NCBI GenBank assembly: GCA_903851195.1
Contig: CAINNJ010000025.1
Coordinates: forward strand, 62,001 to 126,000
Source of the DNA: an uncultured Acidobacteriia bacterium
GTDB taxonomy: Bacteria; Acidobacteriota; Terriglobia; Bryobacterales; Bryobacteraceae
Direction of reading: 5' to 3'
DNA: 64,000 nucleotides
Below are positions 1 through 64,000 of this stretch, piece after piece. Position 1 is the first letter of the stretch, and each line of letters opens with the position of its first letter. The notes beneath the pieces were generated by a model, which ran no database searches, was not told where the DNA came from, and saw only the letters and a list, made by a program, of their open reading frames with translations. The position numbers were made by a program, and so were the translations under genes.

Positions 1-2
1 TC

Positions 3-536
3 GGGAACCCGGGCGGCGTTCATGCCGCCGCCACCGTCAGCGCCGTATTCGCCATCATGGACGAAGAAGCGCAGTTCATCGCTCAGTTCCGCGGCGAGCC
101 GGTAATGGCGCCGGATGTGGGCTTGTGCGAGATCCGGCCGTCCGGGGACGAGGCGCGATTGTTGTGCCGCGCCGGCGTGCGTCCACCGGCCACGGGTATC
201 GTTCGGCTGCATACGGGTATGAGCGGCCAGGTCATTCCGCCCGGGGCGGGCGTGGCACTGCACGAGGCGGCAAGCGGGTCGATTGACGCGGGCCCGGATG
301 GTTCCGACATCTCCTACTTCAATCATGCCTGGGCGCCCTGGCACGTGCTGCCCGGCTTCAGCCCGGTGTTCAAGTGGAACTGCCTGGTCGCGGAAGGCGG
401 GCGTGGTTTACGTCCCGCGCTCAGCGGCGCCTTCGTGGATGTCGCGTTCGTCAAACGCCACCCCATCGCTTTCCTGCAGCGCACGTTCACGGTGCCGGAC
501 CTCGTTATCGGCACGCCAGGCGGCCCCGCAAGATAA
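3..536 (+). CDS. C-terminal part of an unrecognised protein (5' end outside window)
   Basis: The frame is open from the left edge of the window, so the ATG at 57 is probably internal and the gene starts upstream. The visible 177 residues begin with a small-residue-rich GNPGGVHAAATVSAVF stretch and contain several Gly/Pro turns and two Trp-rich patches (around FNHAWAPWH). I see no signal peptide, membrane segment or known catalytic motif. Codon use is GC-rich at third positions like the neighbours, which supports real coding. It ends 24 nt before a Gfo/Idh/MocA gene on the same strand, so it may be the upstream member of the 561-4425 sugar operon. I do not recognise the family and assign no function. 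Confidence 0.6.
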   Translation, partial: GNPGGVHAAATVSAVFAIMDEEAQFIAQFRGEPVMAPDVGLCEIRPSGDEARLLCRAGVRPPATGIVRLHTGMSGQVIPPGAGVALHEAASGSIDAGPDGSDISYFNHAWAPWHVLPGFSPVFKWNCLVAEGGRGLRPALSGAFVDVAFVKRHPIAFLQRTFTVPDLVIGTPGGPAR

Positions 537-560
537 CGGACGCGATATCCTCGTTCGTAC

Positions 561-1484
561 ATGCTTCGATGGCTGGTGGTCGGTATCGGCGACGTCACGC
601 GCAAACGGGTGATTCCCGCAATTCTCGAAGAGCCGCGGAGTGAACTGTATGGCGTGGTCACCCGCGATCTGACGAAGGCCGCGGCGTATCCGGGCGCACG
701 CGCGTGGACCACTCTGACCGAAGCCTTACAGGACAGTAACATCGACGCTGTCTACGTCGCGTCGCCCGTTCTCTTCCACGGCGAACATACGTTGACCAGC
801 CTCCGCGCCGGCAAGCACGCGCTCTGCGAGAAGCCGTTGGCCATGAATTATCCGGAAGCGCAGAGCATGGCGCGGGAGCCGCGCGCGCCGGGGCAACTGC
901 TGGGCGTGGCGTACTTCCGCCGGCTTTTTCCGAAACTGATTCGCGCGAAACAGCTGATTGCCGAGGGCGTGATCGGCCAGCCCGTGCTGGCGGAGGCCAA
1001 CTGCCATGGCTGGCTCGAAAGCGAAGAGCGCGGCTGGCTGCGGGATCCCGCGCTGGCGGGCGGCGGTCCGCTCTATGACATCGGCTCGCACCGTATCGAC
1101 GCGTTCAATTTCCTCTTCGGGGAACCGGTCGCGGCCACCGGGCTGCGCTCCAACGCGGTGCACCAGATGGGCGTGGAAGACTCCGCCAGCGTGCTGATCA
1201 ACTACGCGCACGGCGTGCGCGGCATCATCGATGTGCGCTGGAATTCACGCGTACGCCGGGACCAGTTCCGCGTGATCGGCACCGAAGGCGAGATGGTGCT
1301 CGACCCGCTGCAGGGCGGCCAGCTTCGCTATGGAGATCGGGAAGAAGACTTGCCAATACATTCCAACGTGCACTACCCGCTGGTTGCGAACTTCACGGCC
1401 GCGGTGCTGGATGGAGTGCCGCTCGCGTGTCCCATCGGCGACGCGATTCAGACCGACTGGGTGACCGCGCAGGTGATGAAGTAG
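561..1484 (+). CDS. Gfo/Idh/MocA family NAD(P)-dependent oxidoreductase
   Basis: A 307-residue cytoplasmic oxidoreductase that probably oxidises or reduces a sugar or sugar-derived polyol. The N-terminal Rossmann fold starts with LVVGIGDVTRKRVIPAIL. The conserved E90-K91-P92 carries the family's catalytic lysine. The second domain has GGGPLYDIGSHRID, with D173 and H177 at the usual active-site positions. It is a little shorter than most relatives (about 330-350), and the helix after the EKP motif (residues 104-110) looks divergent. No signal peptide is seen. It is followed after 3 nt by a DMT permease, then a second Gfo/Idh/MocA gene and a TIM-barrel isomerase, so the four are probably one operon. 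The substrate cannot be read from the sequence. Confidence 0.88.
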   Translation: MLRWLVVGIGDVTRKRVIPAILEEPRSELYGVVTRDLTKAAAYPGARAWTTLTEALQDSNIDAVYVASPVLFHGEHTLTSLRAGKHALCEKPLAMNYPEAQSMAREPRAPGQLLGVAYFRRLFPKLIRAKQLIAEGVIGQPVLAEANCHGWLESEERGWLRDPALAGGGPLYDIGSHRIDAFNFLFGEPVAATGLRSNAVHQMGVEDSASVLINYAHGVRGIIDVRWNSRVRRDQFRVIGTEGEMVLDPLQGGQLRYGDREEDLPIHSNVHYPLVANFTAAVLDGVPLACPIGDAIQTDWVTAQVMK

Positions 1485-1487
1485 CCG

Positions 1488-2534
1488 ATGCCTGCACCCG
1501 CACTCGCTCCTATCGGACTGGCGATGGCCGCCACCATGTCCGTCTCCAACGTGCTGACCGACGTGGCGCGCAAACACGCGCTCACCGGGCGCGACCTCAT
1601 TCCGACCACGTTCTGGATCCGCACCGCCGTCACCGTGGTGATCGCGCTGGTGCTGCTGTTCCGCGTCGCGACAGGCTCCGCGATTGTGCTGCGCGACGTC
1701 GGCCCGCTGTTCGGCATCGAGTCGCTGCACTTCGCGCCGCTGCCGACTTTCCTTGCATACCTGCTGCTCGACGTGCTGCTGATCTCCGGCGTGACTTGCC
1801 TCTATTTCCGCTCCCTGCAGATCTCGCCGCTTTCCATGTGCGTGCCGTTCCTGGCGTTCACGCCGGTGTTCCTGATTCCCACCGGTTACGTGATTCTGGG
1901 CGAAGTGCCGTCGCCGCTGAAGGCGGTGGGCGTGGCGCTGATCGTGGTTGGTTCGATGGTGATGCACCGGCGTCTGTTCGCGGAAGGCTGGATGGCGCCC
2001 ATCCGCGCGGTGCTGCGCGAGAAGGGCAGCCGCTACATGCTGCTGGTCTCGTTCATTTTCTCGATTACCAACCCGCTCGACAAGAAGCTGGTGACCATGA
2101 GCGATGTGTTCACGGAAGCCTGCGCTTACGGCCTGGGACTCGCCATCGCGTTCTTCCTGATTGGCCGCTGGCAGGGCGCGAACTTCGCCGCCGCGTCGAA
2201 AGCCAACTGGAAGTGGATCTGGCTGGCGGGCCTGCTGGACGCGGTTTCGCTGCTGTTCCAGCTGGCGTCGTACTCGTATATCGCGGTGGTGATCACGGTG
2301 AGCATCAAGCGCGCGGGCATCGTGCTGTCGGTCTTCTCGGGCTGGCTGTTCTTCCGCGAACGCGGCATTACCGATAAGGTGATCGCGGCTTCCGTGATGT
2401 TCTGCGGCGTGCTGATTCTGTACCTGCCGGTGTCGCCTCTGGAGACGGCGGGTATCGCGCTGTTCACGCTGGCCGGCATGGGCGTGGCGCTCTATGCCAC
2501 ACGGGAAGAAAGCGTCGCGGAGGTGGTCCGGTGA
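1488..2534 (+). CDS. EamA/DMT superfamily permease
   Basis: A 348-residue very hydrophobic inner-membrane protein with about ten predicted transmembrane segments in two repeats, the pattern of the drug/metabolite transporter (EamA) superfamily. The segment around residues 120-155 (PLSMCVPFLAFTPVFLIP) and its counterpart near 265-290 (AVVITVSIKRAGIVLSVFSG) resemble the paired helices of the two EamA halves. It starts 3 nt after the stop of the upstream Gfo/Idh/MocA gene and overlaps the next one by 4 nt (GTGA), so translational coupling is likely. Given its neighbours it may move the sugar or sugar acid handled by this operon; direction and substrate are unknown. Confidence 0.85.
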   Translation: MPAPALAPIGLAMAATMSVSNVLTDVARKHALTGRDLIPTTFWIRTAVTVVIALVLLFRVATGSAIVLRDVGPLFGIESLHFAPLPTFLAYLLLDVLLISGVTCLYFRSLQISPLSMCVPFLAFTPVFLIPTGYVILGEVPSPLKAVGVALIVVGSMVMHRRLFAEGWMAPIRAVLREKGSRYMLLVSFIFSITNPLDKKLVTMSDVFTEACAYGLGLAIAFFLIGRWQGANFAAASKANWKWIWLAGLLDAVSLLFQLASYSYIAVVITVSIKRAGIVLSVFSGWLFFRERGITDKVIAASVMFCGVLILYLPVSPLETAGIALFTLAGMGVALYATREESVAEVVR

Positions 2535-3607
2535 ACGTCGCATTCGTGGGCTGCGGCGGGATGGCCGCGCATTACCTGGGTGTGTATCGCGATCTCGATT
2601 GGGTGCGCGTGGTGTGTTGTATCGACGCGGAGCTGAGCAGCGCGCAAAAGGCCGCGGATACGTTCGCATCCGACAAACCACTGGCGACCACCGATTACGG
2701 GCAGGCGCTCGGGAACGATATCGACACGGTCATCATCAGCACGCCGAACTCGTGTCATGCGTTCCAGGCGATCGCGGCGATGCAGGCGGGAAAACATGTG
2801 CTGCTGCAGAAGCCCGTGGCCGCGAATCTGGCCGATGCGGAAGCGATCGAACGCGCGGCGGCGGAATCCCGGCAGACCACCGGGCTTTACATGAGCTACT
2901 TCGACCAGCCTCTCATCCACGACCTGCGGGACATGGTGTCGCAACAGCGTCTGGGCAACGTGGTGCACTGCTATGCGCGGCTGATGCATCGCGGAGGCAT
3001 GATGTGGTCGAAGGAAGCGCTGGCGGGCCGGCAGACCTGGCGCGGGTCGGTAGCGGAGACCGGCGGCGGCTGTTTCATTCAGCTGGCCGTGCACTATATT
3101 CACATCTTCGAGTGGGTTACGCAGTCGAGAGTCGTGCGCGCCACGGCGCTCACGCAACGGCTGCACTGCCCGGGTCTGGAAGGCGAAGACGTGGCTTCGG
3201 CGCTGCTGCAGTTGGAGTCCGGCGCGCTGGTCACGCTGGACACGGCGTGGTGCGCGGATGGCGAGGAACTGGCGATTCACGGGACCGGCGGACGCGCGGT
3301 GTACCGGGGCAATCGCTGGCTCGCGTTGTCGTCGTCGGCGGGGAAGTTCGAGGGGCGCGTTGTGCGCTACGACGGGGGTGTCACGGAGGCCTTCGGCGGT
3401 CCGCTGGGTGAAGAGCAGGTGTTCGAGATAACGCCGCCCGGATTCGCGGATATCGGCAATGCGCTGAATCAGCATGTGGCGTTTCTCGAAGCGGCGCGCG
3501 AGGGCCGGGCCGCGCCGGTGTCGATCGCGTCGGGCGTTTGGGATATGCGCGTGGTGGGCGCGGTGTATGAGTCCGCGCGAACGGAGAGAGCGGTGAGACT
3601 GGCATGA
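2531..3607 (+). CDS. Gfo/Idh/MocA family oxidoreductase (QKP variant)
   Basis: A 358-residue cytoplasmic oxidoreductase starting at a GTG that overlaps the preceding stop by 4 nt. The N-terminal VAFVGCGGMAAHYLG is the dinucleotide-binding Rossmann loop. The catalytic-lysine motif reads Q93-K94-P95 instead of the usual EKP, which is a known variant. The sequence ETGGGCFIQLAVHYIHIFEW matches the conserved GG..D/Q..H..D region of the C-terminal domain. It differs clearly from the copy at 561-1484, so the operon carries two non-redundant dehydrogenases, as in pathways that oxidise a sugar, isomerise it and reduce it again. The stop overlaps the next start (ATGA). Substrate unknown. Confidence 0.87.
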   Translation: MNVAFVGCGGMAAHYLGVYRDLDWVRVVCCIDAELSSAQKAADTFASDKPLATTDYGQALGNDIDTVIISTPNSCHAFQAIAAMQAGKHVLLQKPVAANLADAEAIERAAAESRQTTGLYMSYFDQPLIHDLRDMVSQQRLGNVVHCYARLMHRGGMMWSKEALAGRQTWRGSVAETGGGCFIQLAVHYIHIFEWVTQSRVVRATALTQRLHCPGLEGEDVASALLQLESGALVTLDTAWCADGEELAIHGTGGRAVYRGNRWLALSSSAGKFEGRVVRYDGGVTEAFGGPLGEEQVFEITPPGFADIGNALNQHVAFLEAAREGRAAPVSIASGVWDMRVVGAVYESARTERAVRLA

Positions 3608-4425
3608 ACCTCGGCATTGTCTCCGACGAGATCGATCGCGATTTCGCGAAAGCGGTGGAGATCGGCGTGGCTCTGGGAATCCGCCGGTACGAGATTCGCG
3701 GGCTGCCATCCGGCCGCGCGCCGATGTGCGATCCCGCGGATCTGCGCGAGGCCGAGCGCATCGCGGCACACGAAGGCGTGGAGATCACGGCGCTCTCGCC
3801 CGGCTTATTCAAGCTGACCGAAGATCAGGCGGGCTTTGCGCGCGAGATGGCGGAAGTGTATCCGCGGGCGGCGGAGTGGGCGCATCGATGGAATCTTCCG
3901 GGGCTGATCGTGTTCGGCTTTCACAAGCCTGGCGCGACCGAAGAAGGCGCTTCGTCGATGCCGCGCGAGGAAGTGCCACAGCAGGTGGTCGAGTGGCTCG
4001 CCGAAGCCGGCGAACGCGCCAGCGCGGATGGCCTGGTGCTGATGATCGAGCCCGAGCCCATCTGTTGGGCGGACACGGCGCGCGGAACCGCTGCGCTGAT
4101 TGAACGCGCGGGCATGCCAGGGCTGCGTATCAACTACGATCCGGGCAATGTAGCCTGGCTGGAACAGCGCGATCCCATCGGAGAGTTCGAAGCCGCCGCG
4201 CCGTGGATCGCGAACGTCCACATCAAAGACCTGCTGCCCTGCCCCGCCGGGGTGCGTCCCGCGTTCGTGCCGGCGGGTGAGGGCATGATCGAATACGGCG
4301 CGCATTTTCAGGCGCTCCGGAACGCGGGCTATGCGGGGCCGATTTCGCTGGAGCCGCACATGGACGGCAAGCCGGAGACCATCCGCCGCTGCCGGGATGC
4401 CGTGCAGCGGCTCTGGGCTATTTGA
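3604..4425 (+). CDS. Sugar phosphate isomerase/epimerase-like TIM barrel
   Basis: A 273-residue protein of the xylose isomerase-like AP endonuclease 2 superfamily, which isomerises or epimerises sugars and keto-sugars using a divalent metal. The four expected ligands are visible on successive strands: E149 (VLMIEPEP), D179 (INYDPGN), H206 (IANVHIKD) and E250 (SLEPH). There is no signal peptide, so it is cytoplasmic. It overlaps the upstream Gfo/Idh/MocA gene by 4 nt and is the last gene of this operon. Its last 8 nt overlap the 3' end of the convergent GH28 gene. The pairing of such an isomerase with Gfo/Idh/MocA enzymes is common in inositol, keto-sugar and glycoside-oxidation pathways; the exact reaction is not determined. 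Confidence 0.85.
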   Translation: MNLGIVSDEIDRDFAKAVEIGVALGIRRYEIRGLPSGRAPMCDPADLREAERIAAHEGVEITALSPGLFKLTEDQAGFAREMAEVYPRAAEWAHRWNLPGLIVFGFHKPGATEEGASSMPREEVPQQVVEWLAEAGERASADGLVLMIEPEPICWADTARGTAALIERAGMPGLRINYDPGNVAWLEQRDPIGEFEAAAPWIANVHIKDLLPCPAGVRPAFVPAGEGMIEYGAHFQALRNAGYAGPISLEPHMDGKPETIRRCRDAVQRLWAI

Positions 4426-5749
4426 CGGTCACTTTGCTGCCGTCGGCCGTGCGGATGCGCATGTCGGTGAATTTCCAGTTTTCGGTGTTCTGAATGGTGC
4501 CCGCGGTCTTCGCTTCGATATCCAGATTGCTGAACTCGAAATCCTTCAGCACGGCTTCGGGATAGGCGCTCACGGAGAAAGCCTGTTTCGCGCCGGAGGC
4601 TTTCACGTCGGAGATTCGGATGTTGCGGAAGTGCGGCAGACCCTGCGCGGGCGGCACGGGCGCGGCCAGGACTCGCCAGTAGTCCGGCACGTTCGTCATG
4701 CCGTCCGGGATTTTCGCGTAGCTGAAAGCCGGGTTCCAGTTCAGCGTCACGCTGATGGCGGTGGGCACGTCCACCATGGTCACGCCGCGGATATCGATGT
4801 TCTCGATAACGCCGCCGCGCGTGCTGGCCGATTTGAACAGGATGCCGTTGGGGACGCCCGCCAGTACGGTGAGGCCGGAGACCTGGACGTCTCGAATCCC
4901 GCCCGAGGTTTCGCTGCCAACCGTCACACCCGCCGCTCCGCCGCGCACGGTGTTGTCAAGCAGTGTAACCTTTTCGGTGGGCCGGTTGACGCGCAGGCCA
5001 TCGGAGTCGCGCCCGGACTTCAGACAGAGCGCGTCATCGTTGCACTCGATATCGCAGTGCTGCACCAGCACGGCCGAGGAGGAATCGATGTCGATGCCAT
5101 CCGTGCTGGGGCCGCGCCCGCCGATGTTGTTGCGGATGGTGATGCCCTCGACGTTCACGTGTTCGGAGTAGCAGATGTGGACGGTCCAGAATGCCGAGCG
5201 CTGCAGGTTGAGCCCTTCCAGATCCACGTTCGAAGACTTGTAGATCTGGATCAGGCGCGGCCGGGGGCAATCGTAATCCACCGCCCAGCGCAGGCCTTTC
5301 GGCTCATACTCGTCGCGGCGCATGTGCCAGTAACGATCCCACCACTGCTTGCCGTCGCCATCCACCGTGCCCTTGCCGGAGATCTTGACGCCGGACTGCT
5401 CGTAGACGTTGAGCAGCGCGGCGGGCCAGCTCATTTCAATGCCGGAGATGCGCGTCCGCATCACCGGATAGGCCGCCTGATCCTGCACGCCGCGGAGCGT
5501 GACGCCCTCATCGATGCGCATGTTCATGCCGGACTTCAGGAAGACGGAGCCGGTGAGATAGACGCCCGGCTTGAAGACCACGGTGGCGCCATGGCCGGCC
5601 TTCGCCGCCGCGTCGATAGCTCGCTGAATCGCTGCTGTATCGACCGCCGTGCCATCGCCCTTCGCACCGTATTGCGTCACCGGGAACTCCGCCGCGAACA
5701 AGGCGGAAGACAGCAGCAGGGGTGCAAAGAGAAGGGCGCGCCTATTCAT
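4418..5749 (-). CDS. Glycoside hydrolase family 28 (polygalacturonase-like), exported
   Basis: A 443-residue secreted enzyme expected to hydrolyse galacturonic acid linkages in pectin-type polymers. It has an N-terminal signal peptide ending near ALFA-AEF (residue 20). The next segment, QYGAKGDGTAVDTAAIQRAI, is the usual start of pectate-lyase/GH28 right-handed beta helices. The catalytic aspartates fit S215-TDGID-220 and the D238-D239 pair in CNDDALCLKSG, followed by the VGSET loop at 278-281. It is downstream of, and overlaps by 8 nt, an ADOP permease gene in the same direction, so it probably shares the PadR-headed transcript. Endo or exo action and the exact pectic substrate are not decidable. 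Confidence 0.9.
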   Translation of the reverse strand: MNRRALLFAPLLLSSALFAAEFPVTQYGAKGDGTAVDTAAIQRAIDAAAKAGHGATVVFKPGVYLTGSVFLKSGMNMRIDEGVTLRGVQDQAAYPVMRTRISGIEMSWPAALLNVYEQSGVKISGKGTVDGDGKQWWDRYWHMRRDEYEPKGLRWAVDYDCPRPRLIQIYKSSNVDLEGLNLQRSAFWTVHICYSEHVNVEGITIRNNIGGRGPSTDGIDIDSSSAVLVQHCDIECNDDALCLKSGRDSDGLRVNRPTEKVTLLDNTVRGGAAGVTVGSETSGGIRDVQVSGLTVLAGVPNGILFKSASTRGGVIENIDIRGVTMVDVPTAISVTLNWNPAFSYAKIPDGMTNVPDYWRVLAAPVPPAQGLPHFRNIRISDVKASGAKQAFSVSAYPEAVLKDFEFSNLDIEAKTAGTIQNTENWKFTDMRIRTADGSKVTVK

Positions 5750-8474
5750 GCCGTAAAGCTACCATGGGGTCGATTCGCGCGGCTCTCCACGCGGGAGCGT
5801 AACCTGCCGCCACGGCAGCGGCGACAAGCACCGCGATAGAAAGCCCGATGGAAAGCGGGTCGTTCGGTTTGATGCCGAACAGGAAAGACGCCACGAAGTG
5901 CGCGGTCTCCCACGCGGTGACGAGGCCGAGGGCAAGCCCGACGGAGGCGAGCACAAGAACCTCGCGGAGCACCATCCAGATCACCTTGCCGCGTTGCGCG
6001 CCGAGCGCCATGCGGATGCCGATCTCGCCAGTCCGCCTCGCCACCGCGTACGCCATGGTGCCGTAGAGACCGACGCCGGCGATGAGCAGTGCCAGGACCG
6101 CGAAGCAGGTGCAGAGGTCCGCGAAGGTGCGCTCCTGCTGGATGGTTTCATCGATGGTGGCGGCCTGCGTGGTCACGTCCGCGACCGGCACGGCGGCACT
6201 GGCCTGGTGGACGATCTGCCGTACCGTGTTCGCGAGCGCGAGCGGATTGCCGGCGGTGCGGACCACATAAGTCATCCCGCCGAGCGCTTTCATATCCTGC
6301 GTGTAAGGGACGTAGACGACCGGCGGGTTGTCGTTCCGCAGGCTGTTGTAGCGGCTGTTGCGGACCACGCCGACGATCTCGATATCGGGAGTCGGCTTCT
6401 CGCCACCGAGGCCGATGCGGCGGCCAATGGGACTCTGCCCGGCGAAGAACTGCTTCGCGAATTCCTCGGAAACCACGGCCACGCGGGGGCTCTGCATATC
6501 GTGGGCTTCGAGACCCCGCCCCAGCAGGACCGGGATCTGCATGGTGTTCAGGAAAGACTGGTCCGCGGACACCATGGGCGTGCTGAGCGGCTTGCCCGTA
6601 GCGGGGAGACCGGTTGCGGGCAGGCCGGGAACCGTCAGTCCCGTTTCGTTCCAGTAGTGAGCGGCAAGGGGGAACTCCGCCAGGCCCGCGCCGCGCACTT
6701 CGGGAAGCACGCGGAAGCGGTCCGCGAGGTTGGCGTAGAAGTTGGCGAGTGCCGCGTCTTTGTAGCCGGCCTGTCGCGCGTTGAGCTTGAAGATCAGCAG
6801 GTTCTCCTGGTTGAAGCCGAGTTCCACGGCGCGCAGGTTCGCGAGCGTGTGGACGAACAGACCGGCGGCGATGACCAGCAACAGCGAAATGGCGATCTGC
6901 GCCACCACCAGGACGCGGCTGAGGCCAAAGCGGAAGCCGAACCGCCGCGTTCTCACGTGAGCCGCACCGGCCCGGACTTCCTTCAGGGCCGGCGCGAGAT
7001 CCACTTTGGTGGCCTGCAGCGCGGGGGCAAGGCCGAAGACGATTCCCGTGGCGACCGCCAGCGCGAACGTGAAGCCCAGCACGGGCCAGTCCAGACCGGC
7101 ACGCAGGATGGCTTGTCCGTTGCGATTGCCGAGCAGCAGGGTGATGAAGCGAATGCCGCCGAGCGCGACGAGCAGCCCGAGCGCGCCGCCGCTGAGGGAC
7201 AGCAGCACGCTCTCCGTCAGCAGTTGCCGGATGACGCGCATCCGTCCCGCGCCCATGCTCAGGCGGATCGCCATCTCGCGGCGGCGGGCGGTAGCGCGGG
7301 CGAGCAGCAGGTTGGCGATGTTGGCGCAGGCAATGGTGAGAATCAGGCCGACCATGGTCATCAGGACGAGCAGCGGTTTGGAGTACTGGCGGCGCAGGGA
7401 GTCGATGCCGGAAGCGCCTTCTTCCAGCCGGAGTTTGGGCAGGCCCGCGCGCTGTTCGGGCTTCGTCACCGTGCTCTCTGCATACTGGCCGAACTCACCG
7501 GCGAGTTGGGTTTGCGCCTGCTGCAGGCTGACGCCAGGCTTCAGGCGGCCCATCATCTCCACCCAGAAGAAGTTGCGGTTGAAGAAGCGGCGCTTTTCTT
7601 CTTCAGCGGGCTTCGGCGTGAGCAGCGGGGAAGAGTGCAGGGGGAGGAAGACGGGCGGGTCCTGCCCGGCATCGAGACCGAAGAAGCCGGGAGCGGAGAC
7701 GCCGACGATGGTGAACGGGACGTTGTTGACCAGCAGTTGCTTGCCAATCGCTGCGGGGTTTGCGGCATAGCGCCGTTGCCAGTAGCTGTAGCTGAGGACG
7801 GCGACGGGCGGGGCCCCGGCGCGGTCGTCTTCATCGAGGATCAGGCGTCCGGCGGCGGGCGTCACGCCGAGGCCGGGGAAGTAACCGCCGGAAGCAAACA
7901 CGCCGTGCACCAGTTCGGCCTGGCCTTCGGCGACAAGGTTGATCTGGAAGGCGGATGCGTACGTGAAGAGAGTGGAAAGGGCGGTGTGTTTCGGGTCAAG
8001 CGTCGCGACGGCGGGGAACGGGAAGTTGGGGCTGATGCTGCCGCCGCCGTCGCGGTACATGGTTCCCATGATGCCGCGCGGCGGCCCGGAGCGGCCCGCG
8101 GAACGCCACTTCAGAATGACGAGTTCGCCGGGATTCCGCACCGGGAGCGAACGAAGCAGAACCGCATCCATGAAGCTGTAAATCGCCGTGTTGGCCCCGA
8201 TGCCGAGGGCGAGCGAGAGCACCGCCATCGCGGTGAAAAGTTTATTCGCCGCCATGGCCCGCAGGCCGTAGCGCAGGTCCTGCGCGAACTGTTCCCAAAA
8301 CGTCCATGTCCACATAGCGCGGCTGTCCTCCTTCAGAAGTGTGATGTTGCCGAATGGCGTGGGCCACTGCTCCTCGGCCCAGAGAGCCAGATGATGTTGC
8401 AGTTCTTCGTCGAGTTCGCGCTCATACTGGGCGCGGCGGAGCAGGAACCGCAACCGTCGAAGAAGTTCGCTCAT
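5742..8474 (-). CDS. ADOP-family ABC transporter permease (MacB/FtsX-like)
   Basis: A 910-residue inner-membrane permease. Residues 1-60 form a charged N-terminal cap (MSELLRRLRFLLRRAQYERELDEEL) typical of acidobacterial duplicated orphan permeases. A first MacB periplasmic core and FtsX block follows (ALGIGANTAIYSFMDAVLL near residue 90, ANLLLARATARRREMAIRLSMGAGR near 390). A second copy ends with ARRTGEIGIRMALGAQRG and the terminal PAWRAARIDPMVALRHE. No ATPase is encoded beside it, as is usual for this class. It overlaps its PadR regulator upstream by 4 nt and GH28 downstream by 8 nt. The transported substrate is unknown; macrolide, lipoprotein and envelope-stress roles have been suggested for relatives. 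Confidence 0.93.
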   Translation of the reverse strand: MSELLRRLRFLLRRAQYERELDEELQHHLALWAEEQWPTPFGNITLLKEDSRAMWTWTFWEQFAQDLRYGLRAMAANKLFTAMAVLSLALGIGANTAIYSFMDAVLLRSLPVRNPGELVILKWRSAGRSGPPRGIMGTMYRDGGGSISPNFPFPAVATLDPKHTALSTLFTYASAFQINLVAEGQAELVHGVFASGGYFPGLGVTPAAGRLILDEDDRAGAPPVAVLSYSYWQRRYAANPAAIGKQLLVNNVPFTIVGVSAPGFFGLDAGQDPPVFLPLHSSPLLTPKPAEEEKRRFFNRNFFWVEMMGRLKPGVSLQQAQTQLAGEFGQYAESTVTKPEQRAGLPKLRLEEGASGIDSLRRQYSKPLLVLMTMVGLILTIACANIANLLLARATARRREMAIRLSMGAGRMRVIRQLLTESVLLSLSGGALGLLVALGGIRFITLLLGNRNGQAILRAGLDWPVLGFTFALAVATGIVFGLAPALQATKVDLAPALKEVRAGAAHVRTRRFGFRFGLSRVLVVAQIAISLLLVIAAGLFVHTLANLRAVELGFNQENLLIFKLNARQAGYKDAALANFYANLADRFRVLPEVRGAGLAEFPLAAHYWNETGLTVPGLPATGLPATGKPLSTPMVSADQSFLNTMQIPVLLGRGLEAHDMQSPRVAVVSEEFAKQFFAGQSPIGRRIGLGGEKPTPDIEIVGVVRNSRYNSLRNDNPPVVYVPYTQDMKALGGMTYVVRTAGNPLALANTVRQIVHQASAAVPVADVTTQAATIDETIQQERTFADLCTCFAVLALLIAGVGLYGTMAYAVARRTGEIGIRMALGAQRGKVIWMVLREVLVLASVGLALGLVTAWETAHFVASFLFGIKPNDPLSIGLSIAVLVAAAVAAGYAPAWRAARIDPMVALRHE

Positions 8475-8803
8475 ACCGCCTCAATCACGCGGGCGATGGC
8501 GCCCATTACGCGGCCGAAATCGTGCAGTTCGCGGTCGAGTTGTTTGCGGCCTTCGGGAGTGAGTTGGTAGTAGCGGGCGCGCCGGTTGTTCTCCGAAGGA
8601 CGCCACTCGCCGGCGATCCAGCCCTTCACCAGCATGCGCTGCAGAGCCGGGTAGAGCGACCCTTCTTCCACCAGCAGCACGTCCTGGGACGTTTCGCGGA
8701 TGTGTTGTGCAATGCCGTAGCCGTGCATGGCGCCGAGGCGCGCGAGCGTCTTCAGCACCAGCAGGTGCAAGGTTCCGGGCGGAATTTCGGGGCGGGTTCC
8801 CAT
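8471..8803 (-). CDS. PadR family transcriptional regulator
   Basis: A 110-residue winged-helix repressor. The N-terminus, MGTRPEIPPGTLHLLVLKTL, is the standard start of PadR proteins that accompany ADOP permeases. The recognition region runs through GYGIAQHI and EEGSLYPALQRMLVKGWIAGEW, followed by the wing RRARYYQLTPEGRKQL. The gene overlaps the ADOP permease by 4 nt, so both are made from one mRNA. Three adjoining 16-bp repeats (8801-8848) cover the start codon and the sequence just upstream, which suggests autoregulation. No Shine-Dalgarno sequence is seen, so the mRNA may be leaderless. Confidence 0.93.
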   Translation of the reverse strand: MGTRPEIPPGTLHLLVLKTLARLGAMHGYGIAQHIRETSQDVLLVEEGSLYPALQRMLVKGWIAGEWRPSENNRRARYYQLTPEGRKQLDRELHDFGRVMGAIARVIEAV

Positions 8804-8848
8804 AGCCTGGCTATACGACAGCCTGCCTATAGGACCGTCAGGCTATAG
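8801..8848 (-). promoter_or_regulatory. Three contiguous 16-bp repeats at the PadR start (candidate operator)
   Basis: On the plus strand the units are CATAGCCTGGCTATAC (8801-8816), GACAGCCTGCCTATAG (8817-8832) and GACCGTCAGGCTATAG (8833-8848). Neighbouring units differ at four positions. The first contains a dyad, ATAGCC-T-GGCTAT, and CCTATAGG at the end of the second is a perfect palindrome. The first unit includes the PadR start codon. The position suggests a site bound by the PadR protein itself and overlapping the core promoter; that is inference. Confidence 0.6.
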
Positions 8849-8866
8849 GAAAGTTAGCAAAAAAAT

Positions 8867-10294
8867 CTAAGCAAATATGCCGTCGTGCACGTTGCCCGCG
8901 GTGTCCGTGAGCCGGAAATCACGCCCGGAGTAGCGGTAGGTAAGTTTCAGGTGGTCCATGCCGAGCAGCGCGAGCACCGTGGCGTGGAAGTCGTGGATGT
9001 GCATCCGGTTCTCGGCGGCGTGGTAGCCGAATTCGTCGGTAGCGCCATAGGCGAAGCCGGGTTTGGTGCCGCCGCCCGCCATAAAGAGCGAGTAACCATA
9101 AGGATTGTGGTCGCGGCCGTTGCCGCTTTCCGAAACGGGCGTGCGGCCGAACTCACCGGACCAGATGACCAGCGTGTCCTTCAGCAGCCCGCGCGCTTTC
9201 AGATCGGTGAGAAGTCCGGCGATGGGCTTATCGACTTCGGCGGCGTTCTCATTGTGTTTGGCGAAGAGATCGGAGTGCTGATCCCACTTGTAGCTATGGG
9301 TGCACTGGATGAAACGGACGTCGCTCTCGGCCAGGCGGCGCGCGAGCAGGCACTGCCAGCCGAAATCGGCGGTCTTGGGATCGTCGAGGCCGTAGAGCTT
9401 CTTGGTCGCCTCGGATTCGCCGGAGACATCGAAGACTTTGGACGCCTCGGCCTGCATCCGGAAGCCCATCTCGAACGACTGAATGCGGGTTTCGAGTTCG
9501 TCGTCGAGCTTCCAGAGATCCTGATGTTTGCGATTGATCGCCTGGATCATGTCGAGCTCATAACGCTGCTGTTCGCGCGTGAGGCCCTGATTGACCAGGT
9601 ATTCGATCGGCTCTTTCTGAATCTCCGAAACCTGCATGCCTGCGTTGCCGATGGCCGTGCCCGCGACGGAGCCGGGCAGGAACCCAGGCGCCCAGTTCTT
9701 CGCGCCGCCATGCGAGAGGGCGGGCTTAATCGTGATGTAGCCGGGCAGGTTGCGGTTTTCCGAGCCGAGCCCGTAGAGCACCCAGGAGCCCATGCTGGGA
9801 CGCGTAAAGGTGAAGGTTCCGGTGAAAGTCTGCAGCAGCGCGGCGCCGTGATCCACGCCTTCGCCGACCATGGAGCGGACCACGCAGAGGTCATCGGCGC
9901 GTTCGCGAATATGGGGCAGCAGGTTGCTGATCGGCAGACCGCTCTGGCCGCAGTTCTTGAACTGCCAGGGCGATTTCATCAGTCCACCGGTCTTGCCGGC
10001 GGCGAAGGTGAGCGGCTGCTTGATAGGAAGCGGCTTGCCGTCGTTGGCGTCGAGGTATGGCTTGGGATCGAAGGTATCGATCGACGAGGGGCCGCCGTGC
10101 ATGAAGAGGAAGATGACGCGTTTGGCGCGCGGCGTAAAGTGAGGTGTTTTCGGCGCCAGCGGATCGGGGTTCGTATCGGCCAGCAACGATTGCAGCCCCA
10201 TCATGCCGAAGCCGCAACCGGCGGCGCGCAGCATGGCGCGGCGGGACATCTCGGAAGTGCGGGGAGCTTTGGTGAGGAGAGATTGGATGTTCAT
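8867..10294 (-). CDS. DUF1501 domain-containing exported protein
   Basis: A 475-residue protein of the DUF1501 (sulfatase/alkaline phosphatase-fold) family. I chose the ATG at 10294 because it lies after the stop of the PSD1 gene and has a GAGG about 8 nt upstream. An upstream in-frame ATG would overlap PSD1 coding. The N-terminus holds a twin-arginine motif, SRRAMLRAAG, near residue 20, followed by a short hydrophobic stretch, so Tat export is likely. The core has FLFMHGGPSSIDTFDPKP, characteristic of the family, and GEFGRTPVSE near the C-terminus. It forms a co-directional pair with PSD1, an arrangement seen repeatedly in planctomycetes and acidobacteria. Its biochemical role is not established. 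Confidence 0.92.
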   Translation of the reverse strand: MNIQSLLTKAPRTSEMSRRAMLRAAGCGFGMMGLQSLLADTNPDPLAPKTPHFTPRAKRVIFLFMHGGPSSIDTFDPKPYLDANDGKPLPIKQPLTFAAGKTGGLMKSPWQFKNCGQSGLPISNLLPHIRERADDLCVVRSMVGEGVDHGAALLQTFTGTFTFTRPSMGSWVLYGLGSENRNLPGYITIKPALSHGGAKNWAPGFLPGSVAGTAIGNAGMQVSEIQKEPIEYLVNQGLTREQQRYELDMIQAINRKHQDLWKLDDELETRIQSFEMGFRMQAEASKVFDVSGESEATKKLYGLDDPKTADFGWQCLLARRLAESDVRFIQCTHSYKWDQHSDLFAKHNENAAEVDKPIAGLLTDLKARGLLKDTLVIWSGEFGRTPVSESGNGRDHNPYGYSLFMAGGGTKPGFAYGATDEFGYHAAENRMHIHDFHATVLALLGMDHLKLTYRYSGRDFRLTDTAGNVHDGIFA

Positions 10295-10302
10295 GTTCAG
10301 CC

Positions 10303-13119
10303 TCAATACACGTAAATGAATTCGTTGGAAGCCATGAGGGCATGGCAGAGAGAGGTCCAGGCTTTTTCTTCGCTGATGTCGTTCCACTTGTGGTGGAGGC
10401 TCTGGACGTAAGTAAGACCTTTGTCGATTTCGCCGGCATCGGGACGGCGGTCGAGGATCCGAATATAGAGCTCTTCGATCCGGCGGCGGTCCTGCTTTTC
10501 CTGCTTCAGAACCGTATCGGTCAGCGCCTTCGCTTCACGGACCACCATGGGGCTGTTCATTACGAACAGGGCTTGCGTGGCGACCGTGGTGGGGCTGCGT
10601 TTGCCTTCGGGACTGGTGGCGTCACCGAAGTCGAAGAGGGTGTAGAGAGTCGGCAGGTTGGAGCGGCGCAGCGGCAGGTAGATGCTGCGGCGATTCGTCG
10701 ATTCCGGGTTCATGCTGATGCGGCTGGAGCTGGTTTCGCCGTCCGTGCCGACGCCGGGATCGAGCGTGCCGCCCATGGTGAGGTCGAGATCGCCGCCCAT
10801 GGCGAGATAGGCATCGCGAATTTCTTCGATGCTGAGGCGCTGGCGCGGGAAGTGCGAGAGCAGGCGGTTTTCCGGATCTTTGCTCTTCTTCTCTTCATCG
10901 AAAGCGGCGCTCATGCGGTAAGTGCTGGAGAGCATGATCATCCGGTTCATCTTTTTGATGGACCAGCCGTTTTCCATGAAGGCGGCGGCGAGGTAGTCGA
11001 GCAGTTCGGGGTTCGACGGGCGCTCGCCCAGGCGGCCGAAATTATCGGGAGTGCGGACAATGCCGTCGCCGAAGTGGCCCTGCCAGATGCGGTTCATCAT
11101 GACGCGGGAGGGGATCGGGTTGCGGGGGTCGACAATCCAGTCGGCCAGTTCGAGGCGGCCGCTTTTCGTCGAGACCGGGCCTTCCGGCGCGTTCAGCGCC
11201 AGGATCGACGGGACCGTGGGGGCGACCTTGTCACCCAGGCTGTGATAATCGCCGCGGATGAACACCTTCTGGTCCATCGTCTCGCCTTCTTTGACGGCGC
11301 AGGCCATGGGGATTTCCTGGGTGGGCAGGTTTTTCGCGAGTTCCGCGGACCGGGTGAGCAGCGTGCGGATCTGCTCCGCCTTCTCCGGCGCGAGAGTGGC
11401 GATCTGTTCATCCTTCGAACGATAGAGAGGGCCGTTTTCGATCCAGGTCGCGACGAAGAACGGATCCTTCTGTTTGTTCATGACGGGACGAGGGCCCGCG
11501 ATTTTTCCGGCGGAGGGGAAACTTTGCTCCGCCTGTTTCCACCAGCTGAGATCCTGATCGTACTGGTAGGCGCTGCGGCGGAAATCTTCCTGATACTGGG
11601 CGGCGATTTCCTGCCGGTTGGCGTCGGTAGCCGCGTGCCATTTCGCCAGTTCGGGATTCGACTTCACCTTGAGGTAGGAGACCCAGCGGGTGAGCAGCTT
11701 TTCGTCGAGCTTCGAGTCGGCGGCGACGGACGCTGCCGGCTCGTTCTTCCCGTAGACCCTGTAAGCAGCCTGCATGTAAGCGGGAATCTGCTTCTCCTGC
11801 TCGTCGCGATGCTTCTTGGCATCGCGGTCGAAATCGAGGATTTTGGCGATGTCTTTCTGCACGCCGAGGTATTCGGTCCACTGCTTTTTGAACGCTTCGA
11901 ACTGGCCGGCGGGCGCGAGCGGCGTCTGCACGGGATCGCCATCCTGACCCTTTGTATAGCTGAGCGTCGAAGCGAAAACGGCCGCGAGCTGGTAATAATC
12001 TTTGGTCGCGATGGGATCGAATTTATGGTCGTGGCAGCGGGCACAGGTGACCGTGAGGCCCAGGAACGCTTTCGCCGTCACGTCGATCTGGTCATCGACG
12101 ACGTCATAACGCTTCAGAGGGAGATCCTTCTGAGCCAGCGCCTTCTTACCCAGGGCGAGGAAGCCGGTGGCGACGATGCCGCGATATCCGACGCCGGATT
12201 TCGGATCCTCCGCCAGCACGTCCCCGGCGAGTTGCTCGCGGACGAACTGGTTGTACGGCATGTCGTCATTAAAGGCCTGAATCACGTAATCGCGATAACG
12301 CCAGGCGTGCGGATAACGGTGATCTTCGTCGCTGCCGGTGGAATCGGCGTAGCGCATGGCGTCCAGCCAGTGGCGTCCCCAGCGTTCCCCGTAACGCGGC
12401 GAAGCGAGGAGGCGGTCGACCACCTTTTCATAGGCGTTCGGAGACTTATCGGCAAGGAAATCCTGAATTTCCTTTTCCGTGGGAGGCAGGCCGGTGAGAT
12501 CGAACGTGGCGCGGCGGAGAAGGGTGGTCTTGTCGGCGGACGGCGCGGGTTTCAGGCCGTTCTTTTCGAGATTGGCGAGGACGAAGCGGTCGAGAGGCGA
12601 CGCGGCCCAATCCTGCTGTTTCACGGCGGGCGGAGCGGCGTGGGATATGGGCTTAAAGGACCAGAAATTTTTGTCGGCGTCGGTGATCACGCCGCGCAGC
12701 GCAACGGGGCGGACGCCCGTGCCGGAGAGAGCGTTGCCCGCGGAAGGCGTGGTGGCCGGGACGGGAGCGCCCGCCGCAACCCACTCGCGAAGGGCGGCGA
12801 TGGTTTCCGCTGGAAGCTTGCCCTGGGGCGGCATTTTGACCTGACTCTCATAGGCAAGAGCCTGGATGATGGCGCTTTTGTCCGCCTCGGCCGGTTTGCC
12901 GAAGATGCCGGTGGACGCAGCTTCTTTAATGGATTCGGGGCTGCTGAAATCGAGGCCGCCGCTCTTGAGTTTGGCGTTGTGACAGCCCTGGCACTTTTCC
13001 GCGAACAGCGGGCGTGCATTCTTTTCGAACAGCTCGAGGCCGGCGGGTGTCGTCTGGGCCGTCAGAGCAAAGCTGAAAGCGGAGAGCAGAAGTGCGGCGG
13101 AGGGAGTGCGTGAGGTCAT
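10303..13119 (-). CDS. PSD1 and planctomycete cytochrome C domain-containing protein
   Basis: A 938-residue exported protein. After a signal peptide (about residues 1-21) comes a cytochrome-like domain with the haem motif CQGCH, and MPPQGKLP as a possible distal Met region. Next is a DUF1549 domain (SPLDRFVLANLEKNGLKPAP onward, RRATFDLTGLPPT, GERWGRHWLDAMRYADS). A second CxxCH (CARCHDHKFDPI) lies near residue 360. A C-terminal DUF1553 domain (RLELADWIVDPRNPIPSRVMMNRIWQGHFG) ends the protein. It is expressed from a sigma-70-like promoter at 13155-13184 and followed 8 nt later by the DUF1501 gene. Such pairs are thought to act on extracellular organic matter, but the reaction is not known. Confidence 0.93.
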   Translation of the reverse strand: MTSRTPSAALLLSAFSFALTAQTTPAGLELFEKNARPLFAEKCQGCHNAKLKSGGLDFSSPESIKEAASTGIFGKPAEADKSAIIQALAYESQVKMPPQGKLPAETIAALREWVAAGAPVPATTPSAGNALSGTGVRPVALRGVITDADKNFWSFKPISHAAPPAVKQQDWAASPLDRFVLANLEKNGLKPAPSADKTTLLRRATFDLTGLPPTEKEIQDFLADKSPNAYEKVVDRLLASPRYGERWGRHWLDAMRYADSTGSDEDHRYPHAWRYRDYVIQAFNDDMPYNQFVREQLAGDVLAEDPKSGVGYRGIVATGFLALGKKALAQKDLPLKRYDVVDDQIDVTAKAFLGLTVTCARCHDHKFDPIATKDYYQLAAVFASTLSYTKGQDGDPVQTPLAPAGQFEAFKKQWTEYLGVQKDIAKILDFDRDAKKHRDEQEKQIPAYMQAAYRVYGKNEPAASVAADSKLDEKLLTRWVSYLKVKSNPELAKWHAATDANRQEIAAQYQEDFRRSAYQYDQDLSWWKQAEQSFPSAGKIAGPRPVMNKQKDPFFVATWIENGPLYRSKDEQIATLAPEKAEQIRTLLTRSAELAKNLPTQEIPMACAVKEGETMDQKVFIRGDYHSLGDKVAPTVPSILALNAPEGPVSTKSGRLELADWIVDPRNPIPSRVMMNRIWQGHFGDGIVRTPDNFGRLGERPSNPELLDYLAAAFMENGWSIKKMNRMIMLSSTYRMSAAFDEEKKSKDPENRLLSHFPRQRLSIEEIRDAYLAMGGDLDLTMGGTLDPGVGTDGETSSSRISMNPESTNRRSIYLPLRRSNLPTLYTLFDFGDATSPEGKRSPTTVATQALFVMNSPMVVREAKALTDTVLKQEKQDRRRIEELYIRILDRRPDAGEIDKGLTYVQSLHHKWNDISEEKAWTSLCHALMASNEFIYVY

Positions 13120-13154
13120 GGATTCTCGGCAGCTTAAACGTTAACCGTGTTGCT

Positions 13155-13184
13155 ATTGTATCGCCTTTTCAGAGAGGCGCGCAA
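13155..13184 (-). promoter_or_regulatory. Sigma-70-like promoter for the PSD1-DUF1501 operon
   Basis: On the minus strand there is a -35 TTGCGC (13179-13184), an 18-bp spacer and a -10 TACAAT (13155-13160), about 35 nt upstream of the PSD1 start codon. It is seen by eye only. Confidence 0.45.
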
Positions 13185-13204
13185 AAACCGGCAAACGGGT
13201 ACAC

Positions 13205-13268
13205 GGGACCTGTCGTCCATGGGACCTGTCGTACATGGGACGTATCGTACAGGGAACGTCCTGTACGG
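13205..13268 (+). repeat. Four tandem 16-bp repeats upstream of DUF1328 gene (candidate operator)
   Basis: Units: GGGACCTGTCGTCCAT (13205-13220), GGGACCTGTCGTACAT (13221-13236), GGGACGTATCGTACAG (13237-13252) and a decayed GGGAACGTCCTGTACG (13253-13268). Units 1 and 2 differ at one base, units 2 and 3 at three. The array lies between the divergent PSD1 and DUF1328 genes and has the same period as the array at the PadR start. It is far too short and has no spacers for a CRISPR. A regulator-binding site is the likely role. Confidence 0.6.
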
Positions 13269-13332
13269 CGGGTAAGTTTGTCCTGTCTGAATCTGGCGGA
13301 TCAATTGCTGTAACAGAAGCAGGAGAGTACAA

Positions 13333-13494
13333 ATGTTGCACTGGTCACTGATTTTTCTTGTTATCGCGCTTGTCGCTGGAGTGCTGGGCTTTGGTGGTAT
13401 AGCCGGGACTGCGGCCGGAATCGCAAAAATCCTCTTCATGGTATTTCTCGTGATCTGGCTGGTTGCTTTAATTGCCGGTCGCCGGGCTGTCTGA
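13333..13494 (+). CDS. DUF1328 domain-containing small membrane protein
   Basis: A 53-residue protein with two hydrophobic helices: [20 protein letters not shown], then a [11 protein letters not shown] turn, then [17 protein letters not shown]. This is the standard DUF1328 (YtjA-like) pattern, in which [17 protein letters not shown] is the most conserved part. A good Shine-Dalgarno, AGGAGA, lies 7 nt upstream of the ATG. The gene stands alone, with a candidate operator of four 16-bp repeats 65 nt upstream and a strong bidirectional terminator 27 nt downstream. Relatives are small inner-membrane proteins often seen near stress genes; no biochemical function is known. The family call rests on the whole sequence fitting the pattern. 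Confidence 0.88.
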
Positions 13495-13520
13495 TCGCGG
13501 TCTGTTCACAGAGGGAACGC

Positions 13521-13576
13521 AAAAAGCCCGGAAAGCCACATGCACTGTCAGTGCATGTGGCTTCCCGGGCCTTTTG
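13521..13576. terminator. Bidirectional rho-independent terminator
   Basis: A long inverted repeat: GCCCGG, AGCCACATGCACTG, then the mirror CAGTGCATGTGGCT, CCGGGC. It is flanked by AAAAA on the left and CCTTTTGATTT on the right. It sits between the converging DUF1328 gene and the TonB-dependent receptor gene, and can end transcripts from both. Confidence 0.9.
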
Positions 13577-13589
13577 ATTTCAACTGACC

Positions 13590-16500
13590 TCAGAATGTAA
13601 CGCGCATCGCCACCTGAATCACGCGCGGTCCGCGATCCGCCGTCGCCGTTCCGAACAGCGTATTGATCTGCTGTCCGGCGGCGTTGAACTTCGCCGCGGT
13701 ATTGATGGTGGACCACTGCGCGTGATTGAAGGCGTTGTAGAACTCGCCCCGGAGCTGGAGCGACATTCTCTCGCGAATCACGAAGTTCTTGAAACCCGAA
13801 AGATCCCACTGGTTCTGTCCCGGGCCCCGGAACACATCGCGTGCGGCACTGCCGATGTAGCCAAGAGCCGGCAGCGCGAACGCGTTGGTGTTGAACCACT
13901 GATTCTGGTTGCGATTGCCATAGCCGAGTTGCGGATTGGCGATCACGTTGATGCGCTGGCCATCCCCGCCACCGATCAGATCGGTGCCGGCAACAGTGCT
14001 GAAAGAGACGCCGGTGGGCGCGCCGTCCGCAAAGGTGGCGATACCGGAAACGTTCCAGTGCGCCAACAGTGTGCTGAGAATCGGATTTTTGAAGCGCGCC
14101 GATCCCGGCAATTCATAGAGCCACGAAATATTCGTGACGAAAGTGCGGTCGAAGGACGACTCGCCGTAGTTCAGTACCCTCGGATTGCCGTAGGTCGCAA
14201 TGGTGTTGCCGTTACCCGAACCGTAATCCATCGATTTCGACCAGGTAAAATTCGCCTTGAATTCCATGCCGTTGGAGAATCTGCGGTTCGCCTGCGTCTG
14301 CAGGGAGTAGTAACTCGAAGTTCCGATCGGCTCCAGGAACGTAATGGAACCATAACCCGCATAGGGAGCGAGGAAGTTGTTCGGGAGCGGCTTACCCGGC
14401 AGCGTGGGATCCTGCGCGCTCGCCGCGAATCGCGCGCCATAAGGCAGCTGATTCAGATTCTGGGACATTTCCAGATGACGTCCGAGTGTGCCGACGAGAG
14501 CGACGTCGAGCACGACCGAGTGGCCGATATCGCGCTGGCCGCCCAGGCTGAACGAGTAAGTCGCGCCGAGGCGGTGCTCGTCGTTGCCAAGAATGTTCGA
14601 AGGGAACAGCGTGCCGGCCGTACCAAGGAACGAGTTGAGGGTTCCGTAGTAAGTGGTCGGGGTGTAGGAAAGCGGGGGAGTCGACTGGAAGCTTCCCGAG
14701 CAGCAAAGGCTGGGCTGGCTGGTCGGAATGTAGCTGATGCCGAAGCCGCCGCGAAGTGCCGTTTTTCCGTCGCCAAACACATCGTAGGCGAAACCGAACC
14801 GCGGACCGATATCCAGCGCGGAACCTTTTGTCAGACCGAGCGGCACGCCTTTCTGACCGGCGATGATGATGCCGTCAGTCGGATTGCCGACACCCGGCAC
14901 GATCGCGCCGACATAAACCTGCGGGAGTTGCGCTCCGGTCACCGGGTTCACGGCCACGCGTGTTCCGGCTGAAGTGAGAGCGGGGGCATACAGTACGGGA
15001 GCCTGGGAGGCAATCCACGAACCGGGATCGAAGCCGGCCATGATATTTTTACGCTGCCGCCACGGAATGCGCGTGGTGAAGCGAACGCCGATTTCAAGAG
15101 TCAGGCGCTTGCTCACCTTCCAGGAATCCTGCACATATTCTTCGAAGGCCGATTCGCGATAGTCCGCCGCGTTGCGCGCCGAGCTTTCGGTATAAGTATC
15201 GAAAACGCCCAACAGCGCGTTCGAATAGCCATAGCCGGTATCGAGCGGGTTATTGACGTCTTTGGCAAACGCGAAATTACCGGAGTAGGCGGTACCGGGA
15301 TTACCCTTCCACATGCGCGTGCGTTCGATGCTGACACCGGTCTTCAGCGTGTGAACGCCCAGGACTTTGGTCAGGTTGTCGGAGAACGTGAACTTCGTGG
15401 TGGCGCCATCGATCGGCGCGCGGGCGTCGTACGAATATCCCGCCGCCGAAGGCACATCGCCGAAGCTCATGATCGGAATCACGTTATTGGAGTTCGCGGA
15501 AGGGTACCACTGCCCCAGGCCGTTGAGATTGTAAGTGGAACGCTGAATCTTCGCGTTCTCTGCGTCGCTGACGGGACCGCCGGGCTCATCCCAGTGATTG
15601 ATGCCGAAGGTGACTTCGTTAATCAGCGTTGGCGTGATCGTATAGACAAGGTTGATCGACGGCGTTTCGATGCGCGACTTATAGAACGATTTCACCAGAC
15701 CCCATGCCGGTCCCGGGGCCGCGCCGACAGCGTAACCGGTGCTGGAGTTATTGATCTGGTTGTTATGGCCGTACATGCGGAGCTTATCGGTGAAGTTGAA
15801 GTCCACGCGGTACGTGTAATTTTCGATATTGACGATCGGCGTTTCCTGGAACAGGAAATTGTAGTTACCGCCGCTGACCGCCCGGTTGGTGAAGTTCGGC
15901 AGCGGGAAGACGCTGAGCAGCGACGCTCCCAGCGGATTAATCTGGCTGGGCGGCACGATATTTCCGGGGTACACGGTCTTGGTGCCGGACTGGTTCACGG
16001 GGATGAGAGCACCGCCAACGGTCACGCTCTGTGAGAAGTTGCCGGCGCGTTCCAGCGCGGTGGGCATGGTGTTTTGCTGCAGGGCTTTGGGAACACCCTG
16101 ATAAGCATACTGGTTATTAAAGAAAAAGAAAATCTTGTTCTTCTGCGTGTTGAACTTCTTCGGAATGTAGACCGGGCCGCCGATGCTGCCGCCGCCGATC
16201 ACGTAGCGATATTTCGCCTTGGCCACGTTGTTCAGATTGTTGAAGTACGAGTTGGCATTCAGATCTTCATTCCGAAGATAGGCGTAAATATCGCCGTGAA
16301 ACTGCCGGGAGCCGGATTTGGTGGAGAGATTGATGATGGCGCCGCCGCTCTGGCCATACTCGGCCTGATAGCTGGAGGTTTTGACGTTGAGTTCCGCCAG
16401 CGCGTCGGTGGCTTCGGTCGCGTAGAGAGCGCCCTGACTGGAAGGATCCGACCCGTCGACGCCGTTCAGCGTGGGGATGGTGGCTGCAGCGCGGGTGCCG

Positions 16501-17153
16501 TTGATGCTGGAGTAATTCTGTCCCGAACTGGGGCCATCGGCGTCAGTCGCGCCCGCGAATCCGGGCAGACCGCGCAGCAGACCGCCGAAGGAAAGGCCGC
16601 GGGAAAGCAGGGCCTGAATCTCGTGCTTATCGAGATCGGAGGAGCGTTCGGCGCTTTGGATCTGAACGGGAGTGGCGTCGGCCTGCACGGTAACGGATTC
16701 GCTGGTGCTGCCGACCACGAGAGAAAGGGTGCCGGTGGCGCGCCGCTCACCTTCGGTAACGACAATGTTCTTCTGTTCCAGACGCGAGAAACCGGCGGCC
16801 TGAATGGCGATGGAGTAAGTCGCGGGCGCGGGAACAGCCTGGAAGGAAAAATTGCCGCCACTGCCGGATTGGAGCGTGATCACCGCGACAGCCGTATCCT
16901 GGTTCGTGAGTGTGACGGTAGCGCCGGGGACTCCCGCGCCGGAAGCATCGACCACGGTTCCGGATATGGTGGCGGTCTGCTGGGCACGCGCGCACGGCGG
17001 CATGGCGGTCAGCGCCAGAGCCGCAAGTACCGCGATGAGATGCATCGGATGGAACCGACGTAATTTTGTACGGGCGAGCCCGTTACGAGTTGATTTCATG
17101 GTTTTTGGTTCCGTTTTCGCAGTACCCGGAGAGTTCGGCGTCACAAATCGCAT
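13590..17153 (-). CDS. TonB-dependent receptor, Oar-like with N-terminal carboxypeptidase-regulatory domain
   Basis: A 1187-residue outer-membrane transporter. The ATG at 17153 has a purine-rich GAGGGAGAAAGG in front and a promoter 28 nt upstream, so I kept it. An in-frame ATG at 17099 would give a more usual signal peptide. After a signal ending near CARAQ comes a carboxypeptidase-regulatory-like domain (ATISGTVVDASGAGVPGATVTL). A plug domain follows (IQALLSRGLSFGGLLRGLPG, INGTRAAATIPTLNGVDGSDP), then a beta barrel ending in an aromatic C-terminus (IQVAMRVTF). The substrate is unknown. It is not linked to degradative enzymes here, unlike the two receptors at 22.9 and 27.8 kb. The gene ends at a shared terminator. 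Confidence 0.93.
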   Translation of the reverse strand: MRFVTPNSPGTAKTEPKTMKSTRNGLARTKLRRFHPMHLIAVLAALALTAMPPCARAQQTATISGTVVDASGAGVPGATVTLTNQDTAVAVITLQSGSGGNFSFQAVPAPATYSIAIQAAGFSRLEQKNIVVTEGERRATGTLSLVVGSTSESVTVQADATPVQIQSAERSSDLDKHEIQALLSRGLSFGGLLRGLPGFAGATDADGPSSGQNYSSINGTRAAATIPTLNGVDGSDPSSQGALYATEATDALAELNVKTSSYQAEYGQSGGAIINLSTKSGSRQFHGDIYAYLRNEDLNANSYFNNLNNVAKAKYRYVIGGGSIGGPVYIPKKFNTQKNKIFFFFNNQYAYQGVPKALQQNTMPTALERAGNFSQSVTVGGALIPVNQSGTKTVYPGNIVPPSQINPLGASLLSVFPLPNFTNRAVSGGNYNFLFQETPIVNIENYTYRVDFNFTDKLRMYGHNNQINNSSTGYAVGAAPGPAWGLVKSFYKSRIETPSINLVYTITPTLINEVTFGINHWDEPGGPVSDAENAKIQRSTYNLNGLGQWYPSANSNNVIPIMSFGDVPSAAGYSYDARAPIDGATTKFTFSDNLTKVLGVHTLKTGVSIERTRMWKGNPGTAYSGNFAFAKDVNNPLDTGYGYSNALLGVFDTYTESSARNAADYRESAFEEYVQDSWKVSKRLTLEIGVRFTTRIPWRQRKNIMAGFDPGSWIASQAPVLYAPALTSAGTRVAVNPVTGAQLPQVYVGAIVPGVGNPTDGIIIAGQKGVPLGLTKGSALDIGPRFGFAYDVFGDGKTALRGGFGISYIPTSQPSLCCSGSFQSTPPLSYTPTTYYGTLNSFLGTAGTLFPSNILGNDEHRLGATYSFSLGGQRDIGHSVVLDVALVGTLGRHLEMSQNLNQLPYGARFAASAQDPTLPGKPLPNNFLAPYAGYGSITFLEPIGTSSYYSLQTQANRRFSNGMEFKANFTWSKSMDYGSGNGNTIATYGNPRVLNYGESSFDRTFVTNISWLYELPGSARFKNPILSTLLAHWNVSGIATFADGAPTGVSFSTVAGTDLIGGGDGQRINVIANPQLGYGNRNQNQWFNTNAFALPALGYIGSAARDVFRGPGQNQWDLSGFKNFVIRERMSLQLRGEFYNAFNHAQWSTINTAAKFNAAGQQINTLFGTATADRGPRVIQVAMRVTF

Positions 17154-17180
17154 GGTCCGCCCTTTCTCCCTCAGGGCAAG

Positions 17181-17210
17181 ATGCTATCAGTTCGTAATCG
17201 ATAAAGTCAA
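17181..17210 (-). promoter_or_regulatory. Sigma-70-like promoter for the TonB receptor gene
   Basis: On the minus strand there is a -35 TTGACT (17205-17210), an 18-bp spacer and a -10 TAGCAT (17181-17186). The expected transcript would start near 17174 and carry the purine-rich ribosome-binding site just before the ATG at 17153. Confidence 0.5.
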
Positions 17211-17296
17211 ATGGAATCGCCGCGCGTATCGCCGCGCAAACGATGTCCGGTTATTCCGGTGAATTGCCTCCGGACACGGTATGTCACGCTGAGCAA

Positions 17297-17917
17297 ATGG
17301 CGGTGGATCTGGTGGTTTGCGTAGCGACGGAAATGGAAGGCGAGCTTTTGCGACCCCATCTGCCGGTTGTTTGCACCGGCGTGGGCGCGGTGAACGCGGC
17401 GTGTGGGCTGACCCGGTATCTGGAGCGCGAAGGCGCGCGCGCCGTGGTTGTCTGCGGGATCGGAGGCGCCTACCCCGGGTCCGGTTTGCCGGTTGGCAGC
17501 GTGGTGTGCGCGGCGTCCGAGTGCTACGGCGATCTGGGGGCGAACTCGCCGGACGGTTTTCTCGATATGCAGGCACTGGGTTTCCCGCTGGTCTCCGGTC
17601 CCGCGCCGATTTATAACGTATTCCCGCTGCGGATTTTTCCCGCGGAACGGCGAGTGCCCTTTGTCACCGTCAATACCTGCACGGGCGATAACGCAACGGC
17701 CGTTTCAATCGCCGCGCGAACGGGCGGGTGCGTGGAAAATATGGAAGGCGCGGCCATCGCACATGTCGCGACGCTTTTCGGGATTCCGGCGGGAGAGATC
17801 CGGGGCATCAGCAATCCGGTGGGCAACCGGGACCGCGGCGCATGGCGGGTCCGGGAGGCTGCCATCGCGGCACAGGAAGCGCTGTTAATGGCCTGGCGGC
17901 AGGCCGGCACATCCTGA
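17297..17917 (+). CDS. mqnB: Futalosine hydrolase
   Basis: A 206-residue cytoplasmic nucleosidase that would split futalosine to dehypoxanthine futalosine and hypoxanthine in the futalosine route to menaquinone. The MTA/SAH nucleosidase-like fold shows CGIGGAYPGSGLPVGSVV, then ECYGDLGA, VNTCTGDNATA, the purine-site ENMEGAA (148-154) and ISNPVGNRDR (171-180). The last two are hallmarks of MqnB. I prefer the ATG at 17297, because an upstream ATG at 17243 adds 18 residues unlike the family. An FAD enzyme gene follows after 3 nt. No other menaquinone gene is in the window. Confidence 0.88.
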   Translation: MAVDLVVCVATEMEGELLRPHLPVVCTGVGAVNAACGLTRYLEREGARAVVVCGIGGAYPGSGLPVGSVVCAASECYGDLGANSPDGFLDMQALGFPLVSGPAPIYNVFPLRIFPAERRVPFVTVNTCTGDNATAVSIAARTGGCVENMEGAAIAHVATLFGIPAGEIRGISNPVGNRDRGAWRVREAAIAAQEALLMAWRQAGTS

Positions 17918-17920
17918 GCC

Positions 17921-19105
17921 ATGCTGGTTCAGACCTGCTGCAGGACAATCCTGCTGCGGGACAATAGAGAAGTGCTTTCTCAAAGGGGTGCTCCGGTTTA
18001 TGACGCCATCGTGGCCGGCGGCGGCATTGTAGGCGCGGCCTGCGCGTTGGAACTGGTGCGCGCCGGCATGCGCGTCGCTCTGGTGGAGCCCTCGGTTTGC
18101 GGCGGCGGCGCAACGGCCGCGGGCATGGGCCATCTCGCGGTAATGGACGATTCCGAAGCTCAGTTCGCGCTCACCCGTTACTCACAGATCCTCTGGCACG
18201 ACTTGGCCTCCCGCCTTCCGGCCGATGTCGAATATTTCCCGTGCGGCGCCCTCTGGGTCGCCGCCGATGACCAGGAAATGGCCGAGGTAGAGCGGAAACA
18301 CCGCTTTTACCGCGAACGGGACGTGCCGACCAGGGTGCTCGACAAACATGCATTGGCGGAAGCGGAGCCGAATCTGCGCGAGGGCCTCGCGGGCGGGCTC
18401 CTGCTGACGGACGACGCCGTGGTTTATCCTCCGTGCGCAGCCCGATTCCTGATGACGGAAGCCGTGGCCGCGGGGCTGACCTTTATTCCGGGACGCGCCG
18501 TCACAGAGGTTGGCGAAAACGGCGTCCGGCTCGACGACGGCACCGCGCTTTCCTCGTCATTTACCGTCGTCGCCACGGGAGCAATGGCCGCGAAGCTGGT
18601 CCCTTCGGTGCGGATCCAGCCCCGCAAGGGGCATCTCGCGATTACCGACCGGTATCCCGGCTTCCTCCGGCATCAATTAATCGAACTCGGCTATCTGAAG
18701 AACGCTCATTCTCATGACGCCGATTCGGTTTCCTTCAACGTGCAGCCGCGAATTACAGGACAGATTCTGATCGGCTCTTCGCGACAGTACGGCGTGGACG
18801 ATCCTGCCGTGGAGCGACCCATGGTGGAGAAGATGCTCCAGCGCGCCGTCGAATACATGCCGCGGCTTGCAGGCCTTTCCGCCATCCGATGTTGGACCGG
18901 ATTTCGCGCCGCGACACCGGATAACCTGCCGCTCATCGGACTCTGCCCCGGCTATAAAAACGTCTATCTCGCCGCGGGCCACGAAGGTCTGGGGATTTCC
19001 ACGTCGCTCGCCACCGGGCGTCTGCTGACCGACCTGATTCTCCATCGCGAATCGGCCATCGCGCGGGAACCCTATCTTCCCGAAAGAACTTTCGCCCACG
19101 CCTGA
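17921..19105 (+). CDS. FAD-dependent amino-acid oxidase/dehydrogenase (DAO family)
   Basis: A protein of up to 394 residues of the D-amino-acid oxidase/glycine oxidase superfamily, expected to oxidise an amine or D-amino acid. YDAIVAGGGIVGAACALELVRAG is the FAD-binding Rossmann motif (GxGxxG), followed by GGGATAAGMGHL, a typical substrate-loop segment. The C-terminal TPDNLPLIGLCPGYKNVYLAAGHEGLGISTS is the second FAD-contacting region. The first 17-25 residues do not fit the family, so the true start may be the GTG at 17972. It lies 3 nt after the futalosine hydrolase gene and ends convergently with the AraC gene. The substrate is unknown; hydroxyproline or sarcosine-like amines are possible. 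Confidence 0.85.
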   Translation: MLVQTCCRTILLRDNREVLSQRGAPVYDAIVAGGGIVGAACALELVRAGMRVALVEPSVCGGGATAAGMGHLAVMDDSEAQFALTRYSQILWHDLASRLPADVEYFPCGALWVAADDQEMAEVERKHRFYRERDVPTRVLDKHALAEAEPNLREGLAGGLLLTDDAVVYPPCAARFLMTEAVAAGLTFIPGRAVTEVGENGVRLDDGTALSSSFTVVATGAMAAKLVPSVRIQPRKGHLAITDRYPGFLRHQLIELGYLKNAHSHDADSVSFNVQPRITGQILIGSSRQYGVDDPAVERPMVEKMLQRAVEYMPRLAGLSAIRCWTGFRAATPDNLPLIGLCPGYKNVYLAAGHEGLGISTSLATGRLLTDLILHRESAIAREPYLPERTFAHA

Positions 19106-19106
19106 T

Positions 19107-20003
19107 TTAAACCAGACTTGAGCTTTCCGGCGGCACGGTCAGGATTCGGTTCTCAAACCGGGGATTAATGTAGACGTCTCTGCGGATTCCCTCCAGATAC
19201 TCGCGCCGCCACGCGGCCGGACTCCGCCCCTCGGCTGCGGTGAAGTGCCGCGTGAAGTGGTGGACAGTCTGGAAACCCACCTGCTCCGCCACTTCTTTCA
19301 GCGTGTAATCGGAGTAGCGAATCAGATCTTTCGCGCGCATCACGCGGTGGCGCTGCAGAAACGCCAGCGGCGCCATCCCGACGCTGGACTGGAAGTGCTG
19401 GCGCAGAGTCCGCTCGGTGCAGCCGGCGACACGCGCAATCTCGCGCACGGTCAGTTGTTCGCAGAGCCGCGAACGGATGCACAGAAGAGCGCGGTCGATC
19501 ACCGGATCCTGATGCTGCGCGTCCGTGGCGGCGGTTGTGCTCTCGGCCGGCGCTCCGGCCGGGCCCTGCCGCAGGTACAAAAACAGGATCTCCGAAAGCA
19601 GCGCGCTGCAGAGTTCGCGATAATACGGCTGCTTTTGCTCGCCTTCCACGCGAATTCTTTCCAGACGCGCGGCAATACCGGAGTCTTTTAGCCGCGGTAC
19701 GTGGGTCGCGCTCCGGAGGCCGCGTTCCAGCACGCCTTTGCCGACGCGGAACTTGACGTCCAGCGTCCGCATCAGCGAGTTCGCGCGCAGCCCGTGCGTC
19801 TCCCCCGCGCGAATCACGCAGAGTTCCCCTCCGGCGATGGGCAACGTGCGGTCGCCGATGGTGAACACGCCTTTGCCGTCGAGAAACAGGATGAGTTGGA
19901 AATAATCGTGATGATGCAGCCGCAGGCTCCAGCCTGCCTGGTAGTCATAACGCGCAATCCACAGGACGTCCACGCCTGTTTTCAGGATCGAGCGCTGTGG
20001 CAT
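19107..20003 (-). CDS. AraC family transcriptional regulator with N-terminal cupin
   Basis: A 298-residue regulator. The N-terminal third is a sugar-binding cupin-like fold (LHHHDYFQLILFLDGKGVFTIGDR, then GGELCVIRAGETHGL). The last 100 residues hold two helix-turn-helix units (LTVREIARVAGCTERTLRQHF and YTLKEVAEQVGFQTVHHFTRHF, then GRSPAAWRREY). The start at 20003 avoids overlap with the upstream enolase-superfamily gene, which ends 44 nt before. It is the third gene of the leftward arm of the sulfated-polysaccharide locus and the only regulator there, so it is the likely sugar-responsive activator of both arms. That role is inferred from position. Confidence 0.9.
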   Translation of the reverse strand: MPQRSILKTGVDVLWIARYDYQAGWSLRLHHHDYFQLILFLDGKGVFTIGDRTLPIAGGELCVIRAGETHGLRANSLMRTLDVKFRVGKGVLERGLRSATHVPRLKDSGIAARLERIRVEGEQKQPYYRELCSALLSEILFLYLRQGPAGAPAESTTAATDAQHQDPVIDRALLCIRSRLCEQLTVREIARVAGCTERTLRQHFQSSVGMAPLAFLQRHRVMRAKDLIRYSDYTLKEVAEQVGFQTVHHFTRHFTAAEGRSPAAWRREYLEGIRRDVYINPRFENRILTVPPESSSLV

Positions 20004-20047
20004 GCCTTCAATTATGAACTGAAGAGCCTTGCCCGGATTCGCTGGAG

Positions 20048-21475
20048 TCAGGATTCGGAACCCTGGCTCGTGCACAGGCCGGGCCCGTCCAGACCGGCCG
20101 CATCCAGGTAGCCGTCTCTCACATCGAAGATTCCCGGATAGCGTTTTTCCCAGCCCCGGCTGGCGACGGGAACATATTCCCGCGCGTTCGCTTCCACGGC
20201 CGCGGTGCCCGGTATGTGCGCCGCGATTCCCACCGAGTGGACCAGCGCCGCGCCGGGACACGTCAGGTCCTGCACGCAGCGGAACATCTTATACTTCTGC
20301 GCCGCGGCCGCCATGAGCAGCGTCTGCGACTGCCCTTTGCAGGCCTTCAGCGCGACACCCGTGTAACCCATATCGCGCGCCAGCAGCAGCGTGTCGAGGC
20401 CGGTCAGGGATTCGTCGATCACAATGGGCCGCAGCTTCGCGGCTTCGAACATGGTGTTGCCGCGATCCGCCGCGAGATCCCGCGCGGTGGGCTGCTCGAT
20501 GTACTGAACGCGCGTGAAGGCTTCGGGCGCCATCTTCTTCAGCGTGCGCTCGAACTCAAGCAGGTACTGCACGTTGGGACAGCGCTCGTTGAAATCCAGC
20601 GAGTACACCCAGTCGCGAAAGCCCCGTTTTTGCTGCGCGGCGGTTGTGACGCGATCAATCTCGGCAACCCGGCCGGCATCCCACGTCAGGTCGTTTCCGT
20701 TGAGCTTGATCTTGATCGCGGTCACGCCGCTGTACGGAATCCAGTCTTCCAGACATTCCGGCAGGCCGTCGCCGATTTTCTTTTGCACCTCGCCCGGCGT
20801 CAGGGAATCCGAGGCGCCCACGGAATGGTACATGCGGACGCGCTTCGCCATCTTCGGCGCAATGTATTGATCCAGATATTCGCCGCGGAACTCCGGGTTC
20901 AGATAGTGCGCCAGATCGTGCCGCACGAAGTCTTTGCCACACACGGAGAACGCGTTGCGATGGTGGAGTTTCCCGAACGCGTCGTGCAGAGCGGCGTCCA
21001 GCGGGCTGGCCGTCACCAGCGTGCACAACTTCGGGATGGCCACGGGGAGGTTCAGTTCGCGCGAGACCTCCGCGGCTGCCTTGAGATATTCGGGCTCCAG
21101 CGCGAGATTAATATCCAGAGGATGCGCGAAACCGGTAAACGACCGGGTAATTCGCTCGATTCGCAGCGCGAGGGCTTTCATGGCGCCGAGAGTCGTCTCG
21201 TACGGAACACCAGGCGCGGGGAAGGACCAGACGTTGCCGAGCGGGATCGCCGCGTAGCCACTCGCGGATTGGCCGCTTCGCAGACGCAGCCTGCAGCGCA
21301 CATTCAGAATGGTGACCCGGTCGACTTCCCTGCCCCCGAATTTGTAGGGAGCCCGATACAGGAAATCTTCGAAGGACGTGGAAATCTCTTCAATGCGGGC
21401 GTCGGTTGTCTTCGCGGCGAGAAACAACGCGGGCATGGCGAGGAACTCCCGGCGAGGGAAGCCACCTGACATCAT
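20048..21475 (-). CDS. Exported enolase-superfamily (mandelate racemase/muconate lactonizing) enzyme
   Basis: A 475-residue enzyme likely to dehydrate or epimerise a sugar acid. The ATG at 21475 overlaps the stop of the upstream Gfo/Idh/MocA gene (ATGA). The N-terminus carries [15 protein letters not shown], a twin-arginine-type signal. The barrel has the expected K255-x-K257 (IKIKLNG), metal ligands D294 (SLDFNE), E327 (YIEQP) and D354-E355 (VIDES). The late catalytic region is around [14 protein letters not shown]. It groups by composition with large mandelate-racemase-like proteins found beside exported dehydrogenases. Acting outside the cytoplasm would be unusual for this superfamily, so the signal deserves testing. 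Confidence 0.85.
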
Positions 21476-22722
21476 GAAAGTTTCCAGGGAGCGCGGTAGG
21501 GGCGGGCCAGCCATGTGTTGGCCTCGTCATCGCCGACGATTCGCTCTGCTGCGGCGTCCCAGCGGATCGACCTCCCCAGACGAGTCGAGATGTTGCCCAG
21601 ATGGCACATGACCGCGGAACGATAGCCCTCTTCGATGTCGGCGGTCGGTTTCTCCCGGCTCCGGAGGCAGTTCAGGAAGGTGCGCGCGTGCGGCGCGTTC
21701 AGGTCCTGGCCTTTCATCGACATCGCCTCAATGGCCGGCGCCGTTGAGCCCTTCGGCGTTTCCGGGTAGACGTTGTATCCGGCGCGCGTCAGCGACATCA
21801 TGCCCTTACTGCCGTAAATATCAAGCGTGGAAGTCTTGCCCTCCGCCACTTCGCTGGTGGACCAGAGAACGGTGGCTTTCGGGAAACGGTAGAGCACTTC
21901 CTGCACGTCCGGCGTTTCGCCGCCATCGGTAAGACCGAAGCGTCCGCCCATGCCGGAAACTTCGAGCGGCGCTTCGGCGCTCAGAATCCAGCGGGCGATA
22001 TCAAGGTGGTGCGCGCCCCAGTTGGTCATCTGACCGCCGGAGTAATCCCAGAACCAGCGGAAATTATAAATGGCCCGAAAGGCGTCGAAAGTCCGCTTGG
22101 GGGCCGGTCCCAGCCACATGTCCCAATCGAGCTTGCCGGCCTCGAAATCGGCCGGTTTGAGTCCCGGAAATATATTTCGCTGAAAGCCGGCGTGAATGCG
22201 GTGGACTTCGCCGAGCGTGCCATCCTGGATCAGTTTCACGGCCTGAATGTAGTGCGCGCCGGAACGCTGCTGGCTGCCGGTCTGGACAACACGCTTGTGC
22301 AGGCGGGCGGCGTCGAGCATCCGGCGGCCTTCCGCGACGGTCAGAGACAGAGGCTTCTCGCAATACACGTCCTTGCCGGCTTCGCAGGCGGCGATGGTCA
22401 TGAGGGCGTGCCAGTGGTCCGGAGTCGCCACGATCACCGCATCTATGTCCTTCCTGTCCAGCAACCGGCGGAAATCCTTGTGCCCCGTCGCGCGTCCCTT
22501 GTCGGCCGACATGGCGATGCCCTGGTTCAGAAAGTTTTCGTAGACATCGCAGACCGCCACGGGATCGACGTCGGGTTGTTTAAGGAACGTGCCCCAGTCT
22601 TCCCGGCCGCGGCCGCCCGAACCGATCAGGCCGAGCCGCACCCGATCGTTGGCGCCGAAAACGCGCGTGGCACTCAGGGCGGAAACGGCGCTTACGGCGA
22701 TGGAAAAACGACGTCGGGTCAT
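21472..22722 (-). CDS. Tat-exported Gfo/Idh/MocA oxidoreductase
   Basis: A 416-residue oxidoreductase. The ATG at 22722 has AAAGAGG 9 nt upstream and begins [24 protein letters not shown], a twin-arginine signal. The Rossmann loop [10 protein letters not shown] (32-40) follows, then the catalytic E122-K123-P124. The C-terminal domain contains [21 protein letters not shown], the conserved active-site segment, and ends [12 protein letters not shown]. Exported members of this family keep NADP tightly bound, as in glucose-fructose oxidoreductase. It is first in the leftward operon with the enolase-family enzyme and AraC gene, from a promoter that faces the rightward TonB receptor operon. Confidence 0.9.
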
Positions 22723-22745
22723 GAACGGGCCTCTTTGCTCCTTCA

Positions 22746-22774
22746 GATATATCGCACGGAAGCTGCCTGGGCAA
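22746..22774 (-). promoter_or_regulatory. Promoter for the leftward arm of the polysaccharide locus
   Basis: On the minus strand there is a -35 TTGCCC (22769-22774), a 17-bp spacer and a -10 TATATC (22746-22751), 24 nt before the ATG at 22722. The rightward gene has its own -10 100 nt away, so an activator bound between them could serve both. Confidence 0.45.
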
Positions 22775-22848
22775 CCGGCAAGGCGCCCGGAGCGCGGCAA
22801 TCTCCGTTTCAGACAAAAAAAAGACCGGTCCGGCGGCGGCGCGCCCGA

Positions 22849-22854
22849 TATAAT
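22849..22854 (+). promoter_or_regulatory. Perfect -10 TATAAT for the rightward receptor-sulfatase operon
   Basis: TATAAT lies 53 nt upstream of the receptor start codon. No good -35 is present at 16-18 bp, where the sequence is GC-rich, so the promoter may need an activator such as the AraC protein of this locus. Confidence 0.4.
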
Positions 22855-22907
22855 TGGGCCACCGGGCGGGGATCCTGTCTTCCCCGCTTACTTTCAGAGG
22901 GGTGTTC

Positions 22908-25900
22908 ATGCGGTGGACTTTGTCGTTCCTGTTTGCGGCCAGCAGTCTGATGGCGCAGGCCCCGTCGGCCAGCGTCACGGGGCGCATCACGGATGCGTCG
23001 GGCGCGGTGATTCCGGGTGTCTCGGTGAAGGTCGCGAACGTCGCCACCAATCAGACGCGCGCCGGTCTCTCGAATGCCGCGGGAGACTACAACCTCCTGT
23101 ATTTGCCGCCCGGACGCTATACACTGGAGGCGGACGCAAAGGGTTTCGCGACGCATAAGCAGGCGGCGTTCAGCCTGGATCTCGATCAGGAACAAAGAAT
23201 CGACATCCGGCTGGAGGTGGGCACAACCGGCCAGACCATCACGGTGGCCGAAACGCCTGAATCGCTGAATACGGAAAACGGCTCGCGCGGCGACGTGACA
23301 TCGAACGCCGAACTCACCGAATTACCTCTGAATGGCCGGAATTATACCGATCTTTCCTTTCTGACGGGCGGCGTGGTCGCGAAATCCGACAACACGGACG
23401 GCCAGTTCTCCGTGAACGGCGCCCGCGCCGACAACGTCGGTTTCCTGATCGACGGCATGAACAACACGCAGCGGCGCAACACCACCGTGATGGTGACGCC
23501 GCCTCTTGAAGGCGTCCAGGAGTTCAAGGTCATCACCTCGGGCTTCGCCGCCGAGTACGGCCGCTACGCCGGCGGACTGGTCAGCATGGTCACGCGCAGC
23601 GGAGGGAATCAGGTGCGGGGATCGCTGTACGAATTTCTCCGGAACAATGCCTTTGACGCCCGCAATTTCTTTGACGCCACGAAATCGAAACTGATTCTGA
23701 ATCAGTTCGGCGCCACCGTGAACGGTCCCGTGGTGCTGCCGAAGATTTACCACGGAAAAGACAAGACATTTTTTCTCTTCAGCTGGGAGACGCTGCGCTC
23801 CGTTTCCGGCATCACGGCGCGCGGCGTGGTGCCCGATCCGCAGATGCTGTCGGGGGATTTCACGGGTGCCCGGACCGCGGCCGGAAAACCGCAGACGATT
23901 ATCGATCCGCTGGCCGGCAACACCGCCTTCGCTGGCAATAAGATTCCGGCCTCACGCCTCGATCCGGTCTCCCGCGCGATTGACGCGTATTACCCGAAGC
24001 CCAATGTTTCGGGCAACGTCAACAATTACATTTCGCAGGGGAACTCCGGCACGAATGCGCCGAAGTTCAATACCAAGGTGGATCACGCGATCGGCGCGAA
24101 CGACCGCCTGACCTTCAGCGCTCTCTGGAACAATACGGCCGCCGTGGCCCCGTTTATAACAAACCGCTCTCCGGTGATTCCGTTCGGGACCACCAACGAC
24201 ACGTTCGGCTTGCTGGCGGGAATTCGCTATATCCATATCTTCTCGCCCTCGCTTTTCAACGAGGCGAGCGTCAATTTCTCCCGCAGCACGCTGCGGCAGT
24301 TGCCCACGGCCAGCGATCACGACTGGTCCGCCGAGGCCGGTTTCCTCGGGGCCACCAAAAACCCGCTCGATCTGGGCCTGCCCTACATAACCGTCAGCGG
24401 CTACATCGATCTGGGCCAGCCTTACGATCTGCCGAAAACCTGGTCGTACAACAATTTTCAGTATGCAGACGGCGTCACCTGGATTCACGGCCTGCATACC
24501 GTGAAATTCGGCGGCGACCTGCTCCATTTCCAGTATTTCAATCACGATTACAGCGATTTGCGGGGACGCATGACCTTTCTGGGCCGCTTCACTAACGATC
24601 CGATGGCGGACCTGGTGCTGGGTTACGCCCAGACCAGCCGCCGGCTCACGCAGGTAGGCAGCGAATACCACCTGGTCTCGAACTACTCCGGCTTCGTGCA
24701 GGACAACTTCAAGGCAACGCCCCGGCTCACGCTGAACGTCGGCCTTCGTTACGAACTGCTCAAACAGCCGGTCGAGAAATACAACGCTCTGGCGATGTTC
24801 GTGCCGAGCCTTGGCAAACTGGTGGTTGCCGGACGTGGCCTGCTGTCGCAGACGGATTATGACAGTGCGATCCAGTCCACCGGAGTAGCGCCCTACATTA
24901 CGACGACAGACGCCGCGGGCCTGCCACGCAGCGTGGTGAAAACGAATTACGCGGACTTCGCGCCGCGCTTCGGCTTTGCCTGGCGGCCCTTCGGCAACCG
25001 GACCGTGATCCGCGGCGGTTACGGAATCTTTTACGGCACCGACTCGCTGTATCGCTACAGCGGCTTCAGCAACACCTTCCCGTTCACCAATACGCTGACG
25101 TTCACCGCGACTTCCAGCGCTCCGCTGGGCCTCACCGTCTCGAACCCGTTCCCCGCGGCCAAAGCGAAGAACTCCGGCGTCACCAGCACGAACGGAATGC
25201 TCGCGGACAGCCCCAGCCAGTACCTGCAGTCCTGGAACGCCACCATCGAACGCGACCTGGGAGCGGGCACGGTGGTCGAACTCGCGTTCGCCGGCTCCAA
25301 AGGCACACACCTGCCCATCCGCTATAACGTCAACCAGCAGACACCCGTGCCCGGCGTGGGACTGGCGGCAAAGCCCTTTCCCGTTTTTTCCACCGTCACG
25401 ATTATCGACGACTCCAGTAACTCCATATACAACTCAGGCACGGTTACCGTGCGGCGACGGCTCAGCCGGCAACTCTTCGTGCGCGCCACTTACGTCTACG
25501 GAAAATCGATTGACCGGTCGTCCAATACGGCGGGCGTGCTGGCCGCGCAGAATGCCTTTAACCTGGGCGCCGAACGCGGCCGGTCCGACTTCGACGTGGG
25601 CCATTCGTTCCTCGCGAGCTTTATTTTCGCGCCAAAACTTTCCAATTACTACGCGCTGCGGGACTGGCAACTCAGCGGGTCCATGACGGCCTACACCGGC
25701 CTGCCGTTCAATCCGCAGGTGGCGAATTTCGACCTGACGACGGGAGGCGCCTCCCGCCCGGACCGTATTGGCTCCGGCAAACTGGACAACCCAACACCCG
25801 ACCAATGGTTTAACCGCAGTGCGTTTCCCGTTGTCCCGGCGGGGGCGTTCCGCTTCGGCGACTCCGGCCGCAACGTGATCGACGGGCCCGGCACTTTCGT

Positions 25901-26096
25901 GCTGAACACCGGGGTCTCGCGCCGCTTCCGCTTTACGGAAACGCGCGCCGTGCAGTTCCGGGCCGAAGGCTTCAATCTGACGAACCGGGCGAATTTCGGC
26001 CTGCCGAATCCGCAGGTAGACGTGCTGAGTGGCGGCACCATCACCACCGCCAAAGCGCCGCGACAACTGCAACTCGGGCTGCGGCTCGAATTTTAG
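22908..26096 (+). CDS. TonB-dependent receptor, Oar-like (locus receptor 1)
   Basis: A 1062-residue outer-membrane transporter. The ATG at 22908 has AGAGGGG 8 nt upstream and a clean signal peptide (MRWTLSFLFAASSLMAQ). A carboxypeptidase-regulatory domain (ASVTGRITDASGAVIPGVSVKV) precedes the plug (ELTELPLNGRNYTDLSFLTGG, FSVNGARADNVGFLIDGMNN, EFKVITSGFAAEYGRYAGG). The barrel ends in LQLGLRLEF. It heads an operon in which a sulfatase follows after 19 nt, and is likely to import the large or partly digested polysaccharide. No SusD-like binding partner is encoded, as is usual for acidobacteria. Confidence 0.94.
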   Translation: MRWTLSFLFAASSLMAQAPSASVTGRITDASGAVIPGVSVKVANVATNQTRAGLSNAAGDYNLLYLPPGRYTLEADAKGFATHKQAAFSLDLDQEQRIDIRLEVGTTGQTITVAETPESLNTENGSRGDVTSNAELTELPLNGRNYTDLSFLTGGVVAKSDNTDGQFSVNGARADNVGFLIDGMNNTQRRNTTVMVTPPLEGVQEFKVITSGFAAEYGRYAGGLVSMVTRSGGNQVRGSLYEFLRNNAFDARNFFDATKSKLILNQFGATVNGPVVLPKIYHGKDKTFFLFSWETLRSVSGITARGVVPDPQMLSGDFTGARTAAGKPQTIIDPLAGNTAFAGNKIPASRLDPVSRAIDAYYPKPNVSGNVNNYISQGNSGTNAPKFNTKVDHAIGANDRLTFSALWNNTAAVAPFITNRSPVIPFGTTNDTFGLLAGIRYIHIFSPSLFNEASVNFSRSTLRQLPTASDHDWSAEAGFLGATKNPLDLGLPYITVSGYIDLGQPYDLPKTWSYNNFQYADGVTWIHGLHTVKFGGDLLHFQYFNHDYSDLRGRMTFLGRFTNDPMADLVLGYAQTSRRLTQVGSEYHLVSNYSGFVQDNFKATPRLTLNVGLRYELLKQPVEKYNALAMFVPSLGKLVVAGRGLLSQTDYDSAIQSTGVAPYITTTDAAGLPRSVVKTNYADFAPRFGFAWRPFGNRTVIRGGYGIFYGTDSLYRYSGFSNTFPFTNTLTFTATSSAPLGLTVSNPFPAAKAKNSGVTSTNGMLADSPSQYLQSWNATIERDLGAGTVVELAFAGSKGTHLPIRYNVNQQTPVPGVGLAAKPFPVFSTVTIIDDSSNSIYNSGTVTVRRRLSRQLFVRATYVYGKSIDRSSNTAGVLAAQNAFNLGAERGRSDFDVGHSFLASFIFAPKLSNYYALRDWQLSGSMTAYTGLPFNPQVANFDLTTGGASRPDRIGSGKLDNPTPDQWFNRSAFPVVPAGAFRFGDSGRNVIDGPGTFVLNTGVSRRFRFTETRAVQFRAEGFNLTNRANFGLPNPQVDVLSGGTITTAKAPRQLQLGLRLEF

Positions 26097-26115
26097 GTCT
26101 TGACAGGAAATTCTA

Positions 26116-27729
26116 ATGAATCGACGCACATTTATCGGAACCGTCGCCGCCGGAGTCACTGCAGCATCCGCCGCCTCGTCGAAACCGAACATCATCGTGA
26201 TCCTGGCCGATGACATGGGATTTTGCGATATCGGCTGTTATGGCTCCGAGATCAGTACGCCCAACCTCGACGCACTGGCGAAGTCGGGTGTGCGGTCCAC
26301 GCATTTCCGGAATACCGCGCGGTGCTGCCCCACCAGAGCGGCTTTGCTGACCGGGGTTTACTCGCATCAGGCCGGCGTCGGACACATGGTGAACGATTAT
26401 GGAGTTCCCGGCTATCGTGGCGAACTCAGCCGCAATGCGGTTACAATTGCCGAAGCGCTCAAGGGCGCGAGTTACTCCACGGCCATGGTGGGAAAGTGGC
26501 ACGTCACCACGCCCGATCCGGATAAGCGCGATAACTGGCCGGGTAAGCGCGGTTTTGATTACGTTTACTCGAATATCGTCGGCGCAACCAATTACTTCGC
26601 TCCGCACGGACTGATCCGGAACGATCAGCCTATTACGGCCACCGGCGATTACTATCACACCGAAGCGCTGACCGACGAAGCCATCGGCTACATCAACCGC
26701 CAGAAAGACGCCACGAATCCGTTTTTCCTGTATCTCGCCTATACGGCGCCGCACTGGCCCTTGCAGGCGCGCGACGCCGACATCGCGAAATATGCGGGAC
26801 GCTACGCCGGCGGCTGGGACAAACTCCGTGCCGAGCGTTATCAGCGCATGCTGGAAATGGGCGTGGTGGATGCGAAATGGGGCATCGCGCCGCGCGATCC
26901 CGACATTCCGGCGTGGGACTCCGTTCCCAACAAAGAATGGCAGCAGCGCCGCATGGAGGTTTACGCCGCGCAGGTGGAAGAACTCGATCGCGGCATCGGA
27001 CGTGTGCTCGATGCGCTGAAAGCCACCGGCGCGGAGGAGAACACCCTGGTGTTGTTCATGTCCGACAATGGCGGCTGCGCGGAAGTAATCAAAAATACTC
27101 CGAACGCCGGTTATCCCACAAAAACCCTTACAGGACAGAACGTGACCTGGGGAAATCGCCCGTCCGTGATGCCCGGACCGGCCACCACGTTCCAGAGCTA
27201 CGGGCCGGAGTGGGCGCACCTGAGCAACACACCGTTCCGCATGTACAAACATTGGGTACACGAAGGCGGCATCGCGTCGCCACTGATCGCGCGATGGCCC
27301 AGGCAGATCAAAGAACACGGCACGTGGACGCACCAGTCCGGACATGTGATCGACGTGATGGCCACCTGCCTCGACGCCGCGGGCGCTTCCTACCCCAAGA
27401 CATACAACGGGAACACCATCACACCGCTTCAGGGTAAGTCCCTGCTGCCCGCGCTGCGCCAGCCGAAACACACCACCGCGCGAACTTTGTTCTGGGAACA
27501 CGAGGGCAACCGGGCCGTGATTGAAGGCGACTGGAAGCTGGTCTCGAAATATAAGGGACCGTGGGAGCTTTATAATCTGGCCGAAGACCGGATTGAGACA
27601 AAAGATCATGCGGCGACGGACCTTGCACGCGTGAAAAAGATGGAAACGCTGTATGAAGCGTGGGCCGCGCGCTCGCAGGTAGTGCCGTGGGACCGGCTGA
27701 ACCGCACCGGCGCGCAGGGGAACGGATAA
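26116..27729 (+). CDS. Arylsulfatase-type sulfatase, Tat signal (locus sulfatase 1)
   Basis: A 537-residue type I sulfatase that would remove sulfate esters from a carbohydrate. The N-terminus MNRRTFIGTVAAGVTAASA is a twin-arginine signal. Metal ligands D32-D33 (VILADDMGF) are followed by the formylglycine motif C70-C71-P72-T73-R74, in which Cys70 would become formylglycine. MVGKWHV and the late LFMSDNGGCAE supply further active-site residues. The variant CCPTR still fits C-x-P-x-R. It sits 19 nt after the TonB receptor gene. No maturase (FGE or anSME) gene is in the window. The natural substrate is unknown. Confidence 0.93.
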   Translation: MNRRTFIGTVAAGVTAASAASSKPNIIVILADDMGFCDIGCYGSEISTPNLDALAKSGVRSTHFRNTARCCPTRAALLTGVYSHQAGVGHMVNDYGVPGYRGELSRNAVTIAEALKGASYSTAMVGKWHVTTPDPDKRDNWPGKRGFDYVYSNIVGATNYFAPHGLIRNDQPITATGDYYHTEALTDEAIGYINRQKDATNPFFLYLAYTAPHWPLQARDADIAKYAGRYAGGWDKLRAERYQRMLEMGVVDAKWGIAPRDPDIPAWDSVPNKEWQQRRMEVYAAQVEELDRGIGRVLDALKATGAEENTLVLFMSDNGGCAEVIKNTPNAGYPTKTLTGQNVTWGNRPSVMPGPATTFQSYGPEWAHLSNTPFRMYKHWVHEGGIASPLIARWPRQIKEHGTWTHQSGHVIDVMATCLDAAGASYPKTYNGNTITPLQGKSLLPALRQPKHTTARTLFWEHEGNRAVIEGDWKLVSKYKGPWELYNLAEDRIETKDHAATDLARVKKMETLYEAWAARSQVVPWDRLNRTGAQGNG

Positions 27730-27781
27730 TCATGTCCGCCCGTGGCCGCGAAAAAACAATTCACGTATCAGCAGGAAGATC

Positions 27782-30700
27782 ATGATCATCTCAAAACGTT
27801 CGCTCTGTCTGGCGGCTCTGGTGACTTGCACCGCCGCTCTTGTATCCGCACAGGATTCCCGCGGCACCATTTCCGGCCGGGTTCTCGATCCGCAGGAAGG
27901 AACGATTGTCGCCGCGAGAGTCAGCGCCACGAACCAGGAGTCCGGCGTGGCCACATCCGCGGTAACGAATGAAGCGGGTAATTTCCGCCTGCCGTTTCTT
28001 TTACCGGGGCTTTATCGGCTCACTGTCGAGATGAACGGCTTCAAGACTTATTCCCAGACCGGACTCGAACTCCACGTGGCCGATTCGCTCGATGTGACGG
28101 TCCGGCTGCAGGTGGGCAACGTCGCCGACACGATCGATGTCCAGGGTTCGACGCCACTGCTCGACACGGCCGATAGCTCCGTCGGCGATGTGATCGACAC
28201 ACGTCGCCTGGCCGAGCTGCCGCAGCGCGGCGGCAATCCTCTGGAACTGGAGCGGCTGAGCCCCGGCGTGGCCAACACCACGACGATCCGCATCATGAAA
28301 CTCTCTTCGCCGGACGGCACCTCCAGCATGACCGTCAACGGCAGCGGCAACGACCAGACGCAGTACAACATCGACGGCGTCAACGACACCACAAATGATC
28401 GCGGCAAGGGTTATGCGCGCGTGGCGTTTATTCCGCCCTCCGGCTCCGTGCAGGATTTTAAACTCCAGTCGAACCCCTATGACGCCGCGGTGGGTCACGT
28501 TCTTGGTCCCGTCATCAACGTCGGCACGAAGAGCGGCGGCAACGCTATTCACGGCGAGACTTATTACTGGGCTCGCAACAGCGCCTTCGATTCCTCGAAT
28601 TTTTTCGATAACAAGGCCGGACTGAAGAAGTCGGTCTACCAGGATCACCGCTACGGGGCAAGTGTGGGCGGCCCGGTCTTGATCCCGGGCGTCTATGATG
28701 GCCGAAACCGCAGTTTCTGGTTTTATTCGTGGGAAGAGAACCGGTATGGCCAGCCTTCCACCTCCAACCAGACCAGCACCGTGCCCACCGCGGCCGAACG
28801 GGCCGGCGATTTCTCCGCGCTGCTGGCGCTGGGTTCCAGCTATCAGATTTACAACCCGTTCTCGACTGTAGCCATCGCGGGCGGCCGCTACCAGCGAACG
28901 CCTTTCGCAGGCAATATTCTGCCGAAGAGTCTGCTGAGCGCGCCCGGCCTGAGCCTGGCTAGCTACTATCCGCTGCCTAACCAGACAGGCACCGTCAACG
29001 GCCAGAATAATTATTACTTTCCGGACGTTCGAATTCAACGCTATGACTCTCATCTGGCGCGCTTCGACCACCAGTTCAGCCAGAATCACCGCGTCTTCGC
29101 CCGAATTAATCACTTCGGCTACACCATCCCGAAAGACCTGTTGGGCGTTCCGGCCACGAAGGAGATCTTCCACCAAACCAATCAGGGCGGAGCGCTCGAC
29201 TATGTGGGCGTCCTGAGCCCCACACTCGTGCTGAACGTGCGCTACGGGATTGTGTCCGCAATCTATCCGGAAGCCCGCGTCACGCAAGGCACCGATCTGG
29301 GAACTCTCGGATTTTCCGGCGCTCTTACCAAACTGCTGAACCCTTCCACCACCACCGTGCCACGCGCCACCGTGACCGGTTTCGCAACGCTTTCGAACTG
29401 GTCCGATGGCGACGGCTTCGCGGCCGCCACCACGCATACTCTGGTAGGCGATCTTACCAAATCCATCGGCCGGCACTCGGTTCGCTTCGGCGCCGACGCC
29501 CGCCTCTTCCGTACCTTCAGCAACCGCTACTCCGGGTCGATCTCCCCGGACTTCACCTTCGCAAACACTTACACGAAGGGGCCGCTCGATAACTCCGCCG
29601 CCGCCTCACTGGGTCAGGAACTGGCGGCGATGCTGCTGGGCATTCCCGGAGGCAGTCTCACGTCCGGATCCACGCTGAATTACGCGCTGCAGAATAAGTA
29701 CTGGGGCGCGTTCCTGCAGGACGATTTCCGGCTCTCTTCGAAACTTACTCTTAACGTGGGACTCCGCTTCGAACAGGAGACAGGCCTGACGGAACGCTAT
29801 AACCGCCTTCTGGGAACGTTCGACACGTCCGTGAACAGCCCGGTAGCTGCGGCCGCGACCGCCGCTTACGCGAAGAATCCGATTCCGGAACTCCCGACCG
29901 CGGCCTTTTCGGCTAAGGGCGGACTTACGTTTGTGGGACAGAATGGCGCCGGCCGCAGCCCTTATGGCAACAGCAACAACTGGCTGCCGCGAGTCGGTCT
30001 GGCTTACCAGCTTAACGATAAGACGGTAATCCGCAGCGGCTACGGAATTTTCTTCGGTACCATCGGCGTGGATACCCTCCAGCCTGTGCAAACCGGCTTC
30101 TCTCAGTCCACCCCTATCCAGGCTTCGCTGAACAATGGCGTCACCTATACAGCGACGCTCGCGAATCCTCTGCCCAATGGCCTGATACCGGCCGCGGGCG
30201 CCGCCGGCGGACTCAGCACCAATCTCGGTCAGGCGATCCAGTTCTTCGATCCCAAGATGAAAGCGCCTTACTCGCAACGCTGGTCTTTCGGAGCGCAGCG
30301 GCAGTTACCGCTCGAATTCGTCCTCGACGTCAGCTATGTCGGGAACCGGACCACCCATCTCGCCGTGACGAAACAAATCAATACGACACCTGCCCAGTAC
30401 CTGAGCACTTCGGCCACGCGCGATCAGAACACGATCAATTTCCTGACCGCAACCTTCCCGAATCCCTTTTCCGGGCTAAACTCGGTCTACACTTCCACCA
30501 TTTCGCGCGCCAGCCTGCTGACACCGTATCCTCAGTTCGGCGCGATCTCCGTGCTGGAGCCGCAGGGCTACAGCTGGTACCACTCTTTACAGGCGCGCCT
30601 GGAGAGGCGCTTCAGCCAGGGCTACACAGTGCAGTTCGGCTACACATACTCGAAGTTCATGCAGGCGACAGAGTTCCAGAACGCCAGCGACGCGCGGCCT

Positions 30701-31258
30701 TACCGTACGGTCTCCGACCTGGACCGGCCTCAGATTCTGACCATGAGCGGCGTCTGGGAAATTCCCTATGGAAAGGGCAAAGCTTTCGGTGCTCATGCGC
30801 CCGGGGCGATTCAAGCCGCGCTTGGTGGCTGGCAACTGAACGGCACCGCGATCCGCCAGGCCGGCGCGCCACTGGGTTTCGGGAATGCGCTGTTCTCCGG
30901 TAACATTAAAGACATCGCGCTCCCACAGGATCAACGGAGCGCGGATGAGTGGTTCAACGTCAACGCCGGCTTCGTGAAAGCGACCGCCAACCAACTGGCG
31001 AATAATATTCAGACTTTCCCGATCCGTTTCAGCGGCGTTCGCTCCGATGGTCAGGCCACGTGGAGCGCCTCGCTTTTCCGGAATTACACGATCCGTGAAA
31101 GGGTCACCGCGCAGTTCCGTGCCGAGGTGTTCAACCTGAATAACCACCCGACGTTCGATGTGCCGAACACCACGCCGACGAGTTCTTCCTTCGGCATCGC
31201 AACGGCGACCATTTCCGAGCCCCGCAACTGGCAGTTCGCACTGAAATTAAAGTTCTAA
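27782..31258 (+). CDS. TonB-dependent receptor, Oar-like (locus receptor 2)
   Basis: A 1158-residue outer-membrane transporter with signal peptide MIISKRSLCLAALVTCTAALVSA. It carries a carboxypeptidase-regulatory domain (RGTISGRVLDPQEGTIVAARV), a plug (RRLAELPQRGGNPLELERLSPG, VNGSGNDQTQYNIDGVNDTT) and a barrel ending WQFALKLKF. AGGAAG lies just before the start. It is diverged from the receptor at 22.9 kb in the plug and in length, so the two probably take up different fragments. Sulfatase 1 lies 52 nt upstream and sulfatase 2 is 7 nt downstream, which supports a single operon. Confidence 0.94.
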   Translation: MIISKRSLCLAALVTCTAALVSAQDSRGTISGRVLDPQEGTIVAARVSATNQESGVATSAVTNEAGNFRLPFLLPGLYRLTVEMNGFKTYSQTGLELHVADSLDVTVRLQVGNVADTIDVQGSTPLLDTADSSVGDVIDTRRLAELPQRGGNPLELERLSPGVANTTTIRIMKLSSPDGTSSMTVNGSGNDQTQYNIDGVNDTTNDRGKGYARVAFIPPSGSVQDFKLQSNPYDAAVGHVLGPVINVGTKSGGNAIHGETYYWARNSAFDSSNFFDNKAGLKKSVYQDHRYGASVGGPVLIPGVYDGRNRSFWFYSWEENRYGQPSTSNQTSTVPTAAERAGDFSALLALGSSYQIYNPFSTVAIAGGRYQRTPFAGNILPKSLLSAPGLSLASYYPLPNQTGTVNGQNNYYFPDVRIQRYDSHLARFDHQFSQNHRVFARINHFGYTIPKDLLGVPATKEIFHQTNQGGALDYVGVLSPTLVLNVRYGIVSAIYPEARVTQGTDLGTLGFSGALTKLLNPSTTTVPRATVTGFATLSNWSDGDGFAAATTHTLVGDLTKSIGRHSVRFGADARLFRTFSNRYSGSISPDFTFANTYTKGPLDNSAAASLGQELAAMLLGIPGGSLTSGSTLNYALQNKYWGAFLQDDFRLSSKLTLNVGLRFEQETGLTERYNRLLGTFDTSVNSPVAAAATAAYAKNPIPELPTAAFSAKGGLTFVGQNGAGRSPYGNSNNWLPRVGLAYQLNDKTVIRSGYGIFFGTIGVDTLQPVQTGFSQSTPIQASLNNGVTYTATLANPLPNGLIPAAGAAGGLSTNLGQAIQFFDPKMKAPYSQRWSFGAQRQLPLEFVLDVSYVGNRTTHLAVTKQINTTPAQYLSTSATRDQNTINFLTATFPNPFSGLNSVYTSTISRASLLTPYPQFGAISVLEPQGYSWYHSLQARLERRFSQGYTVQFGYTYSKFMQATEFQNASDARPYRTVSDLDRPQILTMSGVWEIPYGKGKAFGAHAPGAIQAALGGWQLNGTAIRQAGAPLGFGNALFSGNIKDIALPQDQRSADEWFNVNAGFVKATANQLANNIQTFPIRFSGVRSDGQATWSASLFRNYTIRERVTAQFRAEVFNLNNHPTFDVPNTTPTSSSFGIATATISEPRNWQFALKLKF

Positions 31259-31265
31259 GGATCCG

Positions 31266-32687
31266 ATGACCAATCGCCGTGAGTTTCTGGCAGCCTTTGC
31301 TGCCGCCCCGTTAGCCGCGCAGAGCACCAGGAAAAGTAAGCCGAACGTTCTGTTTATCGCCGTGGACGACCTGCGCCCGGAGCTGAGCTGCTACGGGTTC
31401 AACTACATCCACAGTCCGAACATGGACCGCATCGCGAAGATGGGCATGGTCTTCGATCGCGCCTATGTCCAGCAGGCGGTTTGTTCGCCCTCCCGGTCGA
31501 GCCTCCTCACGGGAACACGACCCGATTCCACGAAGGTCTGGGATCTGGTCACTCACTTCCGCGCCGCCGAACCGAACATCGCCACGCTGCCGGAGCATTT
31601 CAAGAACAACGGCTACTTCGTTCAGGGCATGGGTAAGATCTACCATCCCGGCTATGACGATCCGCAGTCCTGGTCCGTGCCGTGGCAGACGCCGAAAGCG
31701 CCCACTTACGCCAAAACCGTCACGCCGAACGTCGAGGATGAGGACAAAGTCCGAAAGGGCGGTCCGGCTTTCGAAGCAGGGGATGTCGCGGATAACTTCT
31801 ACAAAGACGGCATGGTGGCGGATATCGCCGTGCAGACTCTCAAGACTCTGGCGAAGAAGCCCGAGCCATTTTTCCTTGCGGTAGGTTTCGCGAAGCCCCA
31901 CCTGCCCTTCGTTTCGCCGAAAAAGTACTGGGATCTGTACGACCCCGCGAAGATCCAGTTGGCGCCGAATCCGTACCATGCGGAGGATTCACCCGAATAT
32001 GCGCTCACCAGCAGCGGCGAACTGCGCAATTACTTCGGGATTCCGGCCAAGGGGCCTATGCCCGATTCGCTGGCGCGCCAACTGAAGCACGGTTACTATG
32101 CGTCCATCAGCTATACCGACGCCCAGATCGGCAAGGTTCTGGATGAACTGGAGCGCCAGAATCTGACGAAGAACACCATCGTCGTTCTGTGGGGCGACCA
32201 CGGCTGGAAGCTTGGCGAACACGGCGAATGGGCTAAACACAGTAATGTGGAGAACGACACCAACGGCGCCCTCGTAATTGCCGCGCCGGGTATGAAGGCT
32301 TCCGGTAAGCACAGCAAGGCTCTGGTGGAATTCGTGGACGTTTTTCCCACCCTGGCCGATCTCGCCGGACTCTCCCTTCCTTCGCATCTGGAAGGCGTGA
32401 GTTTCAAGCCGCTGCTTGATCAGCCGGATCTCAAGTGGAAATCCGCCGCCTTCAGCCAGTATCCGCGAGCCAAACGGATGGGTTACTCGATGCGCACGGA
32501 ACAGTACCGCTTCACGGTTTGGGTGCAGAAAGACAACCATGAACAGGTGGATTTCGTGGAGCTTTACGACCATACAGCCGATCCTCAGGAAAACACAAAC
32601 ATCGCTCACCGGCCGGCGAATGCGGAACTGGTGAAACAACTGATGGGGCAGTGGAAAGCCGGCTGGCAGGCCGCCAAACCTTCGTAA
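31266..32687 (+). CDS. Sulfatase, iduronate-2-sulfatase-like, Tat signal (locus sulfatase 2)
   Basis: A 473-residue sulfatase with twin-arginine start MTNRREFLAAFAAAPLAA. Metal ligands are D34-D35 (FIAVDDLRPELSCYG). The formylglycine motif is C73-S-P-S-R77 (AVCSPSRSSLLTG). The phrase VDDLRPELSCYG, plus SPNMDRIAKMG and LWGDHGWKLGEHGEW, is characteristic of iduronate-2-sulfatase-like members, which act on 2-O-sulfated uronic acids. It starts 7 nt after the second TonB receptor and is followed 12 nt later by the alginate-lyase-family gene. A uronate-2-sulfate substrate would fit the adjacent lyase; this is family-based inference. Confidence 0.93.
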   Translation: MTNRREFLAAFAAAPLAAQSTRKSKPNVLFIAVDDLRPELSCYGFNYIHSPNMDRIAKMGMVFDRAYVQQAVCSPSRSSLLTGTRPDSTKVWDLVTHFRAAEPNIATLPEHFKNNGYFVQGMGKIYHPGYDDPQSWSVPWQTPKAPTYAKTVTPNVEDEDKVRKGGPAFEAGDVADNFYKDGMVADIAVQTLKTLAKKPEPFFLAVGFAKPHLPFVSPKKYWDLYDPAKIQLAPNPYHAEDSPEYALTSSGELRNYFGIPAKGPMPDSLARQLKHGYYASISYTDAQIGKVLDELERQNLTKNTIVVLWGDHGWKLGEHGEWAKHSNVENDTNGALVIAAPGMKASGKHSKALVEFVDVFPTLADLAGLSLPSHLEGVSFKPLLDQPDLKWKSAAFSQYPRAKRMGYSMRTEQYRFTVWVQKDNHEQVDFVELYDHTADPQENTNIAHRPANAELVKQLMGQWKAGWQAAKPS

Positions 32688-32699
32688 GTGATGGCCTGA

Positions 32700-33878
32700 A
32701 TGATAACTATGATGAACCGACGATATTTTCTGACCGGCTGTGCCGCGGCGTCATTGGCCGCAACAGCCCGGGCGGCTGCGGATACAAAGTTCGACGTCGC
32801 CGCGTTTGACGGGACGCGCGTTCTCCGCAACGCGCGCAAATATCTGTCCGATAAGCCCATCACGGTAACGGCGGCACAGAGCAAGCGCAGCGCGGGCGGC
32901 CTCCACGACTTCTTTTCCGAAGGCGATTACTGGTGGCCGGACCCGAAAAACCCCGAGGGTCCTTATATCCGCCGCGACGGCATGACCAACCCGGATAATT
33001 TCGTGGAGCATCGCGCGGCTTTGATGAAACTGAGCGTCCAGGCGCCTGCGCTGGCCGCCGCATGGAAATTAACCCAGGACCGGAAGTACTCGGACCACGC
33101 GGCCGCGCATATCCGCGCCTGGTTCGTGGACGAAGCCACGCGCATGAATCCGAATCTGGAGTATGCACAGGCCATTCACGGCCTTTATACGGGACGCGGC
33201 ACCGGCGTCATCGACACGATTCATCTGGTGGAAGTCGCCCGCGCCATTCCGCTGATTGCCGGATCGGGTTCTTTGTCTCCTGCCCATTTTGACGCGACGA
33301 AAAGATGGTTCGCCGACTATCTGACCTGGATGAATACCAGTAAGAACGGCAAGGAAGAGCGCGATGCCAAAAATAATCATGGAACCTGCTGGTACCTGCA
33401 GGCAGCGGCGTTTGCAAAACTAACGAACAACTCGGAAGTTCTGGCGAACTGCGCAAGACAACTCAGAACTTCCATCATTCCCCTCCAGATTGCGCCCGAC
33501 GGAAGTTTTCCCCTGGAACTGGCTCGCACCAAGCCTTACGGCTACTGTCTTTTCAATCTGGAAGCGCTCACCACGCTGTGTCACATTGTTTCGGAAACGG
33601 GCGACAATCTCTGGAACTTCACAACACCCGATGGCCGCGGCATCGCCAAAGCCATTGAATATATGTTCCCGTATATCCGCGATAAGAAGACCTGGCCGAA
33701 TCCGCCGGATGTGATGTACTTCGACTCCTGGCCGATGCGGCAGGAAGCATTGCTGTTTGGCGGACTTGCCTATGGCCGCGCCGAGTACCTGGATGTCTGG
33801 AAAAAGCTTCCCGCCGATTCCGATGTGGAAGAAGTGATCCGCAATTACTTTATTCGTCAGCCGCTCCTGTGGGTTTAA
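32700..33878 (+). CDS. Alginate lyase family protein (uronan beta-eliminase), Tat signal
   Basis: A protein of up to 392 residues with an alginate-lyase alpha/alpha barrel, expected to cleave uronate-containing chains by beta-elimination. Several starts are close together (32700, 32709, 32712). From MNRRYFLTGCAAASLAATARA a twin-arginine signal is visible. YWWPDPKNPEGPYIRRDG opens the catalytic domain; the Asn-His neutraliser/base region reads KNNHGTCW, followed by LARTKPYGYCLFNLEAL, matching the Arg-Tyr part of the active site. The pattern resembles the alginate-lyase and glucuronan-lyase (PL5/PL38-type) group. It is co-directional with sulfatases on both sides, so desulfation and chain cleavage are probably coupled. 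Confidence 0.9.
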   Translation: MITMMNRRYFLTGCAAASLAATARAAADTKFDVAAFDGTRVLRNARKYLSDKPITVTAAQSKRSAGGLHDFFSEGDYWWPDPKNPEGPYIRRDGMTNPDNFVEHRAALMKLSVQAPALAAAWKLTQDRKYSDHAAAHIRAWFVDEATRMNPNLEYAQAIHGLYTGRGTGVIDTIHLVEVARAIPLIAGSGSLSPAHFDATKRWFADYLTWMNTSKNGKEERDAKNNHGTCWYLQAAAFAKLTNNSEVLANCARQLRTSIIPLQIAPDGSFPLELARTKPYGYCLFNLEALTTLCHIVSETGDNLWNFTTPDGRGIAKAIEYMFPYIRDKKTWPNPPDVMYFDSWPMRQEALLFGGLAYGRAEYLDVWKKLPADSDVEEVIRNYFIRQPLLWV

Positions 33879-33965
33879 AGAAACATGCGGCGGAGTCGTT
33901 CGACAACAAGACGCGCGAAACATTCTGCAGTTCCGGCGCAGGCCTGAAAGACGAATAGAAACGAA

Positions 33966-35312
33966 ATGATGAACAGACGAGATCTTCTGAAGAACGCAGC
34001 CTGTGCCGCGGCCGGCGGCATTGTGGCGGATTTGCTGCCCGCACAGGGCGGCAGGAAGCCGAATATTATCTTCATTCTGGCTGACGATCTGGGCATCAAC
34101 GGTCTGGGCTGCTACGGCGCGGATCACTACAAGACCCCGAATATCGATAAACTGGCGCGCGAAGGCACGCGTTACACACACGCCTATACGGCGCCGCTCT
34201 GCGGTCCGTCCCGCGCGCTTATCATGACGGGCCGATACGCCTTTCGCACCGGCGCCACCAATCAGGACGCAACCGGACTGATGAAGCCCGCGGTGGAAAC
34301 CATGATGCCGTCTTATCTCAAACCCGCCGGCTACGTAACCGCGTCTATCGGAAAGTGGGGTCAGCTTCCTCTCGGACCGGCTGAATTCGGCTTCGATGAA
34401 TATCTGAAGTTCAAAGGCAGCGGCGTGTACTGGAACACGCAGGAGAACGGTAAGACCATCCGGGTGAACGGCAACCCGAGAACCATTCGCGATAAAGAAT
34501 ATCTGCCCGACGTGATGCATGATTTCACTGTCGATTTCATGACCCGGCATCGGGAAACTCCGTTCTATATCTATTACTCCCTGTCTCACGTGCATGCGGA
34601 AATCCTGCCCACTCCGGACAGCAAGCCGGACAGCAAGGATCTCTACGCCGACAATATTGCCTACATGGATAAGCTGGTCGGAAAGCTGATCGCCGAACTG
34701 GAAAGGCTGAAACTGCGCGACAATACGCTGATCGTTTTCGTCGGGGATAACGGCACCGGCGGGGCGTACGCGGCCCAGTCGACCATCGGCGGACGCCGCA
34801 TCGCCGGCGAGAAAGGTTCCATGCTGGAAGGCGGAGCGAACGTGCCCATGATTGTCAACTGGCCGCGCAGAACGCCGGCCGGCAATGTTTCCGCGGACAT
34901 GGTGGATTCCACGGATTTTCTGCCGACTTTCGCCGAGATCGCGGGCGCGAAGCTTCCGGCGGACAAAGTGCTCGACGGGCACAGCTTCGCGCCGCAGATC
35001 TACGGCAAAAAGGGCCAGCCGCGCGAATGGATCTTTATCGAGCTCGCAAGAGACTGGTATGTCCGGGAGCAGAACTGGAAACTCAATCAGGCCGGTGAAT
35101 TGTTTGACATGACGCCGTCGCCGTTTGCCGAGCCGGTGATCCCCGCTGATACGACGAACCCGGCGGCGAAGGCGGCCCGAATGCGCTTGCAGGCGGCCCT
35201 CGATAAACTGAATCCCGGCGGAGGAATTCTGGACGAAGGCGACGGCACCGGGCGGCACGCGAATCGCGAAGAGAACAGAAAGAAGAAAAAGGCCAAAAAG
35301 CAGGCGAACTGA
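33966..35312 (+). CDS. Sulfatase, Tat signal, Lys-rich tail (locus sulfatase 3)
   Basis: A 448-residue sulfatase. MMNRRDLLKNAACAAAGG is a twin-arginine-like start. D40-D41 (FILADDLGINGLGCYG) bind the metal, and the formylglycine motif is C79-G-P-S-R83 (APLCGPSRALIMTG). SIGKWGQ and VFVGDNGTGG supply further active-site residues. The C-terminus ends in a basic tail (NREENRKKKKAKKQAN), unusual for an exported enzyme and possibly for binding a polyanion. It lies 87 nt after the alginate-lyase-family gene and closes the rightward operon. It differs in sequence from the other two sulfatases, so it is expected to act on another sulfate position. Confidence 0.92.
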   Translation: MMNRRDLLKNAACAAAGGIVADLLPAQGGRKPNIIFILADDLGINGLGCYGADHYKTPNIDKLAREGTRYTHAYTAPLCGPSRALIMTGRYAFRTGATNQDATGLMKPAVETMMPSYLKPAGYVTASIGKWGQLPLGPAEFGFDEYLKFKGSGVYWNTQENGKTIRVNGNPRTIRDKEYLPDVMHDFTVDFMTRHRETPFYIYYSLSHVHAEILPTPDSKPDSKDLYADNIAYMDKLVGKLIAELERLKLRDNTLIVFVGDNGTGGAYAAQSTIGGRRIAGEKGSMLEGGANVPMIVNWPRRTPAGNVSADMVDSTDFLPTFAEIAGAKLPADKVLDGHSFAPQIYGKKGQPREWIFIELARDWYVREQNWKLNQAGELFDMTPSPFAEPVIPADTTNPAAKAARMRLQAALDKLNPGGGILDEGDGTGRHANREENRKKKKAKKQAN

Positions 35313-35333
35313 GACAGCCACCTTTGCCGGCAG

Positions 35334-35362
35334 CCTGACAGCGGTCTGAAACTTCTGTCAGG
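35334..35362 (+). terminator. Hairpin between sulfatase 3 and tRNA-Leu
   Basis: A perfect 8-bp stem, CCTGACAG/CTGTCAGG, with a 13-nt loop, 22 nt after the sulfatase stop. It is followed by CAAATACCTTACTTT rather than a clean T-run, so it may be a weak terminator or only a transcript-end hairpin. Confidence 0.35.
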
Positions 35363-35376
35363 CAAATACCTTACTT

Positions 35377-35465
35377 TGGTGCCCGGGGCGGGAATTGAAC
35401 CCGCACACCCGTTGCCGGATAACGGATTTTAAGTCCGTTGCGTCTGCCGATTTCGCCACCCGGGC
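35377..35465 (-). tRNA. tRNA-Leu (anticodon TAA)
   Basis: A complete class II tRNA on the minus strand. The 7-bp acceptor stem is GCCCGGG/CCCGGGC with discriminator A, and CCA is encoded at 35377-35379. The T arm has GGTTCAATTCC. The anticodon loop CTTAAAA gives anticodon TAA (plus-strand 35429-35431), and a variable arm is present as expected for leucine. A TAGAAT (plus-strand 35475-35480) just upstream could be its -10. Confidence 0.95.
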
Positions 35466-35559
35466 ACAGACCTAATTCTACAGCCTCCACTCCGCCCAAA
35501 CCCTGCCACCACCCGTAACTCAAATGTAATAAGGCTGCCGTCGTGCAATCCTCCCGCGC

Positions 35560-36195
35560 ATGAGGATTCTGCCCCGCGACGAAACCTTCTTCGATCTCCT
35601 GGTCTCCCAGGCGAAAAACGTCCTCGAAGCCTCCCGCCTGCTCGAGTCCGGTCTCACCGGTTCCGCCGGCAAAACCGAATTCAACGCCACCGCGCAACAG
35701 CTTCGGGATCTCGAACGCAAAGGCGACGCGCAACTGCGCGCCATCCTCTACCGGCTCCACAAAACCTTCATCACCCCCATCGATCCCGAAGACGTCCACC
35801 AGCTCGCCTCGCGCATTGATGAAATCCTCGATCATCTCGACGCGGCTGCCTACCGCATCGATGCTTACGGTCTGGACCGCCCACCTGCGGGCCTGCAGGA
35901 CATCGCGCGTCAGGTGCATGGCTGCGTTCAGGCCACCGTGGAAGCGCTCGAAGTCCTCGAACGCGACGGCGTAAAAAAGCCCGATCTCCTGACCACCCGC
36001 TGCGAAGAGATCAATCGCCGCGAATCCGAAACCGAAGACAGCGTCCGCGCCGCCGTGCGCGACCTCTTCGCCAACGAACGCGATCCCATCACCCTGATCA
36101 AACACAAAGAGATCTGCGAGTTCCTCGAATCGGCGGCCGACTGCTGCGAAGATGTCGCGGCCACGCTCGAAACCATCGCCGTCAAGAACAGCTGA
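35560..36195 (+). CDS. DUF47/PhoU-like phosphate transport regulator
   Basis: A 211-residue all-helical protein of the DUF47 (PhoU-like) family, which pairs with low-affinity PiT phosphate transporters. The N-terminus MRILPRDETFFDLLVSQAKNV is typical. ARIDEILDHLDAAAYRIDAYG-type and KHKEICEFLESAADCCEDVA helices carry the metal-binding E/D-x-x-D patterns of PhoU-fold proteins. No signal or membrane segment is seen. The PiT gene starts 7 nt downstream on the same strand, the classical arrangement, so it probably modulates that transporter. Confidence 0.92.
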   Translation: MRILPRDETFFDLLVSQAKNVLEASRLLESGLTGSAGKTEFNATAQQLRDLERKGDAQLRAILYRLHKTFITPIDPEDVHQLASRIDEILDHLDAAAYRIDAYGLDRPPAGLQDIARQVHGCVQATVEALEVLERDGVKKPDLLTTRCEEINRRESETEDSVRAAVRDLFANERDPITLIKHKEICEFLESAADCCEDVAATLETIAVKNS

Positions 36196-36202
36196 GTCCC
36201 CC

Positions 36203-37228
36203 ATGCCGGTCCTTCCCCTGGTTATTTTCATCGTCGCGCTCGCGCTGACGTTCGACTTTCTGAACGGCTTTCACGACTCCGCGAATTCCATCGCCACCAT
36301 CGTCTCCACGCGCGTTCTGAGCCCGTTACAGGCCGTCGCATGGGCTGCATTTTTTAACTTCGTCTCGGCGTTCACCTTCGGCACCAGCGTGGCGGGCACC
36401 GTGGGCAAAGGTTTCGTCGATACCCACATCGTCACCGTCTACGTGATTCTCGCCGGAGTCGTCGGCGCCATCGTCTGGGATCTGCTGACGTGGTGGCTCG
36501 GCCTGCCCACCAGTTCCTCGCACGCCATCATCGGCGGCTACGCGGGCGCGGCCATCGCCCGCGGTATCTTCGAGCACGGACTCTCCGGCGGCATGCACGC
36601 GCTGATCCCCGGCAAATGGGCGCTCACACTCGCATTTATCATCTTCGCCCCCCTTATCGGACTCGCCGCCGCCTTCCTCATGATGGTGCTGGTCTACTGG
36701 ATCTTTCAGAAAGCCACGCCGGTCCACATGGACTCCTGGTTCCGCCGCCTTCAACTCCTTTCCGCCGCCGCGCTGAGCTTCTCGCACGGCACCAATGACG
36801 CCCAGAAAACCATGGGCATCATTACGGAAGTGTTGCTTACCGCGAAGGTCATTCACGAGTTCAAGGTTCCTTTCTGGGTGATCCTCGCCGCCCACGCCGC
36901 CATCGCGCTGGGCACCTTTTTCGGAGGCTGGCGGATCGTTCACACCATGGGCAAACGGCTCACCCGGCTGAAGCCGCATACCGGATTCTGCGCGGAAACC
37001 GGCGCGGCGGGCGCCATCCTCATCGCCACCCATCTGGGCCTTCCGGTCTCCACTACGCACGCCATCGCCGGCGCGCTGGTGGGCGTGGGAAGCGTGCAGC
37101 GCGTCAAGGCAGTGCGCTGGGGCGTGGCGACAAATATTCTTTGGGCCTGGATTCTGACCATCCCCGCGGCGGCCTTGGTAGCCGGCTTGCTCTTTACGCT
37201 CATCCGCCTCGGAAACCCTCATGCCTGA
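36203..37228 (+). CDS. Inorganic phosphate transporter, PiT family
   Basis: A 341-residue inner-membrane phosphate/cation symporter with about ten membrane segments. The ATG at 36203 was chosen because the upstream in-frame extension lies inside DUF47 and lacks hydrophobic character. The PiT signature appears twice: TFDFLNGFHDSANSIATIVSTR near the N-terminus and SFSHGTNDAQKTMGI in the second half. GLPTSSSHAIIGGYAGAAIA and GLPVSTTHAIAGALVGVG form the paired inner repeats. It follows DUF47 by 7 nt and overlaps the HAD phosphatase by 8 nt (ATGCCTGA), so phosphate uptake and phosphatase expression are linked. Confidence 0.95.
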   Translation: MPVLPLVIFIVALALTFDFLNGFHDSANSIATIVSTRVLSPLQAVAWAAFFNFVSAFTFGTSVAGTVGKGFVDTHIVTVYVILAGVVGAIVWDLLTWWLGLPTSSSHAIIGGYAGAAIARGIFEHGLSGGMHALIPGKWALTLAFIIFAPLIGLAAAFLMMVLVYWIFQKATPVHMDSWFRRLQLLSAAALSFSHGTNDAQKTMGIITEVLLTAKVIHEFKVPFWVILAAHAAIALGTFFGGWRIVHTMGKRLTRLKPHTGFCAETGAAGAILIATHLGLPVSTTHAIAGALVGVGSVQRVKAVRWGVATNILWAWILTIPAAALVAGLLFTLIRLGNPHA

Positions 37229-38147
37229 GACTCTCTCGGCCGACATCGGCGCGTCGCTCCAAACCTTCATCGGCAGTTCCGGTTTCGCCAAAAGCGGGGC
37301 CATCGTGACCGATCTGGACGGCACCGCGCTCCACGAAGACGCCGGCCGCATCTACATTCCCAAACCCGTCGAACTCGGTTTCAAAGCGCTGCACGATCTC
37401 GGCCGGCCCTTCGTTTTAAATACCCTCCGTTTCCCGCTCTCGGTGCTGCGAACCTTCGGCCGGGACTGGTACGGCGTATCGAACTCTCCCATCCCCGCCG
37501 TCACCCTGAACGGCAGTCTGCTTGGCTACGTGACGAAAGCCGGGAACGACGAGATGGGCTTTGAAGAGATTGCCGCCTTCCCGCTGCAAACAGCCGACAT
37601 CGACGACGTCCTGAACAGAGTGGAAGAACTACTCGGCGGCGGTGTGAAAAACCTTCTCGTCTTCTACTACCCGCGCGACTGGCGACTGGGAGAAATCATC
37701 TGGACTCCGGTCCCCGAACGCGTGATCCCGGTTAAAGAACGGTATGTCTCGGCATCTTCCGTACATGCCGCGGAACTGCCCAAATTGCGCGACCTGATGC
37801 ACGCCGAAGAGATTTGCATGGTGTTCCTTCTGGTCGAGGCTACCGACGAACAACTCATGGCCTACCAGCACACCCGGCGCAACAATTTCTTCACCGCCCC
37901 GGGCGTGGACAAGCTGTTCGGAGCGCGCAAAATGGCGGACGCTCTGGGCTTCGACCTGCGGGAATCCATCGGCGCCGGCGACACGGAAATGGATACGTTT
38001 CTGAGCGGCGTCGGGCTCGCGCTGGAGGTGGGCCATCTCGAACTGCAATGGAAAGGACTGCGGGGCACCATCCGCCTGCGCGACTCCTTCGAACTCGGCG
38101 ACCTTCTGTTTCGCGCCGCCGAAATGCTGAAGGCGGTTCCGGTTTGA
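37221..38147 (+). CDS. HAD family hydrolase
   Basis: A 308-residue cytoplasmic phosphatase of the haloacid dehalogenase superfamily. Motif I is IVTDLDGTAL (nucleophile Asp and acid/base Asp), motif II is the NTLRFPLSVLR segment, and motifs III and IV are in ARKMADALGFDLRESIGAGDTEMD. The 100-170 region forms a cap. It overlaps the PiT gene upstream by 8 nt and the kinase gene downstream by 4 nt (TTGA), so the three probably form one translationally coupled set. The phosphorylated substrate is unknown; sugar phosphates are typical for this subtype. Confidence 0.9.
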   Translation: MPETLSADIGASLQTFIGSSGFAKSGAIVTDLDGTALHEDAGRIYIPKPVELGFKALHDLGRPFVLNTLRFPLSVLRTFGRDWYGVSNSPIPAVTLNGSLLGYVTKAGNDEMGFEEIAAFPLQTADIDDVLNRVEELLGGGVKNLLVFYYPRDWRLGEIIWTPVPERVIPVKERYVSASSVHAAELPKLRDLMHAEEICMVFLLVEATDEQLMAYQHTRRNNFFTAPGVDKLFGARKMADALGFDLRESIGAGDTEMDTFLSGVGLALEVGHLELQWKGLRGTIRLRDSFELGDLLFRAAEMLKAVPV

Positions 38148-39070
38148 AAGAGCTGAAACAGCCGAAAAAAACGGTGCGCGACATAATCGCATGGCATTTC
38201 GGCGATAAAGACGGGAAACCGGAAATCGAGCGCCTCTCCGGCGGCATCACCAATCAGGTATTTTGCGTCCGCGCGAAAAAGCATTCGTATATCGTGCGGC
38301 TCGGCGCGGACGCCGGCAAGATCAACGATTTTCTGAAAGAGCAGTGGGCCATCGCCAAAGCGCGCGAAGGCGGCGTGCCCGCGCCGGAGGTTCTGGAAGT
38401 CAGCGTGGAAGCCGCGCCCGTGCCGTACATGATCTCCCGGCAGTCGAAGGGCACGGAAGCCACCTACCACGCCGGACGAAGCGCCATTCTGCGCGAAATG
38501 GGCCGCTTCGCCGCCATCATCAACGCCATCCCCACCGCGGGTTTCGGCGCCACCTTCGAGTGGTCTCTCAATCGGCTTTCGCACAACACCACCTGGGCCG
38601 CCTATCTCGAAAACGAACTCGAACTCGAGAAAAATCTGGAGACGCTCGGCAGCGCCGGCATGCTCGATCCCTCGCGGATCCGGAAACTGCGAACCACCCT
38701 CGAAGGCGCTTCCCGGAACGACCGCCCGCCCGCGCTGAACCACGGCGATATGCGCCTGAAAAACGTCCTGGTGGACGAAAAGGGACGCATCGCCTGCATC
38801 CTCGACTGGGAGCACTGCACGTCGAATCTGGCGCCCGAATGGGAACTCGCGCTCGCTCTGCACGATCTTTCAATCGACGAAAAGCAGGATTTTCTGGAAG
38901 GCTACGGTCTTACCGGAAAACAGATTTCCGGAATTTCCCCGGTGCTCAAAGCCATGGCCATCATTAATTACGCGCCTGCCGTTCGCCACGCCCTGCACGC
39001 GAAAAAAGAGGACAAAATCGAGTGGTACCGGGTCCGACTGGCCGGCGAACTCGACCTCTATTCGCTGTAA
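38144..39070 (+). CDS. Aminoglycoside/choline phosphotransferase-like kinase
   Basis: A 308-residue small-molecule kinase. The best start is a TTG at 38144 that overlaps the HAD stop (TTGA). A longer in-frame reading upstream lies inside the HAD gene in another frame and has no family similarity. Residues 30-55 (LSGGITNQVFCVRAKKHSYIVRLG) form the nucleotide loop with a candidate ATP-binding Lys. The catalytic loop is H200-G-D202 ... N207 (NHGDMRLKNVLV) with metal-binding D221 (ILDWEHC). It is the last gene of the phosphate group and is convergent, with 1 nt between stops, to the MBOAT gene. The small-molecule substrate is unknown. Confidence 0.85.
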   Translation: MKELKQPKKTVRDIIAWHFGDKDGKPEIERLSGGITNQVFCVRAKKHSYIVRLGADAGKINDFLKEQWAIAKAREGGVPAPEVLEVSVEAAPVPYMISRQSKGTEATYHAGRSAILREMGRFAAIINAIPTAGFGATFEWSLNRLSHNTTWAAYLENELELEKNLETLGSAGMLDPSRIRKLRTTLEGASRNDRPPALNHGDMRLKNVLVDEKGRIACILDWEHCTSNLAPEWELALALHDLSIDEKQDFLEGYGLTGKQISGISPVLKAMAIINYAPAVRHALHAKKEDKIEWYRVRLAGELDLYSL

Positions 39071-39071
39071 A

Positions 39072-40454
39072 TCAGAACTGGAAATAAACGAACGGCAGGG
39101 ACTGATCCGACGCCGTGAATAACTCGATCGCGAGCAGCGCCATCACCACCGCGACCGTGCGTACCCACGCCGGCGAGACCGTCAACCGCGTCAGCAACCC
39201 GCCATATTCTTCCGCCAGAGCCACCGCCAGCGTCGCGACCGCCAGCTTGATCTGGATCGGCGTCAGCATCAGTTCGCCTGCCGTGCGCGTGAACATTTGC
39301 CCCACCACGAACAGCGCCGCCGCCAGCGTCTTCGCGCGGAAAAACACCCAGCCGATATTGACGATGAGGAAAGTGAGAATCGCCAGCGGTATCCGCACCA
39401 GCCCCCGCTTCTCTCCCCTGCCCCACACCACTCGCTCTATCGACAACACCGCCCCGTGATAACCGCCCCAGATCACGAAGTTCCAGCTTGCCCCGTGCCA
39501 CAAGCCGCCCAGCAGCATGGTCAGCATCAGGTTCGCGTAGGTCCGCGCGCGCCCGTGCCGGTTCCCGCCGAGCGAAATATAGACGTAATCCCGCAGCCAT
39601 CCCGAAAGCGTCATATGCCAGCGCCGCCAGAACTCGGTCACGCTCGCAGAAAGATAAGGCCGGCGGAAGTTTTCCGGAAAATGGAAACCGAACAGCAGCG
39701 CGACGCCGATCGCAATATCCGTATAACCGGAAAAATCGAAAAAGATCTGCAGTCCGAACGCAATCGTGCCGGACCACGCCGGTAACAACCCCGGAAAAGC
39801 CTGCGGATTCGCGAAATACCGGTCCGCCGCGATGGCGAACTGATCGGCGCAAATCAGCTTCTTCACGAAGCCGGTCAGCATCATGGCGATACCGCGCTGC
39901 CATTCCTCGCCCGATGGCGCGCGCCAGTTGAAGTAGTCGAGAAAGAACTCCTTCGCCCGCACGATCGGCCCGGCCACCAGTTGCGGAAAGAATGCCACGA
40001 ACAGAGCGTAGTCCACATAGCTCGTAATCGCCGGCTGCTCGCCGCGATACACGTCGATCACATACGAAATGCTCTGAAAAGTATGAAAACTGATCCCCAG
40101 CGGCAGGATAATATCGAGCGGCTGCACCGTAATTCCCGGATGCGCCAGCTGCAGAAACGTCTCGCGCACGAAATTCGCGTATTTGAACCAGCCCAGCAGG
40201 CCAATATTCGCGAACAAACTCACCAGCAGCGCCATTCGCCTCGGCGCGCCATGCCGGCGAATAATCCAGAGCGCCGCGAAGTAATCGATGGTGATCAGCC
40301 CCAGAATCAGCGCCACGAACTTCACGTTCCACGCCATGTAGAAGAAAAGGCTCGCCGCCAGCAGCAGATAGCGGCGCGCCGGCTTCGGCAGCGCATAGAA
40401 CAAAACCAGCACCACCACCAGAAAAGCCGCGAAATTCAGAGTCGTGAACAGCAT
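39072..40454 (-). CDS. MBOAT family O-acyltransferase (AlgI/DltB-like)
   Basis: A 460-residue polytopic membrane protein that transfers acyl groups to an exported polymer. The family signature FWRRWHMTLSGWLRDYVY carries H280, and the second conserved His is H320 in GGLWHGASWNF. About eleven membrane segments flank them. The gene starts 3 nt after a membrane-anchored SGNH-type gene, a pairing seen in alginate and peptidoglycan O-acetylation systems, where MBOAT hands the acyl group across the membrane and the SGNH partner attaches it. RNase J is the first gene of the same operon. The acceptor polymer is unknown. Confidence 0.94.
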   Translation of the reverse strand: MLFTTLNFAAFLVVVLVLFYALPKPARRYLLLAASLFFYMAWNVKFVALILGLITIDYFAALWIIRRHGAPRRMALLVSLFANIGLLGWFKYANFVRETFLQLAHPGITVQPLDIILPLGISFHTFQSISYVIDVYRGEQPAITSYVDYALFVAFFPQLVAGPIVRAKEFFLDYFNWRAPSGEEWQRGIAMMLTGFVKKLICADQFAIAADRYFANPQAFPGLLPAWSGTIAFGLQIFFDFSGYTDIAIGVALLFGFHFPENFRRPYLSASVTEFWRRWHMTLSGWLRDYVYISLGGNRHGRARTYANLMLTMLLGGLWHGASWNFVIWGGYHGAVLSIERVVWGRGEKRGLVRIPLAILTFLIVNIGWVFFRAKTLAAALFVVGQMFTRTAGELMLTPIQIKLAVATLAVALAEEYGGLLTRLTVSPAWVRTVAVVMALLAIELFTASDQSLPFVYFQF

Positions 40455-40457
40455 CCG

Positions 40458-41708
40458 CTATCTCGACCCCGCGATTTCCGCCATCTTCGCGCCTAACCTC
40501 TCGGAAAAGATCGGCCGGCCGGCATGATTCAGATGCAGCCCGTCCGCGTAGAATTCCGGACGTTCCAGATCCCGAAAAGTCTCGCCCGGCAGCACCGTCA
40601 CGCGCGGCCGACGCCAAACACTTTCGATAAAACGCGCGGGTGTTTCACGGCGCGGCGGAGGCAACGGTCCACCCGGCAGTTCGAGAAAAATAATCCGCGT
40701 CGGCGAATCTTTATAAAGGTCCAGAATCCGCCCGAGCCAGAGTTTCCGGTAAGCAGTCAGCGCTCCCGTCTGCGGCACTTTGGCGGAACTCGCGAAACCA
40801 TTCACCGAGTTCTTTTGCCAGTCCTTGAGACCGGGCGGGAAATTCACCGCGCCCGTTCCGAAATCGACGGAAAGTCCGGTTAAATCTTCCGGTTTTCCCC
40901 CGTATCCGTCGATATAGCCTTTCCCGTCGTTGCGCCACGCTTTGGCCGCCCGAAACCGAGCCAGCGGATGCGCAAAGAAATCCTGCACATCCCGGCGCAG
41001 CGTCACCCCGCGGAACAGGCAACCGGTCAGCACCGTGCGGCGCAGTTCCGGCGCATCGTACGATTCGGCGAAATCCGGGCAATCGCTCCATCGCAGCCGG
41101 CCCACTGAATAGCTCAGATCGGACATCCGGTTCGACGGATTTTCCCCGCCGTCTTCATCCGAATACCGGTCCATCGCAATCGCCAGCGCGGTAAACCGCC
41201 GATGGTCCGGATCTCCGTCGCGCAGCAGGTAATACCAGTCGCGAGGCGATGAACCCGGCACGCCCAGATTCCAGAAGTGAATCCGGTCGCCCGCCCCGGC
41301 GTCGGCGTTGCGCGCGCTGAAACCCTCGGCCACCCGCGAATCGCCGATCACGGCAGCCTCCGGCGCCTTGCCCGGAAGCGTGTGCCGCAGCCAGAACACA
41401 TTCAGTTCCAGTTGTCCGGTAGTCGAATCTGGCGCAAGATAACGCAGATACCAGCCGCTGCGGAATATCGCCGCGTCCAGCAGGAAAAACACCGCGATCG
41501 AAGCGATGCTCCACAACACCGCCTGCCGCAGTGTAGCGGGCGCCGCGGGCCTGCGAACGGGCTTCGGTTTCCGAATCGCCGGGGGCGCCGGTTCCGCAAC
41601 CGCGACACCCCTTTCGCTTTCGATCAGCCACTCCAGCAGCGCGCGCCGCTGCTCACGCGGCAGCGCCTCGATGGCCTTCCGGATTCCCGGCAGCTCCGTC
41701 TCGTTCAT
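40458..41708 (-). CDS. Membrane-anchored SGNH-hydrolase-like protein (MBOAT partner)
   Basis: A 416-residue protein with a Pro/Ala-rich cytoplasmic lead (1-60), one transmembrane helix at about 63-81, and a large periplasmic domain. A GDSR segment (E118-AAVIGDSRVAEG, S124) and the late D389-G-L-H392 (FYADGLHLNHAG) match the catalytic Ser and Asp-x-x-His of SGNH/AlgX-type acetyltransferases. It ends 3 nt before the MBOAT start, so the two are almost certainly functional partners, with this one placing O-acyl groups on an envelope or extracellular polymer. The family assignment rests on these motifs and context; overall similarity to known AlgJ/AlgX proteins is not obvious by eye. Confidence 0.75.
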   Translation of the reverse strand: MNETELPGIRKAIEALPREQRRALLEWLIESERGVAVAEPAPPAIRKPKPVRRPAAPATLRQAVLWSIASIAVFFLLDAAIFRSGWYLRYLAPDSTTGQLELNVFWLRHTLPGKAPEAAVIGDSRVAEGFSARNADAGAGDRIHFWNLGVPGSSPRDWYYLLRDGDPDHRRFTALAIAMDRYSDEDGGENPSNRMSDLSYSVGRLRWSDCPDFAESYDAPELRRTVLTGCLFRGVTLRRDVQDFFAHPLARFRAAKAWRNDGKGYIDGYGGKPEDLTGLSVDFGTGAVNFPPGLKDWQKNSVNGFASSAKVPQTGALTAYRKLWLGRILDLYKDSPTRIIFLELPGGPLPPPRRETPARFIESVWRRPRVTVLPGETFRDLERPEFYADGLHLNHAGRPIFSERLGAKMAEIAGSR

Positions 41709-41729
41709 GCGGCAAACAAAGAAAGCGCC

Positions 41730-43394
41730 TTAGATTTCCAGAATTACCGGCATAATCATGGGACGCCGCTGCGTCTCCCGGCTGATAAACCGTTTCAGAT
41801 CGTTGCGGATCTTCTCTTTCATCACGCCGGGATCGGATTTTTCTTCCGCGCTCGAGTTCTCCAGAGTCCTCGACACCGCTTCCCTCGCCGCTTTCATGAA
41901 GGCCGCGTCGCTGTCCAGCGCAAAGCCGCGGCTGACAATCTCCGGCGCCGATTCGATCTTGCCCGTATGCTTGTTGATCGCCAGAATCGGCAGCACGATG
42001 CCGTCTTCGGAAATCACCCGGCGGTCGCGAATCACCATGTCGCCGACCACTTCGCCCACCGCCCCGGAATCGATGCAAACCCGCCCGACCGTCACCCGCC
42101 CGGCCTTGCGCGCCCCGCGCTTATCCAGTTCCAGCACGTCGCCGGTCTCGAGCACGAACGATTCTTCCAGCCCGATCCCCTGCAGGTGCGACGCCAGCCG
42201 CACATGCTTCGCCAGTTGCCGGTATTCGCCGTGCACCGGCACGAAATAACGCGGCCGCACCAGATTCAGCACCAGCCGCAGTTCTTCCATGCTGCCGTGA
42301 CCCGATACGTGCAGCGGCGGATTCATGCTGCCGTACATCACGTCCGCGCCGCGCTTCGAAAGGTGATCGATCATCCGGAAAATCGTCTTCTCATTTCCCG
42401 GAATAATGCGCGAACTCAGCACCACCGTATCGCCGGCGCTGATGGAAATGTGTTTGTGACTGTCCACCGCGACGCGGGATAAAGCCGACATCGGCTCGCC
42501 CTGCGTGCCCGAAATCAGAATCGTCGTTTTCGACGGTTTCGCGTTCGCCACGTCCTGCGGCCGGATCAGCACGCCGTCCGGGATGTTCAGCAGCCCGTGC
42601 CGGTGCGCGATCTCGGTCACCGAAATCATGCTCCGCCCCACCAGCGCGACCTTTCGGCCGAAATCGTGAGAAAGATCCAGAATCAGCTGCAAACGGTGGA
42701 TCGACGAACTGAAGCACGACACGAACAGCCGGTTTTCCGCCCGGTTGAACACGTCTTCCAGACGTGGCCGAACGGCGCGCTCGGAATCCGAATAACCAGG
42801 CCGGTCCGCGTTCGTGGAATCCGAAAGCAGCAGCAGCACGCCCCGCTTGCCGTAATCGGCCAGGGTGTGCAGATCGAACAGTTCGTTATCGGTGGGAGTG
42901 GGATCCACCTTGAAATCGCCCGTGTGGATAATCACGCCCACCGGGGTCGTGATCGCCATGGCCACGCAGCTCACGATGGAGTGCGTCACGTGGATGAACT
43001 CCACCGTGAACGGCCCGATCGACACAATGTCCTTCGGCTTGGCCGGTTTCAGATCCGGTTCGGGGACTTCATACTCTTCGAGCCGCCGCTCCACCAGAGA
43101 CAGCGTGAACGGCGTGCCGTAAACCGGAACGTCGAACTCCTCCAGAAAGAACGCCACCGCGCCGATGTGGTCCTCATGGCCGTGCGTCAGCAGCAGCGCG
43201 CGCACATGCTGCCGGTTTTCCTTCAGATAAGTCAGGTCGGGCGTGACAATGTCGACGCCGAGCAGGTCATCCTCCGGAAACATCATCCCCGCATCGATCA
43301 CGATGATGTCGTCGCCGTAGCGAATCGCCATCATGTGCATCCCGAACTCACCCAGCCCACCGAGCGGGACGACTTGCAGTTTCTTATCTTGCAT
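41730..43394 (-). CDS. rnj: Ribonuclease J
   Basis: A 554-residue cytoplasmic nuclease that processes and decays mRNA by endo- and 5'-exonuclease action. The ATG at 43394 gives the standard start MQDKKLQVVPLGGLGEFGMHM; an upstream TTG at 43424 would add ten residues with no support. The metallo-beta-lactamase motif is H71-G-H73-E-D75-H76. IHTGDFKVDPTP and LLSDSTNADRPGYSDSE are the usual metal and phosphate-site segments of RNase J. The beta-CASP domain and a C-terminal dimerisation domain complete a normal length. A -10 TAGAAT on the minus strand lies at plus-strand 43425-43430. It is followed by the SGNH and MBOAT genes. Confidence 0.95.
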   Translation of the reverse strand: MQDKKLQVVPLGGLGEFGMHMMAIRYGDDIIVIDAGMMFPEDDLLGVDIVTPDLTYLKENRQHVRALLLTHGHEDHIGAVAFFLEEFDVPVYGTPFTLSLVERRLEEYEVPEPDLKPAKPKDIVSIGPFTVEFIHVTHSIVSCVAMAITTPVGVIIHTGDFKVDPTPTDNELFDLHTLADYGKRGVLLLLSDSTNADRPGYSDSERAVRPRLEDVFNRAENRLFVSCFSSSIHRLQLILDLSHDFGRKVALVGRSMISVTEIAHRHGLLNIPDGVLIRPQDVANAKPSKTTILISGTQGEPMSALSRVAVDSHKHISISAGDTVVLSSRIIPGNEKTIFRMIDHLSKRGADVMYGSMNPPLHVSGHGSMEELRLVLNLVRPRYFVPVHGEYRQLAKHVRLASHLQGIGLEESFVLETGDVLELDKRGARKAGRVTVGRVCIDSGAVGEVVGDMVIRDRRVISEDGIVLPILAINKHTGKIESAPEIVSRGFALDSDAAFMKAAREAVSRTLENSSAEEKSDPGVMKEKIRNDLKRFISRETQRRPMIMPVILEI

Positions 43395-43473
43395 TCTGTT
43401 GTTTGTAACGAAGGAGCAATTCAAATTCTAGCCTGTCCTGTATCGTCCTGACCGATGGCGCATCATAAACGTG

Positions 43474-44031
43474 ATGCCTGCAACGTCCTCACTCTGCCCG
43501 GCCATAGCCAATCGCTGGAGTCCGCGCGCCTTCTCGGACCGGCCCGTAAGCAACGCCGATCTTCGCCATTTGTTCGAGGCCGCCCGCCTCGCCGCCTCCT
43601 GCTTCAACGAGCAACCGTGGCGCTTCGTCATCGCCACCAAAGAGAAAGCCGCCGATCATGACAAACTGCTCGGCCTGCTCGTTCCCCCGAACCAGCAGTG
43701 GGCGAAACAGGCGTGGCTGCTGGGAGTCACAGCCGGTAAAAAGACCTTCACGCACAACGGCGCGCCGGACCGTTTTGGCCTGCACGACGCCGGCGCCGCG
43801 CTCGCTTCGGTGGCGATCCAGGCGTCTTACATGGGCCTGCAGGTCCACGGTATGGGAGGCTTCGACGCAGCCCGCGCGCGTACCGAACTGGGCATCCCGG
43901 AAGACTTCGAGATCGGCGCCGCTTTCGCCCTGGGCTACGTCGAGGGACCGGACGAACCGCCCGCCGACCGCAAACGGAAGTCTTTGGAGGAGATCGTTTT
44001 TGGCATGGAATGGGGTCGACCCGCCCTGTAG
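43474..44031 (+). CDS. Nitroreductase family protein
   Basis: A 185-residue FMN-dependent oxidoreductase. The N-terminal AIANRWSPRAFSDRPVSNADLRHLFEAARLAASCFNEQPWRFV is the typical nitroreductase start, with RWSPRAF and the FMN-binding N-Q-PWRF. The GLHDAGAALASVAIQASYMGLQVHGMGGFD block is the conserved dimer/FMN helix, and AFALGYVEGPDE ends the core. It likely reduces quinones, nitro compounds or enones with NAD(P)H. The ATG at 43474 follows a GTG in frame at 43471. It is divergent from RNase J and stands alone. Confidence 0.9.
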   Translation: MPATSSLCPAIANRWSPRAFSDRPVSNADLRHLFEAARLAASCFNEQPWRFVIATKEKAADHDKLLGLLVPPNQQWAKQAWLLGVTAGKKTFTHNGAPDRFGLHDAGAALASVAIQASYMGLQVHGMGGFDAARARTELGIPEDFEIGAAFALGYVEGPDEPPADRKRKSLEEIVFGMEWGRPAL

Positions 44032-44110
44032 CACGGCTGCCAATCGCCCGGAATCGCCTCAGGAACGACCGGGTTGCTCCTCCGAATGGACGAGATCCCG
44101 CCAGCCTGCC

Positions 44111-44145
44111 AAAACGTTAAAAGGCCCGCCTTTTGGAGCGGGCCT
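44111..44145 (-). terminator. Rho-independent terminator (minus strand)
   Basis: AGGCCCGC (44122-44129) pairs with GCGGGCCT (44138-44145). On the minus strand it is followed by TTTTAACGTTTT, a T-rich tract; on the plus strand no T-run follows. It can end both the candidate small RNA upstream and read-through from the lipid A operon. Confidence 0.7.
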
Positions 44146-44220
44146 GCTCGCCCGATATACGGGAGAGCTTCGATGGGAGAATCATTTTCAACGGCTTCAC
44201 AACCGCTAAAAACTTTAGTG
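44112..44220 (-). ncRNA. Candidate small RNA, about 110 nt, from its own promoter
   Basis: The 377-nt stretch 44032-44408 has no convincing protein gene and is more AT-rich than its surroundings. Within it, on the minus strand, a promoter with -35 TTGACG (44250-44255), a 17-bp spacer and -10 TTAAGA (44227-44232) would start RNA near 44220. About 75 nt later a rho-independent hairpin with T-tract closes it. Between them are short hairpins such as CTAAA/TTTAG and CCCGTATATCGGG. An overlapping 22-codon frame runs into the terminator and is not convincing. It lies 190 nt beyond the last gene of the lipid A operon, so it may also be a 3'-UTR product. No known RNA family is recognised. Confidence 0.45.
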
Positions 44221-44226
44221 ATTGGA

Positions 44227-44255
44227 TCTTAAGGTTTTGCATAACCTTTCGTCAA
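44227..44255 (-). promoter_or_regulatory. Sigma-70-like promoter for the candidate small RNA
   Basis: TTGACG (44250-44255 on the minus strand), 17-bp spacer, TTAAGA (44227-44232). This is the best-spaced consensus-like promoter in the 44.0-44.4 kb gap. Confidence 0.5.
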
Positions 44256-44408
44256 GCGAAAAACAAAAAGGAAATTTTCCACAGCCTAAACGCCTGCACG
44301 CAAAACACTTACAAAAGGGTGACGAATTTACCCGGAATGCGCGGGAAGTCGTGCAAAAGGCCCATATTCCCTCTCGCGACGGCTCCAATCCCAACCATCC
44401 AAAGCACT

Positions 44409-45434
44409 TCAGGGTCTGCCGGCAGGTCTCCCGCCCGCGTTGCCCGCGGGAGTTCCGGTCAGGTGCAGCGAGATCATCTCATCGCCCTCTCCCGAATCCC
44501 CGTAGCGCCGCAGCAGCACCCGGATGCCCCCCACCACCACTCCCGAGAGGACACAGAAAGCCGCCAGCACCCCGCACAGGATGAACACGTTCCAGAAGAA
44601 GTTCACCGGATTGTCCTTCGGCGTCGGAACATGTTGAGGCAGCGTCACTTCCGCCTGATACTTCACCTGCGCGAGCAGCCGTTCCGCGTCGTCCGGACCA
44701 GGCGCGTTGAGCGTCACGGCCACCAGCGGCCCCGCCCGCTTCACCAGCGCCCCGGCGATCTTCTGGAACTCCGGATACCGGTCCCGCGCCATCTCCATCG
44801 TCGGGTAGCTGAAAATTAAAAGGGTAGTTTCCTTACCTTTCGCCCCATACTTCGCGACCGCCGCCTCGGCGCTGAACCGGAACGCGGCAGTACTGGGCGA
44901 TACAGAAGGCGCGTAAAGCGCCAGACTTTCCGGACCCGTGATATACCGCTCCGAATTCGGCAGCGCGCCGGCGGGCAGGTACTTCGGCAGCGTGGGAAGC
45001 GGCGAATGCCCGTAATGCGGTACCGTCGCCACCACGTGACTCAACTCATCGGGCCGGATCTTATACCCCCGGAACACGAACAGGTAGTTGCCAGCCGCCA
45101 CATACTCGTCAGCGTCCGTCTGCACCGCCAGCCCCATCAGACCGACCGGCTTCGCATCCGCCGGACGCATCGCATCCCAGCCCGCCATCGCCCCGGTCGC
45201 GTCGGAAAACCGGTACGCGTCAATCGAGTATTTCTGGCCGCCATCGGCATAAGGCGCGCTCTCCGAGTCCTGTAAACCATACTCGGCCCAGACCTTCGCG
45301 GCAGGCACCGGCGCCGGACCCGGCTCACCCCGCTGCCAGTGCCCGATCGTCTCCGGCAGAATGGCGGAATACGCCAGCGCCGGCAAAAACAGCATAATTG
45401 TTAGCCGCATCAATCTGTGAGACGCCACCCGCAT
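44409..45434 (-). CDS. Exported membrane-anchored protein, DUF6599-like
   Basis: A 341-residue protein with an N-terminal signal (LMRLTIMLFLPALAYSA), a periplasmic domain and a C-terminal transmembrane segment (VFILCGVLAAFCVLSGVVVGG) plus a short basic tail. The opening ILPETIGHWQRGEP...AAKVWAEYGLQDSESAPYADGG and the repeated YRFSDATGAMAGWDAMRPADAKPVG segment fit the acidobacterial DUF6599 pattern as I remember it; no function is known. The longer reading frame upstream overlaps the PaiB-like gene, so I start at ATG 45434. It is the last gene of the fabZ-lpxA operon and lies 22 nt after PaiB. Confidence 0.75.
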   Translation of the reverse strand: MRVASHRLMRLTIMLFLPALAYSAILPETIGHWQRGEPGPAPVPAAKVWAEYGLQDSESAPYADGGQKYSIDAYRFSDATGAMAGWDAMRPADAKPVGLMGLAVQTDADEYVAAGNYLFVFRGYKIRPDELSHVVATVPHYGHSPLPTLPKYLPAGALPNSERYITGPESLALYAPSVSPSTAAFRFSAEAAVAKYGAKGKETTLLIFSYPTMEMARDRYPEFQKIAGALVKRAGPLVAVTLNAPGPDDAERLLAQVKYQAEVTLPQHVPTPKDNPVNFFWNVFILCGVLAAFCVLSGVVVGGIRVLLRRYGDSGEGDEMISLHLTGTPAGNAGGRPAGRP

Positions 45435-45456
45435 CGATTCTGATTCCCGCACCCCA

Positions 45457-46080
45457 TCATATCTTCCGTACCAGGCCCGCCATGGCGGATTTCCCCGACG
45501 CTTCCAGCCCCTCCGCCGCCCCGGCCCGGTTCGCCGCCGGCTGGTTCTGGCTCGTCTTCCACTTGCCCTCCAGCCGCGTGACCGCGATTTCGATCCCGAC
45601 GATTCCCCGCAGCAGCCCCTCGATGTAATCCGGCGGCGCGTCCGAGGGCTGCCAGGGAACCGCCTGCCCGGCCTCATGACGCGCCGTGAGCCGGTCCAGA
45701 AACCCGCGCAGACGCTCCGGATCGGAATAGACCGTCATCCGCCCGTGGGCGTGCACCACCGCGTAATTCCAGGTCGGCACCGCGCGCCCGTGTTCCCGCT
45801 TCGTGGGATACCAGTTCGGGCTCACATAGGCGTCCGGACCCTGGAAAATCGCCAGCGCTTCCCCTTCGAACTGCCCCTGCGGATTCGCCCGCGCCAGGTG
45901 TCCCCGCAGCGTTCCCAGCGGGGCCGACGGACCAGCCGGTTCCGGATCGTAAAGCAGCGGCACATGGTTCGCCAGCAGTCCGTCCGCCCCGTGCGTCACC
46001 AGAGCCGCCAGCGGAAATTCCGCCATCAGCTCACGCAACGCCTCCGGCCTGTCCTCACGAAATGCTGGGGGTAAGTACAC
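45457..46080 (-). CDS. PaiB-like FMN-binding negative transcriptional regulator family protein
   Basis: A 207-residue protein of the PaiB family. The start MYLPPAFREDRPEALRELM is typical, as is FQGPDAYVSPNWYPTKREHGRAVPTWNYAVVHAHG, the conserved split-barrel segment. The IVGIEIAVTRLEGKWKTSQNQP stretch near the C-terminus is also characteristic, where KxSQN is conserved. The family binds a flavin-like cofactor and was named for a regulator of sporulation and degradation genes in Bacillus. Here it sits between a TonB-like gene and a DUF6599-like gene in a lipid A operon, so its role may be enzymatic rather than regulatory. Confidence 0.9.
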   Translation of the reverse strand: MYLPPAFREDRPEALRELMAEFPLAALVTHGADGLLANHVPLLYDPEPAGPSAPLGTLRGHLARANPQGQFEGEALAIFQGPDAYVSPNWYPTKREHGRAVPTWNYAVVHAHGRMTVYSDPERLRGFLDRLTARHEAGQAVPWQPSDAPPDYIEGLLRGIVGIEIAVTRLEGKWKTSQNQPAANRAGAAEGLEASGKSAMAGLVRKI

Positions 46081-46098
46081 GTCGATCCTCCGAAACGG

Positions 46099-47184
46099 CT
46101 AGCGCGGCATGTTGTAGAGGAACGTCATCTGCAGCACGATGCGGTCCCCCTTGAACTCGGCCGGCAGCGGCGGCAGCGGGTTCGACGCGCTGATGGCCGC
46201 CACGGCGGATTGATCCAGCGCCTTGGCCCCCGATTGCCCGTTGAACACCACTTTCGTCACCAGCCCCTGCTTCACCACCGCGAACTGCAGCACCACCTGG
46301 CCCCGCTGCCCCAGCCGCGCCGCTTCGGGATACACGGCGAACCAGTTCCGCCGCACCGCCGCGATCACCTGCTGCATGTACGGCCGGAAATCCACGCCCA
46401 TCGGGTCGCTCTTCAGTTCCAGGCTCGATTTCGGCCGTCCGGCGGAAGGAGGCAGATTCAGCCCCGGCCCGCTGCCGCCTTCGTCACCGGAATCGCCGAC
46501 GCTGATGGTCCCCGGCGTCGCACCCGTATGCGACAGATTCCGGACCGCTTCCTGGATCCCGGCCGTCGGCATCTGGATCAGCCCCGTCGGCCGCCCCGGC
46601 CCCGTTCGCTGCGCCGGATTCACGTCCTGCAGCGCCAGTTTCGGCGCTTCCTGCGGCTGCGGCGGCAAGGTTCCGATCTTCGGCAACTGCGCGGTTTGCA
46701 CCGTGACGGGCGCCTCGATCTTCGGCGCTTCCATCAACACCGGCTTCGGCGGCGTCTGCGCTGCCTGCTGCGGCGGAGGCGGCGCGGGCAGCGGCATCGC
46801 CTTCACCGGCTCGGCCTGTTTGGCGACGGGAGCGGGCGCCGGAGCCTTCAGCACCGGGCGCGGCGCAATCGATTCCACCGTCAGTTCCTTGCTGATTGGC
46901 GTTTTATTCGGAGCCTTTTGCGTCAGATCGGGCGGCGTATAAAGCGGCGTCACGTGCTTTACGAAGATCCGTTCCGGCGGCAGCGGCTCATACGGCGCGC
47001 CTTTCACCGTCACCAGCACCACAATCAGCACTACATGGAAAACGGCGGACCCGACGACAGCCGCGCGCCTGCGACGCCAGTCCTCGGCGGGATTTTCCGC
47101 CAGCAGCAGATTCAGTTCAGGTTCCGTATCTTGTGAGGCGATGTCCGGCAGAGCTAAGGTTTCCATCCCGGGGCGGCTTTCCAT
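46099..47184 (-). CDS. TonB C-terminal domain protein (energy transducer)
   Basis: A 361-residue protein with a single N-terminal membrane helix (AAVVGSAVFHVVLIVVLVTV, about 41-60), a long Pro/Ala/Lys-rich periplasmic linker (80-200) and a TonB C-terminal domain (FRPYMQQVIAAVRRNWFAVYPEAARLGQRGQVVLQFAVV, then VKQGLVTKVVFNGQSG). This is the layout of TonB, which passes proton-motive energy to outer-membrane receptors. ExbB and ExbD genes are not in the window. It overlaps the upstream Gfo/Idh/MocA gene by 13-31 nt depending on its start (47184 or 47166). Its placement inside the lipid A operon may tie receptor energisation to outer-membrane synthesis. Confidence 0.85.
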   Translation of the reverse strand: MESRPGMETLALPDIASQDTEPELNLLLAENPAEDWRRRRAAVVGSAVFHVVLIVVLVTVKGAPYEPLPPERIFVKHVTPLYTPPDLTQKAPNKTPISKELTVESIAPRPVLKAPAPAPVAKQAEPVKAMPLPAPPPPQQAAQTPPKPVLMEAPKIEAPVTVQTAQLPKIGTLPPQPQEAPKLALQDVNPAQRTGPGRPTGLIQMPTAGIQEAVRNLSHTGATPGTISVGDSGDEGGSGPGLNLPPSAGRPKSSLELKSDPMGVDFRPYMQQVIAAVRRNWFAVYPEAARLGQRGQVVLQFAVVKQGLVTKVVFNGQSGAKALDQSAVAAISASNPLPPLPAEFKGDRIVLQMTFLYNMPR

Positions 47185-48125
47185 TCGGATGCGAGTGTTT
47201 TCGCCACCACGCCCGCGTGCTCCCCGATCTTATCAATCACCGCGAGCGCGATCTCCAGAGTTCGACGCGCCGCCGCGCCATTCAGTTTCGGCTGCCTGCG
47301 GCTCTCCACGGCATCCAGAAAGGCGTCGAACTGCAGCTTCAGCGGCTCGCCCGGCTCCACGGGAAGCTGTTCGAACGCGACCCCGTCCGCCCCGCCCACC
47401 GTAAACACCGCGGCCGACTGCTTCGCATAATCCACCGAAATATACTGCTGCGGCTGGAAAAGACGGAGTTTTCGGACTTTATCCGTGGAAACGCGGCTCG
47501 CCGTCAGATTCGCGATGCAGCCGTCTTCGAACTCCAGCCGCACGTTCGCGATATCCACCTTCGGCGACAGCACGGAAATCCCCGCCGCGCGGATTTCCTT
47601 CAGTTCCGACCGCGCAAACCCGAGCACGATATCCAGGTCGTGAATCATCAGGTCGAGCACCACGTCCACATCCAGACTGCGCAGCGTGAACATACTCATC
47701 CGGTGCACTTCAAAGAACAGCGGCAGCGTCACCAGCTTCTCCAGCGCGATCACCGCCGGATTGAACCGTTCCAGATGCCCCACCTGCACCAGGCGCCCCT
47801 GCCGCTCCGCGGTCCGCACCAGTCGATCGGCCTCTTCCAGACTCGAAGCGATGGGTTTCTCGATCAGCACATCGATCCCCGCTTCGAGCAGCGAGCAACC
47901 CACCTCCGCATGCGCCACCGTAGGCACCGCGATGATGGCCGCGTCCACCTGGCCGATCAGTTCGCGATAGTCCGTCAGCACCTGCGCGCCATGCGCGAAC
48001 TCCCGCGCGCGCGCCTCATTCGTATCGACGACGAACTTCAGTTCCGCCCGCGCGCTTTCCGACACTACCCGCGCGTGATTCTTCCCGAACGCGCCGGCAC
48101 CCACCACAGCTACCCGCTTTTTCAC
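47154..48125 (-). CDS. Gfo/Idh/MocA oxidoreductase of the lipid A operon (GnnA-like candidate)
   Basis: A 323-residue cytoplasmic oxidoreductase. The Rossmann loop VAVVGAGAFGKNHARV and I-EKP (VLIEKPIASS) are intact, and GHLERFNPAV is a segment I associate with members found in lipopolysaccharide loci. In Acidithiobacillus and Leptospira, GnnA, a member of this family, oxidises UDP-GlcNAc at C3, and the aminotransferase GnnB then makes UDP-GlcNAc3N for amide-linked lipid A. No GnnB-like gene is next to it here. It overlaps lpxI by 4 nt. GnnA function is a reasonable hypothesis, not shown. Confidence 0.85.
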   Translation of the reverse strand: MKKRVAVVGAGAFGKNHARVVSESARAELKFVVDTNEARAREFAHGAQVLTDYRELIGQVDAAIIAVPTVAHAEVGCSLLEAGIDVLIEKPIASSLEEADRLVRTAERQGRLVQVGHLERFNPAVIALEKLVTLPLFFEVHRMSMFTLRSLDVDVVLDLMIHDLDIVLGFARSELKEIRAAGISVLSPKVDIANVRLEFEDGCIANLTASRVSTDKVRKLRLFQPQQYISVDYAKQSAAVFTVGGADGVAFEQLPVEPGEPLKLQFDAFLDAVESRRQPKLNGAAARRTLEIALAVIDKIGEHAGVVAKTLASEWKAAPGWKP

Positions 48126-48934
48126 CCCAGCGCCTCCATCCCCGTAATCGCCAGCCGCGCGGCGTTGGCCTTTTCCACCAGTTCCTCGCGATCGAGCAGC
48201 AACGTCCGCCCGGCGTCCACCGCCAGCGCCGTCGTTCCCGTTTCCACCATCACATCCACAGTCCCCGGCCCGATCACCGGCACATCGAACAACAAATGCC
48301 GACGCCGCGACGACGCTTTCACCAGCGCGAGCCGTTTGCCTTCCACCAGACTCGCCGCGCGCCGCAGCATCGCGTCCGTGCCTTCCATCGCTTCGAGCGC
48401 GACACAGGCCTTATCGGCAATGGCCACGCTCTGCCCCAGATCCAGACTGGCCAGCGCATGCGCGATCTTCCGGCCATACTCGATATCGCGCATTTCTTCG
48501 GCATCCGGCTTCCGCTTCGTCACCGCGCCCAGCGGCGCCAGCAGCGGCTTCAGCAGCAGCGTGGAATCCACCAGTTCAATGCCTTCGTCGAGCAGCACTT
48601 TCTGCACCGCGCCGATCAGCGACTCGGTATTTTTCGAGCCCAGCGTCAGCAGCACCTTCGCCAGCCGCCAGTCGGGCCGGATGGACGAAAAAATCTTCGC
48701 GTGCTTCACCTGCCCGGCCATCATGATCCGCGTCACGCCCTCGGTATGGCACAGTTCGATCAGCTTACTCAACTCGCCCAGCGAGATCCAGTGGCAGCGC
48801 GCGGCAGCCTTCTCCACCGCGGCGGACGCTTCCTCCCGGATGGCGAATGCAATCGCCTCGTCGCCCTGCTTGCGCGCGGTTTCGAGCGCCAGCACGGGGA
48901 AACGGCCATTGCCGGCGATAATGCCGTACTTCAT
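48122..48934 (-). CDS. lpxI: UDP-2,3-diacylglucosamine pyrophosphatase LpxI
   Basis: A 270-residue cytoplasmic enzyme that cleaves UDP-2,3-diacylglucosamine to lipid X and UMP, replacing LpxH in many non-enteric bacteria. The ATG at 48934 overlaps the lpxA stop by 4 nt and gives MKYGIIAGNGRFPVLALETAR, the typical LpxI start. ITRIMMAGQVKHAKIFSS-type and DEGIELVDSTLLLKPLLAP segments, plus SVAIADKACVALEAMEGTDAMLRRA, match the family throughout. An upstream in-frame ATG would lie inside lpxA. It is third in the fabZ-lpxA-lpxI operon. Confidence 0.93.
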   Translation of the reverse strand: MKYGIIAGNGRFPVLALETARKQGDEAIAFAIREEASAAVEKAAARCHWISLGELSKLIELCHTEGVTRIMMAGQVKHAKIFSSIRPDWRLAKVLLTLGSKNTESLIGAVQKVLLDEGIELVDSTLLLKPLLAPLGAVTKRKPDAEEMRDIEYGRKIAHALASLDLGQSVAIADKACVALEAMEGTDAMLRRAASLVEGKRLALVKASSRRRHLLFDVPVIGPGTVDVMVETGTTALAVDAGRTLLLDREELVEKANAARLAITGMEALG

Positions 48935-49710
48935 CCTTTTATAACGCCGCGCTCCGAACTCTCGATGAATCCGAGCAACTCGTCCAGTTCCGCGCACGGC
49001 GGCACCTCGGCGCGAATGCGCTCCAGCGCCTGCGTGGTATTCAGTCCCGCGCGCGTCAGCAACCGCAGCGCCGTCTGCAGCGATTCGATCACCGGCTTCT
49101 CAAAACCCCGCCGCGTCAGACCGATGGAGTTCGCGCCGAACACCTGCACCTCCGGCTGGTAACTGGTCAGCGAGTACGGCATCACGTCCTGCTTAATCAC
49201 ACTGTAAGGACCCACGAACGCATGACGCCCGATGCGGCAGAACTGGTGCACGCCCGCGAACGGACTGATATCCGCCCAGTCCTGCACCGTCACATGCCCC
49301 GCCAGGCCCACGCTGTTACCCAGAATCACGTGATTGCCGATATGACAGTCGTGCGCCACATGCGCGTAAGTCATCAGCAGGCAATCGTCGCCGATGGTCG
49401 TCTCGAGGCCGCCGCCCGCCGTCCCGCGATGGATCGTCACGAACTCCCGGATCCGGTTGCGGTTGCCGATCCGCGTGAACGCGCGCTCCCCCTTGTATTT
49501 CAGATCCTGCGACGCCACGCCTACCGTCGAATAGGGGAAGAACACATTGTCCTCGCCAATCTCCGTCGGCCCTTCTATATAAAGGTTGGCCATCAGCCGG
49601 GTTCGCGCGCCGATCCGCACTTCGGGGCCGATGACGCAGAACGGGCCGATCTCCGCGGTGACGTCCACCTGCGCGGCCGGATCGATAATCGCTGTCGGAT
49701 GTGCCGGCAT
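48931..49710 (-). CDS. lpxA: UDP-N-acetylglucosamine O-acyltransferase LpxA
   Basis: A 259-residue left-handed beta-helix acyltransferase catalysing the first step of lipid A synthesis with 3-hydroxyacyl-ACP. Hexapeptide repeats run from residue 5 to about 185. The conserved AHVAHDCHIGNH segment places H117 and H120, matching E. coli H122 and the catalytic H125. HQFCRIGRHAF (from H155) follows. The residue matching the E. coli acyl-chain ruler G173 is P168, so chain preference may differ. The start overlaps the fabZ stop by 1 nt (TAATG) and the end overlaps lpxI by 4 nt. Confidence 0.95.
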   Translation of the reverse strand: MPAHPTAIIDPAAQVDVTAEIGPFCVIGPEVRIGARTRLMANLYIEGPTEIGEDNVFFPYSTVGVASQDLKYKGERAFTRIGNRNRIREFVTIHRGTAGGGLETTIGDDCLLMTYAHVAHDCHIGNHVILGNSVGLAGHVTVQDWADISPFAGVHQFCRIGRHAFVGPYSVIKQDVMPYSLTSYQPEVQVFGANSIGLTRRGFEKPVIESLQTALRLLTRAGLNTTQALERIRAEVPPCAELDELLGFIESSERGVIKG

Positions 49711-50192
49711 TACTCTGCCGGTGCGTCCTCAGTGGTCTTCTGGACCTTGTCTTCCAGCTTGCACATTACTTCCGCCTCGGCCACCAGCACCCCATCCACC
49801 AGCGCCCGGCCGGACATCTTCGCCACCGAACCCTTACGCCGGATCAGCTTCATCTCCAGCCGCAACTGATCGCCGGGCACCACCGGCCGGCGGAAACGCG
49901 CGCCGTCCACCGACACCAGCAGCACCAGTTTCTGATCGCGATCCGGAATGCTGCGAAGCACCAGAATGCCGGCCGTCTGCGCCATCGCTTCCACGATCAG
50001 CACGCCCGGCATCACCGGAAAATCCGGAAAATGACCCATGAAGAACGGCTCGTTCGCCGTCACATTTTTGATTCCGACAATGCTCTCCGCATCCATTTCG
50101 ACAATCCTGTCAACCAGCAGAAACGGATACCGGTGCGGCAGGATCTGCCGGATTTCATTCACGTCGAGGATGGGCTTTGCGGGACTTGGCAT
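49710..50192 (-). CDS. fabZ: 3-hydroxyacyl-ACP dehydratase FabZ
   Basis: A 160-residue cytoplasmic hot-dog-fold dehydratase of type II fatty-acid synthesis that also balances the 3-hydroxyacyl-ACP pool used by LpxA. ILPHRYPFLLVDRIVEMD opens the fold, and the catalytic His54 (GHFPDFPVMPG) and Glu68 (VLIVEAMAQ) are present. It is the first gene of the minus-strand lipid A operon. A -10 TATACT on the minus strand (plus-strand 50203-50208) leaves only a few nt before the ATG, and there is no Shine-Dalgarno, so the mRNA may be leaderless. Confidence 0.96.
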   Translation of the reverse strand: MPSPAKPILDVNEIRQILPHRYPFLLVDRIVEMDAESIVGIKNVTANEPFFMGHFPDFPVMPGVLIVEAMAQTAGILVLRSIPDRDQKLVLLVSVDGARFRRPVVPGDQLRLEMKLIRRKGSVAKMSGRALVDGVLVAEAEVMCKLEDKVQKTTEDAPAE

Positions 50193-50260
50193 GGAAATTG
50201 TCAGTATAGCGGCCTGGGCTGTATCGGTAGGCCGTTTCTGAATAAGCTATCCTCCGAAGC

Positions 50261-50932
50261 ATGTCCCAACCAAAGCAAGTGGCCTTGTCCTGGAGCAGCG
50301 GCAAGGACAGCGCCTGGGCGCTGCACTTACTGCGGCAATCCGCGGACGTGGAAGTCGTCGCCCTGATCACCAGCTTCAATGAGGCCGCCGGACGGGTCGC
50401 CATGCATGCGGTTCGCCGGGAACTGGTCGAGCGACAGGCTGCCGCCGCGGGGTTGCCGCTCTGGCAGGTGGAACTGCCGTGGCCCTGCACCAACGAGGAT
50501 TACGAAGCGCGCATGGCGGATGTCTTCCGGCGCGCGCTCGCGGAGAAGATCGACGCGGTCGCCTTCGGGGATCTCTTCCTCGAAGACATCCGCGCTTACC
50601 GCGAGAAGCAACTGGCGGGCACCGGCCTCGAACCGATCTTCCCGGTGTGGCGGATTCCGACCGCCGAACTGGCGCGCAACATGATTTCCGCCGGTCTGAA
50701 AGCAAAGCTGACCTGCGTCGATCCCTCGCAACTCGACCGCGATTTCGCCGGCAGGGAATTCGATGCCGCCCTGCTGCGCGATCTGCCCGCGTCCGCCGAC
50801 CCCTGCGGCGAGAATGGCGAATTCCACACTTTCGTCCACGACGCCCCGGTCTTTGCAACGCCCATCGCGGTGAAGAGCGGAGAGATCGTCGAACGCGGCG
50901 GTTTTGTCTTCGCGGACGTCCTGCCCGCCTGA
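50261..50932 (+). CDS. Dph6-related ATP-binding (adenine nucleotide alpha hydrolase) protein
   Basis: A 223-residue cytoplasmic protein of the N-type ATP pyrophosphatase superfamily, related to diphthine-ammonia ligase. The phosphate loop is S12-S-G-K-D-S17 (ALSWSSGKDSAWAL). The middle region AFGDLFLEDIRAYREKQLAG and the late CGENGEFHTFVHDAP (with GENGEFHT) are hallmarks of the family. Since bacteria lack diphthamide, the bacterial substrate is not known. It is divergent from the fabZ operon with a 68-nt gap and stands upstream of a toxin-antitoxin pair. Confidence 0.88.
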   Translation: MSQPKQVALSWSSGKDSAWALHLLRQSADVEVVALITSFNEAAGRVAMHAVRRELVERQAAAAGLPLWQVELPWPCTNEDYEARMADVFRRALAEKIDAVAFGDLFLEDIRAYREKQLAGTGLEPIFPVWRIPTAELARNMISAGLKAKLTCVDPSQLDRDFAGREFDAALLRDLPASADPCGENGEFHTFVHDAPVFATPIAVKSGEIVERGGFVFADVLPA

Positions 50933-50997
50933 GCGTTCAACAAAGCACCCCTCGAATCCGCCGCACGGTCATTCTTGTAATGTAAGCGAGGCGTAAT

Positions 50998-51263
50998 ATG
51001 GCGGTTCTGGATTGGTCGCAATGTCCGGCAGTGGAAAGCAACCCTGACAAGCTCGGGGCGCGTGGGTGCTGCGCGGTACGCGCATGCCGGTGGCCTCTGT
51101 TTTTGAAAATATGGAAGACGGGCTGTCGATCGCCGAAGTCATGGAACAGTTCGACCTGACGAGCGAAGAAATCAAATCCGTGCTGGAATTCGCCGCTCGT
51201 AGTCTCGATGCGCCGGTGCCCGTTCCAGCTTCTCGTCCGGCGGCGGATGCGCGTTCTTTTTGA
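50998..51263 (+). pseudogene. Frameshifted DUF433 antitoxin-like gene
   Basis: The first 19 codons from ATG 50998 read MAVLDWSQCPAVESNPDKL, the usual DUF433 start, with GAGGCG just upstream. The downstream part, VLRGTRMPVASVFENMEDG onward to SEEIKSVLEFAARS, is the family core but in another frame. The frames join near 51055-51062 (GGGGCGCGTGG), where two extra bases, or one missing base, break the gene. Whole, it would be a DNA-binding antitoxin of about 87 residues for the adjacent DUF5615 gene, which it overlaps by 17 nt. It could be a real mutation, a sequencing error or, less likely, a programmed shift. Confidence 0.8.
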
Positions 51264-51588
51264 CCACTGCACGCCCTATGGCATAGCTCGCTTTCTCGTC
51301 GGCCATGAAGTAGCGGCGGCACGAAAATTGGGCTGGGCGGAGTTCACGAACGGCAAGCTTCTGAACGCGGCCGGGGAAGCCGGGTTCGATGTGATGGTGA
51401 CGGTAGACCAAAACATCCGTTATCGACAAAATCTTCAGGGCCGGAAGATTGCATTGGTGGTCTTGAAACGGGGACGCTGGGCGCTCGTGCGACCAGTGAT
51501 GGCAACGGTGGTTGCCGCTGTTAACGAAGCAAAGGCCGGAAGCTCTATCGAAGTGCCGATTCCCGAGATAGAAACCGGCCGCGTGTGA
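51247..51588 (+). CDS. DUF5615 family PIN-like toxin
   Basis: A 113-residue protein with the DUF5615 (Mut7-C/PIN-like) pattern: MRVLFDHCTPYGIARFLVGHEV, with the early acidic residue D6, then AGFDVMVTVDQNIRYRQNL, carrying the central D, and KIALVVLKRGRWALVRP. Such proteins are predicted ribonuclease toxins partnered with DUF433 antitoxins. The ATG at 51247 gives the family start and overlaps the frameshifted antitoxin gene by 17 nt. The toxin frame itself is intact. Whether it is expressed or harmful without its antitoxin is unknown. Confidence 0.85.
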   Translation: MRVLFDHCTPYGIARFLVGHEVAAARKLGWAEFTNGKLLNAAGEAGFDVMVTVDQNIRYRQNLQGRKIALVVLKRGRWALVRPVMATVVAAVNEAKAGSSIEVPIPEIETGRV

Positions 51589-51624
51589 GCTTTTTATCCA
51601 GCGTGGCGGCCGGTTCTCCGGCAA

Positions 51625-52284
51625 TCAGCCAGCGGCCTCGATCGCACTGACCGACACCGGCAGCACCGGCTCAAAGACCGCCGAGCCATCCTCCGCGATG
51701 CGGATTTCCCCGGACCCGATGTCGTACACCCACCCCGAAATCGTCAGTTCCCCCCGCGCCATCGCGCCCGCCACGGATGGATGCGTTTTCAGATGCGCCA
51801 GCTGCATCAAAACGTTCTTCTCCGTCAGCACCGAAAGCAGATTCCCACCCGCTTCCGCCCGCAGACTTTCCGCCACCTGCAGCGCCGCCTGCCCGTGGTT
51901 GAGCCATCTCTTCACGGTCGGCATCGCCGTGAGAGATTCCGGCTGGAGCAGCGCTTTCATGGCGCCGCAGTCGGAGTGCCCGCACACCACAACATGCCGC
52001 ACCTGCAGCGCGCTGACCGCACACTCGATCACCGCGCTCACGCCGCCCGGCACCTCTCCGTAAGCGGGCACCATGTTGCCCACGTTGCGCGCGATAAAAA
52101 CATCGCCGGGACCCGATGCCGTGATGGTTTCCACGTCCACGCGCGAATCCGCACACGCCACAATCAGCGTGTGCGGACGTTGCGGCTCACTCGCCGCTCT
52201 TCGGTAGGCCTCGGCATTTTCTTCGTGGACTTCCGTCCGAAAACGCCGGACGCCTTCCTTCAGTTGTTCCAGAACTTCCTTCAT
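51625..52284 (-). CDS. Beta-class carbonic anhydrase
   Basis: A 219-residue enzyme that interconverts CO2 and bicarbonate. The zinc ligands fit C44 in C-A-D46-S-R48 and H103-S-D-C106-G; the D46-R48 dyad is present. The GDVFIARNVGNMVPAYGEVPGG and SALQVRHVVVCGHSDCGAMKA segments are typical of type II beta enzymes. No signal peptide is seen, so it is cytoplasmic. Its start overlaps the stop of the TIGR03118 gene by 4 nt (ATGA), implying coupled translation with an exported PEP-CTERM protein. Confidence 0.95.
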   Translation of the reverse strand: MKEVLEQLKEGVRRFRTEVHEENAEAYRRAASEPQRPHTLIVACADSRVDVETITASGPGDVFIARNVGNMVPAYGEVPGGVSAVIECAVSALQVRHVVVCGHSDCGAMKALLQPESLTAMPTVKRWLNHGQAALQVAESLRAEAGGNLLSVLTEKNVLMQLAHLKTHPSVAGAMARGELTISGWVYDIGSGEIRIAEDGSAVFEPVLPVSVSAIEAAG

Positions 52285-53408
52285 GCTTTGCCGTGATGCT
52301 TTCGCCTCCAGCCGAGCACGCCACCTGCCAGCGATAACAGCGCAAGACCAAACGTCGAGGGCTCCGGCGTGAACTGAATCGTCCCGAGCAACCCGTCCGC
52401 TTCATTGTTGATACCGGCCGCGAAGTACAACGTGTTCGCATCGAAACCAGTCGCGGCGGCATGGAACGCGATGCCCCAGAGACCGGAATTCACCAGCGGC
52501 GCGCCGTTCGCGCCCGTGATGGTGCCAACGAACGCGCCCGTCGTCGGATTAAACGCGTTGATCCTGCCGTCGCCGAAGTTGCCGACCAGCAGATCGCCGC
52601 CGAACGGCCCGAAGCCGGCCGGAGCCAGCGCGACGCCCCACGGCGCATCCAGATTCGTGTTCGTAATCAGGCGCTGCAGAAAGTTCCCGTTGTTATCGAA
52701 CACGGAAACCACGCCGGTATTCGCATTCGTCGACGCGCGGTGAGTTGTCGGGTTCACCAGCGCGTATTCGATATATAACTTGCCGTTGATTTCCTGGATG
52801 TTATAGGGAGAGTAACCGGAGGGCAACGTAGGATCCACGAAGTTACCCGGCGCGGTGGTCTTACCGAAGGTTGAGTTAAAAACATCCACCTTGCCGTTAC
52901 CGAAATCCGCCGCATACAAAAAATCACTCGTCCCCGCCGTGGCCAGCGCGAGACCGGTATAAGAGGCATGATCCGTAGCCGTAAATTCCACCGCCGCCGT
53001 GGTTCCGGAAGACCCGTTCCACGCGTCGATGGTGCCGCCCAGCGTCGAAAACAGAAACAGCGACTTACCGCCAGCCGGCAACTGGAAACTGCTGGCGGTG
53101 CTGTTGAACACCTGACCTGTCGGTCCCTGCGGAGGCGTTGCGCCGCTTCCAGGCAGGCTCACCACCAGCGCCTGCGGTGTTCCCGCGCCGTTATACAGAG
53201 TCGTGTCGCCGGTGACCTGGTTGGAAACCCAGAACGGACTGGTGGGGCTGGCGGACATTCCCCAGGGGTTCTTCAGATTCGGATCCGTGTTGACAGCAAG
53301 GCCGCTCACGTCCGACACGAGATTCGTCTGGATGTAAGCGGCCGGTGCGAGAGAACTCCCGGCCAGAGTAACTACTCCGAGAGAAAAGATACAACGGAAA
53401 AGAGACAT
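52281..53408 (-). CDS. TIGR03118 family PEP-CTERM protein
   Basis: A 375-residue exported protein. After a signal peptide (LFRCIFSLGVVTLAGSSLAPA) comes a beta-propeller-like domain with the TIGR03118 features TNLVSDVSGLAVNTDPNLKNPWGMSASPTSPFWVSNQVTGDTTLYNG and PWGVALAPAGFGPFGGDLLVGNFGDGRINAF. The end is a PEP-CTERM sorting signal: EPSTFGLALLSLAGGVLGWRRKHHGKA, where EPST precedes a hydrophobic helix and RR. An exosortase would cut and anchor it; none is in the window. CAGGAG lies 8 nt before the ATG. It overlaps the carbonic anhydrase gene by 4 nt. Confidence 0.93.
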   Translation of the reverse strand: MSLFRCIFSLGVVTLAGSSLAPAAYIQTNLVSDVSGLAVNTDPNLKNPWGMSASPTSPFWVSNQVTGDTTLYNGAGTPQALVVSLPGSGATPPQGPTGQVFNSTASSFQLPAGGKSLFLFSTLGGTIDAWNGSSGTTAAVEFTATDHASYTGLALATAGTSDFLYAADFGNGKVDVFNSTFGKTTAPGNFVDPTLPSGYSPYNIQEINGKLYIEYALVNPTTHRASTNANTGVVSVFDNNGNFLQRLITNTNLDAPWGVALAPAGFGPFGGDLLVGNFGDGRINAFNPTTGAFVGTITGANGAPLVNSGLWGIAFHAAATGFDANTLYFAAGINNEADGLLGTIQFTPEPSTFGLALLSLAGGVLGWRRKHHGKA

Positions 53409-53576
53409 GAGAGTACTCCTGAACGCGCCGCAACCCTAAGTAACTCCCGTTGCGGTAGCGATTTCAAGTTCAGTGTATTCTCGCCTCAAAACGGAGGTGT
53501 GAACGAGTTGTAAAACAACTAACCCGAGGGTAACCCGGAGCACAAACCCGGCCTCACGGTTGTTAACCGGAAGCCG

Positions 53577-54530
53577 CTACTTACGGGAAATGCCCCGTTC
53601 CGCCAGCCAGTCCACCAACCGGTCGGTCCACGTCTCCACCGGCGCGCCCGGCTTCTTCGTAGGACGCAGCGCAAACCCATGCTCGCCGTACGAATAAATG
53701 TGCATTTCCGCCGGAATGTGATTCGCTTCCAGTTCCAGATAAAACTTCACGGTCGGCTCCACGTGCGAACGATCGTCGTCGGCACAAACCAGGAACACCG
53801 GCGGCGCGTCTTTGGGAATCGGGAACAGCGCATTCGGCGCAATCTGAATCGGAGTGGTGGCGGGATCGGGTGCCGGCGCGCCGGGTGTCGGCCGGCTCAC
53901 CGAACCCGGGCGATAAAACGGATACACCAGAATATTGAAATCCGGCCGCGAACTCACGCGCTCCACGGGGTCCGGCGACGACGGATTTCCCGCATCGAAC
54001 TTCGTCTCGATCATGCCCGCCACTTCCCCGCCCGCCGAGAATCCGATGAAGCCCAGCCGCGCCGGATCGAACCCCCACTCCTTCGCGCGGCTTCTCACCA
54101 GCCGCACCGAACGCGCCGCATCCGCGTAAACCTCATTCGGCAGCGTGTATTTCGATCCCGGCGCGCGCGCCAGCCGATACTTCAGCACGAAGGCCGCGAT
54201 GCCGCGGGAGTTCAGCCAGTCCGCAATCTCCCAGCCTTCTTTTTCCATCACCAGTTGCGTGTGCCCGCCGCCCGGAGCCACCACCATGGCCGCGCCCGTC
54301 GCCTTCTCCTTCGGCGGCAGAAACACGTAAATGGAAGGGGAGTGCGTCACCGTATAGTTGCCCGGCAACGCGCTGTTTTTGGGACTGACGGAGGGCTTCG
54401 AAACCTCCGCCGCCGTGATGCCTTCCGAGCCCGGCGCGCCGTTCGGCCAGAGCTTGATCTCTTCCCCCCGCTCGGCACACAGCGCGGGCAGCGCCGCCAC
54501 ACAGCAAACGACAAAAGCGCGAAGTCTCAT
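53577..54530 (-). CDS. Exported alpha/beta hydrolase (esterase/acetyl-xylan-esterase-like)
   Basis: A 317-residue secreted hydrolase with signal peptide MRLRAFVVCCVAALPALCA. PKEKATGAAMVVAPGGGHTQLVMEKEG is the oxyanion region of the BD-FAE/acetyl-esterase group. The nucleophile elbow GFSAGGEVAG carries the catalytic Ser. VFLVCADDDRSHVEPTVKFY supplies the Asp, and SYGEHGFALRP the His. It probably deacylates a carbohydrate or small ester outside the cytoplasm. It is transcribed alone on the minus strand, 34 nt after the parvulin gene. Confidence 0.9.
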   Translation of the reverse strand: MRLRAFVVCCVAALPALCAERGEEIKLWPNGAPGSEGITAAEVSKPSVSPKNSALPGNYTVTHSPSIYVFLPPKEKATGAAMVVAPGGGHTQLVMEKEGWEIADWLNSRGIAAFVLKYRLARAPGSKYTLPNEVYADAARSVRLVRSRAKEWGFDPARLGFIGFSAGGEVAGMIETKFDAGNPSSPDPVERVSSRPDFNILVYPFYRPGSVSRPTPGAPAPDPATTPIQIAPNALFPIPKDAPPVFLVCADDDRSHVEPTVKFYLELEANHIPAEMHIYSYGEHGFALRPTKKPGAPVETWTDRLVDWLAERGISRK

Positions 54531-54564
54531 AGGTTCGCGGTCACTGTATCACAGCGCCTGCCAG

Positions 54565-55602
54565 CTATTTCTTCGGACTGCTCGCGCCGGCGAAAACGTT
54601 CCGCGCCATCGCGTCCACCACTTTCGCCTCATTCCGCGCGATCTCGTAATACGCCGTCTTCAGCAGCTGATCTTTCCGTTCGAGCAGTGTTTCCCGAATC
54701 GATTGCTGCGCCCGCGGATCGCTCAGATCCCGCTGCCCCGCCGGCTCCTTCGAAATCATCTTCAGCAACCGGTAACCTTCCGGCGTGTGGATGATGGGCG
54801 ACAACTGCCCCGGAGCCAGCGACAGCACCAGCTTCCGCAGCTCCGGACTGGTCTTATCCAGATTCGACTCCGGCATGAAACCCAGATCGCCGCCGTTCGG
54901 CGTGGTCTGCGGATCTTCCGAATAATTCTGCGCGAGCATCGCGAAGTCCTCTCCCTGCCGCACCCGCGCCTCGATCGCCTTGATCTTCCGCGCCGCTTCT
55001 TCTTCCGTCTTCGCTTTATCGTTCTTCAGATTGCGCACGTTCGGATCCGCATGCGGCGTCACCACGATCTGCGCCATGTGCACCTGCGGCTCCGGCACGT
55101 TGAAGCTGCCCCGGTTGGCGTTGTAAAACGCGGCGACGTCGGCGTCGCTGATATTGATCTTCGACGTGATGTCTTTGTTAAAGAGCTTCTTCACGCTCTC
55201 GTCCTTGCGGATGCGCGCCTTCAGCTCGGCCAGCGTCAGCCCCCACTGCTGCAGCTGTTTATCGAATTCTTCTTTCGTGTAGGGCGTCTTCAGCTCGTTC
55301 AGGCGCGCCTCCACGTCGGCGTCGGTCGCCACCAGCCCGGCCTTCTCGGCGCGCTGCAGCATGATCTCGTTATCGATCAGCGACCGCAGCACCTCCAGCC
55401 GCCGCAACTGGACCTGGTCTTCGCTCTCCCCCTCGCCCTTGCCGGGAAACTGAGATTTGTATGTGCGGTCCACCTCGGCATAAAGCACCGGGCGCCCGTT
55501 GACCGTCGCCGCGACATCCGGCCCGATCGAATTCCCACAACCCGCCAGAAAGGCGCAACTGCTCACGATTACGGCCGTCGCCGCACTCCAGAGGATCTTC
55601 AT
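54565..55602 (-). CDS. Parvulin-type peptidylprolyl isomerase lipoprotein (SurA/PrsA-like)
   Basis: A 345-residue lipoprotein chaperone. The lipobox is L-A-G-C (FLAGC, Cys near residue 22). A SurA-like N-terminal helical domain follows (VNGRPVLYAEVDRTYKSQF, then RSLIDNEIMLQRAEKAGL). A parvulin rotamase domain is seen from about 172 (VHMAQIVVTPHAD ... FAMLAQNYSEDPQTTPNGGDLGFMPESNLD ... LSLAPGQLSPIIHTPEGYRLLKM). It acts in the periplasm on outer-membrane or exported proteins. It is divergent from a Gfo/Idh/MocA gene, with a palindromic -10 shared between them. Confidence 0.9.
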   Translation of the reverse strand: MKILWSAATAVIVSSCAFLAGCGNSIGPDVAATVNGRPVLYAEVDRTYKSQFPGKGEGESEDQVQLRRLEVLRSLIDNEIMLQRAEKAGLVATDADVEARLNELKTPYTKEEFDKQLQQWGLTLAELKARIRKDESVKKLFNKDITSKINISDADVAAFYNANRGSFNVPEPQVHMAQIVVTPHADPNVRNLKNDKAKTEEEAARKIKAIEARVRQGEDFAMLAQNYSEDPQTTPNGGDLGFMPESNLDKTSPELRKLVLSLAPGQLSPIIHTPEGYRLLKMISKEPAGQRDLSDPRAQQSIRETLLERKDQLLKTAYYEIARNEAKVVDAMARNVFAGASSPKK

Positions 55603-55611
55603 CGATGAACC

Positions 55612-55625
55612 CTCATTATAATGAG
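55612..55625. promoter_or_regulatory. Palindromic shared -10 between divergent genes
   Basis: CTCATTATAATGAG is a perfect 14-bp palindrome in the 32-bp gap between the parvulin gene and a Gfo/Idh/MocA gene. It gives TATAAT on both strands (55617-55622 plus, 55615-55620 minus). Leaders would be very short. No clear -35 is seen on either side. Confidence 0.4.
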
Positions 55626-55634
55626 CGGTAACCC

Positions 55635-56639
55635 ATGAGAGTAGGAATTATCGGAACGGGAGCGATTTCCCACAAACACGCCCAGGCGTACAAGAACATC
55701 GGCTTCCGCATCACAGCCTGCACCGACATCAACGAAAAGTACGGCCAGGCCTTCGCCGCGCAGCACGGCGGCGTCTTCGTCCCCACCTACGAAGAGCTCT
55801 GCCGGCACCCCGAAGTCGACTACGTGGACGTTTGCACCTTCCCCGATTTCCGCCTGCAGCCCCTCCGCATCTGCGCCGAAACCGGCAAACACATCCAGGT
55901 CCAGAAGCCCATCTCCACCAGCTTCGCCACCGCCCGCGAGATGGTGGAGACCGCGCGCAACGCCGGCATCGTGCTCGGCGTGGTCAGCCAGCACCGCTTT
56001 GACGATTCCACCCTGTTCCTCAAACGCGCCATCGACGCCGGCCGTCTGGGCAAACTCATCCAGTGCGACGCCTACGTGAAGTGGTTCCGCTCCGCCGAAT
56101 ACTACAGCCGCCCGATTAAAGGCAGTTGGGCCGTGGAAGGCGGCGGCGCGCTGATCAACCAGGCGATCCACCAGATCGACGTCCTCCGCTGGCTCGCCGG
56201 CCCGGTCGAACAACTCACGGCCATGTGGCAACTGGGCGCGCTCCACAAGATCGAGTCCGAAGACGTCGTCAACGCTCTTCTCCGCTACAGCAACGGCGCC
56301 ACGGGCGTGATTCAGGCCTCCACCGCCATGTGGCCCGGCTACTCGGAACGCGTGGAAATTCACGGCTCCAAAGGCACCGCCATTCTTACCGGCGATAAGC
56401 TCACGCACTGGGATGTGCAGGACGACGAGGAGTCCTCGGCAGCCGACCCCGCGCCGGTCGCGAAAGAAGTCGCCTCCGGAGCTTCCGATCCCATGGCTAT
56501 CTCCCTCGAACCCTTTGAACGCCAGTTCCTCGATTTCGCCGACGCCATCAAAAACAAACGGAAACCGCTGGTCTCCGGCGAAGAAGGCTGCGACGCGCTG
56601 GAAATCGTGGAGCGCATTTACGCCTACTGCCGCGGCTGA
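55635..56639 (+). CDS. Gfo/Idh/MocA family oxidoreductase
   Basis: A 334-residue cytoplasmic oxidoreductase. RVGIIGTGAISHKHAQAYKNIGF is the dinucleotide-binding loop. The catalytic-lysine motif reads Q-K-P (IQVQKPISTSF) rather than EKP. AVEGGGALINQAIHQIDVLRWL is the conserved C-terminal-domain segment with the active-site His. No signal peptide is seen. It starts 32 bp from the divergent parvulin gene. It is followed by two short hairpins and hemL after 57 nt. The substrate is unknown; this sequence type is common in sugar and inositol metabolism. Confidence 0.9.
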   Translation: MRVGIIGTGAISHKHAQAYKNIGFRITACTDINEKYGQAFAAQHGGVFVPTYEELCRHPEVDYVDVCTFPDFRLQPLRICAETGKHIQVQKPISTSFATAREMVETARNAGIVLGVVSQHRFDDSTLFLKRAIDAGRLGKLIQCDAYVKWFRSAEYYSRPIKGSWAVEGGGALINQAIHQIDVLRWLAGPVEQLTAMWQLGALHKIESEDVVNALLRYSNGATGVIQASTAMWPGYSERVEIHGSKGTAILTGDKLTHWDVQDDEESSAADPAPVAKEVASGASDPMAISLEPFERQFLDFADAIKNKRKPLVSGEEGCDALEIVERIYAYCRG

Positions 56640-56696
56640 GTTGGCGCGAAGCGCCACGGCCATCCGGCGATGGCCGATTGAGTATCCTCAAAGTCA

Positions 56697-57968
56697 GTGA
56701 AACCCGAACGATCTCAGGAACTCTTCGACCGCGCCCGGCTCTCCATCCCCGGCGGCGTGAATTCGCCGGTGCGCGCCTGGCGCGGCGTCGGCGGCACGCC
56801 CCGCTTCATCGCCCGCGGCCAGGGCGCGCACCTCTTCGATGTCGACGACAACGAGTACATCGATTACATCGGTTCCTGGGGCCCTCTGCTCATCGGCCAT
56901 CGCCATCCGGAGATCCTCGACGCCATTCAGGAAGCCCTGACCCGCGGCACCAGTTTCGGCGCGCCCACGGAACTCGAAGTCGAACTGGCCGAGACCATCC
57001 GCGCCATGGTGCCCTCCATGCAGATGGTGCGCCTGGTCAATTCCGGCACCGAAGCCACCATGAGCGCCCTGCGCGTCGCCCGCGGCTTCACCGGCCGCGA
57101 CATCACCATCAAGTTCGAAGGCTGCTATCACGGCCACGTGGATTCCCTGCTCGTGAAGGCCGGCTCCGGCGTCGCCACGCTCGGCCTGCCGGATTCCCCC
57201 GGCGTCCCCAAAGGCTTCAGCGACACCACCATCACCGTCCCGTTCAACAACGTGGAAGCCGTGGAAGAGGCCTTCCGCGCGCATGGCGACAAGATCGCCG
57301 GCATCATCGTGGAGCCCGTCTGCGGCAACATGGGCTGCATCCCGCCCAACGCCGGTTTTCTGGAAAGCCTGCGCCGCATCTGCGACCAGTACCAGTCCCT
57401 GCTGATCTTCGATGAAGTGATGACCGGCTTCCGCGTCTCGCCCGGTGGCGCGCAGCAGTTGTACAACATCAGACCGGACCTCACCACGCTCGGCAAGGTC
57501 ATCGGCGGCGGCCTGCCCATCGCCGCCTACGGAGGACGCGCGGACATCATGATGTTCGTGGCGCCCAGCGGCCCCATCTACCAGGCGGGCACGCTCTCCG
57601 GCAATCCGCTCGCGGTCGCCGCCGGTCTCGCCATGCTCCGGCACATTCAGAACAACCCCGGCATTTACGATCAACTGAACCGCAATACGTCCCTGCTCGC
57701 CGCCTGCGCGCCGGAAAACGTCACGGTCAACCGCATCGGCTCCATGATGACCTGGTTCTTCACCGATCAGGACGTCACCGATTACGATTCCGCCAAGACC
57801 AGCAACACCGCGCAGTTCGGCAAATTCTTCCACGCCATGCTGGAGCGCGGCATCTATCTGCCGCCCTCGCAGTACGAAGCGTTGTTCGTTTCCGCGGCGC
57901 ATACCGACGCCGATATCGAACGCACCGTGGATGCCGCGAAAGAGAGTTTCGCAATCGCCGTGAGTTAG
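56697..57968 (+). CDS. hemL: Glutamate-1-semialdehyde 2,1-aminomutase
   Basis: A 423-residue PLP enzyme that makes 5-aminolevulinate from glutamate-1-semialdehyde for haem and other tetrapyrroles. It begins with GTG at 56697 ([27 protein letters not shown], the usual start). [20 protein letters not shown] binds the phosphate, [10 protein letters not shown] carries the stacking Tyr, and the PLP lysine is K267 in [18 protein letters not shown]. Length and motifs are complete. It is cytoplasmic. Its stop overlaps the convergent ADOP gene by 4 nt. Confidence 0.96.
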
Positions 57969-60403
57969 TCTTCCCGCAGCGCCGCCAGCGGATTCACGCG
58001 GGCGGCGCGACGTGCCGGCACCAGCAACGCGATCACCGCCACCCCCGTAAACAGCATCCCCGCAGCCACGAACGTCGCCGGATCCACCGGCTTCACCCCG
58101 AACAGCAGATACCCGAAAACACGCGACAGCGCCATTCCGGCCACCAGCCCCACCACAACCCCCGCCGCGATCAGCCGCAGACCTTCCGCCAGCACCAGGT
58201 TCCGAATCGCGCTCTGCCCCGCCCCGACCGCACTCCGAATCGCCAACTCCCGCCGCCGCGCCGTCACCGATAATGACAGCAATCCATAAATCCCGATCAC
58301 GCTCAGCACCACGCCCACCGCCGCAAAGCCCGCCAGCAACTCCATCGCGAAGTTCCGCGACGCCAGCGAATCGTCCCGAATCCGTTCCAGCGTTCGGATA
58401 TGTTCCACCGCCGCCGTGGGATTGATGGCGCGCAACTCCTTCTGAACGGTCACCAGCAGAGAGCGCGGGTCGGCCTCGGTGCGCAGCACCAGATCCTTCG
58501 AAAACGCGCCCGCCTGAAACAGCGGCAGATAGAGTTCCGGTTCGGCCGGTTGCGTCAGATCCACCGTGCGCCCGTTGCTCACCACACCGGCAATTTCCAG
58601 CGGCTTGTTGCTGCGCCCTCCCATCCAGATCTTCTTTCCGACGGCGCTCGCGTGCGGGAAATACCGCTCCGCCAGTGCACGATTCACAATCGCCACCGGC
58701 GGCGCCTTCTGATCGTCTGTCGTGCGAAAATCGCGGCCCTCCGCAATCGCGGTTCCCAGCAGGGCGAAGTATCCCGGCGTCACCGATCGCATTGGCACGG
58801 CCACGCGATCGCTCTGCTTCCCCGCTTCCGGCTGACCCTCCATCTCCACTCGCCCCGGCCAGCTGTTTCCGGTCAGCGGCACGCCCCACGCAAACGCCGC
58901 CCCTTTCACGCCGGGCAGCGACCCGATGCGCTCCAGCGCGCGGCGATGGAAGCTGGAATAATCCCCCTCCATGGAAGTCACCGTCATGGTGACCAGGCGG
59001 CTCAGATCGTAGCCCGGCTGCACGTTGGAAAGATTGATCATCGTCCGCACCAGCAGCCCCGCGCCCACCATCAGGGCCAGCGTCAGCGCAGTCTGGAACA
59101 CCGTCACCGCGCGCAACAACCGGCTCTCGCCTCTGCCCGTGCTGCTCCGCGGTCCGGAACCCTTCAGCGCATCCGCCGGATCCACTCGCGAAGCCCGGAT
59201 CGCCGGCAGCAGCCCCGCCAGCAAAGCGGCGAGGATCGCCGCGCCAAACGCGCACGCCAGCACCGGCAAACCGGTCGTGACGGCATCCAGACGCGGGATC
59301 GCATGCCCGCCGATCTGCCGGAACACGCGAACCGCCCCGAACGCCAGCAGCATGCCGAAAATGCCGCCCGGCACTGCCAGCAGCAGGCTTTCCGTCGCCG
59401 CCTGGCGCAGTAGCGCGCCGCGCCGCACTCCCAGCGCCACGCGCACCGCGTACTCCTGCCGTCTTCGCAAACCGCGCACCAGCAGCAGCGCCGCCGCGTT
59501 GCTGCACGCGATCAGCAGCACCAGCGCCGCCGCTCCCAACAGCGGCAGCAGGATTCTTCCGCCATCGCGATTCATCTCATCGATCAAAGGCTCCATCCGC
59601 GGCGCCACACCCGCGAACTCCGGCTCGCCCTGCGCTTCCCGCGCCGCCATCACGGTCAGTTCACTCTCCGCCTGCGGCAGCGTTGCGCCCGCCTGCAGAC
59701 GCCCCACAAGGTCCCAGGCGGGGTCCTTCAGAAACTTTGGATCCACCGTGGCCGGAACCCAGTAATCCACCGTGGCATTCACGTCGTAATTCGGCTCCTG
59801 CGAGGCGCCGGGCGACGGCAGGAATCGCGCCCCGCGCTGCATGACGCCGATCACCACCGGGGCCGCGGCGCGCCGGTCCATGCGAATCGACTTGCCCAGG
59901 ATTTGCCGGTCGCCATGGAAAGCGCGCTGCCAGAAGTCATACCCGAGTACGATTACCGGCGACGCTGTGGCCCCGGAATCGGGCGCCTCTTCCGGGGAGA
60001 ACGTACGGCCCAATTCCGTGCGCAACCCGAGCACGCGGAAATAATCCCGGCTCACGGCCATGCCCTCCATGGACTGGCTGCCGGTCGGCGTAATCAGAAA
60101 GCCGAAGCCCCAGCGGTACGCCGCCAGCCCGCCCAGCTTCTTCGCTTCCTTCCGCCACTCCTGCCACTGTGCCGCCGGCCAGCCACGCGGCTGACCCGCT
60201 GTCTTTCCGTCCGTCCGTTCCGGCGGAATCAGCACCAGACGCTCCGGCGCCCGGTAGGGCGGTGGCGTCAGCAGCACGCCCTGGATCAGGCTGAAAACAG
60301 CCGTGGTGGCCCCGATGCCCAAAGCCAGCGTCACCACCAGCAGCGCGGTAAAGCCGGTCTGCCTGGCCAGCATCCGCGCACCCAGCCGAATATCCTGCCA
60401 CAT
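57965..60403 (-). CDS. ADOP-family ABC transporter permease (orphan, no PadR)
   Basis: An 812-residue inner-membrane permease with the duplicated MacB/FtsX layout. [45 protein letters not shown] starts the first block and [30 protein letters not shown] ends its FtsX part. The second block begins near [24 protein letters not shown] and closes with [18 protein letters not shown]. It lacks the charged N-terminal cap seen in the other ADOP gene and no PadR gene is adjacent. It lies 48 nt after an exported amidohydrolase gene on the same strand, so the two may be cotranscribed. Confidence 0.93.
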
Positions 60404-60451
60404 TCCTGGAACCTCTGCACGCTCGGACGATGTCGCAGCCCGATCGGTTAG

Positions 60452-61744
60452 CTACTTTTTATGAATCACGCCTTCTTTCATCACGAAAGAAACCCGCTCC
60501 GTGACCGTGATATCTTTCGAAGGATCGCCCGGCACCGCCACCACATCGGCGCTCTTCCCCTTCTCCAGCGTCCCCGCGATGTTCGAAATCCCCAGCAGTT
60601 CCGCATCCACCGAAGTCCCCGCCCGCAGCGCGTCCAGCGGCTTCATCCCCAGTTTCACCATCAGCCCGAACTCTTTCGCGTTCAGCCCGTGCGGTTCCAC
60701 CCCCGCGTCCGTCCCCAGCCCGACAACCACGCCCTTCTGCACGGCTTTGGTGAACATTAGCGAAACGCTGGCTACCGCCTGCCGGATCTTCACCACGATC
60801 TCCGGCGGAAAGTAAACGCCGTGCTCCAGCTTGTCGTCCAGCCACCACCCGGCCATCAGCGTCGGCACCAGCACCGTGCCCTTCGCCTTCATCATGTCCA
60901 GCGCCTCGTCGTCCAGAAACGACCCGTGCTCGATGGAATCGATCCCCGCCCGGATCGCCCGCTTCGCCCCGGTCGCGCCATGCGCATGGGCTGCGGTCTT
61001 GCGGCGCAACGCGTGCGCCTCCTCCACCAGCGCGTCCAGTTCCGCCTGCGTCAGTTGCGGCGTATCCACATCGTCGGTCAGCGACAGCACGCCGCCCGTG
61101 GCGCACGTCTTAATCACGTCCGCGCCGTATTTAATGTCCAGCCGCACCGCCCGCCGCGCCTCTTCCGCGCCATTGATCACGCCGTCTTCCGGCCCGCTCT
61201 CCCGTCCGAACAGCCCCTGCCGGAAGCCCGCCGCATCGTCGCAATGCCCGCCCGTGCTCCCGATCGCATGCACCGCCACCAGCATGCGCGGCCCCACAAT
61301 CTTCCCGTCCCGAATCGCATTGCGCAGTCCGATATCGATAAAGTTCGCGCCGCCCACATCCCGCACCGTGGTGAACCCGGCAAGCAGCGTCTTCCGCGCA
61401 TTCTCGGACGCGTCCAGCGCCTGCTCCGCCACCGTCTTCCGGAAGCCGTCGATGGTCTGCTGCTTCCAGTCGTCGCTCTGCATCATCGAGAGGTGCGTGT
61501 GCGCATCCATGAATCCGGGCAATAACGTGGAATCGCCCAAATCGATGGTTTCCGCATCGCGCGGAATCGCCGCGCCCGCGCCCACCCCTGTAATCTTTCC
61601 GTCCGTCACCACCACCAGCCCGGGCGCGACCACCGCTCCGGACTTCCCGTCGAACATCCGCGCGGCCTTCAGGACCACCGGTTTCGTGGCCTCCGCGGCC
61701 TGCGCCGCGATCACCGTAAACAGCAGAAAAAGCAAGCGTTGCAT
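60452..61744 (-). CDS. Exported metal-dependent amidohydrolase (imidazolonepropionase/prolidase-like)
   Basis: A 430-residue exported hydrolase. The ATG at 61744 gives signal peptide MQRLLFLLFTVIAAQAAEA. The open frame continues far upstream but lies opposite the MscS gene and is not credible. H82-T-H84 (GFMDAHTHL), the Lys in DVIKTCATGG (to be carboxylated), AAHAHG, IEHG and GTDAG give the standard binuclear metal site. Relatives include secreted Xaa-Pro dipeptidases and imidazolonepropionase-like enzymes. It is divergent from MscS with a 36-bp gap, and precedes the orphan ADOP permease. Confidence 0.92.
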   Translation of the reverse strand: MQRLLFLLFTVIAAQAAEATKPVVLKAARMFDGKSGAVVAPGLVVVTDGKITGVGAGAAIPRDAETIDLGDSTLLPGFMDAHTHLSMMQSDDWKQQTIDGFRKTVAEQALDASENARKTLLAGFTTVRDVGGANFIDIGLRNAIRDGKIVGPRMLVAVHAIGSTGGHCDDAAGFRQGLFGRESGPEDGVINGAEEARRAVRLDIKYGADVIKTCATGGVLSLTDDVDTPQLTQAELDALVEEAHALRRKTAAHAHGATGAKRAIRAGIDSIEHGSFLDDEALDMMKAKGTVLVPTLMAGWWLDDKLEHGVYFPPEIVVKIRQAVASVSLMFTKAVQKGVVVGLGTDAGVEPHGLNAKEFGLMVKLGMKPLDALRAGTSVDAELLGISNIAGTLEKGKSADVVAVPGDPSKDITVTERVSFVMKEGVIHKK

Positions 61745-61780
61745 CGTGTGTACCAGAGTCTCATACAGGGGGCCGTTAGA

Positions 61781-63250
61781 ATGAATTCTCACGTGACCCA
61801 ACCCTTGCCGTGGATCGCAGCCGGAATGTTCGCGCTTTCCGTCGCCCTCTGGCCGGCGGCGCCCGAGCGCTCCCGCGTGCGCACCGCCTGGGGCTTTCTC
61901 ATCCTGTACATCGTCGTGGTGATCTGCTCGGCGCTGCCCGCCGGCTGGGTGCCGGTCGCGCGCGTCACGGGCGAAGTCTCCATTGCGCTGATTGAACTGG
62001 CCGGACTGCAACTCGCGGTCGTCCTGGTATTCGATTACCTCCTTCGGCGCGTCCGCCTGCCCAAATTCATCAGCGAGATCGTCTTCGTCGCCGGCTACAT
62101 CGCCATCATTTTCCATCTGCTCTTCAAGCTCGGCGTCGACGTCAACGGTATCTTCGCGACCTCCGCCGTGGCAACCGCCGTGGTCGGCCTTTCCCTGCAG
62201 GACATGCTTTCCAACATCGCCGGGGGCGTCGCTCTCGAACTCGAAGGCGGCATTCAGGTGGGAGATTTCATCCGCTGCGGCGACCTCTCCGGCTGGGTGC
62301 AGCACGTCCGCCTTCGCCACACCGCCATCCTGACTGAAAACGGCGACACCGTCATCCTCCCGAACAGCCACCTGACGCGCTCCGCCGTGAATATCTGCGC
62401 CCGGCTGCATCGCCATTCCATTCCCCTGCAGATGCCTTATCAAAGCAATCCGCAGGAAGTGATCGATGCCGTGGAATTCGCCCTGCGGAAGTCGCTTCCC
62501 CCCGGCGTTGCGCCGGACCCCGCGCCCGTCTGCCAGATCGTCAAAATGGCGCCCGGCCAGATCGATTACGCCGTGCTGGTCTGGCTCACCGAACCCGGAC
62601 ATGCCTCGAAAGCCATTTCCGCCGTGAATGTGCGCCTCTATTTCGCCCTGCGGCGGGCCGGTCTTCCGGTCGGCGAGATCACCACGCTGGTGCAGTTGAA
62701 AGACGGCGTCGCCGATGGCTCGGAACCGCTCGATCCGGTGGATGTCTTGCGCCGCACGCCCATCCTGCGGCTGCTTGCCGATTCCGATCTGATCGAAATC
62801 GGCTCCCGCCTGCAGCAACTCTCTTTCGCTCCCGGCGAACAGATCATCCGGCAGGGCGACGAAGGCCCGTCCATGTATTTCATCGTCGCCGGCGAGGTCG
62901 CTATCCAATACCGCGCGCCCGATGGCGCCGAACGCCGCATCTCGGTCCTCGAATCCGGCGACTTCTTTGGCGAAGCTTCGCTCCTCACGGGCGAAAGCCG
63001 AAGCGCCAGCGCCGTTGCCCAGACCCGCGTCGATTGTTACCAGCTTCACAAGCACGGCCTGCAGGGAATTCTGGAGCGCCGCCCCGAACTCGCCGAAGAC
63101 ATGTCGGTGGTAATGGCGCACCGGCAGATGGAACTCGCCGTGATTCGCGAACGGCTCGATCAGGAAACCGCCCGCCAGCGCGAGGCGGAGAACCAGACGC
63201 AGTTACTCGCCCGCATCCGCCGCTTCTTCTCGATAACTGCGTCGTCCTGA
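61781..63250 (+). CDS. MscS-family channel fused to a cyclic-nucleotide-binding domain
   Basis: A 489-residue inner-membrane protein. Four hydrophobic helices (about 11-25, 37-55, 65-88, 97-118) lead to the MscS pore and beta domain (TSAVATAVVGLSLQDMLSNIAGG, then GDFIRCGDLSGWVQHV and VILPNSHL). Residues 328-440 form a Crp-type domain. Its phosphate-binding cassette FFGEASLLTGESRSASA contains E398 and R407, so cAMP or cGMP binding is plausible. A short charged helix ends the protein. AGGGGG precedes the ATG at 61781. Gating by both membrane tension and a nucleotide is the inferred role. Confidence 0.9.
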   Translation: MNSHVTQPLPWIAAGMFALSVALWPAAPERSRVRTAWGFLILYIVVVICSALPAGWVPVARVTGEVSIALIELAGLQLAVVLVFDYLLRRVRLPKFISEIVFVAGYIAIIFHLLFKLGVDVNGIFATSAVATAVVGLSLQDMLSNIAGGVALELEGGIQVGDFIRCGDLSGWVQHVRLRHTAILTENGDTVILPNSHLTRSAVNICARLHRHSIPLQMPYQSNPQEVIDAVEFALRKSLPPGVAPDPAPVCQIVKMAPGQIDYAVLVWLTEPGHASKAISAVNVRLYFALRRAGLPVGEITTLVQLKDGVADGSEPLDPVDVLRRTPILRLLADSDLIEIGSRLQQLSFAPGEQIIRQGDEGPSMYFIVAGEVAIQYRAPDGAERRISVLESGDFFGEASLLTGESRSASAVAQTRVDCYQLHKHGLQGILERRPELAEDMSVVMAHRQMELAVIRERLDQETARQREAENQTQLLARIRRFFSITASS

Positions 63251-63413
63251 ACGAAGTACGCTCCCGAACCGTGCGGCTGTGCGTTCCGCCTAAGAGTTGT
63301 GTCCGATCAACCAGTTCCATTCCCGCCTCCCGACTTACACTTCATCCGTCCCGTTTGACGCCTCGTATCGGTAGACGTCGGCGGGCAGATAAGCGCATAA
63401 CTTGCGTTTTACT

Positions 63414-63439
63414 CCCCCGATAACACTCTGTTATGGGGG
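63414..63439 (+). promoter_or_regulatory. Hairpin that buries the ribosome-binding site of the last gene
   Basis: CCCCC (63414-63418) pairs with GGGGG (63435-63439), and ATAACA (63420-63425) with TGTTAT (63429-63434). G63419 is bulged and the loop is 3 nt. The right arm holds the Shine-Dalgarno GGGGGA, 4-5 nt before the GTG start. With no T-tract after it, it is more likely a translation control element than a terminator. Confidence 0.5.
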
Positions 63440-63443
63440 ATAA

Positions 63444-64000
63444 GTGAAGAAATTCTTACTGTTCGCCGGGGTGGCGTGCGCCATCCCGTTTCATGCCCCT
63501 GCCGCCGCAATCGCGTGCGGTTCGGGCACACTTGCCAGTTACATTTCCCTTGCCGCGGGCTGCGATGTAAACGGCCAGTTATTCGCCGGATTTACCGCGC
63601 TGCCCTTCACACCGGGAAGCACCACGAGCCTGAGTCCCGCTTCCATCACGGTAACGCCCATCACCGCGGGCGGGCCGGGACTTCTGTTCACGGTCAATGA
63701 ATCCGCCGGCTCCAATCAACTCGCCGATGCCGCCATCGGCTTCACCATCGCTCCGGACGCCGGTTCGGCGAACCTGCTCGCCGGCAACACGCTCACGCAA
63801 AACGGCGGCACGGCCACCGGCGCCGGGAACGTGGTGGGCACCGAATCCATCTGTCTCAACAGCGCCTTCACGGTCGCCGGTGTCTGTCCCACCAACCTGG
63901 CCGCGAGGAACCTGGGTACGTTTGCCCTCGCCGGCGGCCTTGCGCAGACCACCGACTCTCTGACGTTCGCCGCCCCGAGATCGCTCATCGGGATCAACGC
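63444..64000 (+). CDS. Secreted protein, N-terminal part (runs off the window)
   Basis: The first 185 residues of an exported protein starting at GTG 63444 after GGGGGA. The signal peptide is MKKFLLFAGVACAIPFHAPAAA. The rest is Gly/Ala/Thr/Ser-rich beta-type sequence with four Cys, all in the visible part (ACGSG, AAGCDVNG, ESICLN, VCPTN). It resembles the low-complexity mature part of acidobacterial PEP-CTERM proteins, but the C-terminus that would show the sorting signal is outside. An upstream hairpin may control its translation. I do not recognise a family. Confidence 0.65.
   Translation, partial: MKKFLLFAGVACAIPFHAPAAAIACGSGTLASYISLAAGCDVNGQLFAGFTALPFTPGSTTSLSPASITVTPITAGGPGLLFTVNESAGSNQLADAAIGFTIAPDAGSANLLAGNTLTQNGGTATGAGNVVGTESICLNSAFTVAGVCPTNLAARNLGTFALAGGLAQTTDSLTFAAPRSLIGIN

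Follow-up and report, generated by a model that had tools for sequence, protein, structure and literature searches.

Most work on the breakdown of sulfated polysaccharides concerns bacteria of the sea and the gut. In Bacteroidota PULs, such as the ulvan PUL of Formosa agariphila and the GAG loci, one regulated cluster combines a polysaccharide lyase with TonB-type receptors and exported sulfatases, and the same elements occur in a locus on the 64,000-nucleotide stretch of DNA analysed here ("the window"). The acidobacterial origin suggested for this DNA in an initial annotation, made from the sequence, agrees with its closest named relatives, which are Bryobacterales/Acidobacteriia MAGs; within the open-access text covered by our literature search, no locus of this kind was found in Acidobacteriota. 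The locus probably serves to desulfate and cleave an acidic sugar polymer, and the reading we favour, and hold to be reasonably likely, is a composite locus that forms one AraC regulon and serves the catabolism of a sulfated polysaccharide containing uronate.

Layout of the locus

The ORF list and a Pfam profile search place nine ORFs in positions 19107-35312, three of them leftward and six rightward:

19107..20003, minus strand: AraC-family regulator with a PF02311 sensor and a PF12833 HTH; core of module A
20048..21472/75, minus strand: enolase-superfamily protein (MR_MLE_C) with a Tat-type signal; own subfamily
21472..22722, minus strand: Gfo/Idh/MocA oxidoreductase (GFO) with a Tat-type signal; module B
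22801..22827, plus strand: operator-like box TCTCCGTTTCAGACAAAAAAAAGACCG in the interval from GFO to TBDR1, its CCG triplets spaced by 21 bp
22908..26096, plus strand: TonB-type receptor TBDR1, CarboxypepD_reg and OMP_b-brl_4; module B
26116..27729, plus strand: S1_4-like sulfatase (CCPTR) with a Tat-type signal; module B
27782..31258, plus strand: TonB-type receptor TBDR2, CarboxypepD_reg and OMP_b-brl_4; module A
31266..32687, plus strand: S1_7-like sulfatase (CSPSR) with a Tat-type signal; module A
32700..33878, plus strand: PL38-like lyase (PF05426) with a Tat-type signal and an LTGC lipobox, the latter seen by eye
33966..35312, plus strand: sulfatase SulfC (CGPSR) with a Tat-type signal

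Each of the nine proteins has at least one match above the Pfam cut-off, the weakest being MR_MLE_C at 34.3 bits against a cut-off of 29.4, and twin-arginine-type signals are predicted in all six enzymes. The start listed for the AraC gene, 20261, makes it too long, as relatives start near the motif VDVLWIARYDY; the lyase coordinates are those of the ORF list, and the gene caller used for relatives begins the window lyase late, at 32754. This re-reading confirmed the genes, their order, the gaps and the three C-x-P-x-R motifs as initially annotated. The absence of SusD from the locus also stood: none of the nine proteins matches the SusD family in Pfam, and the rightward intergenic gaps (19, 52, 7, 12 and 87 nt, in gene order) leave no space for a further gene.

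The operator-like box and the two modules

The regulator has an AraC-type sensor and a C-terminal HTH, domains that would assign it to AraC/XylS, and relatives 61-67% identical to it are present in six other genomes among the 257 searched, each beside the box. The box has the 27-bp consensus TYTCCGTTYNNGAYAAAN7CCG and lies to the left of a TATAAT at 22849; its CCG repeats, 21 bp apart and found beside the AraC gene in relatives, make it a candidate direct-repeat operator. Shuffling gives an expectation of 0.00 box matches in the window, and a search of 395,516 bases for the 27-mer with up to two mismatches returned one forward and no reversed match. Taken by itself, the 17-mer of the box shows no clear enrichment in the order, with 33 matches in the 257 genomes versus 28 for the reversed control; the specificity comes from the CCG at +21 and from the position, both criteria being picked after seven sites had been seen. 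A CCG at +21 is present in 11 of 32 sites examined: six lie between AraC and TBDR2 in relatives, one is that of the window, two belong to genome G017 (one before module B, the other before an S1_7-SulfC pair), one precedes another receptor, and one is beside a beta-helix protein. A further copy, with two mismatches, lies between AraC (53%) and TBDR2 (65%) in G203. In G017, neither the lyase stretches nor the surroundings of its AraC relative (48% identical; L056, L253, L247) yielded a box within two mismatches, and the lyase subclade L068, L069, L084, L085 and L088-L090 has neither such a box nor an AraC relative. AraC control of the locus through this box is probable, and the initially proposed link between the two arms is strengthened by the divergent intergenic region that they have in common, with the box inside it.

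Two modules can be distinguished, module A (AraC, TBDR2, S1_7 sulfatase and lyase) and module B (GFO, TBDR1 and S1_4-like sulfatase). Loci L080-L082 have module A without module B, and G017 has module B without module A (81/79/83% identity); since the modules are found apart in relatives, the locus is composite. The gene order is therefore not supported as one old unit, and a conserved nine-gene order is rejected; it was seen intact in none of 40 lyase loci, nor in an overlapping set of 80, many of these loci being cut by contig ends. Of the five flanking genes of the window compared with relatives' loci, one match was found outside its own genome, in L181. A tRNA-Leu at 35377 adjoins the locus; as for its being an insertion site, a tRNA of any kind is present in three of 20 relatives' loci, in no case beside these genes.

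KxK, D-F-N, IEQP, IDES and LK-x-CKG are conserved across 21 aligned members of the enolase-superfamily protein's family, KxK with a later conserved lysine being what we take to be the MLE-subgroup signature. Like the MLE-subgroup enolases (OSBS, muconate cycloisomerase, Ala/Glu epimerase), these proteins show that signature and weak profile matches, to the OSBS model in 18 of the 21 and to muconate cycloisomerase in eight; the L-rhamnonate dehydratase model is matched by one (E 0.098). The window's protein differs from that subgroup in its Tat-type signal and in forming a conserved family of its own. Even a profile search found it no solved relative at E<=0.01, and a single-sequence structure prediction gave a mean pLDDT of 35.4. 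The gene is matched in 160 of 257 genomes. The sugar-acid processing first ascribed to it is not supported, its weak matches being mainly of MLE type and the lyase lying near it in none of the 20 relatives' loci examined. GFO has its best NCBIfam match in the BT_2158 glycoside 3-dehydrogenase model, far below the cut-off (157 bits vs 750), and its best PDB matches in 8tdf and 8tdh; it shares Gfo/Idh/MocA membership with the BT2158-type glycoside 3-dehydrogenases and is unlike them in having a Tat-type signal and in adjoining a receptor and a sulfatase.

These observations bear on an alternative that we consider unlikely, in which two unrelated pathways abut, module B and the enolase-like protein serving another sulfated sugar and lying beside module A by chance. 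The occurrence of each module without the other would fit such an arrangement, as would an enolase-like gene that is widespread and has no lyase in any of its 20 loci; however, the same box is found on both modules, in G017 even with module B alone, the sole perfect box of the window's genome sits between the two arms, and the S1_4-like gene is only 52 nt from TBDR2. The same box on modules A and B supports a single AraC regulon that would cover both desulfation and cleavage by the lyase. A more far-reaching proposal, quite unlikely in our estimation, is that the single AraC operator would mark a dispersed Bryobacterales regulon for an undescribed sulfated uronan of freshwater or soil, gathered in the window, the exported oxidoreductase and the enolase-superfamily protein providing a new periplasmic redox or elimination step on desulfated uronides.

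Lyase, sulfatases and the candidate polymer

The lyase matches PF05426 at 296.6 bits, and a PDB search (E<=1) gave seven matches, all of them 3nfv (219 bits) or 8bdq-type chains (up to 173 bits), which we take to be PL38, 8bdq being BoPL38. The Pfam match and these nearest relatives would place the enzyme in PL38, and its assignment to a polyuronate-lyase family is upheld. It has PF05426 in common with the PL38 lyases BoPL38, CUL-I, RiPL38 and Amuc_0778, the direct comparison made here being with the solved chains. Substrates of characterised PL38 enzymes include alginate, glucuronan, HA/CS and other GAGs (PMC13027841, PMC11790493).

Phylogenetic analysis covered 83 rows, 19 in the window's clade (support 100/99), 60 outside it and four paralogue rows that were set aside; three of 81 lyase loci had no focal lyase call (L129, L140, L145), five lyases were excluded as short, fused or aberrant (L119, L127, L128, L144, L150), and six were put into the tree by choice, five of which joined the clade of the window whereas L070 did not. 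E-x-x-R-[TS]-x4-Y is present in 79/79 of the tree sequences and NNHG in 63/79. A co-oriented adjoining sulfatase accompanies the lyase in 12 of the 19 window-clade rows, and two more have a divergent one; at least one (L054) of the seven members without a co-oriented adjoining sulfatase is cut by a contig end. No sulfatase was seen within 500 nt in the 60 non-paralogue rows outside the clade, four of which have less than 500 nt of sequence on one side. The pairing of sulfatase and lyase noted at the outset is thus kept in one clade, and is a feature that sets it apart from BoPL38, CUL-I, RiPL38 and Amuc_0778. Lakes are named for two members of the sulfatase-paired clade (Baikal-deep, LacPavin). 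Outside the clade, a GH88/105, GH29 or GH2 gene (assignments checked by Pfam on representatives) lies within 9 kb of the lyase in 26 of 64 loci, which is expected because the enzyme would leave unsaturated uronates.

All three sulfatases combine PF00884 with a C-x-P-x-R nucleophile motif and are S1 sulfatases on that basis; the S1_4 and S1_7 labels rest on the nearest solved chains. The CCPTR enzyme, presumably S1_4, has its best PDB match in 7all, followed by the arylsulfatase 1hdh. SulfC has no close solved subfamily in the PDB search, and three other genomes have it beside an S1_7-type gene. PF03781 (FGE-like) has 13 matches in the window's genome, the best of which, G000:C27:172829-173665, carries the two-cysteine stretch GGSYLCHASYCNRYR, which we take to be the FGE active site. 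The reported absence of FGE accordingly stands for the locus and falls for the genome, and with it falls the notion that maturation differs for want of FGE; with such a protein in the same genome, recognised by its typical cysteine pair, the sulfatases would form a formylglycine-dependent system. The S1_7-like enzyme matches 6hhm best (365 bits), assigned as the ulvan sulfatase P18_S1_7 (PMC9096561), and human iduronate-2-sulfatase next (284 bits), its matches also including the phosphonate ester hydrolases 4upk and 2w8s. P18_S1_7 is termed endo in one paper (PMC9096561), and the S1_7 enzyme exolytic in another (PMC8360166).

A target uronan that is free of sulfate or carries other decorations is decidedly unlikely, such as glucuronan or a fucose-rich bacterial exopolysaccharide, with sulfatase homologues that scavenge sulfur or act on other esters. 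Such a target would suit the outside-clade lyases, with their GH29, GH88/105 and GH2 neighbours and a sulfatase beside none of them, and the sulfatase fold does include phosphonate ester hydrolases; but a sulfated substrate is favoured by three C-x-P-x-R sulfatases, one of which has a polysaccharide sulfatase as its nearest match, by the presence of an FGE-like gene in the genome and by a sulfatase-lyase pairing limited to one clade. That the locus is strictly one for ulvan is very improbable despite the 6hhm match, as the nine genes include neither GH78 nor GH105 nor an ulvan lyase (families PL24, 25, 28, 37 and 40), the lyase being PL38-like, and as the same S1_7-like sulfatase also matches iduronate-2-sulfatase.

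Proposed pathway and comparison with PULs

In the favoured reading, that of a composite locus for a sulfated, uronate-containing polysaccharide, a polymer-derived product would bind the AraC sensor, and AraC would bind the 21-bp-spaced box at 22801-22827 and activate the genes of both arms. Oligosaccharides would enter the periplasm through the two TonB-type receptors, the Tat-exported lipoprotein lyase would cleave at uronate residues through beta-elimination, and the three Tat-exported, FGE-matured sulfatases would take off sulfate at differing positions; the exported oxidoreductase, and possibly also the enolase-superfamily protein, would alter the released sugars. AraC binding, the substrate and the enzyme activities are all inferred here from sequence comparison. 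A SusD-free, co-regulated version of such a system in Acidobacteriota with a candidate operator would make the rest of the regulon findable by DNA search, which could help to name the sulfated polymer served. The locus would be a glycan locus uniting two modules that bear the same box where they are apart, and, with its parts lying in separate loci of relatives that have one putative regulator-binding site in common, it lends itself to testing as a co-regulated glycan pathway.

Set against the Bacteroidota PULs, the window's locus has no SusD and hence no SusC/SusD pair; its receptors are of the CarboxypepD_reg plus OMP_b-brl_4 type, its control is probably exerted by AraC via the operator-like box, all six of its enzymes carry Tat-type signals, and it is built of two joined modules.

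Gene content and modular make-up

Re-calling the genes at 19107-35312 recovered nine, in the order given in the initial annotation, whose rightward intergenic gaps (19, 52, 7, 12 and 87 nt), three sulfatase C-x-P-x-R motifs (CCPTR, CSPSR and CGPSR, one per sulfatase) and lack of SusD were all borne out, the nine proteins having no match to that family in Pfam. By eye, each of the six enzymes has a predicted twin-arginine-type signal at its N-terminus, and the lyase additionally has an LTGC lipobox. The general idea of a sulfatase-lyase locus holds: the locus is genuine and, judging from its sequence, probably co-regulated. A tRNA-Leu(TAA) gene lies at 35377-35465, 64 nt past the last sulfatase gene; no tRNA adjoins these genes in 20 relatives' loci.

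The notion of a single conserved unit failed, as the locus is a composite of separable modules found apart in relatives: module A (AraC, receptor TBDR2, S1_7 sulfatase, lyase) and module B (oxidoreductase GFO, receptor TBDR1, S1_4-like sulfatase). Three relatives' loci (L080, L081, L082) have module A without module B, and behind AraC the latter two also carry a different sulfatase and an additional, distant PF05426 gene; L076 has AraC-TBDR2-lyase, and L077 the same followed by three sulfatases behind the lyase. Genome G017 has GFO-TBDR1-S1_4 (81, 79 and 83% identity) without module A. The enolase-like gene, with matches (E<=1e-20) in 160 of the order's 257 genomes, had been proposed to process sugar acids; this role is unproven, and the lyase is absent from all 20 relatives' loci read. 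It adjoins a GFO partner (68-71% identity) in three of these loci and a TIM-barrel protein of one cluster in nine (two members scanned, both PF01261).

Relatives of the last sulfatase, SulfC, occur in 28 of the 257 genomes, its own included (E<=1e-100), and adjoin an S1_7-type gene in G021, G057 and G017. In genome G018 (L181, 7655-10618) about 1 kb separates a SulfC relative (75%) from a counterpart (71% identity) of the gene at window 17243-17917, the flank on the opposite side of the window's locus. A second sugar cluster occupies window 561-5749, with Gfo/Idh/MocA and xylose-isomerase-like TIM-barrel genes and a leftward GH28-family gene (Tat-type signal). Window 8867-13119 encodes a DUF1501 protein (Tat-type signal) and a DUF1549/DUF1553 protein; the latter type likewise lies downstream of lyase locus L088.

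The lyase and its sulfatase pairing

The lyase belongs to PF05426 (296.6 bits) and is the sole match to it in its own genome; the seven solved structures related to it at E<=1 are 3nfv and 8bdq-type chains, which we take to be PL38. The substrates of characterised PL38 enzymes are alginate, glucuronan, hyaluronan and chondroitin sulfate (PMC13027841), and Amuc_0778 is active on every glycosaminoglycan tried except "heparin sulfate" (PMC11790493). Relatives occur in 95 of 257 genomes (E<=1e-20); those named among the best 80 of 590 come from Bryobacterales, other Acidobacteriota, Oxalobacteraceae, Caulobacter, Spirosoma, Ignavibacteria and others.

On a tree of 83 lyase rows, a clade of 19 (support 100/99) includes every row (12) in which a co-oriented sulfatase adjoins the lyase; members L079 and L053 have a divergent one. 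Outside it, with four distant paralogue rows excluded, none of 60 rows has a sulfatase within 500 nt of the lyase (four have <500 nt on one side). Fisher P for the association is 1e-9 (relatedness ignored), and the sulfatase label needs 3 changes on the tree vs 11.4 in shuffles, with none of 200 bootstrap trees needing only one. Sulfatase pairing is a clade trait. The records of two of the 12 sulfatase-adjacent members name lakes (Baikal-deep, LacPavin).

Among 64 lyase loci outside the clade, genes of GH88/105 (14), GH29 (10) and GH2 (13) lie within 9 kb of the lyase, at least one of them in 26 (Pfam on representatives, extended to others by profiles). Such neighbours fit a true lyase; inside the clade, L082 alone has one (GH2). 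An Ignavibacteriae MAG (L152, 9953-18165) holds a 51% identical lyase, a GH2-type gene and a SulfC relative (66%), a grouping in another phylum that suggests transfer.

Substrate and sulfatase maturation

The simplest reading of the substrate is a sulfated uronan. The S1_7-like sulfatase has as nearest solved chain 6hhm, named as ulvan P18_S1_7 in PMC9096561, followed by human iduronate-2-sulfatase; an ulvan locus in the strict sense is nevertheless unlikely, because the nine genes lack the other ulvan enzymes. The genome's one GH88/105 match and two GH29 matches all lie outside the window. The S1_4-like sulfatase is nearest to 7all and arylsulfatase 1hdh, and SulfC has no close relative among solved structures.

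The reported absence of FGE proved confined to the locus: away from it, the genome has a gene for an FGE-like protein with two cysteines, and sulfatase maturation would be ordinary. Sulfatase-family matches in the genome number 23 at E<=0.001, of which 22 exceed the cut-off. One sulfatase query found 271-388 loose candidate places per genome in G246-G256, a single genus (next highest listed, 239).

A box shared by the modules

A box emerged when intergenic sequences between AraC and TBDR2 (five relatives) and between GFO and TBDR1 (the window and G017) were aligned: TTTCCGTTTNNGAYAAA, then CCG 21 bp past the first CCG. In its own genome the 17-mer matches perfectly once, at the window's site, and one-mismatch copies number six vs two for the reversed control; across the 257 genomes, 33 perfect matches vs 28 in the reversed control (our tally) make the 17-mer by itself nonspecific. 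CCG at +21 is also present in 11 of 32 sites examined (the 33rd, in G190, was outside this set), and four of these composite boxes are independent of the derivation.

Composite boxes independent of the derivation (genome:contig)
G225: between AraC and TBDR2
G017:C8: precedes relatives of S1_7 (82%) and SulfC (75%)
G066:C456: precedes a different receptor
G228:C249: beside a beta-helix protein

The composite box occurs in all seven genomes whose AraC relative has at least 61% identity (13 genomes match at E<=1e-60), and G203 has a two-mismatch copy between AraC and TBDR2. TCGACA-17-TAxxCT starts 19-20 nt behind the box at the four measured module A sites (L076, L080-L082) and at the site before G017's S1_7 gene. 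At the window's site and that of G017's module B, TATAAT lies 31-32 nt behind the box. In G228 (L243, 6472-6510), two copies of TTTCCGTTT spaced 21 bp apart lie close to genes for an exported beta-helix protein and a receptor.

The shared box, a putative operator, would link modules A and B. AraC-type proteins that act on direct repeats use a 21-bp repeat. The type of locus is already known; its organisation is new, and the putative operator is testable.
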